The notes beneath the pieces are model-generated. The model saw only the letters and a list, made by a program, of their open reading frames with translations. It ran no database searches and had not been told where the DNA came from. Made by a program: the position numbers and the translations under genes. From positions 1 to 32,126 of the IMG/VR virus record IMGVR_UViG_3300027706_000032: a stretch of DNA of 32,126 bases. The stretch is one strand, 5' to 3'. The stretch comes from a virus. Positions within the stretch are counted from its first letter, which is position 1; the number at the start of each line of letters is the position of its first letter. Of the stretch, positions 1 to 32,126 are shown one piece after another.

Positions 1-110
1 ACGACAGCCAGGTCTTCCTCCAGCTTGGCAAGGCGCGCGTGGATCCCGTCACGAAACTCCTCCTTCGCTTCGAGCGTGGCGAGGCGCTCTTCCACCGTGG
101 GCGCATCCAT
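1..110 (-). CDS. Partial gene: small coiled-coil protein, N-terminal part
   Basis: Only the first 36 codons are in the window; the gene runs off the left edge. The start is an ATG at 110 preceded by GGAGGTGA with about 8 nt spacing, and that ribosome site lies across the stop codon of the large ejection protein upstream, so the two are probably translationally coupled. The visible peptide (MDAPTVEERLATLEAKEEF and onward) is charged, with leucine/alanine at heptad spacing, which fits a coiled coil. Small coiled-coil proteins of this kind often sit near lysis genes in phages (XhlA-like), but nothing visible proves this, so function is left open. Confidence 0.55.
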   Translation of the reverse strand, partial: MDAPTVEERLATLEAKEEFRDGIHARLAKLEEDLAV

Positions 111-118
111 GGATGTCG

Positions 119-3100
119 TCACCTCCCTCCGAGCGAGGGGGGCTTCGGCCCCTTCGGGAGACCGGGGAGGCCGAGGCCCCCGGAGACCTGTCCTTCTGTC
201 GCATAGAACGGTGTGAGACCGAACAGATAGAGCCACAGCTGGTCGCGCGGAATCTGCAGACCCGCCTTGAGATTGAAAATGTTTACGATTGGGGTGGGAA
301 GGATATCGCTTCCGACGAGCTTGGCAAGATCTTCAAAGTCGACTGGCTTGTGCCCTGGTCCCAAAAGAGTTATTGCATCAGCAAGCATTCGCACGGGAAC
401 GCCTGATTTCGACTTGGCCTCCCAGACAACGGGGCGGAAATCGGGCTTCGCCTGCGGATCTCCTGCTCTCTTCAGATATTCCTGGTAGGCATATTCTGCC
501 AGGTGATATCCGAGAATCTCGGCGTCTGTCGTGTACTCCTTGATGCGGAAGTACTCGCCCTTTCTCTTCCTCTTGTCGATCTTTTCTCCGATTCTGATGT
601 CGAACTTGTGGTATCCGGGATTATTCGCGGCCCAGGTTCCTGTGACGGCATACTGGATAGAGTTCGTCCACAGAAATTGCAGGACCATAGCACGAAAATT
701 GATGGCATTGGCGACCTTCATCATTACGAGGCGTTCTTCGGGAGAGACCGCCGCAGGCAGGTATCGCCCCCCTACGAGTTTTCCTCCGATGCGGGTTCCT
801 GATTGCGCCAGCGAGGCGTATTCTCCGAACGTGTAATGTATAGCAAAGAGAAGGGTGTTGCCGTATTTCTGGAGCCACAGCGGGAGCATCGAGCGCGGAA
901 TGCTCCCAAACCGAGTGGCCACGAGGGCGGCGGCCACGCGCCCCGCGCGTTCTTCAGGAAGACGGACGCGCACGCCGTTCTCATAGACATCCTTCTCCAT
1001 GAGGAGTGCCTTCAGGCGCTTGTACGCGAATCCTTGGAGAGCGGGAGCGAGACGCTGGAAGAGCAGATCTTCGGCGACCCGGTAGACGGCCTTGCCGACC
1101 GGAAGAATGATTGTCGACGTGGCGAGAGCGCGCACCCACGGATATCTCTCTGCGAGCCGATTGAAGAGTTCTCCCGAGAATGTCGAGAACTCACGGTGGA
1201 GAACGTCGACATCGAGGCCGTTCTGCTTCATCTCGGCATAGATGGGATCGAGGCGCCGAAACTCCTCATACGCACGAATGACGTCCGGCCACTTCCACGG
1301 CAGAAGGATATCGGGGGCGATGGAGGCAGCCGCTCCGATCAGGGTGCGGCCGTGGAAGATCGGGTTCCAGCCTATGATGAGCTTGCGGAGATCCGACGGA
1401 ATCCCCCAAAGAGGGCGCCCTCCTGAGGGACCGACATAGCGGTCGAGGACCTCAACGAGCGGCTTCGGCGCATACATCGTGTAGGGCCGGAGCTCGCTGA
1501 CAGAGAGGACCTGCTCGTATCCAGGAAGCTTGACAGGAGAGAGCAGACCAAGGTTCTCGAAGACGTTCAGGATGGAGTGCGTGGCGGTTGCGTCGGCTGA
1601 GTGCGTGATTCGGCGCGTGATGATGTCGAGGGGGTCGTAGACGGGCTTCAGCCCAATCCTCTCAGCAAGAGCATGGTTCAGCTTCTGCGGCTTCACGTGG
1701 TGGAATTTCGTAATGAGACCCCGGCGCTCCTCGCTGATCTTTGTTCCCACTTCAAGATAGGACCCTGATTCTCCGAAGAGGTCCTTTGAGAGCTCGTTCT
1801 CGAATCCGTCGGCGAGGGACGCGGCTTCCTCAGCCGTCTTCCCCGCCGCCTCGGCAACCTTCATGAAGGCCGCTTTCGGTGTGTGGTTGGGCAGGAGGCC
1901 GCGGTACGTTTGCAGGAAATCTCCAACATTCTCGATGCCTGCTGTTTTCGCGAGATAGCCGGGAAGGAGAGCATCTCCGCGCTCAATCCACAACTTCGCG
2001 AGCGCAGTGGGGATCTCCTCGGGGTTCTTGAAGAAGAGCGCGAGGTACCGGTCCCGCTTGGGATAGACGTATCCCACTGCCTTCTCCGCCTTATAGAGGG
2101 CATCGAGGACGGCTGTCACATAGGACGCCATGCGTTTGACCCCTTCGGGGGCGTTTGGATCTGGAGTCAAGACCTGGCGGCCGACCCGCTCCCAATCTGC
2201 TTTTGTAACGACACCGACTCGCCGACCTTCGTCGACGAGGAATCTCCTGATCTTCTCGATGTAAAACTGAACAGTGGATACGTAAGACTCTGCGCCTTTG
2301 ACGGCCTCTAGCCCTTTGACACCCTCTTCAGTGAGCCCCCCCTCGCGCAAAACCTGCGCATCTTTTGAAATGAGATAGCCGGGAAAATTCACGCGCGTTA
2401 GGGCGCTTACAAGAGGCTGAAGGATCGGCCGAATCGCACGGAGTTCGGGAGGAACGTTGACAATGTATCGATAGGGAGAGATCTTTGTCAGCGCATCGGC
2501 GACTTGCTCCTTTACCTCATTCGGGCCCTGTGGGGGGCGGTTCGCTTCGGTCGGACCCCGGCTCGTGTAGACGGAGTCGGTATACGTCACTCCCGACTGA
2601 GGGTCGATGGCGGGGCTTCGCCCGCGCACGGCTCCGACCGATTCGGCCATCTCGCGCTTGGCGGTCGCCTCGGCCGCCTTCTCCGCGTAGGTCGCCTTCC
2701 CCGTGCGAGGCGAAATGAGGCGCTGGAGATCGCGTGGGAGCTCTCCCACGCGGGGAGACGGCCCCGGAGGGTCGAGACGCCAGTGCGGCTCGGGCAAAGG
2801 CGCAGGGTGCAGGGTAACAGTAGGTTGCGGTGGGAGCCCCGGAGACAGCGTTCCGGGAGACTGCACGACCCTGATCTGGGTCTTGCCGCCCGCGTGCTCG
2901 GCGACTCGCCATGTTCCGGCGGGCGTTTCTCCGAGAGGTTCCGCCAGCGGAGAGCGGACGATCTGCGGAGCGGGAACGCGCACCTCGGGGCGGAGCGGGG
3001 TCGCTCCGACCGGGGCTCCGGGGCGCGTGGCAGGAGGTGTCGGCGTCAGGACCTTCTGCGCGACGGCGGAGGTCGCCGCCCGCGCGGCCGCGTGCGCCGC

Positions 3101-4462
3101 CTCTCCCTGCGCTCCGGTCGGAGGGTGCGCGGCGGGGGTCGATGCCGCTTCTCTCTCCAGATCCGCTATAGCGCGGGCGCGAGCGAGATTGCCCTTGAGC
3201 ACGAAGAACCCCTTGAGCCCCGGCAACAGGAGAAGCGTGTTTGTTACGGTCAGCTGAGGATCGCGCTTGAACTCTTCGAACCACCAGGCCCAGACATTCT
3301 CCGGGATCTTCTCGGCCAGCAGGAGCGTGGCCTTCGCGGGAGGGATGTTGTGCGCCCTTGCCCACGCATAGTAGTCTTCGATGTACTGGCGCGCCGCCTG
3401 AACGGTTGGAAAGGCGTCCTTCTCGTAGGCTTTCGCCGCGGCCACGTGGCCCGCGACGACCTGTTCAGCCTTTTGGCGGTCTCCGATGAGCGTATAGTAC
3501 ACGCCCTGAACGATCCCCGCGACATCGTTCGCGATCCCTCCGAGAATCGCCACCGCATCGTGGTGAATGGCGGCGATGGGCTGGAGAGCTCCCGCGACGA
3601 ACTGGCCTCCGACGATCAGGGGCTGCCGCACGACGGGGGTCACGCCGGGGAATGTCAGGGCCCGAGCGAACTTGTTCCACAGGCGGTCGACGGCTTCAAC
3701 GTAATTGTGCGTCTCGGTTGGGAGCGCGGCCCCCTTGTCGATGTTCGCAATGACCCGGGAGTACCCGCCATTGTAGGCCGCGAGCGCCATCTTCCATGCC
3801 GTTCGGTCGTCCATCGCGGGGTAGCGCGTCGTCAGATCATCGTGCAGCCTCCGCAGATAGAGCGCTCCGTACAGGAGCTGGAGACCTGGCTTGGAGGCAA
3901 CCTGCTGGGGATCGACACCGAGCCCTCTCACGGTCTCCGGCATGAGCTGGGTCAGCCCGAACGCTCCCGCCTTCGAGACGGCCTTCGGATTCCACCCCGA
4001 CTCCTGAGTGACGAGTCCCAAGAACAGAGGCACCGGGATCCCGAACGCTTGCGCCGTCTTCACAGCTTGTGCGTACCAGGGCGAACGCGGAATGCCGGGC
4101 GGAGGCTCCGGCGCGGTCGGTGTCGGAGCAGGCGCCGACGGCGCTGTGAGCCGGACCCCGCCGGGCGGGAGCTGCTCGCGGGTTGGGATCTCGCGCACAT
4201 CGGCGCCGGCGCCGGTCGGGGGGATCGCGCGCGTGCCTGCGTCATCCTCGCTCTTCTGAAGAGGAGGCGGTGCGCCTCTTACAGAGATGATAGGCGAGGG
4301 CGTGCCTGCGTCATCCTCGCTCTTCTGAAGAGGAGGCGGTGCGCCTCTTACAGAGATGATAGGCGAGGGCGTGCTAGGCGCATCTCGCACGGATCCAATC
4401 AGCGGGGACTGCGACGGAATCTCGCTCGGCGCGCCTCTGACAGCGATGATGGGATCAGCCAT
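119..4462 (-). CDS. Large ejection/internal virion protein with lytic transglycosylase (SLT) domain
   Basis: 1447 residues. Residues about 128-260 form a soluble lytic transglycosylase domain that would cleave peptidoglycan during DNA entry: the catalytic glutamate is E154 in TQESGWNP, followed by GAFGLTQLMPET and the ALAAYNGG motif. Before it lies a proline-rich leader (residues 1-125) with four copies of P(I/L)I-x-VR-x-AP and an exact 69-bp tandem duplication. The remaining ~1,180 residues are mostly helical and resemble no enzyme I can name. Size and N-terminal SLT placement parallel T7 gp16. I chose ATG at 4462, not the GTG at 4483, because it forms a TGATG junction with the upstream gene and has AGGTGA in front. 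It is last in the ejection block, as expected for a gp14/gp15/gp16-like order. The domain call is firm; virion location is inferred. Confidence 0.85.
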   Translation of the reverse strand: MADPIIAVRGAPSEIPSQSPLIGSVRDAPSTPSPIISVRGAPPPLQKSEDDAGTPSPIISVRGAPPPLQKSEDDAGTRAIPPTGAGADVREIPTREQLPPGGVRLTAPSAPAPTPTAPEPPPGIPRSPWYAQAVKTAQAFGIPVPLFLGLVTQESGWNPKAVSKAGAFGLTQLMPETVRGLGVDPQQVASKPGLQLLYGALYLRRLHDDLTTRYPAMDDRTAWKMALAAYNGGYSRVIANIDKGAALPTETHNYVEAVDRLWNKFARALTFPGVTPVVRQPLIVGGQFVAGALQPIAAIHHDAVAILGGIANDVAGIVQGVYYTLIGDRQKAEQVVAGHVAAAKAYEKDAFPTVQAARQYIEDYYAWARAHNIPPAKATLLLAEKIPENVWAWWFEEFKRDPQLTVTNTLLLLPGLKGFFVLKGNLARARAIADLEREAASTPAAHPPTGAQGEAAHAAARAATSAVAQKVLTPTPPATRPGAPVGATPLRPEVRVPAPQIVRSPLAEPLGETPAGTWRVAEHAGGKTQIRVVQSPGTLSPGLPPQPTVTLHPAPLPEPHWRLDPPGPSPRVGELPRDLQRLISPRTGKATYAEKAAEATAKREMAESVGAVRGRSPAIDPQSGVTYTDSVYTSRGPTEANRPPQGPNEVKEQVADALTKISPYRYIVNVPPELRAIRPILQPLVSALTRVNFPGYLISKDAQVLREGGLTEEGVKGLEAVKGAESYVSTVQFYIEKIRRFLVDEGRRVGVVTKADWERVGRQVLTPDPNAPEGVKRMASYVTAVLDALYKAEKAVGYVYPKRDRYLALFFKNPEEIPTALAKLWIERGDALLPGYLAKTAGIENVGDFLQTYRGLLPNHTPKAAFMKVAEAAGKTAEEAASLADGFENELSKDLFGESGSYLEVGTKISEERRGLITKFHHVKPQKLNHALAERIGLKPVYDPLDIITRRITHSADATATHSILNVFENLGLLSPVKLPGYEQVLSVSELRPYTMYAPKPLVEVLDRYVGPSGGRPLWGIPSDLRKLIIGWNPIFHGRTLIGAAASIAPDILLPWKWPDVIRAYEEFRRLDPIYAEMKQNGLDVDVLHREFSTFSGELFNRLAERYPWVRALATSTIILPVGKAVYRVAEDLLFQRLAPALQGFAYKRLKALLMEKDVYENGVRVRLPEERAGRVAAALVATRFGSIPRSMLPLWLQKYGNTLLFAIHYTFGEYASLAQSGTRIGGKLVGGRYLPAAVSPEERLVMMKVANAINFRAMVLQFLWTNSIQYAVTGTWAANNPGYHKFDIRIGEKIDKRKRKGEYFRIKEYTTDAEILGYHLAEYAYQEYLKRAGDPQAKPDFRPVVWEAKSKSGVPVRMLADAITLLGPGHKPVDFEDLAKLVGSDILPTPIVNIFNLKAGLQIPRDQLWLYLFGLTPFYATEGQVSGGLGLPGLPKGPKPPSLGGR
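4231..4368 (-). repeat. Exact 2 x 69-bp tandem repeat inside the ejection protein gene
   Basis: Positions 4231-4299 and 4300-4368 are identical over 69 bp. The unit is 23 codons, so the reading frame is kept and the protein gains a second proline-rich segment ending in LQKSEDDAG. A partial third unit begins at 4369. Identity at every base, including third positions, points to a recent duplication. Confidence 0.93.
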
Positions 4463-5967
4463 CACTTCACCTGCGCCCACCACGTTGTGCCATCAGACAG
4501 CCAGTCGCGTCCATCTCGGGTCGTTGCGATTTGATTCGGAAATCGAGACGCCGGAGGCATTCCCGGAGGGGGCGCGACACCAGCCCGCCATTTGCTTCCG
4601 TCCGCAAGAGTCTTAATCCCGCCTCCTGCTCCTCCTGATTGCGGTGCGGGCTGTGCAGGGGGACTCTGCGATGGCGTGGGCTGAGCCGGTGCCTGAGACG
4701 CTCCTGCTCCTGTGGAGCTCGGTGTCTGCTGCGATGTCTGCTGTGACAGAGCGTCATCAATGATCTGGAGATACTGCCGCTGAAGAGCTTTGAGCTGGTC
4801 GATCCCGCTCTGCGCCTCGCTGATCCTCTGGTCGATCTCGTCGAGCATCTCCTTTCCCTCGTCGCGCCCGATCTGCTTCGTCGCGATGGCCGACTTGACG
4901 ATCAGGCGCTGACGTTGCAGATTCACGATCTCGCGCTGAGCGTTCGTAATGTTCGTTGTCAGGTTTGTGACGAGCGCTTTCGCGGCGTTCAGGTTTGCGA
5001 CTGTCGGCTTCTGGAGGAGAGCATCTGCGCGCTTGAGATTCGCCTCCGAGTTCTGCAGGGCTGCGAACGCCTTCTTGTGGGAATCCTCGATGCCTGCGAG
5101 AATCGCCTGCGCACGGGCCGACGCAACCTGCGTCTGCGCCTTCGTGAGATCGACCTTTGCCTCCGTCAAAGTCTTCAGTGCGCCGAGGTAGTCCCCGTGC
5201 GCGAGAAGGTCCTGCGCGCGCGCCAGAGCTTCCTTCGAGCGGGCGGCCTCCATGTCCGTGCGGCCCTTGAGCTCGTCGATTCGCGCCTGCACGAGCTGGG
5301 AGATCTCGGTGACGGCGGCCTTCGCCTCTTCGGGAATCTCAAACCCATAACGCTTCGCGACGGTTTCGAGAGCCGCAAGCGCCCCAAGCTTCTGCATGGG
5401 TCCGGCATTGGGATTGTACAGGGCCTGCGTGACTTGTGCGCTGAGCTTGAGCGCTGCATCCGGCGAGATGTACGGCGGCGCGTTCAGGAATGCGTTCGGC
5501 AGGTCGATTCCTGTCTCCTCTTTCAGCGTCTGCGCATACGCCCTGCGAGCGTCGGGCGGCATCGCGAGGAGGTCCGGGAGCTTGTCGAGGATCGTTGCGC
5601 GCTCTTTCGGGCCATATGCCAGTGTGGCGACGGTCCGCGGCGTGATCCCTCCTGGGGGAATGGGGATGTTCAGCCCCTTGAACAGGTCCGAGAGCTTCGC
5701 TTGGACTGTCGGGTCCTGCAGGAGGGCCGGGTTCCCCTGGAGGAGCGGGAGCATCGTCTGGAGAGTCTCCTGCAGCTGCTTCTGCTGCTCGGTCTGGAGC
5801 TGGATCTCCCGGAGCTTCTGCTCCGTGATCAGCCTCTCGTACTCCGGCTTCTGGAGCTGCCCCTGCGTGTAGCCCGACACCGCCGACTGCAGGAGCTGGC
5901 CCAGGAGGTCCGGCGCGAATCCCTGCGGCGGAACGGGCGGAAGCGGTCCAATCTGAGGAATCGGCAT
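4462..5967 (-). CDS. Probable internal/ejection virion protein, coiled-coil rich
   Basis: 501 residues, Ala/Gln/Leu-rich. Residues about 35-75 form a glutamine-rich coiled coil, and about 205-395 are a long run of charged helical heptads (alternating KAQ, LQRQR and EAQSGIDQL patterns). A low-complexity Gln/Pro/Ser/Thr linker (about 400-440) leads to a glycine-rich stretch and a tryptophan-rich C-terminus (DWLSDGTTWWAQVK). There is no signal peptide, membrane segment or catalytic motif. Position just before the SLT protein and extended helical build suggest the role of T7 gp15-like ejection proteins, which is inference from order and composition only. The start is an ATG with GAGGTG 7 nt upstream, one base after the ATP-grasp stop. 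Alternatives are a tail-assembly or other structural protein. Confidence 0.6.
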   Translation of the reverse strand: MPIPQIGPLPPVPPQGFAPDLLGQLLQSAVSGYTQGQLQKPEYERLITEQKLREIQLQTEQQKQLQETLQTMLPLLQGNPALLQDPTVQAKLSDLFKGLNIPIPPGGITPRTVATLAYGPKERATILDKLPDLLAMPPDARRAYAQTLKEETGIDLPNAFLNAPPYISPDAALKLSAQVTQALYNPNAGPMQKLGALAALETVAKRYGFEIPEEAKAAVTEISQLVQARIDELKGRTDMEAARSKEALARAQDLLAHGDYLGALKTLTEAKVDLTKAQTQVASARAQAILAGIEDSHKKAFAALQNSEANLKRADALLQKPTVANLNAAKALVTNLTTNITNAQREIVNLQRQRLIVKSAIATKQIGRDEGKEMLDEIDQRISEAQSGIDQLKALQRQYLQIIDDALSQQTSQQTPSSTGAGASQAPAQPTPSQSPPAQPAPQSGGAGGGIKTLADGSKWRAGVAPPPGMPPASRFPNQIATTRDGRDWLSDGTTWWAQVK

Positions 5968-5968
5968 G

Positions 5969-7273
5969 TCAGCGCACCTCGAATCCCATGGACGTCAGCC
6001 GCGCGATGTCCTTGCGCTCGTGCTCGCCGAAGTCCGTTCTCCACCAGGCGTGCGGGATCTCGATCTCTTTCGTCGTCGCGTACACGGACGCGCAGGCTTT
6101 CTCGACCGTCGGCCCCTTCCCGAGCGCGACGCCGACGTTGCCGTCCGGTGCCGCGACGATCAGCTGACCGTCCCGGCGGCCGACCCCGAACGCCCCAAAG
6201 CGCTCGCCGATGATGTCCGGGATCGCCCCCACAGGGAGGCCGACCGGCGACTCCTTGCGCGCGACATCGCCCGCAAAGGGGTACGGCGGCACGCCGACAT
6301 GCACGCCTCCCCAGTACTCGCCCCTCCGGAACGGAAGCTCCGTGAGCGTCCCGGCGGCGAGCTCGGCGAGCACGTCCCCCAGGGGCCGCGTGAGCCCCTG
6401 CAGGTAGACCGCGTCGGCGTCCCACCCGAACCGCGGTCCCCACTCCAGGTAGTAGAGCTTCTCGTCCCGCTCCGAGATGACGCCGTTCACGTCGTACTCT
6501 CCGGGAGGGAGCTCAAGCCGCCGGAACAGCTCGGCGATGTCCTTCGCGCGCAGGAGCGCCGCAACCCGGGGCTCGTCGCTCTCGTACGCCCACATCAGCG
6601 AGGTCGCGGCCCCCGTGTTCGGGCCGAGGTCACCGGTGTACGCCTTCTTGTATTCCAGCAGCGCCATGTACCCGATGATGTCGGTCCCGTTCCACCACCA
6701 GGCCGTGTCGATCACGACGCCGTCGATTCTCTTCTGCAGGACGCCTGGCATGTCGCCGTACGTCTTCCGGAGGTACCGGAGCATCCGGAGGAGGTCCTCG
6801 CGGTCCTTCGCGCCGTAGGTCGTCTCGGACGGGAGACCCTTCTTCGTCGGCTTCCAGAACCACCGAGCCCCGCGCGAGGATCGGAGAACCTCGCTCGCCT
6901 CGGCCTCGGAGATCGACGCGAAGGCGTGCGTCTCGGGGATCCGGATCCCGAGGAGCGACGCGACCTTGAGGCCGTAGGTGCGCTCCTCCAGGCGGTCCCC
7001 GATCTCGCTCGCTCCGAGCACGCGCGCGCCGCGCGATCTCAGCTGGTCCGCGATCTTCCCGAACCCCGTGAGGTCGAAGACGAAGACCGTCCGCTCGTCC
7101 TGGCGGCCCCACCGGAGGAGGGCGTCGAGCGAGTCCGCGCGGTCGACGATTCCCTCGCCGACGCTCCGGAAGTCAGGCTCCTTGATCCAGACGCGGACCT
7201 CGTGCCCCTCGGCAAGAAGCCGCGCCCACCAGCTGAGGCTCAGGCCCTCCGTGGAGACGAACGCGAACCGCAC
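5969..7273 (-). CDS. PurD-like ATP-grasp ligase
   Basis: 434 residues matching the phosphoribosylamine-glycine ligase (GARS/PurD) plan from end to end. Residues 1-95 are a Rossmann-like N-domain. The ATP-grasp region has ERTYGLKVASLLGIRIPET (about 97-115), a lysine-bearing strand WFWKPTKKG (138-146), and AYTGDLGPNTGAATS (211-225), which mirrors the PurD signature GDxGPNTGGMGA. LEWGPRFGW (276-284) mirrors the metal-binding LEFNxRFGDPE. The C-domain ends with the PurD-like HAWWRTDFG. Deviations: the metal-ligand Asn of EFN is Gly, and DPE is replaced by WDA, so the substrate may differ from glycine/phosphoribosylamine. PurD and relatives join a carboxylate to an amine through an acyl phosphate. 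The start is a GTG two bases after the upstream stop. It sits between putative ejection genes, so it may modify a virion component or nucleotide, but that is unknown. Confidence 0.75.
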   Translation of the reverse strand: MRFAFVSTEGLSLSWWARLLAEGHEVRVWIKEPDFRSVGEGIVDRADSLDALLRWGRQDERTVFVFDLTGFGKIADQLRSRGARVLGASEIGDRLEERTYGLKVASLLGIRIPETHAFASISEAEASEVLRSSRGARWFWKPTKKGLPSETTYGAKDREDLLRMLRYLRKTYGDMPGVLQKRIDGVVIDTAWWWNGTDIIGYMALLEYKKAYTGDLGPNTGAATSLMWAYESDEPRVAALLRAKDIAELFRRLELPPGEYDVNGVISERDEKLYYLEWGPRFGWDADAVYLQGLTRPLGDVLAELAAGTLTELPFRRGEYWGGVHVGVPPYPFAGDVARKESPVGLPVGAIPDIIGERFGAFGVGRRDGQLIVAAPDGNVGVALGKGPTVEKACASVYATTKEIEIPHAWWRTDFGEHERKDIARLTSMGFEVR

Positions 7274-7275
7274 GG

Positions 7276-8109
7276 CTACGTCGGAGGCGCATAGGTCTGT
7301 TGCGTCGGCGGCGTGTAATACGTGTCTGCGCCCGGCCCGTAGTACTCCTCGGACGCGCGCGACACGCTCGGCGCAGGCCAGGCCGCTCCGACGTCGATGC
7401 CGGGGGTCGGCGCGGCAGTCCTCTTAGGGTTGTACAGCCCCATCGCGTAGTTCTGGAGCACCTGTTGCACGCCCGCAAACGGGTTCCCCATGCTGGCGAG
7501 CGCCTGCGACGCTCCGTATCCGGCAGTCCCGTACATGTTCCCGAGGTTCTGGAGACCGCCCATCGCCTGCCCCGTGATATCGCGACCGAGCGCCGTGTAC
7601 TGGCCCGCCTGACCGAGGAGATTGGTCAGAATGCCGAGCGCCTGCTGCATCCGCTGGTCCTGCAGGAGGTTCGACTGAATGTTCATGTTCGACACCGCCG
7701 AGAGCGCCTGCTCCCCGAGCCTCTGCGCGAGCTCGGCCTTCTGGCCCTCCGAGAGGTCGGACCTGGCGGCGAGCTCGTCGACCATGTTCGCGAGCCCCGA
7801 GAGGATCGTCTGCAGGTTCACCTGCTGGTAGGCGTTCGGCTGGAGCAGGTTCGCGACCACGTACTGGGCCGTCGGCGTGACGGGGAGCCCCACGGCCTGC
7901 GACAGCGCGGATGCGACCGCCCGCTCTAGGGGCTGGAAGACGCCCCCGTACTGGCTGAGGAGCGTGTTGATAAGGTCGCGCTCGGCCTGCGCAATGGCCG
8001 TCTGCCCTTCTGACGCCTGCTGCGCGGCCGAGGCCGCCTGCTGCTGAGGGCCGCGGTTGAAGAGCCCGCTGATGATCGATCCCGCAAGCGGGAGCAGGAA
8101 GTTCAGCAT
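7276..8109 (-). CDS. Probable ejection/internal virion protein (T7 gp14-like position)
   Basis: 277 residues. It begins with a short hydrophobic, glycine-containing segment (LLPLAGSIISGLFNRG), then Ala/Gln-rich helices (about 20-60 and 90-190) and a Pro/Tyr-rich tail with YYGPGADTYYTPPTQQTYAP. Many podovirus DNA-ejection proteins open with a similar small hydrophobic helix and are Ala/Gln-rich, and the gene precedes the other candidate ejection proteins. The stop of the 73-residue gene is directly against its ATG (TAA-ATG), with GAAGGTG upstream as ribosome site. Function is inferred from composition and order, not a recognised domain. Confidence 0.55.
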   Translation of the reverse strand: MLNFLLPLAGSIISGLFNRGPQQQAASAAQQASEGQTAIAQAERDLINTLLSQYGGVFQPLERAVASALSQAVGLPVTPTAQYVVANLLQPNAYQQVNLQTILSGLANMVDELAARSDLSEGQKAELAQRLGEQALSAVSNMNIQSNLLQDQRMQQALGILTNLLGQAGQYTALGRDITGQAMGGLQNLGNMYGTAGYGASQALASMGNPFAGVQQVLQNYAMGLYNPKRTAAPTPGIDVGAAWPAPSVSRASEEYYGPGADTYYTPPTQQTYAPPT

Positions 8110-8331
8110 TTAGCGCACCTTCTTCGTCAGCGCAATCGACAGTCGTCCATACGGCGTGTCGAGCCGAGACATCGCCGTGAAGTCGAAGACTCTCCCCCAT
8201 GGAGTGCCCGCAATCCCGTAGGGCTTCCCGAGCGCGCCCTGGAGCGCACTGTAATACTGGTACGCCTCGGGGAGGCGGAACGGCCTCGCCGAGGACAGGC
8301 GCGGAAAGCTCGGGAGCGTCATCTTCACCAT
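8110..8331 (-). CDS. Small virion-region protein, unknown
   Basis: 73 residues starting MVKMTLPSFPRLSS; basic, rich in Pro, Tyr and Arg, with no recognised domain. An upstream in-frame ATG at 8355 would add 8 residues but has no ribosome site and overlaps the previous gene. The ATG at 8331 follows the upstream stop by one base and has GGAGGA about 10 nt before it, so I prefer it. Conserved gene order suggests a structural or assembly role; no function is assigned. Confidence 0.6.
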   Translation of the reverse strand: MVKMTLPSFPRLSSARPFRLPEAYQYYSALQGALGKPYGIAGTPWGRVFDFTAMSRLDTPYGRLSIALTKKVR

Positions 8332-8332
8332 C

Positions 8333-8704
8333 TTATGAGTTTCCTCCGCCCGCATTGAATTCGGCCGGGCTCAAGCCTCCGGTCGGGCTCCCCGGGCGCT
8401 GCCACCACGCCGTCCAGCTCGGTTGCGCGGGAGGTTGCATCTGGACCGGCTGCGTCGCCGGAGGAGGCGGCGGAGGCACGGCCGGGATGATCGGCTGCAC
8501 GGGAGCCAGGATCTGGCTCAGGAGCTGCTGCAGGAAACCGGACAGGCCGCTGGAGGCCGCGCCTCCAGCGGCAAGGCCTCCGGAGGCAACGCCTCCGGCG
8601 AACGGAAACGGCGCGGCCTGGCCCAGAACGGCCTGGACGTACGGCCACAGGGCCGACCACACGGGGCCAGCCGTCTGCGGGTCGATCTGCCCAGGAATGG
8701 CCAT
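8333..8704 (-). CDS. Proline/glycine-rich virion-region protein, paralogue of its upstream neighbour
   Basis: 123 residues. An N-terminal segment with VWSALWPYVQAVLG, a Gly/Ala-rich stretch, the helix FLQQLLSQILAP (about residues 57-68), then poly-proline and a Trp-containing tail (SWTAWWQRPGSP). The neighbouring gene at 8717 carries the same helix (FLQQLLSQVLAP) and a similar SIWQALAPYIAL segment; the DNA for the helix is identical over 24 bp (8513-8536 and 8996-9019). The two are therefore tandem paralogues. ATG with AGGGGG upstream, overlapping the previous stop. Likely a small structural or connector protein; function unknown. Confidence 0.6.
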   Translation of the reverse strand: MAIPGQIDPQTAGPVWSALWPYVQAVLGQAAPFPFAGGVASGGLAAGGAASSGLSGFLQQLLSQILAPVQPIIPAVPPPPPPATQPVQMQPPAQPSWTAWWQRPGSPTGGLSPAEFNAGGGNS

Positions 8705-8716
8705 GACCAGAGCCCC

Positions 8717-9304
8717 CTACGGAGTGAATCCTCCGGCAATCCCTCCGCCTCCTGTGTAGCCACCCCCACCGCCAGAGCCCCAGCCTCCTCCTCCGCCTCC
8801 TCCATAGCCACCCCCGCCCGTGTCGGGAGCGCCCATGCCGCCGAAGTCTCCGCTAGCGGCTGTTCCGCCCTCGCCCCCGACCCCCGCGGGGTACGCCGCG
8901 GGAGGCGGTGTCGGCTGAGGCGGGGGCGTGTACGGTTGCACTGGGGTCGCCTGGGGCGGTGTCGGTTGCACGACCGGGGTCGTGGGCGCGAGCACCTGGC
9001 TCAGGAGCTGCTGCAGGAACGACATCGCGGGCGTGCTGAACGCCGCCCCTCCCTGGGGCGAGAAGAGGCCTCCCTGCCCGCCGATCAGCGCAATGTAGGG
9101 AGCGAGCGCCTGCCAGATCGACGCCGTCACGTCTCCGCCCGCGCCGGTCCCGGCCGCCCCTAGGGTCGGCTGGCGCACGGGATTGGGGCCGAGCGCCTGC
9201 GGCGGGGTCGTGCCGAGACCCGTCGGCTGGTAGTTCCCGCCCAGGAGCTGAGAGATCAGCGTCCGGATCGGGCCGTAGTCTGCTGTCGGAAGAGGCCCTA
9301 TCAT
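8717..9304 (-). CDS. Glycine-rich virion-region protein with FLQQLLSQ helix
   Basis: 195 residues in three parts. Residues 1-60 are a mixed N-terminus (IRTLISQLLGG). Residues about 60-115 contain SIWQALAPYIAL and the FLQQLLSQVLAP helix shared with the next gene. The C-terminus (about 120-195) is Pro-rich, then almost entirely Gly with Tyr/Trp (long runs of GGGG). Such glycine-rich tails occur in phage structural and fibre-associated proteins as flexible linkers. ATG with AAAGGAGA upstream is a strong start. No enzymatic motif. The paralogy is visible in the sequence; the structural role is inference from location. Confidence 0.6.
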   Translation of the reverse strand: MIGPLPTADYGPIRTLISQLLGGNYQPTGLGTTPPQALGPNPVRQPTLGAAGTGAGGDVTASIWQALAPYIALIGGQGGLFSPQGGAAFSTPAMSFLQQLLSQVLAPTTPVVQPTPPQATPVQPYTPPPQPTPPPAAYPAGVGGEGGTAASGDFGGMGAPDTGGGGYGGGGGGGWGSGGGGGYTGGGGIAGGFTP

Positions 9305-9337
9305 ATGACAGATTCTCCTTTCATTCCTATTCTATCA

Positions 9338-9853
9338 TTAATGCACGGTGAACACAACGTCGAGCCACAGCGTGATCGACTGCCCCGTCGGGATGCTGGC
9401 AGCCGTCGCGTTGTAGAGCGAGACCGTCACGAGCACGGCGAAGCTGCTGTAGATCGTGCCGCCCGCGAACACGCGGCCCTGGAAGACGACCTGGCCGCTC
9501 GCGGCGAGCGCGACCGTCTGCAGGCTCTGCAGGCACAGGCCCGCCACGCCGTGCTGGACCCACGGCACGACATGCACGTAGAGCGACAGCGGCGGGTCGA
9601 TGAGGAGCGGCGGCACGTCCGAGAGCGGCACCTGCTGCGTAATCGTGATCGCCTGCCCGCTCGCGATGGCGGCGCTCGTCGTGTACGCGTACGAGTACTG
9701 GTTGTCCCACAGCACGAGGGACGACGGGTTCGTCGTGACCCGCGCGGGCGCAGGCACGCCCGCCGGGAACGGCGGCTTCGTGCGCTTGGTCCCGACCGCG
9801 TACTCGTCGAGGACGCGCTGCGGGATCGTCTCGGTCGCGCGGGGAGTGGCCAT
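9338..9853 (-). CDS. Probable virion structural protein, beta-rich
   Basis: 171 residues, predicted mostly beta-strand: alternating hydrophobic stretches such as SLYVHVVPWVQHGVAG, QVVFQGRVFAGGTIYSS and ITLWLDVVFTVH. There is no catalytic motif or signal peptide. It follows the propeller-type tail protein with the upstream stop two bases before its ATG, so translational coupling is likely. A jelly-roll-like decoration, tail or fibre-accessory role would fit, but I recognise no family. Confidence 0.55.
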   Translation of the reverse strand: MATPRATETIPQRVLDEYAVGTKRTKPPFPAGVPAPARVTTNPSSLVLWDNQYSYAYTTSAAIASGQAITITQQVPLSDVPPLLIDPPLSLYVHVVPWVQHGVAGLCLQSLQTVALAASGQVVFQGRVFAGGTIYSSFAVLVTVSLYNATAASIPTGQSITLWLDVVFTVH

Positions 9854-9855
9854 GT

Positions 9856-11640
9856 CTACATCGGCACCGTCAGCTCAGAGTCCGGCCACCCGACGAGCAG
9901 GAGCCGCTGAATCTCGATCTGGATCGTCGACGACGTGGTGATCGACACCTGCGCCTGGTACGCCTTGTGGGGCGGCGGAATGCTGATCTGCTTGCGGATC
10001 GGGTACGCCGAGAGGTCAACGCTCCGCGAGGTCGACGCCTGGTTCACGCCGGGGTCGAACACGACCGTCACGGTCGCGAGCTGGCCGCTCTGGATCGGCG
10101 CCACGAGCTCGATGTACCGGTACGTCTTCTTCGCCTGCGGCATCCCGCTGTCGTCGATCTTGCCGACGAACGACGCGCCGATGCTCGCGCCGAGGTCCGT
10201 GCTCGCGGCGAACCACGTGTCGATGTTCCCGAGGCCCGGCCTGCTCCCGTCGACCTCCTCAACCGACGGGTCGTAGTACGCGGTCTCGGCCGCCCACCCG
10301 ATCTTGTACCACTCCTGGGTCGCGATGTTGTAGCAGTACGTCACGCCCTGCGCGGGCAGGCTCAGGTACCAGACGCCGTTCCGGTAGAATCCGACCGCGC
10401 GCGAGAGGTCGGACGTCGACAGCGCGAGGAGGGTCGACTGGATGTTCGTGCTGATCCGCGTCGGCTGCTGGCCGTCGAACATCCAGGCGCCGTCCTTGCT
10501 CAACCAGAACACGACCCCGAGCGCGACCGTGATGGAGCGGGGCGCGATGCACCCGATGTCCAGGATCTTGCGATGCACGAACGACGTCGGATCGTCCCCG
10601 TACAGCGCCCACGTGCTGAACTGCTTGAAGAAGACGAGGATAGACCCCAGGGACGCGAGCCCCTGCGCGAAGTCCTGGACGCTCGATTTCCCGACCGAGA
10701 AGTACTGGTTCAGCAGGTCCCAGCCCCACGGCTCCTTGTAATTGCTGAACCAGCACCCACTCGGGTCTCCGGGCGCCCCGAACACGAACAGGCGCTCCTT
10801 GTGGGCGGCGATGTACCAGGCGCCCACCGGAGGCTGGTCGCGCACGAGCACGAGCTGCTGGCCGAGGTTGCTGTCCGCCACGTTGTCCGTGAACGTCGTC
10901 GTCGTGTTGTCGGTGATCGTGCCCACGAGCTTCCACACCGAGGACGTCCCGCCGAGCCGGTAGATGTTGCGCTGCGTGACCTGCGGGTCCGAGCTCGTCG
11001 GAATCCCCGACAGGCTCGCCGACTGGTTCGTGAGCGTGAGCGGCCCGGCAATCGGCCCAGGACCGGATTCCTGCGTCGCGTTCCCGAACGTCACGCGCCA
11101 GTAGTAGGGGTTGCCCTGGCTGTTGAGATTGCCCGCTCCTCCGGCCGCGACCGTCGGCGCCACCGTGGGCGCGGCGATCTGCGCGAGCGTGATCGCGAGG
11201 GTCGGGTCGATCTTGACCATCGGATCCTTGCCGTTCACGACGAACAGCCAGTAGTTCGATCCCGTCCCCGCCTGCGCGAAGTAGGTCGGCTGCGAGGCCG
11301 TCGGCGTGACGTTCGAGGGGTACGTCAGCTGCGCCGGAGCGGTCGTCGTCGTCCACTGCCACAGGGCCGCCGCGCCCGTCGACGTGTTCGCGGCCCCGAT
11401 GTAGACGGGCGACTGCGGCGCGAGGCGGTCGAACCGCGTGAAGCCGAGGCAGGCCGACGGGAGCGCGCCCGTGTTCGCGACCCGGCCGAGGACCGTCACG
11501 TAGCTCCCGAGCTTCTGATCGGGAACGAGGTTCAGGACATCGACGCACCGCTTCGGGTCGATGAAATAGGACGCCGTGAAGACATCGAGCCCCTTGAACG
11601 GGCCGAGGTCGACCAGCACCTGGGGGCGGCCAATCGGCAC
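9856..11640 (-). CDS. Tail hub / DNA-stabilisation-like protein (propeller-type)
   Basis: 594 residues. Repeated beta-blade-like units run through the protein, including YYWRVTFGNATQESGPGP, RLFVFGAPGDPSGCWFSNY, VVFWLSKDGAWMFDGQQP and VWYLSLPAQGVTYCYN, plus a fibronectin-like stretch around residues 175-260. This pattern of kelch/propeller-like repeats with WYKIGW-type motifs is typical of podovirus tail hub or nozzle proteins with the roles of P22 gp10 and T7 gp12. The start is GTG (MPIGRPQVLVDLG), with GGGGAG about 9 nt upstream and the previous stop nearby. Downstream genes are ejection and tail components, in line with the assignment. The family match is by pattern, not a proven homology. 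Confidence 0.55.
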   Translation of the reverse strand: MPIGRPQVLVDLGPFKGLDVFTASYFIDPKRCVDVLNLVPDQKLGSYVTVLGRVANTGALPSACLGFTRFDRLAPQSPVYIGAANTSTGAAALWQWTTTTAPAQLTYPSNVTPTASQPTYFAQAGTGSNYWLFVVNGKDPMVKIDPTLAITLAQIAAPTVAPTVAAGGAGNLNSQGNPYYWRVTFGNATQESGPGPIAGPLTLTNQSASLSGIPTSSDPQVTQRNIYRLGGTSSVWKLVGTITDNTTTTFTDNVADSNLGQQLVLVRDQPPVGAWYIAAHKERLFVFGAPGDPSGCWFSNYKEPWGWDLLNQYFSVGKSSVQDFAQGLASLGSILVFFKQFSTWALYGDDPTSFVHRKILDIGCIAPRSITVALGVVFWLSKDGAWMFDGQQPTRISTNIQSTLLALSTSDLSRAVGFYRNGVWYLSLPAQGVTYCYNIATQEWYKIGWAAETAYYDPSVEEVDGSRPGLGNIDTWFAASTDLGASIGASFVGKIDDSGMPQAKKTYRYIELVAPIQSGQLATVTVVFDPGVNQASTSRSVDLSAYPIRKQISIPPPHKAYQAQVSITTSSTIQIEIQRLLLVGWPDSELTVPM

Positions 11641-11646
11641 TTCCGG

Positions 11647-11805
11647 TCACTCCCCGCGTAGCTTCGCGAGCTCCTTCTGCAGGGACTCGACCTGCGCCTG
11701 CAGCGCCTGCAGGGACTGGTTCGCCTGCTCCTGCTGGAGCTGCATGTGACCGAGCGCCTGCGCGACGAGCTGCACGAGAAGCGCAAGACCAAGGCGTTCC
11801 ACCAC
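11647..11805 (-). CDS. Small helical protein with C-terminal coiled coil
   Basis: 52 residues starting at a GTG (VVERLGLALLVQLVAQ), chosen because AGGAGGT lies 6 nt upstream; longer in-frame starts read through the arginine-rich gene before it. An amphipathic/hydrophobic first half is followed by a glutamine- and leucine-rich coiled coil (LQALQAQVESLQKELAKL). It may be a small membrane-attached or oligomeric assembly protein. No family is recognised. Confidence 0.5.
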   Translation of the reverse strand: MVERLGLALLVQLVAQALGHMQLQQEQANQSLQALQAQVESLQKELAKLRGE

Positions 11806-11809
11806 GGTA

Positions 11810-11986
11810 TTACCTCCTCCGGCGGCCCCGGGCCGCCATCTTCTGGAAGCGGCGCTTGCCGTAGCGCCGCCTCCCGATCCACGCCGCAAGCGCGCGGGGA
11901 TTCTTCGCGCCGCGCTTCCGGAGCTTTGCGGTGAGCTTCTTGAAGCGGCCTCCCCCTCCAGGTCTCATGGACTTACGTCGAGCCAT
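11810..11986 (-). CDS. Small, very basic phage protein
   Basis: 58 residues starting MARRKSMRPGGGGRF and containing ALAAWIGRRRYGKRRFQKM. About 40% is Arg or Lys. Small proteins with a conserved ALAAxIGRxKYGxxxF core recur in tailed-phage genomes without known function; nucleic-acid or capsid-interior binding is plausible from charge. The ATG at 11986 has AAGGAGGA about 8 nt upstream; the in-frame ATG three codons earlier sits directly on the ribosome site and is rejected. Confidence 0.6.
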   Translation of the reverse strand: MARRKSMRPGGGGRFKKLTAKLRKRGAKNPRALAAWIGRRRYGKRRFQKMAARGRRRR

Positions 11987-12087
11987 TGCTGCCATCCTCC
12001 TTTCTTCTTTAGCCGCATGCAGGACGCGCACGCGCCGGAACCATTATGAGCCTCTCCGCTAGCGTCAGCCGACAAGAAATCTTTTCT

Positions 12088-13683
12088 CTAATTCGTGGCG
12101 GGCATGATTTGGACGACCATTGTGGGCCACTGGCCGCTCCCGCTGTTGTATATCGTGAAAGAAGTTCCTGAGGCGTTGACACAGTACTGGAGGCTGATCG
12201 TGTGAGATGCTCCGTCTCCCGTGATGACAGCGAGGAGAGCGAACGTGTTGGTGTTGTTCGAGCTTCCACCGATGCTATCGTTCTGAAGGACCGTTGTCCC
12301 ATCGACAAGGTAGACGGTCCCATTGACGGTCGCCGATGCCGAAGCCCCGAATCCCGCCGCCTGAACAATAGCCTTCGCCCCCACAGGAATTGTCACGGTC
12401 GTCTGCAGATTTGTGGAATCGACCGCGACGGGGGTGGTGCTTGTTGTCGTGTAGTTCCCTGTTCCCGACCCTCTGAGGTAGATCACCCTCGGGATCAGCT
12501 GGACGCCGTTGTAGATAATCTGGCCCCCGCTCGGGCCGTTGATGGCGAGGTTGCTGTTCGTCTGGGCCTGGAACAGCCAGGAGTACTGCGTGCCGCCGCC
12601 TGTCGATGTGCCTGCGGTGACGGCCTGGAGCTGGAGGGAGGTGGTCTGGGCAGGGGAGTTCGCCCCCGTGCTGAAGGCAGAAAGCAGGAGCTGGGCATCC
12701 CCCGAACGAGTGCCATTACGGAAAAATCGGGCAATAGTCGCGCTTGAATCGACGAGGAAGTCGAAGTAGGTGGAGCCTCCGGTGAGAACCGTGAGCGCGT
12801 TCGTAAAGTTCTGATAATCGGGGCTCAGGAGAATTCTCGCCCCATTTCCGCCTTTTACAACGAATGAATCGTAAACGTCGTCGGGGTCTCCTCGCTGTAA
12901 CGAGAATGGCTGTGTCGCCCCAGGGATTTGGCTCGGGGCCGCGAGGATCGTGACATTCCCCGTGTCGTTCAGGTTGATGCGGCCTGGGGAGGCGGGGGGG
13001 GCGCCGCCGAAGTTCAGCATCTGATAACCTCCAATAAATACGCTTCCCCCGCTTCCCCCGTTATCCCAGTTAAGATAGACACCTCTACCTGTCCCAGCGG
13101 TGAGGAAGAGATCCCCGCCGCTGGTATACCGCATGAAGGATTTCGTCGTCGAGAGCGTGGGGACCGTCGCGTTGTCTGTGTGAATCTCGAACGTGCCCTG
13201 AGTCCCCGAGAGCGCGAGATACGTCGTTGCAATCTGCGTTCCCGATCCCGTAACGCTCGAGACGGTCGCGTTGGCGACGCCGAGAGTGCCCGACAGCGAG
13301 GCGTTCGTCGCCGACAGCGCCCCCGATGCCGTCACGTTCCCCGAGACATCGATGGTCGCAAGGACTGTCCACGTGATCGCGCCCGCCGTCGCGGCGGAGT
13401 AGATCTTCTGCCAGTTCCCCGAGGCGTCGATCCTCCAGCCGTCGGCCTCGGCGGCCGTGTTCACGCAGACCCAGTTCGTGCCGTTGTACGTGGCGTTGTT
13501 GACGATGTAGAGGACGCCGCCGACCTCTCTGACCTCGCACTGACGCGCGTTCGTCTCCGTGCCCTGGAGGACGACCCCGGGGTTCGACTTCGAGATCAGC
13601 AGGTCCGCCGTCAGCAGGCTGTTCGCGGGCGACGCCTGGCTGGGCGCGAACGTGAAGAAGGACTCCTGGCCGAAGATGCTCAT
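12088..13683 (-). CDS. Tail fibre / receptor-binding-type protein
   Basis: 531 residues, Ser/Thr/Gly/Asn-rich and beta-structured. The N-terminal ~30 residues (SIFGQESFFTFAPSQA) probably attach to the tail. Residues about 45-100 hold a WVCVNTAAEADGWRIDASGNW module common near fibre tips and shafts; the shaft has GTLGVANATVSSV repeats (about 110-160). The C-terminal 130 residues (from about 400) look like a beta-sandwich head (TPVAVDSTNLQTTVTIPVG). No lyase or deacetylase motif was seen, so a depolymerase is not supported. It lies between adaptor and hub-like genes. Host recognition is inferred from composition and place. Confidence 0.7.
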   Translation of the reverse strand: MSIFGQESFFTFAPSQASPANSLLTADLLISKSNPGVVLQGTETNARQCEVREVGGVLYIVNNATYNGTNWVCVNTAAEADGWRIDASGNWQKIYSAATAGAITWTVLATIDVSGNVTASGALSATNASLSGTLGVANATVSSVTGSGTQIATTYLALSGTQGTFEIHTDNATVPTLSTTKSFMRYTSGGDLFLTAGTGRGVYLNWDNGGSGGSVFIGGYQMLNFGGAPPASPGRINLNDTGNVTILAAPSQIPGATQPFSLQRGDPDDVYDSFVVKGGNGARILLSPDYQNFTNALTVLTGGSTYFDFLVDSSATIARFFRNGTRSGDAQLLLSAFSTGANSPAQTTSLQLQAVTAGTSTGGGTQYSWLFQAQTNSNLAINGPSGGQIIYNGVQLIPRVIYLRGSGTGNYTTTSTTPVAVDSTNLQTTVTIPVGAKAIVQAAGFGASASATVNGTVYLVDGTTVLQNDSIGGSSNNTNTFALLAVITGDGASHTISLQYCVNASGTSFTIYNSGSGQWPTMVVQIMPATN

Positions 13684-13687
13684 CGGA

Positions 13688-14482
13688 TCACCAGGCCGCG
13701 GGCCCGAGCATGGGCGTGCGGTAGAACGTCCTGTACGTCACGGGGACCGGCCGCTCGACAAACTGCTTTGTGAACTCCTTCTTCCACTTGAGCAGCCCCG
13801 CGCGGGGATCGAACAGCGCGCGCTCGAACCGCGCGGCCCAATAGTTCGCGGCCTCGTACTGCTTCTCGGACGCCATCGCGAGCTCGCACGCCTTCGCGCA
13901 GAGCGCGTCCCGGCAGATCTCGGGGAACACGCAGAGACCGTTCGGGCTGCTGCTCGACAGCTGCGCAGGGCGTACGACGAAGTCAATGGTCACGAGCGTG
14001 CCAGAGGTCGGCTGAGGAATGAGCCCGAGGTTCGCGCCCCGCACGTAGTACGCGGGCCGGATCGGATAGCCGGGCACCTGCGGGACGGGGTAGCCCGTGA
14101 CACCCTGCGTCGCTGTCACGGGGTAGGACGAGGGGTTGGCGTACGGAGCGCGGTCGAGCGCGATCCACTCGGGCTTCTGACCCGTGCCCGACTGGTCGTA
14201 CATCTCCAGCTGCTGACCTTCGAGCACGGGGATCGACGTCGGGACCGCTTCCTGCCCCGCCACGTACACGCGGAGCACGGCCAGCATGTCCTCGACAAGC
14301 GGGTTCTCCTGGTTCGTGTTCCAGGTCCCCGTGACGCGCCCCTCGGGCCAGTACAGCGCCAGCGCGAGCGCGTCCTGGGCGCGGTTGAGGAACAGCGTCA
14401 GCGTCGCGCTGCTGAACCGCCCGTTGACATCCGGCTCATCGAGGTACGCCCTCGTGAGGGTTTCGAGGTCGGACTGGGTCAC
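13688..14482 (-). CDS. Head-tail adaptor-like protein
   Basis: 264 residues. A helical N-terminus (SDLETLTRAYLDEP, then LFLNRAQDALALAL), a beta-rich centre (residues about 95-185) and a helical C-terminal part (ICRDALCAKACELAMASEKQYEAANYWAARFERAL). This helix-strand-helix order with an N-terminal DLxxxxRxYLDE-like start resembles podovirus adaptor proteins that join portal and tail (SU10/T7 gp11-type). GTG start with GAGGA 7 nt upstream. Position after the head genes and before tail components agrees. Family placement is from recall, not a search. Confidence 0.55.
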   Translation of the reverse strand: MTQSDLETLTRAYLDEPDVNGRFSSATLTLFLNRAQDALALALYWPEGRVTGTWNTNQENPLVEDMLAVLRVYVAGQEAVPTSIPVLEGQQLEMYDQSGTGQKPEWIALDRAPYANPSSYPVTATQGVTGYPVPQVPGYPIRPAYYVRGANLGLIPQPTSGTLVTIDFVVRPAQLSSSSPNGLCVFPEICRDALCAKACELAMASEKQYEAANYWAARFERALFDPRAGLLKWKKEFTKQFVERPVPVTYRTFYRTPMLGPAAW

Positions 14483-14491
14483 GGGTCATCC

Positions 14492-14860
14492 TCACGGAAC
14501 CGCAAAGCACCAGACGGAGATCGTTCCGCTCGTGTACGCGGTCACGGCCGCCGCGACGGCCACGAGCGGGCCGCTGAACGTGAAGAAGCCGTCCGCCGTG
14601 ACGGACCCAAGCGGGGACCAGTGCACAGACTGGGAGCCTCCCCACGGCGCGATCACGGCGGGATCGAGCGTGCCGTAGAATGTGACGGTCGCGGTCCCAA
14701 TCCCCGTGACCTGGAACGTGTAGCCCTTGAAGCCCTTCGCCTCGACGAGCGCGGCCGGGGGGCTCGCCGCCGTCGTCGGGACAGGGGTCGTCGCCGTTGC
14801 GGCGTTGATGAGGAGGGCTCCGGCCTTCGACGGAACGGAGATCTGGCCTGGCAGAGCCAT
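14492..14860 (-). CDS. Small virion-region protein, unknown
   Basis: 122 residues, Ala/Thr/Val-rich and predicted beta-structured, with KGYTFQVTGIGTATVTFYG and FFTFSGPLVAVAAAV. No membrane segment or motif. Strong AAGGAGG before its ATG; the upstream stop overlaps that ribosome site. Its place after the capsid gene and its immunoglobulin-like strand pattern would suit a capsid decoration or minor head protein, which is inference. Confidence 0.55.
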   Translation of the reverse strand: MALPGQISVPSKAGALLINAATATTPVPTTAASPPAALVEAKGFKGYTFQVTGIGTATVTFYGTLDPAVIAPWGGSQSVHWSPLGSVTADGFFTFSGPLVAVAAAVTAYTSGTISVWCFAVP

Positions 14861-14872
14861 GGAAGCCCCTCC

Positions 14873-15367
14873 TTACGGCGCGGTAGCGAGGTTGATCGGC
14901 TTGAACGGCGCGAGATCGATGATCCGGTAGACGAACTGCACCTTCAGGTTGCTGATCGACCCGGTCGTCGCCTGCGTCACGGCGCGCAGGGTGAGAAGAC
15001 CCCCCGCCGGGTACACGACATCGGGGTTCGTGGGAATGAATATCGTCGGCGTGTTCGCGGCGGCCGAGAGAGCCTGGTCCGCCGAGAAGACGGGCGTTCC
15101 CGACACGGCCTGCGGGTCGTTGGACCCTGTCGGGACCGCGCCCTCGGCGGCGGTGCCGTACACGATGTTGACGGCATCCGATCCCGCGATGGCCGAGTAG
15201 ATCACGACCACCGCGTAGATCTTGATATTGACGGCGAGCGGGTAGTACGCCTGAATCGTGGTGTTCGCGACCCCCGCGCCGATGCTCGGGACGTTGTCGA
15301 ACGCCTCGATCCCGAGCGCATCATAGAGATACGCATTCAGCCAGTGCTGCTTCGCGAGCGTTGGCAC
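14873..15367 (-). CDS. Virion-region protein downstream of the major capsid gene
   Basis: 164 residues. A helical start (LAKQHWLNAYLYDALG) is followed by a beta-rich body rich in Ala, Thr, Val and Ile, with VNIKIYAVVVIYSA and NLKVQFVYRI. Start is GTG with GGAGGA upstream. A 93-nt gap holding a nested inverted repeat separates it from the capsid gene, the largest gap in this part of the operon. Possible decoration or head-completion protein; no recognised family. Confidence 0.5.
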   Translation of the reverse strand: MPTLAKQHWLNAYLYDALGIEAFDNVPSIGAGVANTTIQAYYPLAVNIKIYAVVVIYSAIAGSDAVNIVYGTAAEGAVPTGSNDPQAVSGTPVFSADQALSAAANTPTIFIPTNPDVVYPAGGLLTLRAVTQATTGSISNLKVQFVYRIIDLAPFKPINLATAP

Positions 15368-15386
15368 GTCACATCCTCCTCACCAG

Positions 15387-15453
15387 AGGGGCCGGTGGAC
15401 ACCGCGTTCCATGGCGCCTCACCTGCGCCGTGCGGCCCGTTAGCCCGGCCCCT
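15387..15453 (-). other. Nested inverted repeat in the gap after the capsid gene
   Basis: AGGGGCCGG (15387-15395) pairs perfectly with CCGGCCCCT (15445-15453). Inside the loop GGCGC (15413-15417) pairs with GCGCC (15425-15429). No U-run follows, so it is not a classical terminator; mRNA stabilisation or partial termination after the highly expressed capsid gene is possible. Confidence 0.45.
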
Positions 15454-15460
15454 GTCGATG

Positions 15461-16378
15461 CTAGCTGCCTTGAGATCCCCACACGCCCCGCCAGTCCACG
15501 GCGCCGTAGGCGAGCCGGAACTTGGACTTGTGGTTGAACGTGTCCGTCGCGTCGTCGAGCCAGCTGTGGTGGCGGTTCTGGTACTTAAAGCTGACGATGA
15601 TGCTGTGGGTGTCGCCCTCAAGCGAGCCCTTCCCCGCCGTGATCATCCACTGCGTCGGGCTCGTGATGTAGCGGATCACGTGCAGGCGGAGCCTGCCCTC
15701 CTGAATGTTGACCCTGTTCTCGGAGCTGAACGGGTAGTGGGTACTCCCGAGGATCTCCTCCGCGGGCTTCTGCAGGCTCGGAGGAACCCACAGGTCCTGC
15801 GGGGTGCGGTAGATCGGGATGCCTCGGTCGTCGACCAGCGTCATGAAGTGGATGAACGCGTTCTGCAGGGCCTCGGGGCTGAGCGCGAGCGTGCCGCCGC
15901 TGTTGCTCACGGTGACGCCCGGCTCCTTCAGGAGCGGGTGCGCCGTCGAGCACAGAGGCTGCCCATCCGGGAGCAGAACGGTCGAGTCGAACGCGAAATT
16001 GAAGATGTTCCAGAGCAGGAGCTCCTTCGTAATCTGCTCCGAGTACGCGAGCATCCGGGGGAGCCGGGACAGCGCGACCTTCGCGGTCTCCATCCGGCCC
16101 TCGTCGGTGATTCGATACGCGAGGCCGTAGGAGACGAACACGAAGGTGCTCGGAAGCAGCTCCTCGGCCTTGTCGAACGTCGGAGGCGCGCCCTCGACCT
16201 GGAGGCCGAAGGTCGACAGCCCGACGATGGGCGCGAACGTGATGAACGGCCTATCGCTGTCAGGCTCGACCTGGTTGTAGAGCTCGGTGTAGAGAAGCGG
16301 CATCTTGCGGACCTGCTTCTCGTACAGGCCATGCACGACCTTGGTGCTGATCTGGAAGAATTGGCTGTTGGAAATCAC
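15461..16378 (-). CDS. Major capsid protein (Mu gpT-like, HK97 fold)
   Basis: 305 residues. The sequence VSYGLAYRITDEGRMETA, the helix RLPRMLAYSEQITKELLLWN and the LCSTAHPL motif are characteristic of the Mu gpT-like major head subunit group; the last belongs to the conserved region around residues 125-150. The ~300-residue length fits without a delta domain. The start is GTG with AAGGAGGAG upstream. Upstream are the scaffold-like protein and two small head-region proteins; downstream is a structured gap. It would form the icosahedral shell, assembled on the scaffold and the portal ring. The family call is from conserved motifs seen by eye. Confidence 0.8.
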   Translation of the reverse strand: MISNSQFFQISTKVVHGLYEKQVRKMPLLYTELYNQVEPDSDRPFITFAPIVGLSTFGLQVEGAPPTFDKAEELLPSTFVFVSYGLAYRITDEGRMETAKVALSRLPRMLAYSEQITKELLLWNIFNFAFDSTVLLPDGQPLCSTAHPLLKEPGVTVSNSGGTLALSPEALQNAFIHFMTLVDDRGIPIYRTPQDLWVPPSLQKPAEEILGSTHYPFSSENRVNIQEGRLRLHVIRYITSPTQWMITAGKGSLEGDTHSIIVSFKYQNRHHSWLDDATDTFNHKSKFRLAYGAVDWRGVWGSQGS

Positions 16379-16390
16379 GGTCTCTCCTCC

Positions 16391-17002
16391 TTACGCGGTC
16401 ACGGTCGGCAGGAACGCGGCGATGTACCGCACGTTCGTGTCGCCGAACGCTGGAAGCCCGCCGCCGGGCATGACGGCCGGAGACGTTCCGGGGAGCATGT
16501 AGGGCTTCTGCACGAGCGCGACGACGACCATCGCGGGCGTCGCAGAGCTCCCGAGGTTGATCGTCCAGTACCCGGTGGTCGCGTCCTTGATGATGTTGAA
16601 GGTCGAGCCGATATTGCCCGATGCCGACACCCCGCTCGCCGTCAGCTCGAAGTACTGCCCGGAGACGGCGTGCGCAACGTGGACCTGGTTCGCGTCGATG
16701 GGCTGGAGCTTCGTCCCCGCCTGGCTCGCGCCGAACAGGGTCGTCTCATACGGCTGCTCGAAGTTTGCGGGCGCCGTGGTCGCGGGATTGTACACAGCCA
16801 GGGCCGAATGCAACGCGAGCCCGATGATGTTGCTGTTTGCGCCGTTCGCGGCCTCCTGCGCCGCGCCCGCGCTCACGACGAGGATCGCGCCGTCGAAGAA
16901 CGTCTGCCCCGACGCGATGGTGTACGCGACAACCTCCGGCTCCCAGTTCGACCGGGGGCCCTGAGCGACCTGCGCCTTCATGACAGGCCATGTGTTCGCC
17001 AT
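16391..17002 (-). CDS. Head-region protein, possible decoration protein
   Basis: 203 residues immediately before the major capsid gene. Features: EVVAYTIASGQTFFDGAILV and NIIGLALHSALAVYN, a beta-rich fold with small residues, then a Gly-rich C-terminus (PGGGLPAFGDTNVRYI). Proteins that open with a short strand carrying a [GA]xxFxxGxxV pattern and precede the capsid gene are often capsid decoration proteins (DUF2190-like). That resemblance is loose. Strong AAAGGAG before its ATG. Confidence 0.5.
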   Translation of the reverse strand: MANTWPVMKAQVAQGPRSNWEPEVVAYTIASGQTFFDGAILVVSAGAAQEAANGANSNIIGLALHSALAVYNPATTAPANFEQPYETTLFGASQAGTKLQPIDANQVHVAHAVSGQYFELTASGVSASGNIGSTFNIIKDATTGYWTINLGSSATPAMVVVALVQKPYMLPGTSPAVMPGGGLPAFGDTNVRYIAAFLPTVTA

Positions 17003-17017
17003 AGATCGTCACTCCTT

Positions 17018-17587
17018 TTATCGTCCGTACTGCTTCTCGACGGTGATCTGGGCTCCGACTGCGTGGCCGACTCTCTCGCCCTCGGATCGGAACCAGTTCT
17101 CCTGATGCACGAGCCTCTTGAGAGCCCGCGCCTTCGGCTCCTCGTACATCTCGTCGGCGTACTGCTTGGGGATGCGCACGAGGATGTGCCGGTACCACCA
17201 CACGCGGTCGTCCGTGCCCTCGTGGGTGACGAGGTCTCCGGCCGCGTTCAGGTCGTCCTTGCCGAGAGGCTGATACAGGCCCGCGCGGATCCGCGCCTGC
17301 GTCTCGGGGTCGTCGGCGAGCGGCCAGGCGTAGACGTACTTGTCGGGCTCGTACTTCTTGAGAATTTTCTCAAACTGCACGAGCGCGTCGCCCCGGTTCT
17401 TGAACGCGGGGCGCGCCTCGATGTACTCGCGGGCGTTGATCGCTTTCCCGCCGGGCAGAACAACGATCTCGCCGGGGTCGGAGACGGACCTCTGGCGGCG
17501 GACCTCCAGGGCCGCCTCCAGCTCCGCCTTCGCAAGCCTTTCGCTGTTCGAGAGAGTCTGAAGCTTCTCGGTCTTTGTCTCAGGCAT
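17018..17587 (-). CDS. Head-region protein, unknown
   Basis: 189 residues, hydrophilic, with a helical N-terminus (SNSERLAKAELEAALEVRRQ), a central part (REYIEARPAFKNRGDALVQ) and a basic C-terminal half (ARALKRLVHQENWFRSEGER). ATG with AAGGTGAGG upstream. It lies between scaffold-like and decoration-like genes, so a role in head assembly is likely, but no family is recognised. Confidence 0.55.
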   Translation of the reverse strand: MPETKTEKLQTLSNSERLAKAELEAALEVRRQRSVSDPGEIVVLPGGKAINAREYIEARPAFKNRGDALVQFEKILKKYEPDKYVYAWPLADDPETQARIRAGLYQPLGKDDLNAAGDLVTHEGTDDRVWWYRHILVRIPKQYADEMYEEPKARALKRLVHQENWFRSEGERVGHAVGAQITVEKQYGR

Positions 17588-17606
17588 CCCGCCTCACCTT
17601 TCCGAG

Positions 17607-17633
17607 CGAGGCGGGTGCCATGCACCAGCCTCG
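17607..17633 (-). other. Intercistronic hairpin after the scaffold gene
   Basis: CGAGGC (17607-17612) pairs with GCCTCG (17628-17633), and GGTGC (17614-17618) with GCACC (17622-17626), leaving a 3-base loop and one mismatch. It begins right at the scaffold stop codon. No T-run follows on the minus strand, so an RNA-processing or translational element is more likely than a terminator. Confidence 0.5.
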
Positions 17634-18500
17634 CTACTCGCTGCTCAGAAGCTCATCGAGCTCTTTGTCTTCGAGCCCCCCGAGCCGCGCGACATCCCGA
17701 ATTGCCTCCAGGGTCTTCGCGTCGGCCTGCGGAGCCCGTCGTTCGGCCGTCCCTCCCGGAGCTCCCCCCGTCCCGCCCATCACGGGCGGCGTCTGCTGAG
17801 GGAGCTTCACGCCCCGTCTCTGGGCGCGATCCAGGCTCTGGGCGTAGGCGATGCCCATCGCCGTGAAGAGGATCTCGCCGAGCACGCGGTCGAGCTGCGC
17901 GGGGTCCATGCCGTCGAGGTGCCTCTGAGCCACGAGGCGGTCGAAGTAGGTCTCGACGCTTGCGAAGAAGGGGACGGAGGAGCGAGCGCGACTCTTGAAG
18001 CCCTCGATGCTCTGCCGGAGCGCGAGCTGCTTGACAGGACCGAGCGCCTTCTCCAGCGCGGCCGTGACGGCGGCCTGCGAGGTCATGAGGGTCGCGGCGA
18101 GGGGGTCCTGCTCGTACAGCCGCTGCCACTGCTCCCGCGCCTTCTCCAGGTCCGCTGGTTGGGGCTGAGGCTGGACCGGCTGAGGAGCGGGCTGAGGCTG
18201 CGGAGCGATGTAGCCGCGCGCGAGGGCTGCTCGGATCTCGTGGATCTTGGTCGGATCGCGCTCCAGCTCGTCGGCGAGGGCATCGAGTCCGAGCTCGCGG
18301 TAGCGTCGGACTTGCCGCTCGACCTCACGGAAACGTGCGAGGGGAACGACCTTGCTATCCGGTTCGCCAGACTCCGCCGTCGGAACTCCTGACACGGCAG
18401 GCTCTGACGTCCTTTCCCCTTCCTCACCCGTCGGTGCAGCAGGCGTCGACGCCGGGGACTCGTCGAGGAGAGGTACACCGAACTCGTTCTCAGCTTGCAT
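17634..18500 (-). CDS. Scaffold-like head assembly protein
   Basis: 288 residues. An acidic, disordered N-terminus (residues 1-50, rich in Glu, Pro, Ala, Ser), a helical segment (LARFREVERQVRRYRELG), a Gln/Pro linker of repeated PQPQP (about 98-115), a long helical body (about 115-240), and an acidic C-terminal helix (LGGLEDKELDELL). Length, acidity, helicity and position between portal and capsid genes fit a capsid scaffolding protein that directs shell assembly and then leaves or is cleaved. Its ATG lies 11 nt inside the upstream homing-endonuclease gene, which therefore supplies its ribosome site (GGTGGGATACA). No protease domain visible. Confidence 0.6.
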   Translation of the reverse strand: MQAENEFGVPLLDESPASTPAAPTGEEGERTSEPAVSGVPTAESGEPDSKVVPLARFREVERQVRRYRELGLDALADELERDPTKIHEIRAALARGYIAPQPQPAPQPVQPQPQPADLEKAREQWQRLYEQDPLAATLMTSQAAVTAALEKALGPVKQLALRQSIEGFKSRARSSVPFFASVETYFDRLVAQRHLDGMDPAQLDRVLGEILFTAMGIAYAQSLDRAQRRGVKLPQQTPPVMGGTGGAPGGTAERRAPQADAKTLEAIRDVARLGGLEDKELDELLSSE

Positions 18501-19014
18501 TGTATCCCACCGCCTTTAAGTTGTCAATAGCCCTGGCAGGGCCCGTCCGGTTCAGTTCTTTTAGCTGGCGGCGCGTCTCCATTACGAATGCCCTCGCAAT
18601 GAGCGAGAAAGGCCGGCCAGATTTTCCTTTCTGATACAGTTCCCCCCTCGCCCGAAGGTGTTGCGCGACATCCCGAAGGTTGAGGAGCAGACTCGCCTGC
18701 GACGTCTTAATCACCAGATATGGGTACAGGCGGGACAGAATGTAATTAGCCGAGTCTCCCGTCCAGAGTGCCATTCGAGTCTCTTTATGCGCCGAAGTAG
18801 ATCGGCGATTAACTGTGACTCTTGCAAAAAACTTGTCTCTCAACCACTCCATGACCCGCGGGTTCGTGTTTGTTACTCTCAGCGCTGGGCTTAGCGTGCA
18901 TTGCCGCCCGCCATTCAGATACACAGATCCCTCCCCGTCAATAAGCCCAGCGAGGTATGCCCATTCAGTTTCGGTTATCTCGTCGTATCGAGGCTCTTCA
19001 GGAACTCCATCCAT
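18490..19014 (-). CDS. LAGLIDADG-family homing endonuclease
   Basis: 174 residues with one LAGLIDADG motif, YLAGLIDGEG (residues about 20-29), followed by a conventional beta-strand stretch and VTNTNPRVMEWLRDKF, and basic helices in the C-terminal half. One motif implies a homodimer, and the DG(E)G pattern keeps an acidic catalytic residue. Such enzymes cut a long target and spread their own gene. The ATG at 19014 has GGAGGT about 7 nt upstream and is preferred to the longer in-frame reading, which is only antisense to the HNH coding region. It overlaps the HNH-like gene by 40 nt and the scaffold gene by 11 nt, so it is embedded in the head operon without gaps. Confidence 0.8.
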   Translation of the reverse strand: MDGVPEEPRYDEITETEWAYLAGLIDGEGSVYLNGGRQCTLSPALRVTNTNPRVMEWLRDKFFARVTVNRRSTSAHKETRMALWTGDSANYILSRLYPYLVIKTSQASLLLNLRDVAQHLRARGELYQKGKSGRPFSLIARAFVMETRRQLKELNRTGPARAIDNLKAVGYNAS

Positions 19015-19406
19015 CGCGATGACCTCCGACTCTGCAGGTATGACGTGATCTTGCTGAGCCAACGCATCTCGTCCCGTTGCGGAACCATCTTCATGCACAT
19101 CCTGCACAGCAGCCCTCGGATCTCGCCGTCCTCCGCACGGCGATCCACGGAGAGCCGAGCCTGCCGGCCATCGCGCCCGCAGAGAGCACACACGCCCCGC
19201 TGGCGGCGCCAGAGCGCCATGTATTGGTCGTAGCTGACCCGACCCCTCTCGCAGACCGGAGCAACCGCTCTCCTCCAAGCGTCTTCCTGCTCGACACAGG
19301 CGCTGCAGAGGCGATACCGCACGCCGTGCTTCGTCAGCGGGAATTTCGCCTCGGGCAGGCACCGCCCGCACAAGCCACAGCGAACGAGAATGTCCGCCTC
19401 ATTCAA
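18975..19406 (-). CDS. Endonuclease VII-like HNH protein, catalytic residues apparently lost
   Basis: 143 residues. The N-terminal part has Cys pairs CGLC (10-13) and CSAC (34-37), which could bind zinc. The second part has the Endo VII/HNH layout: YDQYMALWRRQRGVCALCG (59-77), then LSVDRRAEDGEIRGLLCRMC (85-104). In this family the motif is normally DHxH with a following Asn (DHDH...LLCxxCN). Here D88 remains but both His positions are Arg89/Ala91 and the Asn position is Met105. The zinc Cys (73, 76, 101, 104) remain, so it folds but may not cut. The start is a TTG at 19406 overlapping the previous stop by 8 nt, with no clear ribosome site, so coupling is likely. Confidence 0.7.
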   Translation of the reverse strand: MNEADILVRCGLCGRCLPEAKFPLTKHGVRYRLCSACVEQEDAWRRAVAPVCERGRVSYDQYMALWRRQRGVCALCGRDGRQARLSVDRRAEDGEIRGLLCRMCMKMVPQRDEMRWLSKITSYLQSRRSSRWMEFLKSLDTTR

Positions 19407-19659
19407 GGAGGTCGGTCAGCTCCTTCGGGAGACGCGCGTTCGCAAGCTCGTAGAGCGAGACCATCATCGACTTGGTCTCGCGGAGCATCGCAATGTACGC
19501 CGCCCTCTGGCGGTCGTCGAGCGAGTCGTTCGTCAGGAGGCTCCGCCGGCACCGCGCGAGGACGGGGGCCACGATGTTCCGCAGGTAGTACTCCCATCCT
19601 GGGTGCCCAATCAGGTCATCGAGAATGTGCCGGACCTCGCGAACGGCCGCCTCAGCCAC
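19399..19659 (-). CDS. Small helical protein after the portal gene, unknown
   Basis: 86 residues, helical and charged: VREVRHILDDLIGHPGWEYY, APVLARCRRSLLTND, then RAAYIAMLRETKSMMVSLYEL. GTG start with a G-rich ribosome site, overlapping the portal stop by 8 nt (GTGGCTGA). Its stop overlaps the TTG of the HNH-like gene. Similar small helical proteins of phages lie between portal and scaffold, but I know no function. Confidence 0.65.
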   Translation of the reverse strand: MAEAAVREVRHILDDLIGHPGWEYYLRNIVAPVLARCRRSLLTNDSLDDRQRAAYIAMLRETKSMMVSLYELANARLPKELTDLLE

Positions 19660-21634
19660 CGAGCGGCCCCCCCTGGATCCCTGCGAACGGGCTCACGCCC
19701 TGCTGCTGCTGCGCCGCCTTCTTGGGGCGGCGTCGTCCTCCGGCCGGAGCTCCTCCGGGAGCGCCGCCTCCGCGCGCGCCCATCATGGCCGCCATCTGCG
19801 CCATCTGCTGCATCTGCTGCTGCATCGCGGCGGCCTGCTCCTCGGTCCCGATGATGCTGATCGTGTCCTCGATCTCGAACTCTTCCAGGATTCGCTGCGT
19901 CATGGCGAACACGCGGCGCATGTCCTGGCGCACGAGCGGGTTCTGCATCATGAGGTTGTACAGGAACAGGAGCTCCTGCCTCCGCGCCTGGCGGTCGAGC
20001 GGCGCGCCCATGCCGTTGATCCCGATGTCGTAGCCGAGCGACAGGATGTCCTTGCCGATGGTGACCTCGCGCGTCGGCGCGCCGGGGATCGACACCGACA
20101 TCTGGTCCGGCCCGTACTGCAGGGTCAGCTGGTGCGTCTGGTACGCGCACTCGTGGAGCGCCCTCTGGAGGCGGCTCGCCATGAGCGCCATGCGGATCGT
20201 GACGGCCGCCGCCACGAGCTGCATCTCGTACTTCGTGCGCCGACCTCCCGGGGCCTGCCCGACCATCTGGTCGGAGAGCCCCAGGAGCTCCTTCGCATAG
20301 TTGTTCAGGAGCAGCTCTTCTTCCCAGGACGACTGCGGCACGTCCGGGAGCTGCATCATCTGCAGGTCCGTGACCTGCCCCACGTTCCAGATCGTGCCCG
20401 GTCCCCAGGGGCGCGCGCTGTTGTCCGGAGACGCGCCCGCCGTGCGCAGGAGCGGCGGAGACAGGCGCAGGTCGATCTCGTCGCGCCGCTGATTGTGGAT
20501 CGCGTTCAGCTCGATCTGGATCCCGTACAGCCGCTCGCACGCCGAGTAGCCGTAGAATCGGTTGGGGCGCTCCATCGGAGAGAACGCGACGAACGGCCTG
20601 CGCCCGTGCGCATAGGGGTAGGCGTGCGCGCCGAGGAGCGTCTTCGTGTACTCGTGGAAGTAGAGGACGTTCTCCTCGAAGATGCCGTCGCCATCGAGGT
20701 CGAACTCGCGGGTGTGGATCCGCCAGACCTTGAAGTAGGACGCCTGCTGGCGCTTCCCCAGGATCTTTGTCTCGGCCGACGGAGAGACATCGACCTGCCC
20801 GCCCATCGTGTACGTCTCCGTGTGCTCGTCCTGCGGCAGCTCCTCCTGGCCATTGACCGTGCGGATGACGTACTCGACCTTGTCCTTCCACAGCGTTTTC
20901 GCGCGCGCCATCGCGCGGAGGTCGGCTTCCGACAGGTACATCACGCGGCCGACCGACGGCGCCTCCTCAATGGAGCGAGCCCACGCCGGGAACAGGTAGA
21001 AGTCGCGGAGCTCGACGGGCGTCCACCGCACGTCGTTGTACTCCTCGATCTCGACGGGGCGCACGATGCGCTCGGTCACGGGATTCCCCTCTGCGTCGAG
21101 CACCGGGATGCCCGTCTCCTGATCGACCACGGGGGCGTCGAGCACGAGGTTCGCCACCCGGACCTTCTTCTCCCACAGGATCTCCATGACCGCCGTGCCG
21201 TCGCGGAGACCCATATGCACGAACTGGTAGATCGCGTTCACCCAGTCGTTCTTGATGAGCTTCGTGTTGTAGAAGCGCTCGACGAGGTAGCTGTGCTGCT
21301 CGGCCTGCGGCGAGAGTCCCTTGACCGCGAAGAGGCGCGGCGCCACGACCAGCTGCATGAGACGCGAGACGGCGGTGTCGAGCTGGGTGGCAGTAAGCGG
21401 AACGAACACATTCGACGCCGACGGCCACGGCCAGTCTCTCTGCTGGACGCGCATGTTGTACTGCGCTTCCCAGAGATCGAGGTTACGATCAAGCGTCTCG
21501 CGCGCGGAGGTTCCCTGCGCGACCATGAGGTCGAGCGTCTGCTCCAGCTTCGACCTCAGATCTCCGGAGATGCGCGGCGTGTAAAACTCCGCGCGCGTGG
21601 AGTCAGGATCGTGGAATTGCTGGGTCTCAGGCAT
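19652..21634 (-). CDS. Portal protein
   Basis: 660 residues, the size of a P22-like portal. Recognisable features: an N-terminal helix pair, NLDLWEAQYNMRVQQRDWPW then VFVPLTATQLDTAVSRLMQL; the GTAVMEILWEKKV strand; ELRDFYLFPAW; and the stem/crown region GYSACERLYGIQIELNAIHNQ. The C-terminus is Gln/Met/Ala-rich, then Gly/Arg/Lys-rich (GARGGGAPGGAPAGGRRRPKK), a flexible tail. It forms the dodecameric ring through which TerL pumps DNA. Its ATG directly follows the TAG of the upstream small gene, so coupling is likely. Neighbours (terminase before, scaffold and capsid after) support the call. Confidence 0.85.
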   Translation of the reverse strand: MPETQQFHDPDSTRAEFYTPRISGDLRSKLEQTLDLMVAQGTSARETLDRNLDLWEAQYNMRVQQRDWPWPSASNVFVPLTATQLDTAVSRLMQLVVAPRLFAVKGLSPQAEQHSYLVERFYNTKLIKNDWVNAIYQFVHMGLRDGTAVMEILWEKKVRVANLVLDAPVVDQETGIPVLDAEGNPVTERIVRPVEIEEYNDVRWTPVELRDFYLFPAWARSIEEAPSVGRVMYLSEADLRAMARAKTLWKDKVEYVIRTVNGQEELPQDEHTETYTMGGQVDVSPSAETKILGKRQQASYFKVWRIHTREFDLDGDGIFEENVLYFHEYTKTLLGAHAYPYAHGRRPFVAFSPMERPNRFYGYSACERLYGIQIELNAIHNQRRDEIDLRLSPPLLRTAGASPDNSARPWGPGTIWNVGQVTDLQMMQLPDVPQSSWEEELLLNNYAKELLGLSDQMVGQAPGGRRTKYEMQLVAAAVTIRMALMASRLQRALHECAYQTHQLTLQYGPDQMSVSIPGAPTREVTIGKDILSLGYDIGINGMGAPLDRQARRQELLFLYNLMMQNPLVRQDMRRVFAMTQRILEEFEIEDTISIIGTEEQAAAMQQQMQQMAQMAAMMGARGGGAPGGAPAGGRRRPKKAAQQQQGVSPFAGIQGGPLGG

Positions 21635-21835
21635 CTACTTGTTCGCGGGGTGCCGAGGGCGGCCGCGCCTCTTCTTTCTCTTGTGCGGATACTTCCCTCC
21701 GTGCGCCTGCTCTTTACGGCGTTCGCTCAGGAAAATGGCCGTCGCCTGGGCACGACTCTTTACCTTGGGGCCGTGCTTACTCCCCGACCGCAGTGTTCCC
21801 CTCTTGAATTTCTTCCACACGTCCTTGCTCGGCAT
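21635..21835 (-). CDS. Small basic protein of the DUF6496-like group
   Basis: 66 residues, Lys/Arg-rich. The core VWKKFKRGTLRSGSKHGPKV followed by RAQATAIFLSERRK matches the pattern of DUF6496-like phage proteins (FKxGxLxSGS...VxxRxQAxAIxLSE). The tail is KRKKRRGRPRHPANK. AGGTG lies 7 nt before the ATG, and the TAG abuts the portal start. Function unknown; charge suggests nucleic-acid contact. Confidence 0.65.
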   Translation of the reverse strand: MPSKDVWKKFKRGTLRSGSKHGPKVKSRAQATAIFLSERRKEQAHGGKYPHKRKKRRGRPRHPANK

Positions 21836-21845
21836 CGCCCCGCAC

Positions 21846-22001
21846 CTACCGGATCGCCTTCGGCTTCTTCAGGCGGTACCGCTTCGTCCGCGCGCCGATC
21901 CCCGTCCCAAACTTACTGATCCCCTTGGGGCCGCGCACGCGGATCCGAAGCCCTGTCCGGAGCTTCGGGAGCTTCGGTCGCAGTGAAATGAACTTCGCCA
22001 T
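21846..22001 (-). CDS. Small basic protein, unknown
   Basis: 51 residues beginning MAKFISLRPKLPKLRTGL and ending LKKPKAIR, a strongly basic, Gly-containing peptide. ATG with GGAGGG 8 nt upstream, overlapping the previous stop in a TGATG junction. Ribosome site, junction and codon use support it as a gene. One of a run of small basic proteins here. Confidence 0.6.
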   Translation of the reverse strand: MAKFISLRPKLPKLRTGLRIRVRGPKGISKFGTGIGARTKRYRLKKPKAIR

Positions 22002-22204
22002 CAGAAGATCCCTCCTACGCCCGAGCTCCCCGTGCTCGGAGCGACGAATGGGCCGCCCGCATACGCCGTGTCCGGCTGCGGCGCTGGCCTGCGCGCTCGC
22101 TTCGGCGCGACCTTCTTCGTTCGCTTCGGAGCGCGCACGACGACGACCGTCTTCTTCGCGCGCTTTCGACCCGCCTTTCCCTTCCCCTTCTTCTTGTGCG
22201 CCAC
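22001..22204 (-). CDS. Small basic protein with Lys/Arg-rich N-terminus
   Basis: 67 residues: a basic N-terminal half (AHKKKGKGKAGRKRAKK) and a Pro/Gly-rich C-terminal half ending in VGGIF. GTG start with GGAGGT 6 nt upstream, the previous TAG adjoining it. Its stop forms TGATG with the next gene. No function assigned; histone-like condensation of DNA is a guess from composition. Confidence 0.6.
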   Translation of the reverse strand: MAHKKKGKGKAGRKRAKKTVVVVRAPKRTKKVAPKRARRPAPQPDTAYAGGPFVAPSTGSSGVGGIF

Positions 22205-22414
22205 CTACGCACCTCCCGTCTGGGTTGGTGTATCCTGCTTGGCGTATGCCACGAGATCATCGACAAGGCGGTCAAGGAGCGCGCGGAGCCGCATCTCCCC
22301 CATCGCCTGAAGCCTCTGCCCGAATCCGGCGATCACGAGGCCGTCAAAGGCCGGGGGAACGCCGAGGTCGGACAGGATCGCCTTCGCATCGCGGAGCGCC
22401 GCATCCCTGTCCAT
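22205..22414 (-). CDS. Small helical protein, unknown
   Basis: 69 residues (MDRDAALRDAKAILSDLG...), mostly helical and slightly acidic, with FGQRLQAMGEMRLRALLDRL. A longer in-frame reading to 22531 would cover the antisense-like low-quality stretch and the tiny membrane peptides, so I use the ATG at 22414. No good ribosome site is visible; it follows the tiny membrane ORF stop by two bases, which suggests coupling. Confidence 0.5.
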   Translation of the reverse strand: MDRDAALRDAKAILSDLGVPPAFDGLVIAGFGQRLQAMGEMRLRALLDRLVDDLVAYAKQDTPTQTGGA

Positions 22415-22416
22415 GG

Positions 22417-22500
22417 CTAGTGGAAGATGACGCGGCCCGCGATGACGAGGTGCTGCGACAGCCACGCCGCGAGCCCGAGAAAGATCAGAAGCCAGATCAT
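22417..22500 (-). CDS. Tiny membrane peptide
   Basis: 27 residues: MIWLLIFLGLAAWLSQHLV then AGRVIFH, a single hydrophobic helix. ATG with GGAGGA upstream and an ATGA overlap with the preceding tiny gene. Its start is a near copy of that neighbour (shared 21-bp block), so the two are tandem duplicates. Small size limits certainty. Confidence 0.5.
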   Translation of the reverse strand: MIWLLIFLGLAAWLSQHLVIAGRVIFH

Positions 22501-22574
22501 GGTATCCTCCCTCCTCCCACGAGAGCGACATAGAGAAGTGCCGGAAGCACGAGAAAGATCAGAAGCCAGACCAC
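22497..22574 (-). CDS. Tiny membrane peptide, duplicate of the next
   Basis: 25 residues: VVWLLIFLVLPALLYVALV then GGGRIP. GTG start with GGGGGA about 8 nt upstream. The first eight residues match the following peptide's VIWLLIFL pattern. The stop overlaps the next ATG (ATGA). It may belong to a small holin-like or membrane set. Confidence 0.45.
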   Translation of the reverse strand: MVWLLIFLVLPALLYVALVGGGRIP

Positions 22575-22696
22575 GGTGCCGTTCCCCCGATCAAAAAGAC
22601 ATAGAGGATCGCCGCCGCAAGGTTCACCGCGAACACAACGACCGCGATCCACGCGAGCATGAGGAGCGCATCCCGCACGTCGCGGCGCAAGCGCAT
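22559..22696 (-). CDS. Small membrane protein with one or two hydrophobic segments
   Basis: 45 residues. A basic N-terminus (MRLRRDVRD) is followed by a hydrophobic stretch (ALLMLAWIAVVVFAVN, then LAAAILYVFLIGG), suggesting one long or two short transmembrane segments with N-terminus inside. ATG one base after the previous TAG; weak ribosome site GGGGAAG. It overlaps the next tiny gene by 16 nt. Confidence 0.5.
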   Translation of the reverse strand: MRLRRDVRDALLMLAWIAVVVFAVNLAAAILYVFLIGGTAPWSGF

Positions 22697-22697
22697 C

Positions 22698-22829
22698 CTA
22701 CTTCCCCTTCTTCTTGAACGGTCCGCCCGGAACGCTGTAGTGACCGACCTTGCCGCCGCGGACCCATCCCTGGTGCGTGTTCTTGGGCTTCAGCTCGTGC
22801 CCACCCTTGTGCGCGCCCTTCTTCGCCAC
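22698..22829 (-). CDS. Small basic protein, unknown
   Basis: 43 residues (MAKKGAHKGGHELKPKNTHQ..., ending PFKKKGK), rich in Lys, His and Gly. GTG start with a very strong AAGGAGGA about 6 nt upstream. The signal supports a real gene. Charge implies a nucleic-acid or capsid-interior role; no family recognised. Confidence 0.6.
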   Translation of the reverse strand: MAKKGAHKGGHELKPKNTHQGWVRGGKVGHYSVPGGPFKKKGK

Positions 22830-22940
22830 CGTCCGTCCTCCTTTCGGCTGGAATGTGCGGGGGCGGAGCGAGACCAGGGCGGGGAGCCCTGAGAGACGGG
22901 CCTCTGTGGCGGCCAGCCCATCGAGAGGAGAGAATCCACG
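22830..22940 (-). other. Short gap between terminase and the small-gene run
   Basis: 111 nt without a supported gene. It contains a 6-bp hairpin, CAGGGC (22875-22880) with GCCCTG (22886-22891), 5-base loop, but no T-run, plus the ribosome site of the next gene. No promoter with good -35/-10 spacing was seen. Confidence 0.35.
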
Positions 22941-24545
22941 CTACCGCCCCCGACCAGCATCGATGTGAGCGGTCGACATCCCCGCCGTAGGTAAAGTATA
23001 TGCCTTCCGAGAGGCGGGTGTCAAGTCATCCTCCTTGTCATCCTCCTCGACCCATTTCTTCCAGACCTCCTGGGGGGGCGCCACAATCGCCATGTGCTGC
23101 GCGAGGCTGTCCAGGAGGTCGTCGTGCCGAGTCTCCGGCCAGTCCTCCAGCTCCTGATAGAGGTCAGACAGGCCGCGCCGCAGGACGATCTTCCCCGCCC
23201 GCATGAGCGGCTGAAGGGCGTTGATCCGCTCCGCCTTCGTGCGCCGCCGCGACTCCGTGTAGGGAATCACGGCAACGCCCCCCAGCCCTTCCTCACGGAG
23301 GCGGTCCACGAGCGCGGCCCGGTACAGCACCTGCGCGGATGTCGCCTCAATCGCGACGCGGCGCAGGCCATACCTCCGAATGTAGTACACGAGCGTATCG
23401 AGCACGGTCGCCGGGCCCGCCTTGAGACGGGTCGCCTCCAGCACGTACCACGTCTTCTCGCCGTCGACGGCCACGACCGTGATGCCTGTGTAGTCCGCCT
23501 CGGCCGAGGTCGAGTACGCGGGGTCGACCGCCATAGTGAGCGCGACGGGGAACGACGCCTCCTCCGTCGTGAGCACGGGGAACGGGTAGGGATCGACCTC
23601 GCCGTCGAAGAACCGCCACCAGCGCCGCGGGAAGATGCGGGCCGACTCCTCGATGGGCGAGTTCTCGTACCAGACCGCGTAGTACTTCTCCTCCAGCTCG
23701 TCCCGCTTCTGCCGGAGGAACTCCTCCGTCAGCCGCGACGGGAAGTACAGAGAGCCGTCGGGGAGGTAGGCCGAGCGGATGAGCGTCACCCACTCGCGCT
23801 TCCCGAACTTCTTCTCGCGCGCCTCGTCCTGGCGCAGGATGTGCCCGTAGACATCGTTGTTGTGCCAGCGCGTCCCGATGATGAGGAGGACTCCGCCCGG
23901 CTCCAGGATCGGGTAGAGCGTCTGCACGTAGCGGTGGACCGACCGGATCGTCGCGTCGCTTGTGATGTTCTTCTCGCTGTGCAGGTCGTCGCAGATGATC
24001 ACGTCGTAGTGCCCGCCGACCTTCGGGCGGTTGACCCCCGCCGTGTCGATGGACGGCTCCTTGATCGGCTTCGTGCGCTGCGGGATGAGGATCGACTCCT
24101 CCGACCACTCGGGCGCGCCCGTCACCCAGTCGCCCACGAAGTCGCGCACCGCCTGATGGTACTGGAGGTACGCCTGGATCTCCTGGAGGTAGTCCTTCGC
24201 GATGTCGTGCGTGTGCGAGCTGATGAGGATCCGCAGGTTCGGGTCCCGCACAAGGAGCCAGATCGGAAGCCCGATAGACGCGAGGCTCGACTTGAAGCTA
24301 CCGCGCGGAACGAGGAGCATCCCCTTCGCCTGCTCGCTCCCCGCCCCCAGCCGCTCGACGAGCCTCTGGAGGAAGCCGCACATCTCGCGGTGGGGCTGCT
24401 CCTCCACGTCGAACTTCATGACCTCGCGGCAGAAGGCGAAGAAATCAGTGAGCAGCCTCTGACGACGGCTCGTACTGGCGAGGGTCAATGCCTCGGCTAC
24501 GAGCGATCTGGAGAAGCTCTCGGATGGCGGCGGCAATCTGCTCAT
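22941..24545 (-). CDS. terL: Terminase large subunit
   Basis: 534 residues with both catalytic halves. ATPase: Walker A VPRGSFKSSL (about 79-88), Walker B DVIICDDL (181-188), and motif III GTRWH (224-228). Nuclease: MAVDPAYS (D341), VAIEATSAQ (E400) and HDDLLDSL (D475/D476). This is the RNase H-like motor nuclease that packages DNA through the portal and cuts it. The GxFKS Walker A form is seen in T7-like and related terminases. ATG at 24545 with no strong ribosome site overlaps TerS by 101 nt, so the true start may be a few codons later. It follows the TerS-like gene directly. Confidence 0.92.
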   Translation of the reverse strand: MSRLPPPSESFSRSLVAEALTLASTSRRQRLLTDFFAFCREVMKFDVEEQPHREMCGFLQRLVERLGAGSEQAKGMLLVPRGSFKSSLASIGLPIWLLVRDPNLRILISSHTHDIAKDYLQEIQAYLQYHQAVRDFVGDWVTGAPEWSEESILIPQRTKPIKEPSIDTAGVNRPKVGGHYDVIICDDLHSEKNITSDATIRSVHRYVQTLYPILEPGGVLLIIGTRWHNNDVYGHILRQDEAREKKFGKREWVTLIRSAYLPDGSLYFPSRLTEEFLRQKRDELEEKYYAVWYENSPIEESARIFPRRWWRFFDGEVDPYPFPVLTTEEASFPVALTMAVDPAYSTSAEADYTGITVVAVDGEKTWYVLEATRLKAGPATVLDTLVYYIRRYGLRRVAIEATSAQVLYRAALVDRLREEGLGGVAVIPYTESRRRTKAERINALQPLMRAGKIVLRRGLSDLYQELEDWPETRHDDLLDSLAQHMAIVAPPQEVWKKWVEEDDKEDDLTPASRKAYTLPTAGMSTAHIDAGRGR

Positions 24546-25038
24546 CGGAGTACTCTGTCACCTTCTGCGTGCCCAGGGTCTCGGCCATTTTCTCGAACCG
24601 CTCGTAGGTCTTCTGAAGCTCCTGCGCGGCCGGGCGCACAATCTTGTCGTAGTACCGCAGCCCTATCGCGCGCAGCTTCGGGTCCTCGCTGTTCAGGAAC
24701 TCCAAGCACACCTGCGCCGCGCGGTCCTGGATCTGCGTGAACATCATGAAGTTCCGGCCCAGGAGGCGCGCGAGGAGCATCTGGACGCCCCGGTTCTTCA
24801 TGAGGTCGTCCGTGTTCTTGCCCACCTGCGCGGGCGAGTACTCGGCCGCGAGGTACGCGCGGCCGATGCTCCCGCGCCGGATCTCTCCCTTGCCCGCCTG
24901 GATCTCGCGCACGAGGTGGGCGGCAAAGCAGATGCGCTGGTCCGTCACCCCGAGGAGCCGCAAGGTCGCGAGCTCTCCAGGGAACAGCTGGCTCTTAATT
25001 TCTTCGACGAGGGCGAGGTTCTCGGGCTTTGTGAGCAT
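24445..25038 (-). CDS. Terminase small subunit-like protein
   Basis: 197 residues. The N-terminal half has a helix-turn-helix-like stretch (RICFAAHLVREIQAG, then YLAAEYSPAQVGKNTDDLM), similar to the AxLAAGYS...A...LL arrangement of small terminases, which bind the packaging site and stimulate TerL. The C-terminal part is helical and coiled (LQKTYERFEKMAETL), suited to oligomerisation. It lies directly before terL, the normal order. The ATG at 25038 lacks a strong ribosome site and overlaps the previous gene by 44 nt. The call rests on context and a loose motif. Confidence 0.65.
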   Translation of the reverse strand: MLTKPENLALVEEIKSQLFPGELATLRLLGVTDQRICFAAHLVREIQAGKGEIRRGSIGRAYLAAEYSPAQVGKNTDDLMKNRGVQMLLARLLGRNFMMFTQIQDRAAQVCLEFLNSEDPKLRAIGLRYYDKIVRPAAQELQKTYERFEKMAETLGTQKVTEYSDEQIAAAIRELLQIARSRGIDPRQYEPSSEAAH

Positions 25039-25405
25039 GGAGCTGCGGACCCGGGCCTGTTGCCGAGAGGAATTCCTCGGTCAGAGCCTTGTGCAGCCAC
25101 AGGAGGACATGCAGCCACCACTCAGGGCGACTCACGAGGTCGTCGGCAAGCGCGTTGATCGCTTTCTCCTGCTCCGAGTTTTCCGGCTCCTCCTTCGTCT
25201 CCAGCCTGTGGACCTGGTGGATCAGCTCGTGCGTTACGCTGTGGATCTGCTCGTCCACCGAGCGATTGCGCTCGGCGTCGATGTACACCTGGATCGTGCG
25301 CGGGTCGATCATCGTCGCGGCGAGCGTGTCCGGCCCCACGATGTGGGGCACGGCCCTCTCCAGGGCCGCGAGGTACACGGAGAGGCGCTTCCGCTTCAGG
25401 GTCAC
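24995..25405 (-). CDS. Small HExxH metallopeptidase-like protein
   Basis: 136 residues. HSVTHELIHQVH (about 55-66) is a zincin HExxH motif (H59, E60, H63), and E80 in EQEKAINALADDL could be the third ligand, as in gluzincin-type minimal metallopeptidases (ImmA/IrrE and SprT-like groups). The preceding strand TIQVYIDAERN and following helix fit that fold. The last 20 residues are basic (AREPRPRRRN). It may cleave a virion or host protein; no substrate is known. GTG start with a GTGA overlap with the upstream zinc-ribbon gene. Located next to packaging genes, so head maturation is one possibility. Confidence 0.6.
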   Translation of the reverse strand: MTLKRKRLSVYLAALERAVPHIVGPDTLAATMIDPRTIQVYIDAERNRSVDEQIHSVTHELIHQVHRLETKEEPENSEQEKAINALADDLVSRPEWWLHVLLWLHKALTEEFLSATGPGPQLHAHKAREPRPRRRN

Positions 25406-25653
25406 GACTGCACGACCCCCGTCATGATCGGGCTCGGCCTGTCGAGCTGGCTGAGCCCGCACACGGGGCAGACGAGCGGGTGAACGACGACCGTCTCCGT
25501 CAGGACCGCCAGCTGCCCTCCTCGGGTCGATCCCGTCGGGATCTGGACCTGGAAGAACTGGGAGGCGGCGGAGATGTCCTCCTGGCAGCGCGTACAGAAT
25601 ATGCGGAGCTGCTTCTCCTCGATCTTCCTGCGCTCGTCCTCGCTGAGCGTCAC
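25402..25653 (-). CDS. Zinc-ribbon protein, unknown
   Basis: 83 residues with two Cys pairs, CTRC (20-23) and CPVC (62-65), about 40 residues apart: a four-cysteine zinc ribbon. Between them is a strand-rich segment (QFFQVQIPTGST, LAVLTETVVVHPL). GTG start with GGAGG about 9 nt upstream. It may be a small DNA-, RNA- or protein-binding factor. The following gene start overlaps its stop. No family recognised. Confidence 0.55.
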   Translation of the reverse strand: MTLSEDERRKIEEKQLRIFCTRCQEDISAASQFFQVQIPTGSTRGGQLAVLTETVVVHPLVCPVCGLSQLDRPSPIMTGVVQS

Positions 25654-25678
25654 AGCCCGCCGCCTCCCCTGAGAAGAA

Positions 25679-25882
25679 TTAGAGCTTGATCGGAACCTTC
25701 GTCACGTACCGGAGCACGAGGTTCCCCAGGACCGTGATCAGGACCTGCGTCTGCGGATCGATATTGCCCGGCTTATAGCCGAAGAACGTGCTCGCCACGT
25801 AGGTCGCGAGGTTCAGCACGTTCCACCACACGGTCTTGGACGCATACCACGGCTTGGCCTCTGTCGTCGGGGTCGTCGCCAT
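25679..25882 (-). CDS. Holin-like membrane protein
   Basis: 67 residues with the pattern PWYASKTVWWNVLNLATYV at the N-terminus, a short polar loop (GYKPGNIDPQTQ), then VLITVLGNLVLRYVTKVPI. Two hydrophobic helices and the KPWYxSKTVW start with an LRxxTKxPI ending are typical of a small phage holin-like family. Holins open the inner membrane at lysis. It has an excellent AAGGAGGTGACAT ribosome site. No endolysin adjoins it here, so the lysis role is inferred from sequence pattern. Confidence 0.6.
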   Translation of the reverse strand: MATTPTTEAKPWYASKTVWWNVLNLATYVASTFFGYKPGNIDPQTQVLITVLGNLVLRYVTKVPIKL

Positions 25883-25885
25883 ATG

Positions 25886-26527
25886 TCACCTCCTTTCCTT
25901 CCGAGTATACCGCTGCGGGGCCGGAGCGCGCAAGTACTGGTCCCCCACGATGTTGATCACGCGCACAAGCGCCTGCGAAGCCAGGTCGATGTCCTCTATG
26001 TCCACCTCGCACACCGAGTGATGCGTGCGGTTCTCCTCAACAGGGAAGACAGGGACGATGAACGAGAGAACAGGCACCTTCTCGTCCCGCCAGAGCCACG
26101 CCTCGTCCTCTTCCTCGGGGCGTCCCGAGAACAGGCGCACAGGAACTCGCCACCCCTCGGACGCGAGGGTCTCGCGCAGGTCGGATACGACATCGGCAGG
26201 AACGTTCGCGACGTTCTCAATGACAGCGGTCTCCTCGTAATAGCGAGGACCAGCCGCCACGTCGACGACGATGACAAGAGACGGGCATGATCGCACAGCG
26301 TCCACAAGCGACGGCGGGAGGGGCCTCATCCACTCCTCTCCGCGGTGATGGAAGACCTGCACCGCCTCTTTCTCCACGAGCTCCCGCAGAACCTGGGACC
26401 TGTAGACTGCAAGATATGTGACGAGAATCCCGACCCAATTGTCCAGAAGACCAGCGTGCCTCCCCCCGAGAAACGCGGGCACGCCAGCCTCCCGCACGGT
26501 GTCCTGGTGAGCCGAGAGAAGGATCAT
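25886..26527 (-). CDS. M28/M42-like zinc peptidase or deacylase
   Basis: 213 residues with a full set of candidate ligands of the zinc peptidase family (M20/M28/M42 clan): H7 and D9 in LLSAHQDTV, the bridging D29 in GGRHAGLLDNWVGI, E64/E65 in HHRGEEW (general base and ligand), D89 in VIVVDVAAG, and H169/H170 in THHSVCEVD. SGRPEEEDEAW and HSxxExVDxxDLxxA at the C-terminus follow the same clan. It is short, with no dimerisation domain visible. Substrate is unknown: peptide, amide or deacylation. Start is ATG in an ATGA overlap with the previous gene. Neighbours are holin-like and membrane genes, so a lysis-linked role is possible but unproven. Confidence 0.65.
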   Translation of the reverse strand: MILLSAHQDTVREAGVPAFLGGRHAGLLDNWVGILVTYLAVYRSQVLRELVEKEAVQVFHHRGEEWMRPLPPSLVDAVRSCPSLVIVVDVAAGPRYYEETAVIENVANVPADVVSDLRETLASEGWRVPVRLFSGRPEEEDEAWLWRDEKVPVLSFIVPVFPVEENRTHHSVCEVDIEDIDLASQALVRVINIVGDQYLRAPAPQRYTRKERR

Positions 26528-26781
26528 TTATTGTCTGGAGCCCCCCTCGGCTCAGCGATCATGCGGCCCGGAACGCAGATCTCCGGCCCCCGCGGCGCGC
26601 AGGGGCGAGAGGCCGCCTCGACGACGAGCGCGGCGATCACGAGGTGCCGCGGCCACGACCCGTGCGCGCCCCAGGCCGTCACGGACCAGTTCGTGCTGAA
26701 GCCTGCGCCCGGGAGAACGCTCGGAGGGCGCAGGAGAAAGAGCGACGCAAGAATCGCCACGAGCTGAATCAAGCCTCCCAT
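26524..26781 (-). CDS. Small membrane protein, unknown
   Basis: 85 residues (82 if the TTG at 26772 is used). Hydrophobic segment LIQLVAILASLFLL near the N-terminus, a second moderately hydrophobic stretch HLVIAALVVEAA, then a Cys/Pro/Gly-rich C-terminus. A longer in-frame reading upstream is antisense to nothing but lies inside the DUF4406 gene and is rejected. The ATG at 26781 has GGAGGG immediately before it, too close; the TTG at 26772 has better spacing and a TTGA junction with the upstream stop. It is next to the peptidase and holin-like genes, possibly a lysis accessory. Confidence 0.45.
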   Translation of the reverse strand: MGGLIQLVAILASLFLLRPPSVLPGAGFSTNWSVTAWGAHGSWPRHLVIAALVVEAASRPCAPRGPEICVPGRMIAEPRGAPDNK

Positions 26782-27521
26782 CCCTCCAGAATTGAGATCG
26801 TCTTCGCGTAGCCAGCGATATCGACAAGCGTGTCCCGCGTCACGCGGTGGTGCAGCCTCGACAGCTTCAGCAGGATCATGAACACGGCCACCTCTTCGGG
26901 CGAGAACTCCCTCCCCGAGTACGCGCTCCACAGCTTCGCCGTGTGCTCGAAGTTCTCGCGCGGGTGGCCGTACGAATCCCGCCTGGCCGTCGAGACGACT
27001 CGGTCGGCCTCGCGGCAGATCCCCTCCTGCGCGGCGGCGACCGTTGTCGGAGGAGAGGTCGTGATGAACGGCGTGATCTGCTCGGGCGGAGGCGGCGGAA
27101 TCACGGCCCTTGCATCGTAGTCGTACACCGGAATCCCGAGCGCGTGCGCGATGGCGATCTCCAGCTGCGCGCCCCGCGAGGCGCCCCACCCGGGAAGCGC
27201 GAACACGGTATCGGCCTCAAGGAGCATCGTGATGTCTTCGCGCATGTACTTCTCGCGCGGCAGGTCCGTCCGGCCCCCAAAGTTCCGCGCGGGGTTGAGC
27301 ACGCGGTAGCCGAGCGACCGGAGGTTTTCCTCCGCCTCGTGGAACGCGGGGAAGTTCCAGTCCGGGTACCCGCTCATCGGCCCCGAGATGTACGCGACCT
27401 TCTTGCTCGTCTCCTCTCTGCGGCGATCCGGCGCCCCTTCCTCCTCAAACTGCGATCCCCGAAGGGGGGCCCATGGACCCTCAGTCTTTTGAGTGTCTGC
27501 CTTCTCTTTGTGGCGAACCAT
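26769..27521 (-). CDS. DUF4406-DUF6378-type fusion protein
   Basis: 250 residues. After ~40 basic, unordered residues, the N-terminal domain (about 41-137) reads VAYISGPMSGYPDWNFPAF, YRVLNPARNFGG, YMREDITMLLEADTVFALPG and WGASRGAQLEIAIAHALG, the nucleoside deoxyribosyltransferase-like DUF4406 pattern. After a Pro/Thr linker, the C-terminal domain (about 165-250) has DSYGHPRENFEHTAKLW, VFMILLKLSRL and LVDIAGYAKTISIL, the DUF6378 pattern. Both occur in phages near nucleotide metabolism, separately or fused; a nucleotide-salvage or hydrolysis role is likely but not shown. ATG at 27521 with GGAGGAGG 8 nt upstream. Confidence 0.7.
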   Translation of the reverse strand: MVRHKEKADTQKTEGPWAPLRGSQFEEEGAPDRRREETSKKVAYISGPMSGYPDWNFPAFHEAEENLRSLGYRVLNPARNFGGRTDLPREKYMREDITMLLEADTVFALPGWGASRGAQLEIAIAHALGIPVYDYDARAVIPPPPPEQITPFITTSPPTTVAAAQEGICREADRVVSTARRDSYGHPRENFEHTAKLWSAYSGREFSPEEVAVFMILLKLSRLHHRVTRDTLVDIAGYAKTISILEGWEA

Positions 27522-27611
27522 CTCCCCAGCCTCCTCCGCCGTCTCGATCTCCTGCCCCGCCCCGGCCTCGGCCGGAGCGCGTCGGCGAGCGTGCGCCCGA
27601 CGTTCCGGATC

Positions 27612-27908
27612 TCAATCGCGATCTCCGGCTTCTCCGGCTCCGGTGACGACGGCGACGAGGTCCTTCTCTGAGACGACCGTGTAGCGCTCTCCTGCGACCT
27701 CGAACTCCGGCCCCGCGTAGATCTCATAGATCACGTAGTCTCCGATCCCCACACTGTCCACGTCGGGCGATGTCGCGACGACCCATCCCTGCAGGCACGG
27801 CCAGTCCTCAGACGGCAGGAGGATCCCTGTCCTCCGCCGCATGGGGCGGCGGTCCTGCCGAATCAGCACGCGGTCCCGGATCGGCTGGACCTGCTCTTCG
27901 AACTCCAC
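27612..27908 (-). CDS. GroES-like co-chaperonin (Cpn10)
   Basis: 98 residues, the usual Cpn10 length. VQPIRDRVLIRQD (7-19) is the conserved N-terminal strand, RRTGILLP (25-32) the mobile loop with an ILL tripeptide in place of the GroEL-binding IVL, and VGIGDYVIYEIYAG (53-66) plus YTVVSEKDLVAVV the C-terminal signature. No GroEL gene is seen, so it would pair with the host chaperonin, as T4 gp31 does for capsid folding. The start used is GTG at 27908; an upstream TTG at 27965 would extend it through another gene. Overlaps the 62-residue gene by 101 nt. Confidence 0.8.
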   Translation of the reverse strand: MEFEEQVQPIRDRVLIRQDRRPMRRRTGILLPSEDWPCLQGWVVATSPDVDSVGIGDYVIYEIYAGPEFEVAGERYTVVSEKDLVAVVTGAGEAGDRD

Positions 27909-27996
27909 GCAGGTCGTCCAGGATCCGCCTAATCTCCCGGACCTCTCCAAGAAGCTCGGCGACAATGCGTCCCACCTCCGGATCGCGGACGAGCAT
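27808..27996 (-). CDS. Small helical protein overlapping the Cpn10 gene
   Basis: 62 residues. Residues 1-35 (MLVRDPEVGRIVAELLGEVR, then EIRRILDDLRGV) look like a true coiled-coil peptide; from about 36 on the peptide is Pro/Ala/Arg-rich and lies antiphase to the Cpn10 coding region. The ATG at 27996 forms TGATG with the upstream gene, with GAGGA 11 nt before it. The long overlap (101 nt) may mean it ends within the Cpn10 gene simply because no stop occurs earlier. Confidence 0.45.
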   Translation of the reverse strand: MLVRDPEVGRIVAELLGEVREIRRILDDLRGVRRAGPADPGPRADSAGPPPHAAEDRDPPAV

Positions 27997-28262
27997 CAGT
28001 AGATCACGTCCTCGGGCTCGTACGGGAGCTCGCCCGACCTCAGCTTCTCGTCGAACAGGTCGCGCTCCGGGCTGTGCTGGTTCCCGAGCGCCGACTGGCT
28101 CTTTCCGGCCCCGCCCTCGCCCACGATCCGCACGATGGGCGGCGTGTACCGCCGCGCCATCGCGCGCCCGCACGTCTCGCACCGGGGCGGCGCATGGTCG
28201 ACCGGAGCCGCGATCTCGACGGCGATCCGGCAGTCTCGGCACTGGTAGACGTAGAGTGGCAT
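27996..28262 (-). CDS. FmdB-type zinc-ribbon protein
   Basis: 88 residues. MPLYVYQCRDC starts the FmdB/CxxC_CxxC_SSSS pattern, with cysteines at 8, 11, 28 and 31 and the RRYTPPIVRIVG segment after the second pair. The C-terminal 40 residues are acidic and unmatched (NQHSPERDLFDEKLRSGELP). Family members are thought to be small regulators or metal-binding factors. ATG at 28262, chosen because the longer in-frame N-terminus is arginine-rich out-of-frame noise. Stop overlaps the next start. Confidence 0.7.
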   Translation of the reverse strand: MPLYVYQCRDCRIAVEIAAPVDHAPPRCETCGRAMARRYTPPIVRIVGEGGAGKSQSALGNQHSPERDLFDEKLRSGELPYEPEDVIY

Positions 28263-28294
28263 GGCGCTCCCTCGGCACCGTCCCCGGCGCCGTG

Positions 28295-28537
28295 CTAGGT
28301 CTCGATCCTCACCCAGGCGTGGACGTCGTAGTACTCGTCTCCGCTCTGTGTGAAGAACCGCCGCGGCGTCCTCTGCGAGACCGCCTCGACGAGCGTCGGC
28401 GACGCCGCGAAGAACGACGTCACACCCTCCGCCACGACCGTCCCCTCCTTCGCGACGACGAACCGGCGTGCATCGTCCATGAAGACCTCGTACACGTCCG
28501 AGACGTTCTCGGCCTCGCGGGCGGGCACGACGAACAT
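28295..28537 (-). CDS. Small protein, unknown
   Basis: 80 residues: MFVVPAREAENVSDVYEVF, FVVAKEGTVVAEGVTSFFAA, then EYYDVHAWVRIET. Mixed alpha/beta, acidic, no motif. Start uncertain: the ATG at 28537 has only a weak ribosome site, and an in-frame upstream region is arginine-rich. It lies in the early operon between the AbrB-like and zinc-ribbon genes. Confidence 0.5.
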   Translation of the reverse strand: MFVVPAREAENVSDVYEVFMDDARRFVVAKEGTVVAEGVTSFFAASPTLVEAVSQRTPRRFFTQSGDEYYDVHAWVRIET

Positions 28538-28577
28538 GCCGCCCGAGCACAGGGCGCGGCTCCCGCGCCTTGCGCGG

Positions 28578-28820
28578 CTACCACGCGATCCTCTGCGACG
28601 GGTCGACGACATCGAGAATGTCCTCCTCCTTCGGCTCCGGAGCGGAAGGTCCATCGATGGTCGCCTCCGCCCTCCGCAGGATCAGCGTCTTCCCGGGGCC
28701 GCGCTCGATCACGATGTCGGTCCCCGGCTCGACGCCGATCTCCGCGAGGAGCGGGAGCGGCACGACCACGAGCCCGCGCTTTCCCACGCGGCGCCGTCCG
28801 CCCTTGTAGACTCTCGACAC
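28578..28820 (-). CDS. AbrB/SpoVT-like DNA-binding protein
   Basis: 80 residues. KRGLVVVPLPLLAEIGVEPGTDIVI (split as KRGLVVVPLPLLAEIG and VEPGTDIVI) with following LILRR is the AbrB swapped-hairpin DNA-binding pattern: VxKRGxVVIPxxLxxxLGIxPGD. The N-terminus is basic (KGGRRRVGKRG), and the acidic C-terminal tail (APEPKEEDILDVVD) may form contacts. These proteins act as dimers or tetramers on DNA, usually as transition-state regulators or antitoxins. First gene of the minus operon, beside the divergent control region, so autoregulation is the natural idea. GTG at 28820 with GAGGAGGGA upstream; a 146-residue in-frame version would read through the repeat/promoter DNA and is rejected. Confidence 0.7.
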   Translation of the reverse strand: MSRVYKGGRRRVGKRGLVVVPLPLLAEIGVEPGTDIVIERGPGKTLILRRAEATIDGPSAPEPKEEDILDVVDPSQRIAW

Positions 28821-28859
28821 GAGACATCCCTCCTCTCGCACTGACTTCGCCGTCCAGCC

Positions 28860-28887
28860 TTGACCGCCCGGTGTCGGCGGGTATATC
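28860..28887 (+). promoter_or_regulatory. Candidate promoter for the helicase gene
   Basis: TTGACC (28860-28865), 16-bp spacer, TATATC (28882-28887). The spacer contains the operator-like CCGGTGTCGG at 28868-28877, so a bound protein would block RNA polymerase. It reads toward the plus-strand gene, leaving about 140 nt of leader. Confidence 0.5.
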
Positions 28888-28963
28888 GTGGGGGTCGGCG
28901 GAACCTCACGCGCACCCGAGGCTCCGGCACCGGAGACCCCGACACCGGAGGATCCGACACCGG
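28868..28963. repeat. Operator-like repeats, CCGAYACCGG, in the divergent control region
   Basis: Copies at 28924-28933 (CCGGCACCGG), 28939-28948 and 28954-28963 (both CCGACACCGG) stand exactly 15 bp apart in one orientation. An inverted exact copy lies at 28868-28877. A weak fourth begins near 28909. They occupy the region just downstream of the minus-strand -10 and inside the plus-strand promoter spacer, typical of an operator or iteron set shared by divergent genes. Confidence 0.7.
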
Positions 28964-28971
28964 GCGACTCC

Positions 28972-29000
28972 ACAGTACACCCCCTGCTCCGGGGTGTCAA
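28972..29000 (-). promoter_or_regulatory. Candidate promoter for the minus-strand operon
   Basis: On the minus strand, a perfect TTGACA (29000-28995), a 17-bp spacer, and TACTGT (28977-28972), which keeps the key T-A-----T positions of the -10. Transcription would start near 28965, running into the repeated operator sites, so repression by a protein bound there is likely. It is the only good sigma70-like match found in this gap on that strand. Confidence 0.6.
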
Positions 29001-29029
29001 GAGAGAGCGCCCCCACAAGGAGGCATGAC

Positions 29030-31117
29030 ATGGCTCGCATCCGAGACATCTCGTCCCACCGGTTCCTCGACGCGGCGCTCTCCTACGCCGAGCTCGGCTG
29101 GTCCGTTCTCCCGCTCGCTCCCCGCAGCAAGGCCCCCGACGGCGAGCTCGCCCCGCACGGCGTCCACGACGCCTCGCGCGATCCCGCCGTCATCCGCCGC
29201 TGGTGGGAGCGCCGCCCCGACGCGAACGTCGGGATCGCCTGCGGGCGCCCGAGCGGCGTCGTGGCGCTCGACGTCGATCCGCGGCACGGCGGCGACGCCA
29301 GCCTCGCGCGCCTCCTCGGCGAGCGCGGCCCGCTCCCCCCGACCCCGATCTCGCAGACGGGCGGAGGCGGAGCGCACATCGTCTTCCGGTACGCGCCCGA
29401 GCTCTCCTCGGCCAGGCTCGTGCGCGCGGGCTACCCCGGCCTCGACCTCAAGGCGGACGGAGGCTACATCGCCGCTCCGCCGTCCGTCCACCCGGAGGGC
29501 GGCGAGTACGCCTGGGAGGACGGCCTCTCCCCGTGGGACGTGGGCTCGGCCGACCCTCCCGCGTGGCTGCGCGACCTCCTCACCGAGACCCGGCACGCCG
29601 TCCCGAGAGGCGGCGGATCGTGCCTGTCTGATGAGATCGTCCAGGCGATCGCCTCGATCCTCCGGCCCGCGTGGACTCCCGACGGCGGGGTCCGGCACCG
29701 CCTGGCGCTCGGGATCTCCGGCATGATGGTCCGGGCCCACCTCCCGCTCGACGACGCGCGCCGCGTGCTCGATGCCATCGTGGGAGACTCCGGCGACGAC
29801 GAGGGCGACGACCGCCGCCGGGCGCTGTGGGACACGCAGCAGGCGTTCGTGTCCGGCCGCGAGGTGGCGGGCGCGACGCTCCTTGAGCCGATCCTCGGGC
29901 AGGACGCCGTCGCGCGCCTCCGCGACCTCCTGGGGACGGCGCGGCGGACTCTCGGGACGCGGCCCGTCATGCAGAATCTCGGAGGCCTGGAGCGCGAGGA
30001 GATCCGCTGGCTCTGGCACCCGTACATCCCGCTCGGCAAGCTCACGCTTCTCGATGGCGATCCCGGCCAGGGCAAGACGTGGGTGGCGCTCGCCATCGCG
30101 GCGCTCGTGACGCGCGGAGGCCGGACGGAGCTGCTCCGCTCCCGGCGGCCGTCCGAGATCGCTCGGACGTCCGAGATCGCTCAGACGTCCGAGATCGCCG
30201 CCGCGGCGCCAGCCGTGGCCGCCTCCGGCGTCATGGCCGCCTCCGGCGTCATGGCCGCCTCCGGCGTCATGGCTGGCTTCCTCGCCGAGCCGGGGAGCGT
30301 CCTGTACCTCTCGGGGGACGACGGCGTCCGCGACACGCTCGTGCCCCGCCTCCAGGACCTCGGGGCCGACCTCTCGCGCGTGACCGTGCTCCTGGGGAAG
30401 GGCGAGCTGGGGAGCGACGGGGTCCGGCCCGTGACGCTCGCCGACCTCGCCGTCCTGGAGGAGGCGCTTCGGAGCCTTCCGGACGCCCGCCTCCTCGTGC
30501 TCGACCCCATCACGCAGTACCTGGGGCGGAAGGTCGACATGTTCCGGGGCAACGAGACGCGGCCGGTCCTGGAAGGTCTCGCGAGGCTGGCCGACGCGCA
30601 CCGCGTGGCCGTGCTCATCGTCCGCCACCTCACGAAGACGCAGCGGGACCGCGCGATCTACCGCGGCCAGGGCAGCATCGACATCACGGGGATCGCGCGC
30701 TCGGCGCTCCTCGTCGGCCCGGCCTCGGCGTCCGACCCGTGCGCGAAGGCCATCGTCCACATCAAGAGCAACCTCGCCCCGACCGGTCCCGCGAGGGGGT
30801 TCCGGCTCGACCCTCCGGGTCCGAGCGGGCCGGGCGGATTCTCATGGACGGGGGTCGCGGACGGCGTCACCGCGTCCTCCATGCTCAGGCCCGATGCCAT
30901 CGAGGACCCCGAAGACGTGAAGGCGTCCCTTGACGATGCGCGGGCGTTCCTCCTCGAAACCCTTGGCGGAAAGGCCGTGCCTGCCGAGGATGTCCTCAAG
31001 CAGGCGAAGGCAGTCGGGATTTCCAGAGCGACCCTCTTCCGCGCGAAAAAGCAGCTCAATGTCCGATCCCTCCGAAAAGGAGAAAAATGGCTGTGGAACT
31101 TGCCACAAATGACATGA
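29030..31117 (+). CDS. Primase-polymerase / RepA-type helicase fusion
   Basis: 695 residues. N-terminal bifunctional primase-polymerase domain (about 12-180): GWSVLPLAPRSKAP, VVALDVDPRHGG with D81/D83, GGGGAHIVFR with H116, and GLDLKADGGYIAAPPS. A middle segment (about 200-300) is helical. The RecA-like helicase domain (about 325-580) has Walker A GDPGQGKTW (343-351), Walker B RLLVLDPITQYLG (487-499) and VLIVRHLTK. The C-terminus (about 625-690) looks like a winged helix (LKQAKAVGISRATLFRAKK). It would prime and unwind DNA at the origin. ATG with AAGGAGG 7 nt upstream; the long reading upstream of it is non-coding. A 36-residue insert of repeats follows Walker A. Confidence 0.85.
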   Translation: MARIRDISSHRFLDAALSYAELGWSVLPLAPRSKAPDGELAPHGVHDASRDPAVIRRWWERRPDANVGIACGRPSGVVALDVDPRHGGDASLARLLGERGPLPPTPISQTGGGGAHIVFRYAPELSSARLVRAGYPGLDLKADGGYIAAPPSVHPEGGEYAWEDGLSPWDVGSADPPAWLRDLLTETRHAVPRGGGSCLSDEIVQAIASILRPAWTPDGGVRHRLALGISGMMVRAHLPLDDARRVLDAIVGDSGDDEGDDRRRALWDTQQAFVSGREVAGATLLEPILGQDAVARLRDLLGTARRTLGTRPVMQNLGGLEREEIRWLWHPYIPLGKLTLLDGDPGQGKTWVALAIAALVTRGGRTELLRSRRPSEIARTSEIAQTSEIAAAAPAVAASGVMAASGVMAASGVMAGFLAEPGSVLYLSGDDGVRDTLVPRLQDLGADLSRVTVLLGKGELGSDGVRPVTLADLAVLEEALRSLPDARLLVLDPITQYLGRKVDMFRGNETRPVLEGLARLADAHRVAVLIVRHLTKTQRDRAIYRGQGSIDITGIARSALLVGPASASDPCAKAIVHIKSNLAPTGPARGFRLDPPGPSGPGGFSWTGVADGVTASSMLRPDAIEDPEDVKASLDDARAFLLETLGGKAVPAEDVLKQAKAVGISRATLFRAKKQLNVRSLRKGEKWLWNLPQMT
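30151..30271 (+). repeat. Two in-frame 18-bp tandem repeats inside the helicase gene
   Basis: GTCCGAGATCGCTCGGAC-type units start at 30151, 30169 and 30187 (encoding SEIA-rich hexapeptides). A different 18-bp unit at 30218, 30236 and 30254 encodes AASGVM three times. They form a flexible insert between Walker A and Walker B and keep the frame. Confidence 0.9.
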
Positions 31118-31321
31118 GAGCAAGAGTATCAGGCGCCAATTGTCAATTTTTAAGAGTATCAGCGGGGCGCCTGATACTCTTAAAAGTTGACAATTGCACG
31201 GCGTGCAATCGTCAATTTTTAAGAGTATCAGCGGGGCGCCTGATACTCTTAAAAGTTGACAAATTGGCGCCTGATACGCTTAAAAATTGACAATTCTCCG
31301 AAAAGGAGAAAAATGGCTGTG
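31070..31321 (+). repeat. 26-bp duplication of the helicase gene end
   Basis: Positions 31070-31095, inside the last codons of the helicase gene, recur exactly at 31296-31321 in the non-coding region. The block contains AAGGAG, four A's and ATGGCTGTG. The second copy is followed by TAA, giving the three-codon reading Met-Ala-Val-stop. Confidence 0.9.
31137..31196. repeat. 26-bp inverted repeat, one mismatch, 8-base loop
   Basis: Arms 31137-31162 and 31171-31196 pair over 26 bp with one G-U-type mismatch; loop CGGGGCGC. A second hairpin of 21-bp arms with the same loop follows at 31211-31231/31240-31260. No following T-run; both may be binding-site pairs, cruciforms or mRNA 3' ends. Confidence 0.85.
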
Positions 31322-31417
31322 TAAGTTTTGGCGCCTGATACTCTTAAAAGTTGACAAGTGCACGGCGTGCAATCGTCAATTTTTAAGAGTATCAGCGGGG
31401 GGTATATAGAGTATGAG

Positions 31418-31472
31418 ACTCTTTGATACTCTTGAAGGGGGAGGGGGGAAGAGTATAAGAGTATCAAAGAGT
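31418..31472. repeat. 16-bp perfect inverted repeat with purine-rich loop
   Basis: ACTCTTTGATACTCTT (31418-31433) pairs exactly with AAGAGTATCAAAGAGT (31457-31472), separated by 23 nt that are mostly G and A (GAAGGGGGAGGGGGGAAGAG). Part of the origin-like array; polypurine loop may favour unusual DNA structure. Confidence 0.85.
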
Positions 31473-31519
31473 ATCAGCACTCTATATATAGCGCCTGATA
31501 CTCTTAAAAATTGACAATT

Positions 31520-31542
31520 ACACGGCGTGCATATCGCCGTGT
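31520..31542. repeat. 8-bp hairpin at the end of the array
   Basis: ACACGGCG (31520-31527) pairs with CGCCGTGT (31535-31542), loop TGCATAT. The related perfect palindrome GCACGGCGTGC occurs at 31196-31206 and 31360-31370. Confidence 0.75.
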
Positions 31543-31595
31543 GTCGAGGATCCTCCGCACGTCCTCCTTTGTCACGCGTGAGCAAAAAGTACACT

Positions 31596-31771
31596 CTGGC
31601 AGCTCCTTCGCAAAGGCGATGCGAAGACCCTCGTTGGGCTCGGTCCTTGGTGGGACCGCAATGAGCGGTCGCTCACTGAGCGGTCGCTCACTGAGCGGTC
31701 GCTCACTGAGCGGTCGCTCACTGAGCGGTCGCTCAGTGCTGGCAGCTCCTTCGCAAAGGCGATGCGAAGAC
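31596..31771. repeat. 33-bp direct repeats bracketing a 15-bp palindrome array
   Basis: Exact 33-bp copies at 31596-31628 and 31739-31771 (CTGGCAGCTCCTTCGCAAAG and onward) surround a hairpin (CGGTCC 31641-31646 with GGACCG 31653-31658) and the tandem palindromes. The distance between copies is 143 bp, not a multiple of three, so they are not a coding repeat. Confidence 0.92.
31662..31735. repeat. Five tandem 15-bp palindromes TGAGCGGTCGCTCA
   Basis: TGAGCG-GT-CGCTCA starts at 31662, 31677, 31692, 31707 and 31722, each 14 bp with a one-base spacer (C). All five are identical. Fixed 15-bp phasing puts copies on nearly opposite faces in turn of the helix, suitable for cooperative binding by a dimeric protein; an operator or partition/origin element. 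Confidence 0.92.
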
Positions 31772-31775
31772 TTCG

Positions 31776-31931
31776 CTAGGACCGACCAGTCCGAGCGCTC
31801 TGTCCAGAAAGGTCGCCGGAAGGTTCTCCGGGCCTCGTGACGCGGGGTTTCTGAGGCATATCCGTTCTCGACCCGTCTTCTGCCACGAATCGATGATATC
31901 TATAGAAGGCGATGCCCCTGGATCCGGTCAT
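31776..31931 (-). CDS. Possible small protein at the right edge
   Basis: 51 residues from the ATG at 31931, with GGAGA about 6 nt upstream: MTGSRGIAFYRYHRFVAEDG, then SRTDMPQKPRVTRPGEPS. A longer in-frame reading to 32021 crosses palindromic DNA. No motif, no conserved neighbours; it ends beside the 33-bp repeat. Could be a chance open frame in regulatory DNA. Confidence 0.25.
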   Translation of the reverse strand: MTGSRGIAFYRYHRFVAEDGSRTDMPQKPRVTRPGEPSGDLSGQSARTGRS

Positions 31932-31993
31932 ACCCGTCTCCACATTGAGAGTCTGGAGGGGGTCCCATCGCGATCGCGCGCGCGGAAGGGACG

Positions 31994-32096
31994 ATACCCC
32001 CCGGGGTATGCGGCGGCGCACGCGAACGCGTTCGCGTTCGCGGCGGCGTTCGCCTTGTCAAGGCGTTCGCCTTGTCAAGGCGTTCGCCTTGACACG
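31994..32096. repeat. Palindromes and 17-bp tandem repeats at the right edge
   Basis: ATACCCC-CC-GGGGTAT (31994-32009); a perfect 16-bp palindrome CGCGAACGCGTTCGCG (32021-32036); and GCGTTCGCCTTGTCAAG twice in tandem (32046-32062, 32063-32079) with a partial third. CCTTGTCAAGG inside each unit is itself near-palindromic. They continue the repeat-rich character of the region. From the last gene end to 32126 no other feature is supported. Confidence 0.85.
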
Positions 32097-32126
32097 CGCG
32101 GAGGCTTGGGAATTACGGCCTAGCGC

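Follow-up and report, generated by a model that had tools for sequence, protein, structure and literature searches.

The locus raises the question of how two blocks of phage genes that read away from each other are controlled from the short stretch of DNA between them. The window, by which we mean the whole stretch analysed, is the virus contig IMGVR_UViG_3300027706_000032 (record G000), which has 32,126 bases and 66% G+C. Leftward genes occupy positions 119 to 28820, and their products include a phage SU10-type portal, the terminase large subunit, a capsid-like protein, a GroES-like protein and a DUF4406/DUF6378 protein. The junction is made up of the following features.

28578–28820, minus strand: AbrB/MazE-like protein of 80 aa with a GTG start, the first leftward gene, assigned by sub-threshold profile matches
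28821–29029, no strand: putative control region between the leftward and rightward blocks, 209 bp, 68% G+C, from codon statistics
29030–31117, plus strand: Prim-Pol + AAA_25 helicase of 695 aa, the first rightward gene (PF09250, E 8e-43; PF13481, E 2e-26)

We give roughly an even chance (about 0.5) to the reading that 28821–29029 is a control region in which two facing sigma-70-like promoters interfere with each other and a protein tips the balance between them. It would separate the leftward block of a tailed phage, with the AbrB-like gene and the nucleotide-metabolism, terminase, portal and other virion genes, from the rightward Prim-Pol helicase gene. Such a control region belongs to a kind familiar from phages; it is ordinary and not a new kind of thing.

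The 209-bp gap is non-coding. The third-position G+C bias typical of the genes of this phage was absent from every frame of the gap: the G+C content by codon position was 0.64, 0.73 and 0.70 in the AbrB frame of the gap and 0.72, 0.47 and 0.89 inside the AbrB-like gene. The codon score was negative in all six frames, and in the AbrB frame it was −22.6 over the 66 gap codons versus +41.1 over the 81 codons of the gene. AGGAGG-type Shine-Dalgarno-like sites precede both start codons, GTG at 28820 and ATG at 29030. These results bear on the reading that the repeats described below encode an N-terminal extension of the AbrB-like protein with a 5-residue repeat, as the frame 28578–29018 is open and translates as Ser/Gly/Val repeats, and comparable arrays elsewhere sit within open frames. 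Considering the lack of codon bias and the ribosome sites at both starts, one of them immediately ahead of GTG 28820, this open frame is not a real extension. The coding reading, whether as a repeat or as a minisatellite, was therefore ruled out on codon statistics, the codon-position bias being missing in the repeat frame, and its probability is very slight.

Two promoter candidates lie in the gap, with start positions placed by ordinary −10 spacing.

28860–28889, plus strand: rightward promoter candidate, TTGACC (28860–28865), 18-bp spacer, TATCGT (28884–28889), predicted start about 28896
28972–29000, minus strand: leftward promoter candidate, TTGACA (29000–28995), 17-bp spacer, TACTGT (28977–28972), predicted start about 28965

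Both promoter sequences are seen directly in the DNA. The TTGACA and the 17-bp spacing of the leftward candidate agree with the original prediction; its −10 box retains TAnnnT and has only three of the six consensus bases. The rightward candidate had been proposed as TTGACC-16-TATATC, and this sequence is indeed present (28860–28887, the alternative −10 box TATATC at 28882–28887 leaving a 16-bp spacer), but TATCGT at a spacing of 18 bp is the better pairing. The pattern TTGAC-(16..18)-TAnnnT, which follows an E. coli-type consensus that may not be that of the host, occurs four times in the 32-kb window (one plus, three minus) against a shuffle mean of 0.315, and none of 200 shuffles reached four. 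These strict sites are plus 28860, minus 29000, minus 23024 (TATACT) and minus 18527 (TACAAT); the sole plus site of the window and one of its three minus sites fall in the 209-bp gap. None of 5000 shuffles of the gap had a strict site on both strands (rate on either strand 0.0), and six control patterns made by scrambling or reversal matched 0, 0, 0, 1, 0 and 1 times. The strongest argument for both being promoters is that two of the four window sites lie in the gap, one per strand, although it falls short of proof. A looser 9-of-12 score gave candidates on both strands in 1.2% of 571 overlapping real 209-bp tiles. Within 28700–29100 there were no other candidates of at least 8/12 upstream of either start codon and no better back-to-back candidates; one further candidate of at least 8/12 starts at 29025, past the right-hand gap promoter, and overlaps the helicase start. 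When −35 boxes matching at five or more of six positions and TAnnnT are required, no other pair in the window faces each other within 200 bp. The promoter counts, together with the missing coding signal, give good support to the earlier proposal that promoters for both directions lie where the gene blocks meet.

Two other readings of sequences in the gap were rejected. The promoters share a likeness, CTTGAC..CCCGG..GGGTRTA..GTGG, for which 88 of 1000 gap shuffles reached the promoter-pair alignment score, and 46 of 1000 shuffles reached the best score; as proof of common origin the likeness is weak over the whole gap and partly built in by the selection of promoters. The intrinsic terminator candidate on the minus strand at 29025–29008 is within noise (five found versus 2.4 expected over 5.1 kb). 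The two strict sites outside the gap are strong promoter candidates of the leftward block: minus 23024 (TTGACA-18-TATACT) lies at the 3′ end of the terminase gene and minus 18527 (TTGACA-17-TACAAT) at the start of the gene 17634–18500.

The order of the two candidates is as directly visible as the candidates themselves: the plus promoter, on the left, is directed rightward, and the minus promoter, on the right, is directed leftward. The gene blocks thus diverge while the promoter candidates converge, as far as sequence-level order and orientation tell. The promoters had been described as divergent; it is the genes that diverge, whereas the promoters face each other and do not stand back to back. 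This facing order was left out of the original prediction, as was a 21-bp dyad in the minus promoter that is described below. Given the facing order and starts at about 28896 and 28965, each polymerase would cross the other promoter, and leaders of about 70 nt would be complementary. In the mechanism that we propose, both promoters would fire, the rightward one starting near 28896 and transcribing through the leftward promoter, the leftward one starting near 28965 and transcribing through the rightward promoter. They would suppress each other through collision or occlusion of polymerases, with a complementary leader of about 70 nt, and a DNA-binding protein, AbrB-like or other, would tip the balance via the cluster of CCGRCACCGG repeats, the dyad of the leftward promoter, or both.

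Facing promoters of this type are known from coliphage 186, where pR converges with pL and pE and where the interference has been studied (PMC7708051, PMC6593788). As in 186, the two gene blocks have opposed promoters, candidates here, whose transcripts would overlap; at the level of DNA sequence only, this is the arrangement of a phage 186/P2-type facing pair. Unlike in 186, whose regulators are CI, Apl and CII, the AbrB-like gene leads the virion genes and its partner is the helicase, a scan of 10 window proteins revealed no CI-type repressor, and the promoters are predicted ones. Genes for a lysogeny repressor or an integrase were likewise not seen among these 10 proteins, a subset of the genes of an incomplete contig; of a further 9.3 kb belonging to the same phage, 5,000 bases were read.

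Between and within the promoters lie the repeats through which a protein could act.

28868–28877, minus strand: inverted CCGACACCGG copy inside the rightward promoter spacer, exact-motif search
28924–28933, 28939–28948 and 28954–28963, plus strand: three direct CCGRCACCGG copies at 15-bp steps, exact-motif search
28913–28963: tandem array of 3.4 copies with 80% matches, TRF

The repeats are directly seen, and both the three CCGRCACCGG sites at 15-bp steps and the inverted copy in the spacer of the second promoter stand as first described. On both strands of the window these four exact sites are the only ones, all within 96 bp (0.51 expected; 1 of 100 shuffles reached four), and the tandem triple was produced by none of 500 shuffles. 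With one mismatch allowed, 19 window sites were found versus 13.5 expected, thus the motif is distinctive only as the exact form and by its clustering. A further record of the same phage added one exact CCGRCACCGG elsewhere, no more than the reversed control.

The array may instead be a neutral minisatellite, which could have arisen by slippage or short duplications and would have no role in binding, leaving only the promoters to matter. Nine arrays scoring at least 60 were found in the window versus two in total over 20 shuffled contigs; their periods are 15, 17, 18, 30, 31 and 69, six of the nine are located right of 28.9 kb, and two lie inside the helicase gene. The three-copy motif with 15-bp steps also occurs in nine other IMG/VR stretches, all in open frames reading as 5-residue simple repeats, and no inverted copy was found within 150 bp at the 13 array positions of these stretches, which are not independent as four of them share the same flanks. 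Since arrays are common in the contig and the motif occurs in open frames elsewhere, the array alone argues only weakly for an operator. A neutral origin is, however, harder to reconcile with the array being only 80% alike, where the other long arrays of the window are mostly 94–100% alike, and yet keeping its 10-bp core: one of the ten core positions differs among the three copies versus three of the five spacer positions (by eye). The minisatellite would also leave the inverted copy unexplained. We regard it as a plausible reading that falls short of being probable.

The inverted copy proved to be part of a longer inverted repeat.

28865–28877: left arm of a perfect 13-bp inverted repeat, partner 28954–28966
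28954–28966: right arm of the same repeat, located where the leftward mRNA is predicted to begin

Among 300 shuffles the longest such repeat had 11 bp; two other real window tiles, both in the repeat cluster at 31.1–31.5 kb, exceed 13 bp. Of the three array copies, only copy 3 continues the match to the inverted copy into the flanking GCG, where copies 1 and 2 carry AGA and AGG; this shared flank points to a pairing between copy 3 and the inverted copy. Rather than four equal sites, the copies are one tandem array and one inverted-repeat pair, and since the three direct sites form a single tandem array, they are not independent of one another.

In the leftward RNA the arms would form a stem of 14 pairs (13 perfect and a G-U) with a duplex energy of −30.1 kcal/mol, present in both the MFE and the centroid structures. 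The pair may accordingly be an RNA element, in which the first 13–14 nt of the leftward mRNA would pair with 28864–28877; the arm would begin within 1–2 bases of the predicted start, and such a 5′-terminal stem might protect the transcript or influence the shape of its leader. On the other side, the folding of the whole leader does not stand out from that of shuffles (z −0.71; 48 of 200 equally good), the start site is a predicted one, and Rfam gave no match, and we consider an RNA element rather unlikely. As the pair would also form this 5′-end stem, it argues for a shared operator only ambiguously, and an inverted repeat or an RNA stem accounts for the extended match to copy 3 at least as well as an operator does.

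A protein to bind these sites could be encoded next to them. The 80-aa protein matched PF04014 (E 5e-4, 20.4 bits) under the curated cut-off of 24.7 and TIGR01439 (14.9 bits) under that of 28.3, the alignments to the AbrB/MazE profiles being nearly full length (2–42 of 48 and 1–43 of 44). A single-sequence model, examined for the swapped-hairpin beta-alpha-beta fold of such proteins, gave the order E-E-E-H-E-E with a pLDDT of 54.1, too low to use, and the PDB search returned one match with E 0.23. No homologues were found in 50,697 phage and 72,556 plasmid records (E<=1). The next gene (28295–28654) had no match in Pfam, PHROGs or NCBIfam.

From the placement of the sites, an operator shared by both promoters is possible: the four CCGRCACCGG sites would form one operator family, and the AbrB-like protein would bind it and repress both promoters. 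The clustering of all exact window sites agrees with this, and so does their position, one within the rightward promoter and three just downstream of the leftward start. By analogy, an AbrB-like binder at the gap is possible and has a close precedent in C68 of the Sulfolobus plasmid-virus pSSVx, a virus-encoded AbrB-like protein that binds two copies of its motif between its own and a divergent promoter (PMC5569661). That system differs in its archaeal BRE/TATA promoters, its motif TATG(C/GG)TTTTC and its CopG-homologue partner gene, where a bacterial-type promoter pair and putative binding are met here. The AbrB-type proteins MazE and Kis bind perfect or alternating palindromes that overlap their own promoters (PMC4803016). 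The profile scores below the curated cut-offs and the lack of homologues speak against the shared operator, and so do the match of the inverted copy to copy 3 beyond the motif and the spacing of the copies, as 15-bp steps correspond to 1.4 helical turns and would place neighbouring copies on different faces of the helix. Taken together, one operator family serving both promoters is unlikely. A second candidate lies in the leftward promoter:

28977–28997: dyad ACACCCC-7-GGGGTGT, 21 bp, filling the leftward promoter spacer, alternative operator candidate

The dyad would be the classical location for self-repression on the AbrB side, and in filling the promoter spacer it resembles the MazE and Kis operators, although no toxin partner was recognised here. 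Dyads of such size occurred in 15% of shuffles and in 22 of 137 real tiles, which is not significant alone; as a true operator the dyad was set aside, similar dyads being common in the window.

The early/late switch of phage phi29 runs through one protein, p4, which acts on promoters of both classes within a single intergenic region, though p4 does not resemble AbrB and recognises inverted repeats rich in A/T. The most elaborate variant for the present gap would be an early/late switch that combines the two facing promoters with the small AbrB-like protein on tandem-plus-inverted sites and with control at the RNA level. The protein would then repress the rightward promoter and form a roadblock immediately beyond the leftward start, and the complementary 70-nt leaders and the 5′-terminal stem would contribute the RNA-level control. 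We consider this full switch improbable. A limited literature search found no description in a bacterial phage of an AbrB-like regulator with a divergent promoter or of a C68-like arrangement.

Direct repeats upstream of a replication gene could alternatively be the iterons of a replication origin beside the Prim-Pol helicase, and the C-terminal part of the helicase, which matches phrog_296 and phrog_25488, is helix-turn-helix-like as judged by eye. The gap, however, has 68% G+C and no A+T-rich unwinding stretch, the repeats follow each other in 15-bp steps, and the minimum of the cumulative GC skew is near 31 kb, at an A+T-rich inverted-repeat cluster that is the better candidate. An iteron-type origin in the gap was thus disfavoured on GC skew and base composition and is very unlikely. 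The cluster itself (31122–31540) consists of long inverted and direct repeats (AAGAGTATCAGGCGCCTGATACTCTT, TTGACAATT) with 45% G+C versus 66% in the contig, and at the GC-skew minimum it is a candidate for a replication origin or a large operator cluster. It contains a copy (31296–31327) of the last bases of the helicase gene (31070–31101; 32 nt, 94%), suggesting that duplication or recombination took place in this cluster. At 31596–31771 a 15-bp palindromic unit, TGAGCGGTCGCTCAC, occurs in five nearly perfect copies flanked by two identical 33-nt direct repeats. Elsewhere in the window, two 18-bp tandem arrays of the helicase gene (30146–30198 and 30216–30273) code for a repeat inserted downstream of the Walker A region (position of the Walker motif by eye), and a perfect tandem duplication of 69 bp lies in a large virion gene (4231–4374).

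Related sequences were sought for comparison of the gap. Searching IMG/VR with the terminase yielded two records of the same phage, L003 with 99.98% identity to the window across 12,122 bases and L004 with 99.96% across 8,348 bases; both stop short of 28821, near window positions 25065 and 25046, and do not contain the control region. The ends of these two contigs, which come from other samples, fall within 20 bases of each other and may reflect an assembly break, a genome end or a variable region. Neither the helicase nor the AbrB-like protein found relatives in IMG/VR, and the exact promoter string had no match there; these protein and string searches, together with L003 and L004, provided no related sequence containing the control region. 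Against genome contigs only the Prim-Pol domain of the helicase matched, at 35–37%, and these matches were left aside. The record behind L003 continues for at least 9,283 bases past the left end of the window (window 1–3000 corresponds to 9284–12283), and the 5,000 bases read of this extension contain large rightward frames that are helicase-, DNA polymerase- and nuclease-like by eye. One of the frames in the extension (L009, 1425–3662; 745 aa) appears by eye to fuse a uracil-DNA-glycosylase-like domain to a family A DNA polymerase. Among the virion genes of the window, LAGLIDADG-type endonuclease-like and HNH/endonuclease VII-like frames (by eye) are inserted at 18490–19406.

The locus illustrates that a divergent gene pair need not have divergent promoters, which matters wherever such regions are read by eye. 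If the early/late switch were true, the gap would be a bacterial-phage counterpart of C68 in a CI-free, 186-like layout. If the reading of two interfering promoters is right, 28821–29029 would be where an uncultured high-G+C phage, almost without relatives in public collections, exerts its principal gene control, and it would make it possible to test precisely and at low cost whether a gene switch in a bacterial phage can be operated by an AbrB-like protein.

Follow-up and report, generated by a model that had tools for sequence, protein, structure and literature searches.

The window analysed here, a viral contig of 32,126 bases, carries near its right-hand end a gene that combines a PrimPol domain, a RepA-type helicase and a C-terminal winged helix (wHTH), followed by an array of short repeats (Table 1). 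The helicase ORF is open from 27770; ATG 29030 is probably the real start because a Cpn10/GroES-like gene (27612-27965, - strand; Pfam PF00166, 1.9e-13) overlaps that end on the opposite strand. A gene at 26769-27521 (- strand) fuses DUF4406 (nucleoside 2-deoxyribosyltransferase-like) to DUF6378. The virion genes, encoding terminase, portal, capsid-like and lytic transglycosylase proteins, lie on the - strand as well. A 69-bp tandem repeat of 23 codons (4231-4374, 2.1 copies) occurs near the N-terminus of a 1454-residue transglycosylase SLT-domain protein. No Rfam family or tRNA was matched.

Table 1. Features of the replication gene and the DNA downstream of it, in window coordinates (+ and - after a position give iteron orientation).
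Feature	Position	Strand	Details
PrimPol, RepA-type (AAA_25) helicase and C-terminal wHTH (probable start)	29030-31117	+	Pfam PF09250 4.1e-42 (PrimPol), PF13481 5.4e-25 (AAA_25)
C-terminal wHTH, putative iteron-binding domain	30908-31099	+	Helices including SRATLFRAKKQL, then beta hairpin; AlphaFold2 model and alignments
First near-palindrome, centre about 31200	31122-31281		Iterons 31122+, 31152+, 31172-, 31221+, 31241-, variant 31271-
Stray copy of helicase gene 3' end	31296-31327	+	94% identical to 31070-31101; between the palindromes
Second part of the array	31335-31519		Iterons 31336-, 31385+, 31414- (variant), 31424-, 31457+, 31467+, 31496-
Core	31402-31489		Iteron pairs with 10-bp spacing (31414-/31424-, 31457+/31467+), inverted halves around GGGGGAGGGGGG
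Repeat-rich DNA up to contig end	31540-32126		TGAGCGGTCGCTCAC x4.9, GGCGTTCGCCTTGTCAA x2.8

Other IMG/VR records supply two near-identical contigs, G001 and G002, which end at 25065 and 25046, before the replication module; 25066-32126, including the array, is covered by a single contig. That the two ends lie within 20 bp of each other may mark a module that varies, or a limit of assembly. G001 overlaps window positions 1-25065 and adds 9283 bp to the left, with genes on the + strand for a SNF2-type helicase, a UDG-DNA polymerase A fusion and a PD-(D/E)XK nuclease. The fusion is one ORF (L006:1425-3662, +) that joins a uracil-DNA glycosylase superfamily domain to a family A DNA polymerase. The primase-helicase had been described as the only replication gene, which holds within the window but not once the overlapping contig is taken into account.

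We modelled the last 393 residues of the protein with AlphaFold2 (48 sequences, mean pLDDT 85.9). The C-terminus of the model consists of three helices and a beta hairpin, a confidently predicted winged helix (residues 325-388, pLDDT mostly 92-97) that would provide the C-terminal dsDNA-binding domain of an initiator. The AAA_25 domain and the RepA helicase fold assign the helicase part to the RSF1010 RepA type: RSF1010 RepA (1g8y) is its best structural match (Z 21.2, rmsd 3.0, 213 residues) and was also matched by profile (E 3.7e-8). Nearly all matches in the VIA-align structural list span model residues 10-310 and thus stop short of the winged helix, and phmmer returned no convincing solved relative of the C-terminal 79 residues. 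A single-protein search of IMG/VR found no close relatives of the primase-helicase. Within the helicase domain, a pair of in-frame 18-bp tandem repeats (30146-30273) forms a loop that is modelled with low confidence (model residues 78-108) and is missing from most aligned relatives.

Multiple short repeats start immediately downstream of this gene. Its stop codon occupies 31115-31117, the first copy of the 10-mer AAGAGTATCA lies 4 nt past it, and 5 nt separate it from the first AGAGTATCAG at 31123. The array thus directly follows the primase-helicase gene as the preliminary description had stated, although the six-base gap given there is 5 nt by coordinates. AAGAGTATCA is the better repeat unit, with 11 exact copies plus AAGAGTCTCA in 31118-31540, whereas the maximum multiplicity of any 10-mer in 200 local shuffles was 2. 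AGAGTATCAG has nine exact copies in 31123-31504 (five forward, four reverse) and none elsewhere in the window; with up to one mismatch it has 14 copies in the array. Most iteron copies are contained in a 25-bp element, CTGATACTCTTAAAAATTGACAATT. Both the earlier count of at least 11 copies in both orientations and the contrast of an AT-rich array with a GC-rich genome (42.8% GC for 31118-31540 vs 65.5% for the window) were confirmed; the extent of about 380 bp has to be revised, since the right-hand limit is 31519.

The iterons are arranged in two near-palindromes with a DNA fold z of -23.7, the one centred at 31444 being made up of the last six iterons of the second part. TATATAG and CTCTATATATAG flank the core outside its inverted halves and are a possible candidate for the sequence that is unwound. 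The copy of the helicase gene 3' end inside the array indicates that duplication and inversion have reshaped it; in addition, 31122-31139 is repeated in inverted form at 31328-31345. In register, the array copies are 61-98% identical to one another. The size of the palindromes and the internal rearrangement, including the stray gene-end copy, are peculiar to this array. In the repeat-rich DNA farther downstream, TGAGCGGTCGCTCAC is a 15-bp palindrome (31596-31771) with two exact 33-bp repeats on either side of its tandem copies, and GGCGTTCGCCTTGTCAA is repeated at 32045-32091, near the contig end. A search of related contigs for the array, proposed in the preliminary description, yielded no second contig carrying it: exact array pieces were not found in IMG/VR, and 31100-32126 had no DNA similarity to phages and plasmids. 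A looser hairpin pattern matched 36 contigs that we treated as unrelated, as HMMs detected neither this helicase nor PrimPol in any of them and almost all had a single AT-rich hairpin.

Arrays of this kind recur at the same place in relatives of the helicase. Relatives were taken from IMG/VR, GTDB genomes, phages and plasmids, and each was anchored at the end of its winged helix; an array was called from significant repeated 8-mers (p<=0.01) in the following 250 nt. Among 146 non-redundant relatives, 58 (40%) have significant repeats just past the wHTH. The share is 0.7-7% when 16 other offsets are taken, and 334 other long-ORF ends give 7.8%. The 60% that lack a significant array include many stand-alone helicases of Firmicutes elements. 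The repeat sequences vary by replicon (CGAAGGTGATCA in L134, TTGGCGAGATGG in L062, AGATGCTCA in L192), and some arrays extend into the coding tail of the helicase gene. The commonest 8-mer is present in both orientations in 46 of 59 arrays, this array included; a mixed direct and inverted layout is therefore the norm among such replicons and not unusual, as had been supposed. Many arrays share AAGRNNNNCA, which AAGAGTATCA of the window fits. This motif was chosen after some loci had been seen; in the 106 loci uninspected at that time the gene end has 1.11 occurrences per 250 nt and other positions about 0.3, and those of the loci with arrays reach 2.37 at the gene end. It accounts for part of the arrays only, and an exhaustive scan by presence put its reduced form no higher than 641 of 6228. 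TA tracts are found near 9% of array loci and at none of the other offsets tested in those loci. L072 and L087 have long alternating TA tracts beside their iteron arrays, 250-400 nt past the winged helix, as in the window. G-runs are not enriched at the gene end.

Across 56 arrays, iteron similarity correlated with wHTH similarity more strongly than with that of the helicase core (Mantel r 0.27 and 0.16). Given core and GC, the partial r for the wHTH was 0.23 (0/500 permutations) and that of four other 54-residue helicase segments ranged from -0.02 to 0.11, in tests that remove shared ancestry only in part. Such co-variation would be the trace expected of a protein-DNA recognition pair.

Cumulative GC skew, which had been suggested as a check, has its minimum beside the array: in the 41.4-kb composite of window and G001 it falls at window position 30789, about 330 bp away, in a flat basin of about 29.7-31.7 kb. 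The skew range of the composite was reached by 0 of 1000 block shuffles. This evidence is suggestive only because circularity is unproven and skew is unreliable in the 13 other array-bearing contigs. The array is among the most extreme 10% of positions in four of 14 array contigs, this one counted, where 1.4 are expected; GC skew is no reliable array marker in the relatives.

The preliminary description had named the array as a candidate phage origin, and gene-end enrichment in relatives, iteron-wHTH co-variation and the adjacent skew minimum all support this. From the computed features, that is the array and its position, the protein domains, the gene-end arrays of relatives and the way these co-vary with the winged helix, we infer with good confidence that 31122-31519 is the initiator-binding part of a phage replication origin, whose AAGAGTATCA iterons would be bound by the winged helix of the helicase encoded upstream. 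By analogy with SaPI Rep, Cch2, PICI and pRN1, the winged helix of the PrimPol-RepA-type helicase would bind the iterons, the inverted iteron sets would seat helicase rings, AT-rich DNA nearby would melt and be unwound by the helicase, and the fused PrimPol would prime synthesis by a polymerase that the phage or the host encodes. Origin activity and direction, like binding, melting and the loading of rings, are all proposed.

Dense sites beside initiator genes often serve control, and co-variation with the wHTH indicates binding at most, not initiation. The array could accordingly be an autoregulatory or copy-control site at which the helicase or another phage protein limits its own synthesis or locks origins to one another, with replication beginning elsewhere. 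We consider this unlikely, as the array lies 3' of the gene, away from its promoter, and TTGACA as a promoter element gave a single promoter-like match in 31000-32126, about the number expected by chance. The GC-skew minimum is located here, and gene-end sites are origins in SaPI, PICI and pRN1. Somewhat less probable still is an array without a role in replication that arose by recombination, or by the selfish or neutral multiplication of short REP/BIME-like palindromes. The gene-end copy and the flips do testify to rearrangement, the contig has further tandem palindromic units (31662-31735, 30146-30198, 32045-32091), and our IMG/VR searches found the array in no other viral contig. However, arrays occupy the same place in relatives whose repeats are unrelated in sequence, and these sequences track the wHTH. 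Expansion may nevertheless have enlarged this copy of the array.

That the hairpins act as a transcription terminator or an RNA-level signal after the primase gene is very improbable. Their folding potential is very strong, and one terminator-like match lies inside the array (31193-31209, + strand), but terminator-like sites number 3 against 1.1 expected, Rfam gave no match and such repeats are rare at other gene ends. In pRN1, the terminator after the gene is dispensable and the larger stem-loop is required (PMC4234260). An assembly or amplification artefact, in which chimeric joining made inverted repeats near the contig end, can hardly be expected even though only one contig covers this region and the near-identical ones stop short of it, since the copies diverge, unlike simple chimeric copies, and the same kind of array occurs in independent contigs.

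The wider finding is a rule that places arrays at the gene end of RepA-type (AAA_25) helicases. On balance, we lean towards the view that such helicases with a C-terminal winged helix, whether carried by phages, by plasmids or by integrated elements and across many bacterial phyla, are self-contained initiators, each with a private origin of mixed-orientation iterons at or overlapping its own 3' end, and that wHTH-iteron co-evolution would allow sequence alone to locate origins and perhaps to read the recognition code. The open-access literature searched contained no description of such gene-end origins for AAA_25 helicases. Origins of uncultured phages are rarely known, and a positional rule, to look just past the winged helix of a RepA-type helicase, which holds for about 40% of the diverse relatives, would supply many phages and mobile elements with origins open to testing. 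The natural variation of iterons and winged helices would at the same time serve as a data set for the recognition code.

RSF1010 RepA shares the helicase fold with the protein described here, but 1g8y aligns with model residues 10-306 only and therefore does not cover the winged helix (325-388). The iterons of RSF1010 are handled by a separate protein, RepC. In satellite phage P4, the primase-helicase alpha likewise binds short iterons, at the origin sites (ori, crr); its helicase family differs from AAA_25.

In SaPI/PICI, SCCmec Cch2 and pRN1, a known or proposed origin occupies the same gene-end place, with helicases unrelated to this one. The C-terminal domain of SaPI Rep recognises iterons directly 3' of its own gene (PMC7581432), and in PICIs the initiator gene is followed immediately, on its 3' side, by an origin with two sets of iterons that supports the replication of plasmids (PMC6092414). 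An origin directly 3' of the helicase gene, two sets of short iterons and C-terminal recognition would be common to these elements and the present array. In contrast, SaPI Rep helicases belong to other families, whereas here a RecA-fold RepA-type AAA_25 helicase is fused to PrimPol in a tailed phage. In SaPI/PICI the iteron sets flank an AT-rich melting region; here there are two palindromes rich in iterons and a core with inverted halves, which has a G-rich centre and has the TA tracts outside it. Moreover, SaPI/PICI are satellites without a full virion gene set, unlike this contig with its terminase, portal, capsid-like and lytic transglycosylase genes. The C-terminal domain of Cch2 likewise binds short direct repeats just 3' of its own gene, where the origin is putative, as recognition is here, but Cch2 is a D5-type helicase with a separate polymerase-primase and three 5-nt iterons, and binds without need for inverted repeats (PMC7581432). 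pRN1 ORF904 resembles the present protein in combining PrimPol, helicase and winged helix, although its helicase is of the SF3 and not the AAA_25/RecA-fold kind. Its element is a single stem-loop of about 100 nt, for which the passages considered describe no iterons; the PrimPol replicon requires this stem-loop 3' of its gene, where the essential, potentially hairpin-forming DNA lies within 166 bp, and similar stem-loops have been suggested for some phages (PMC4234260).
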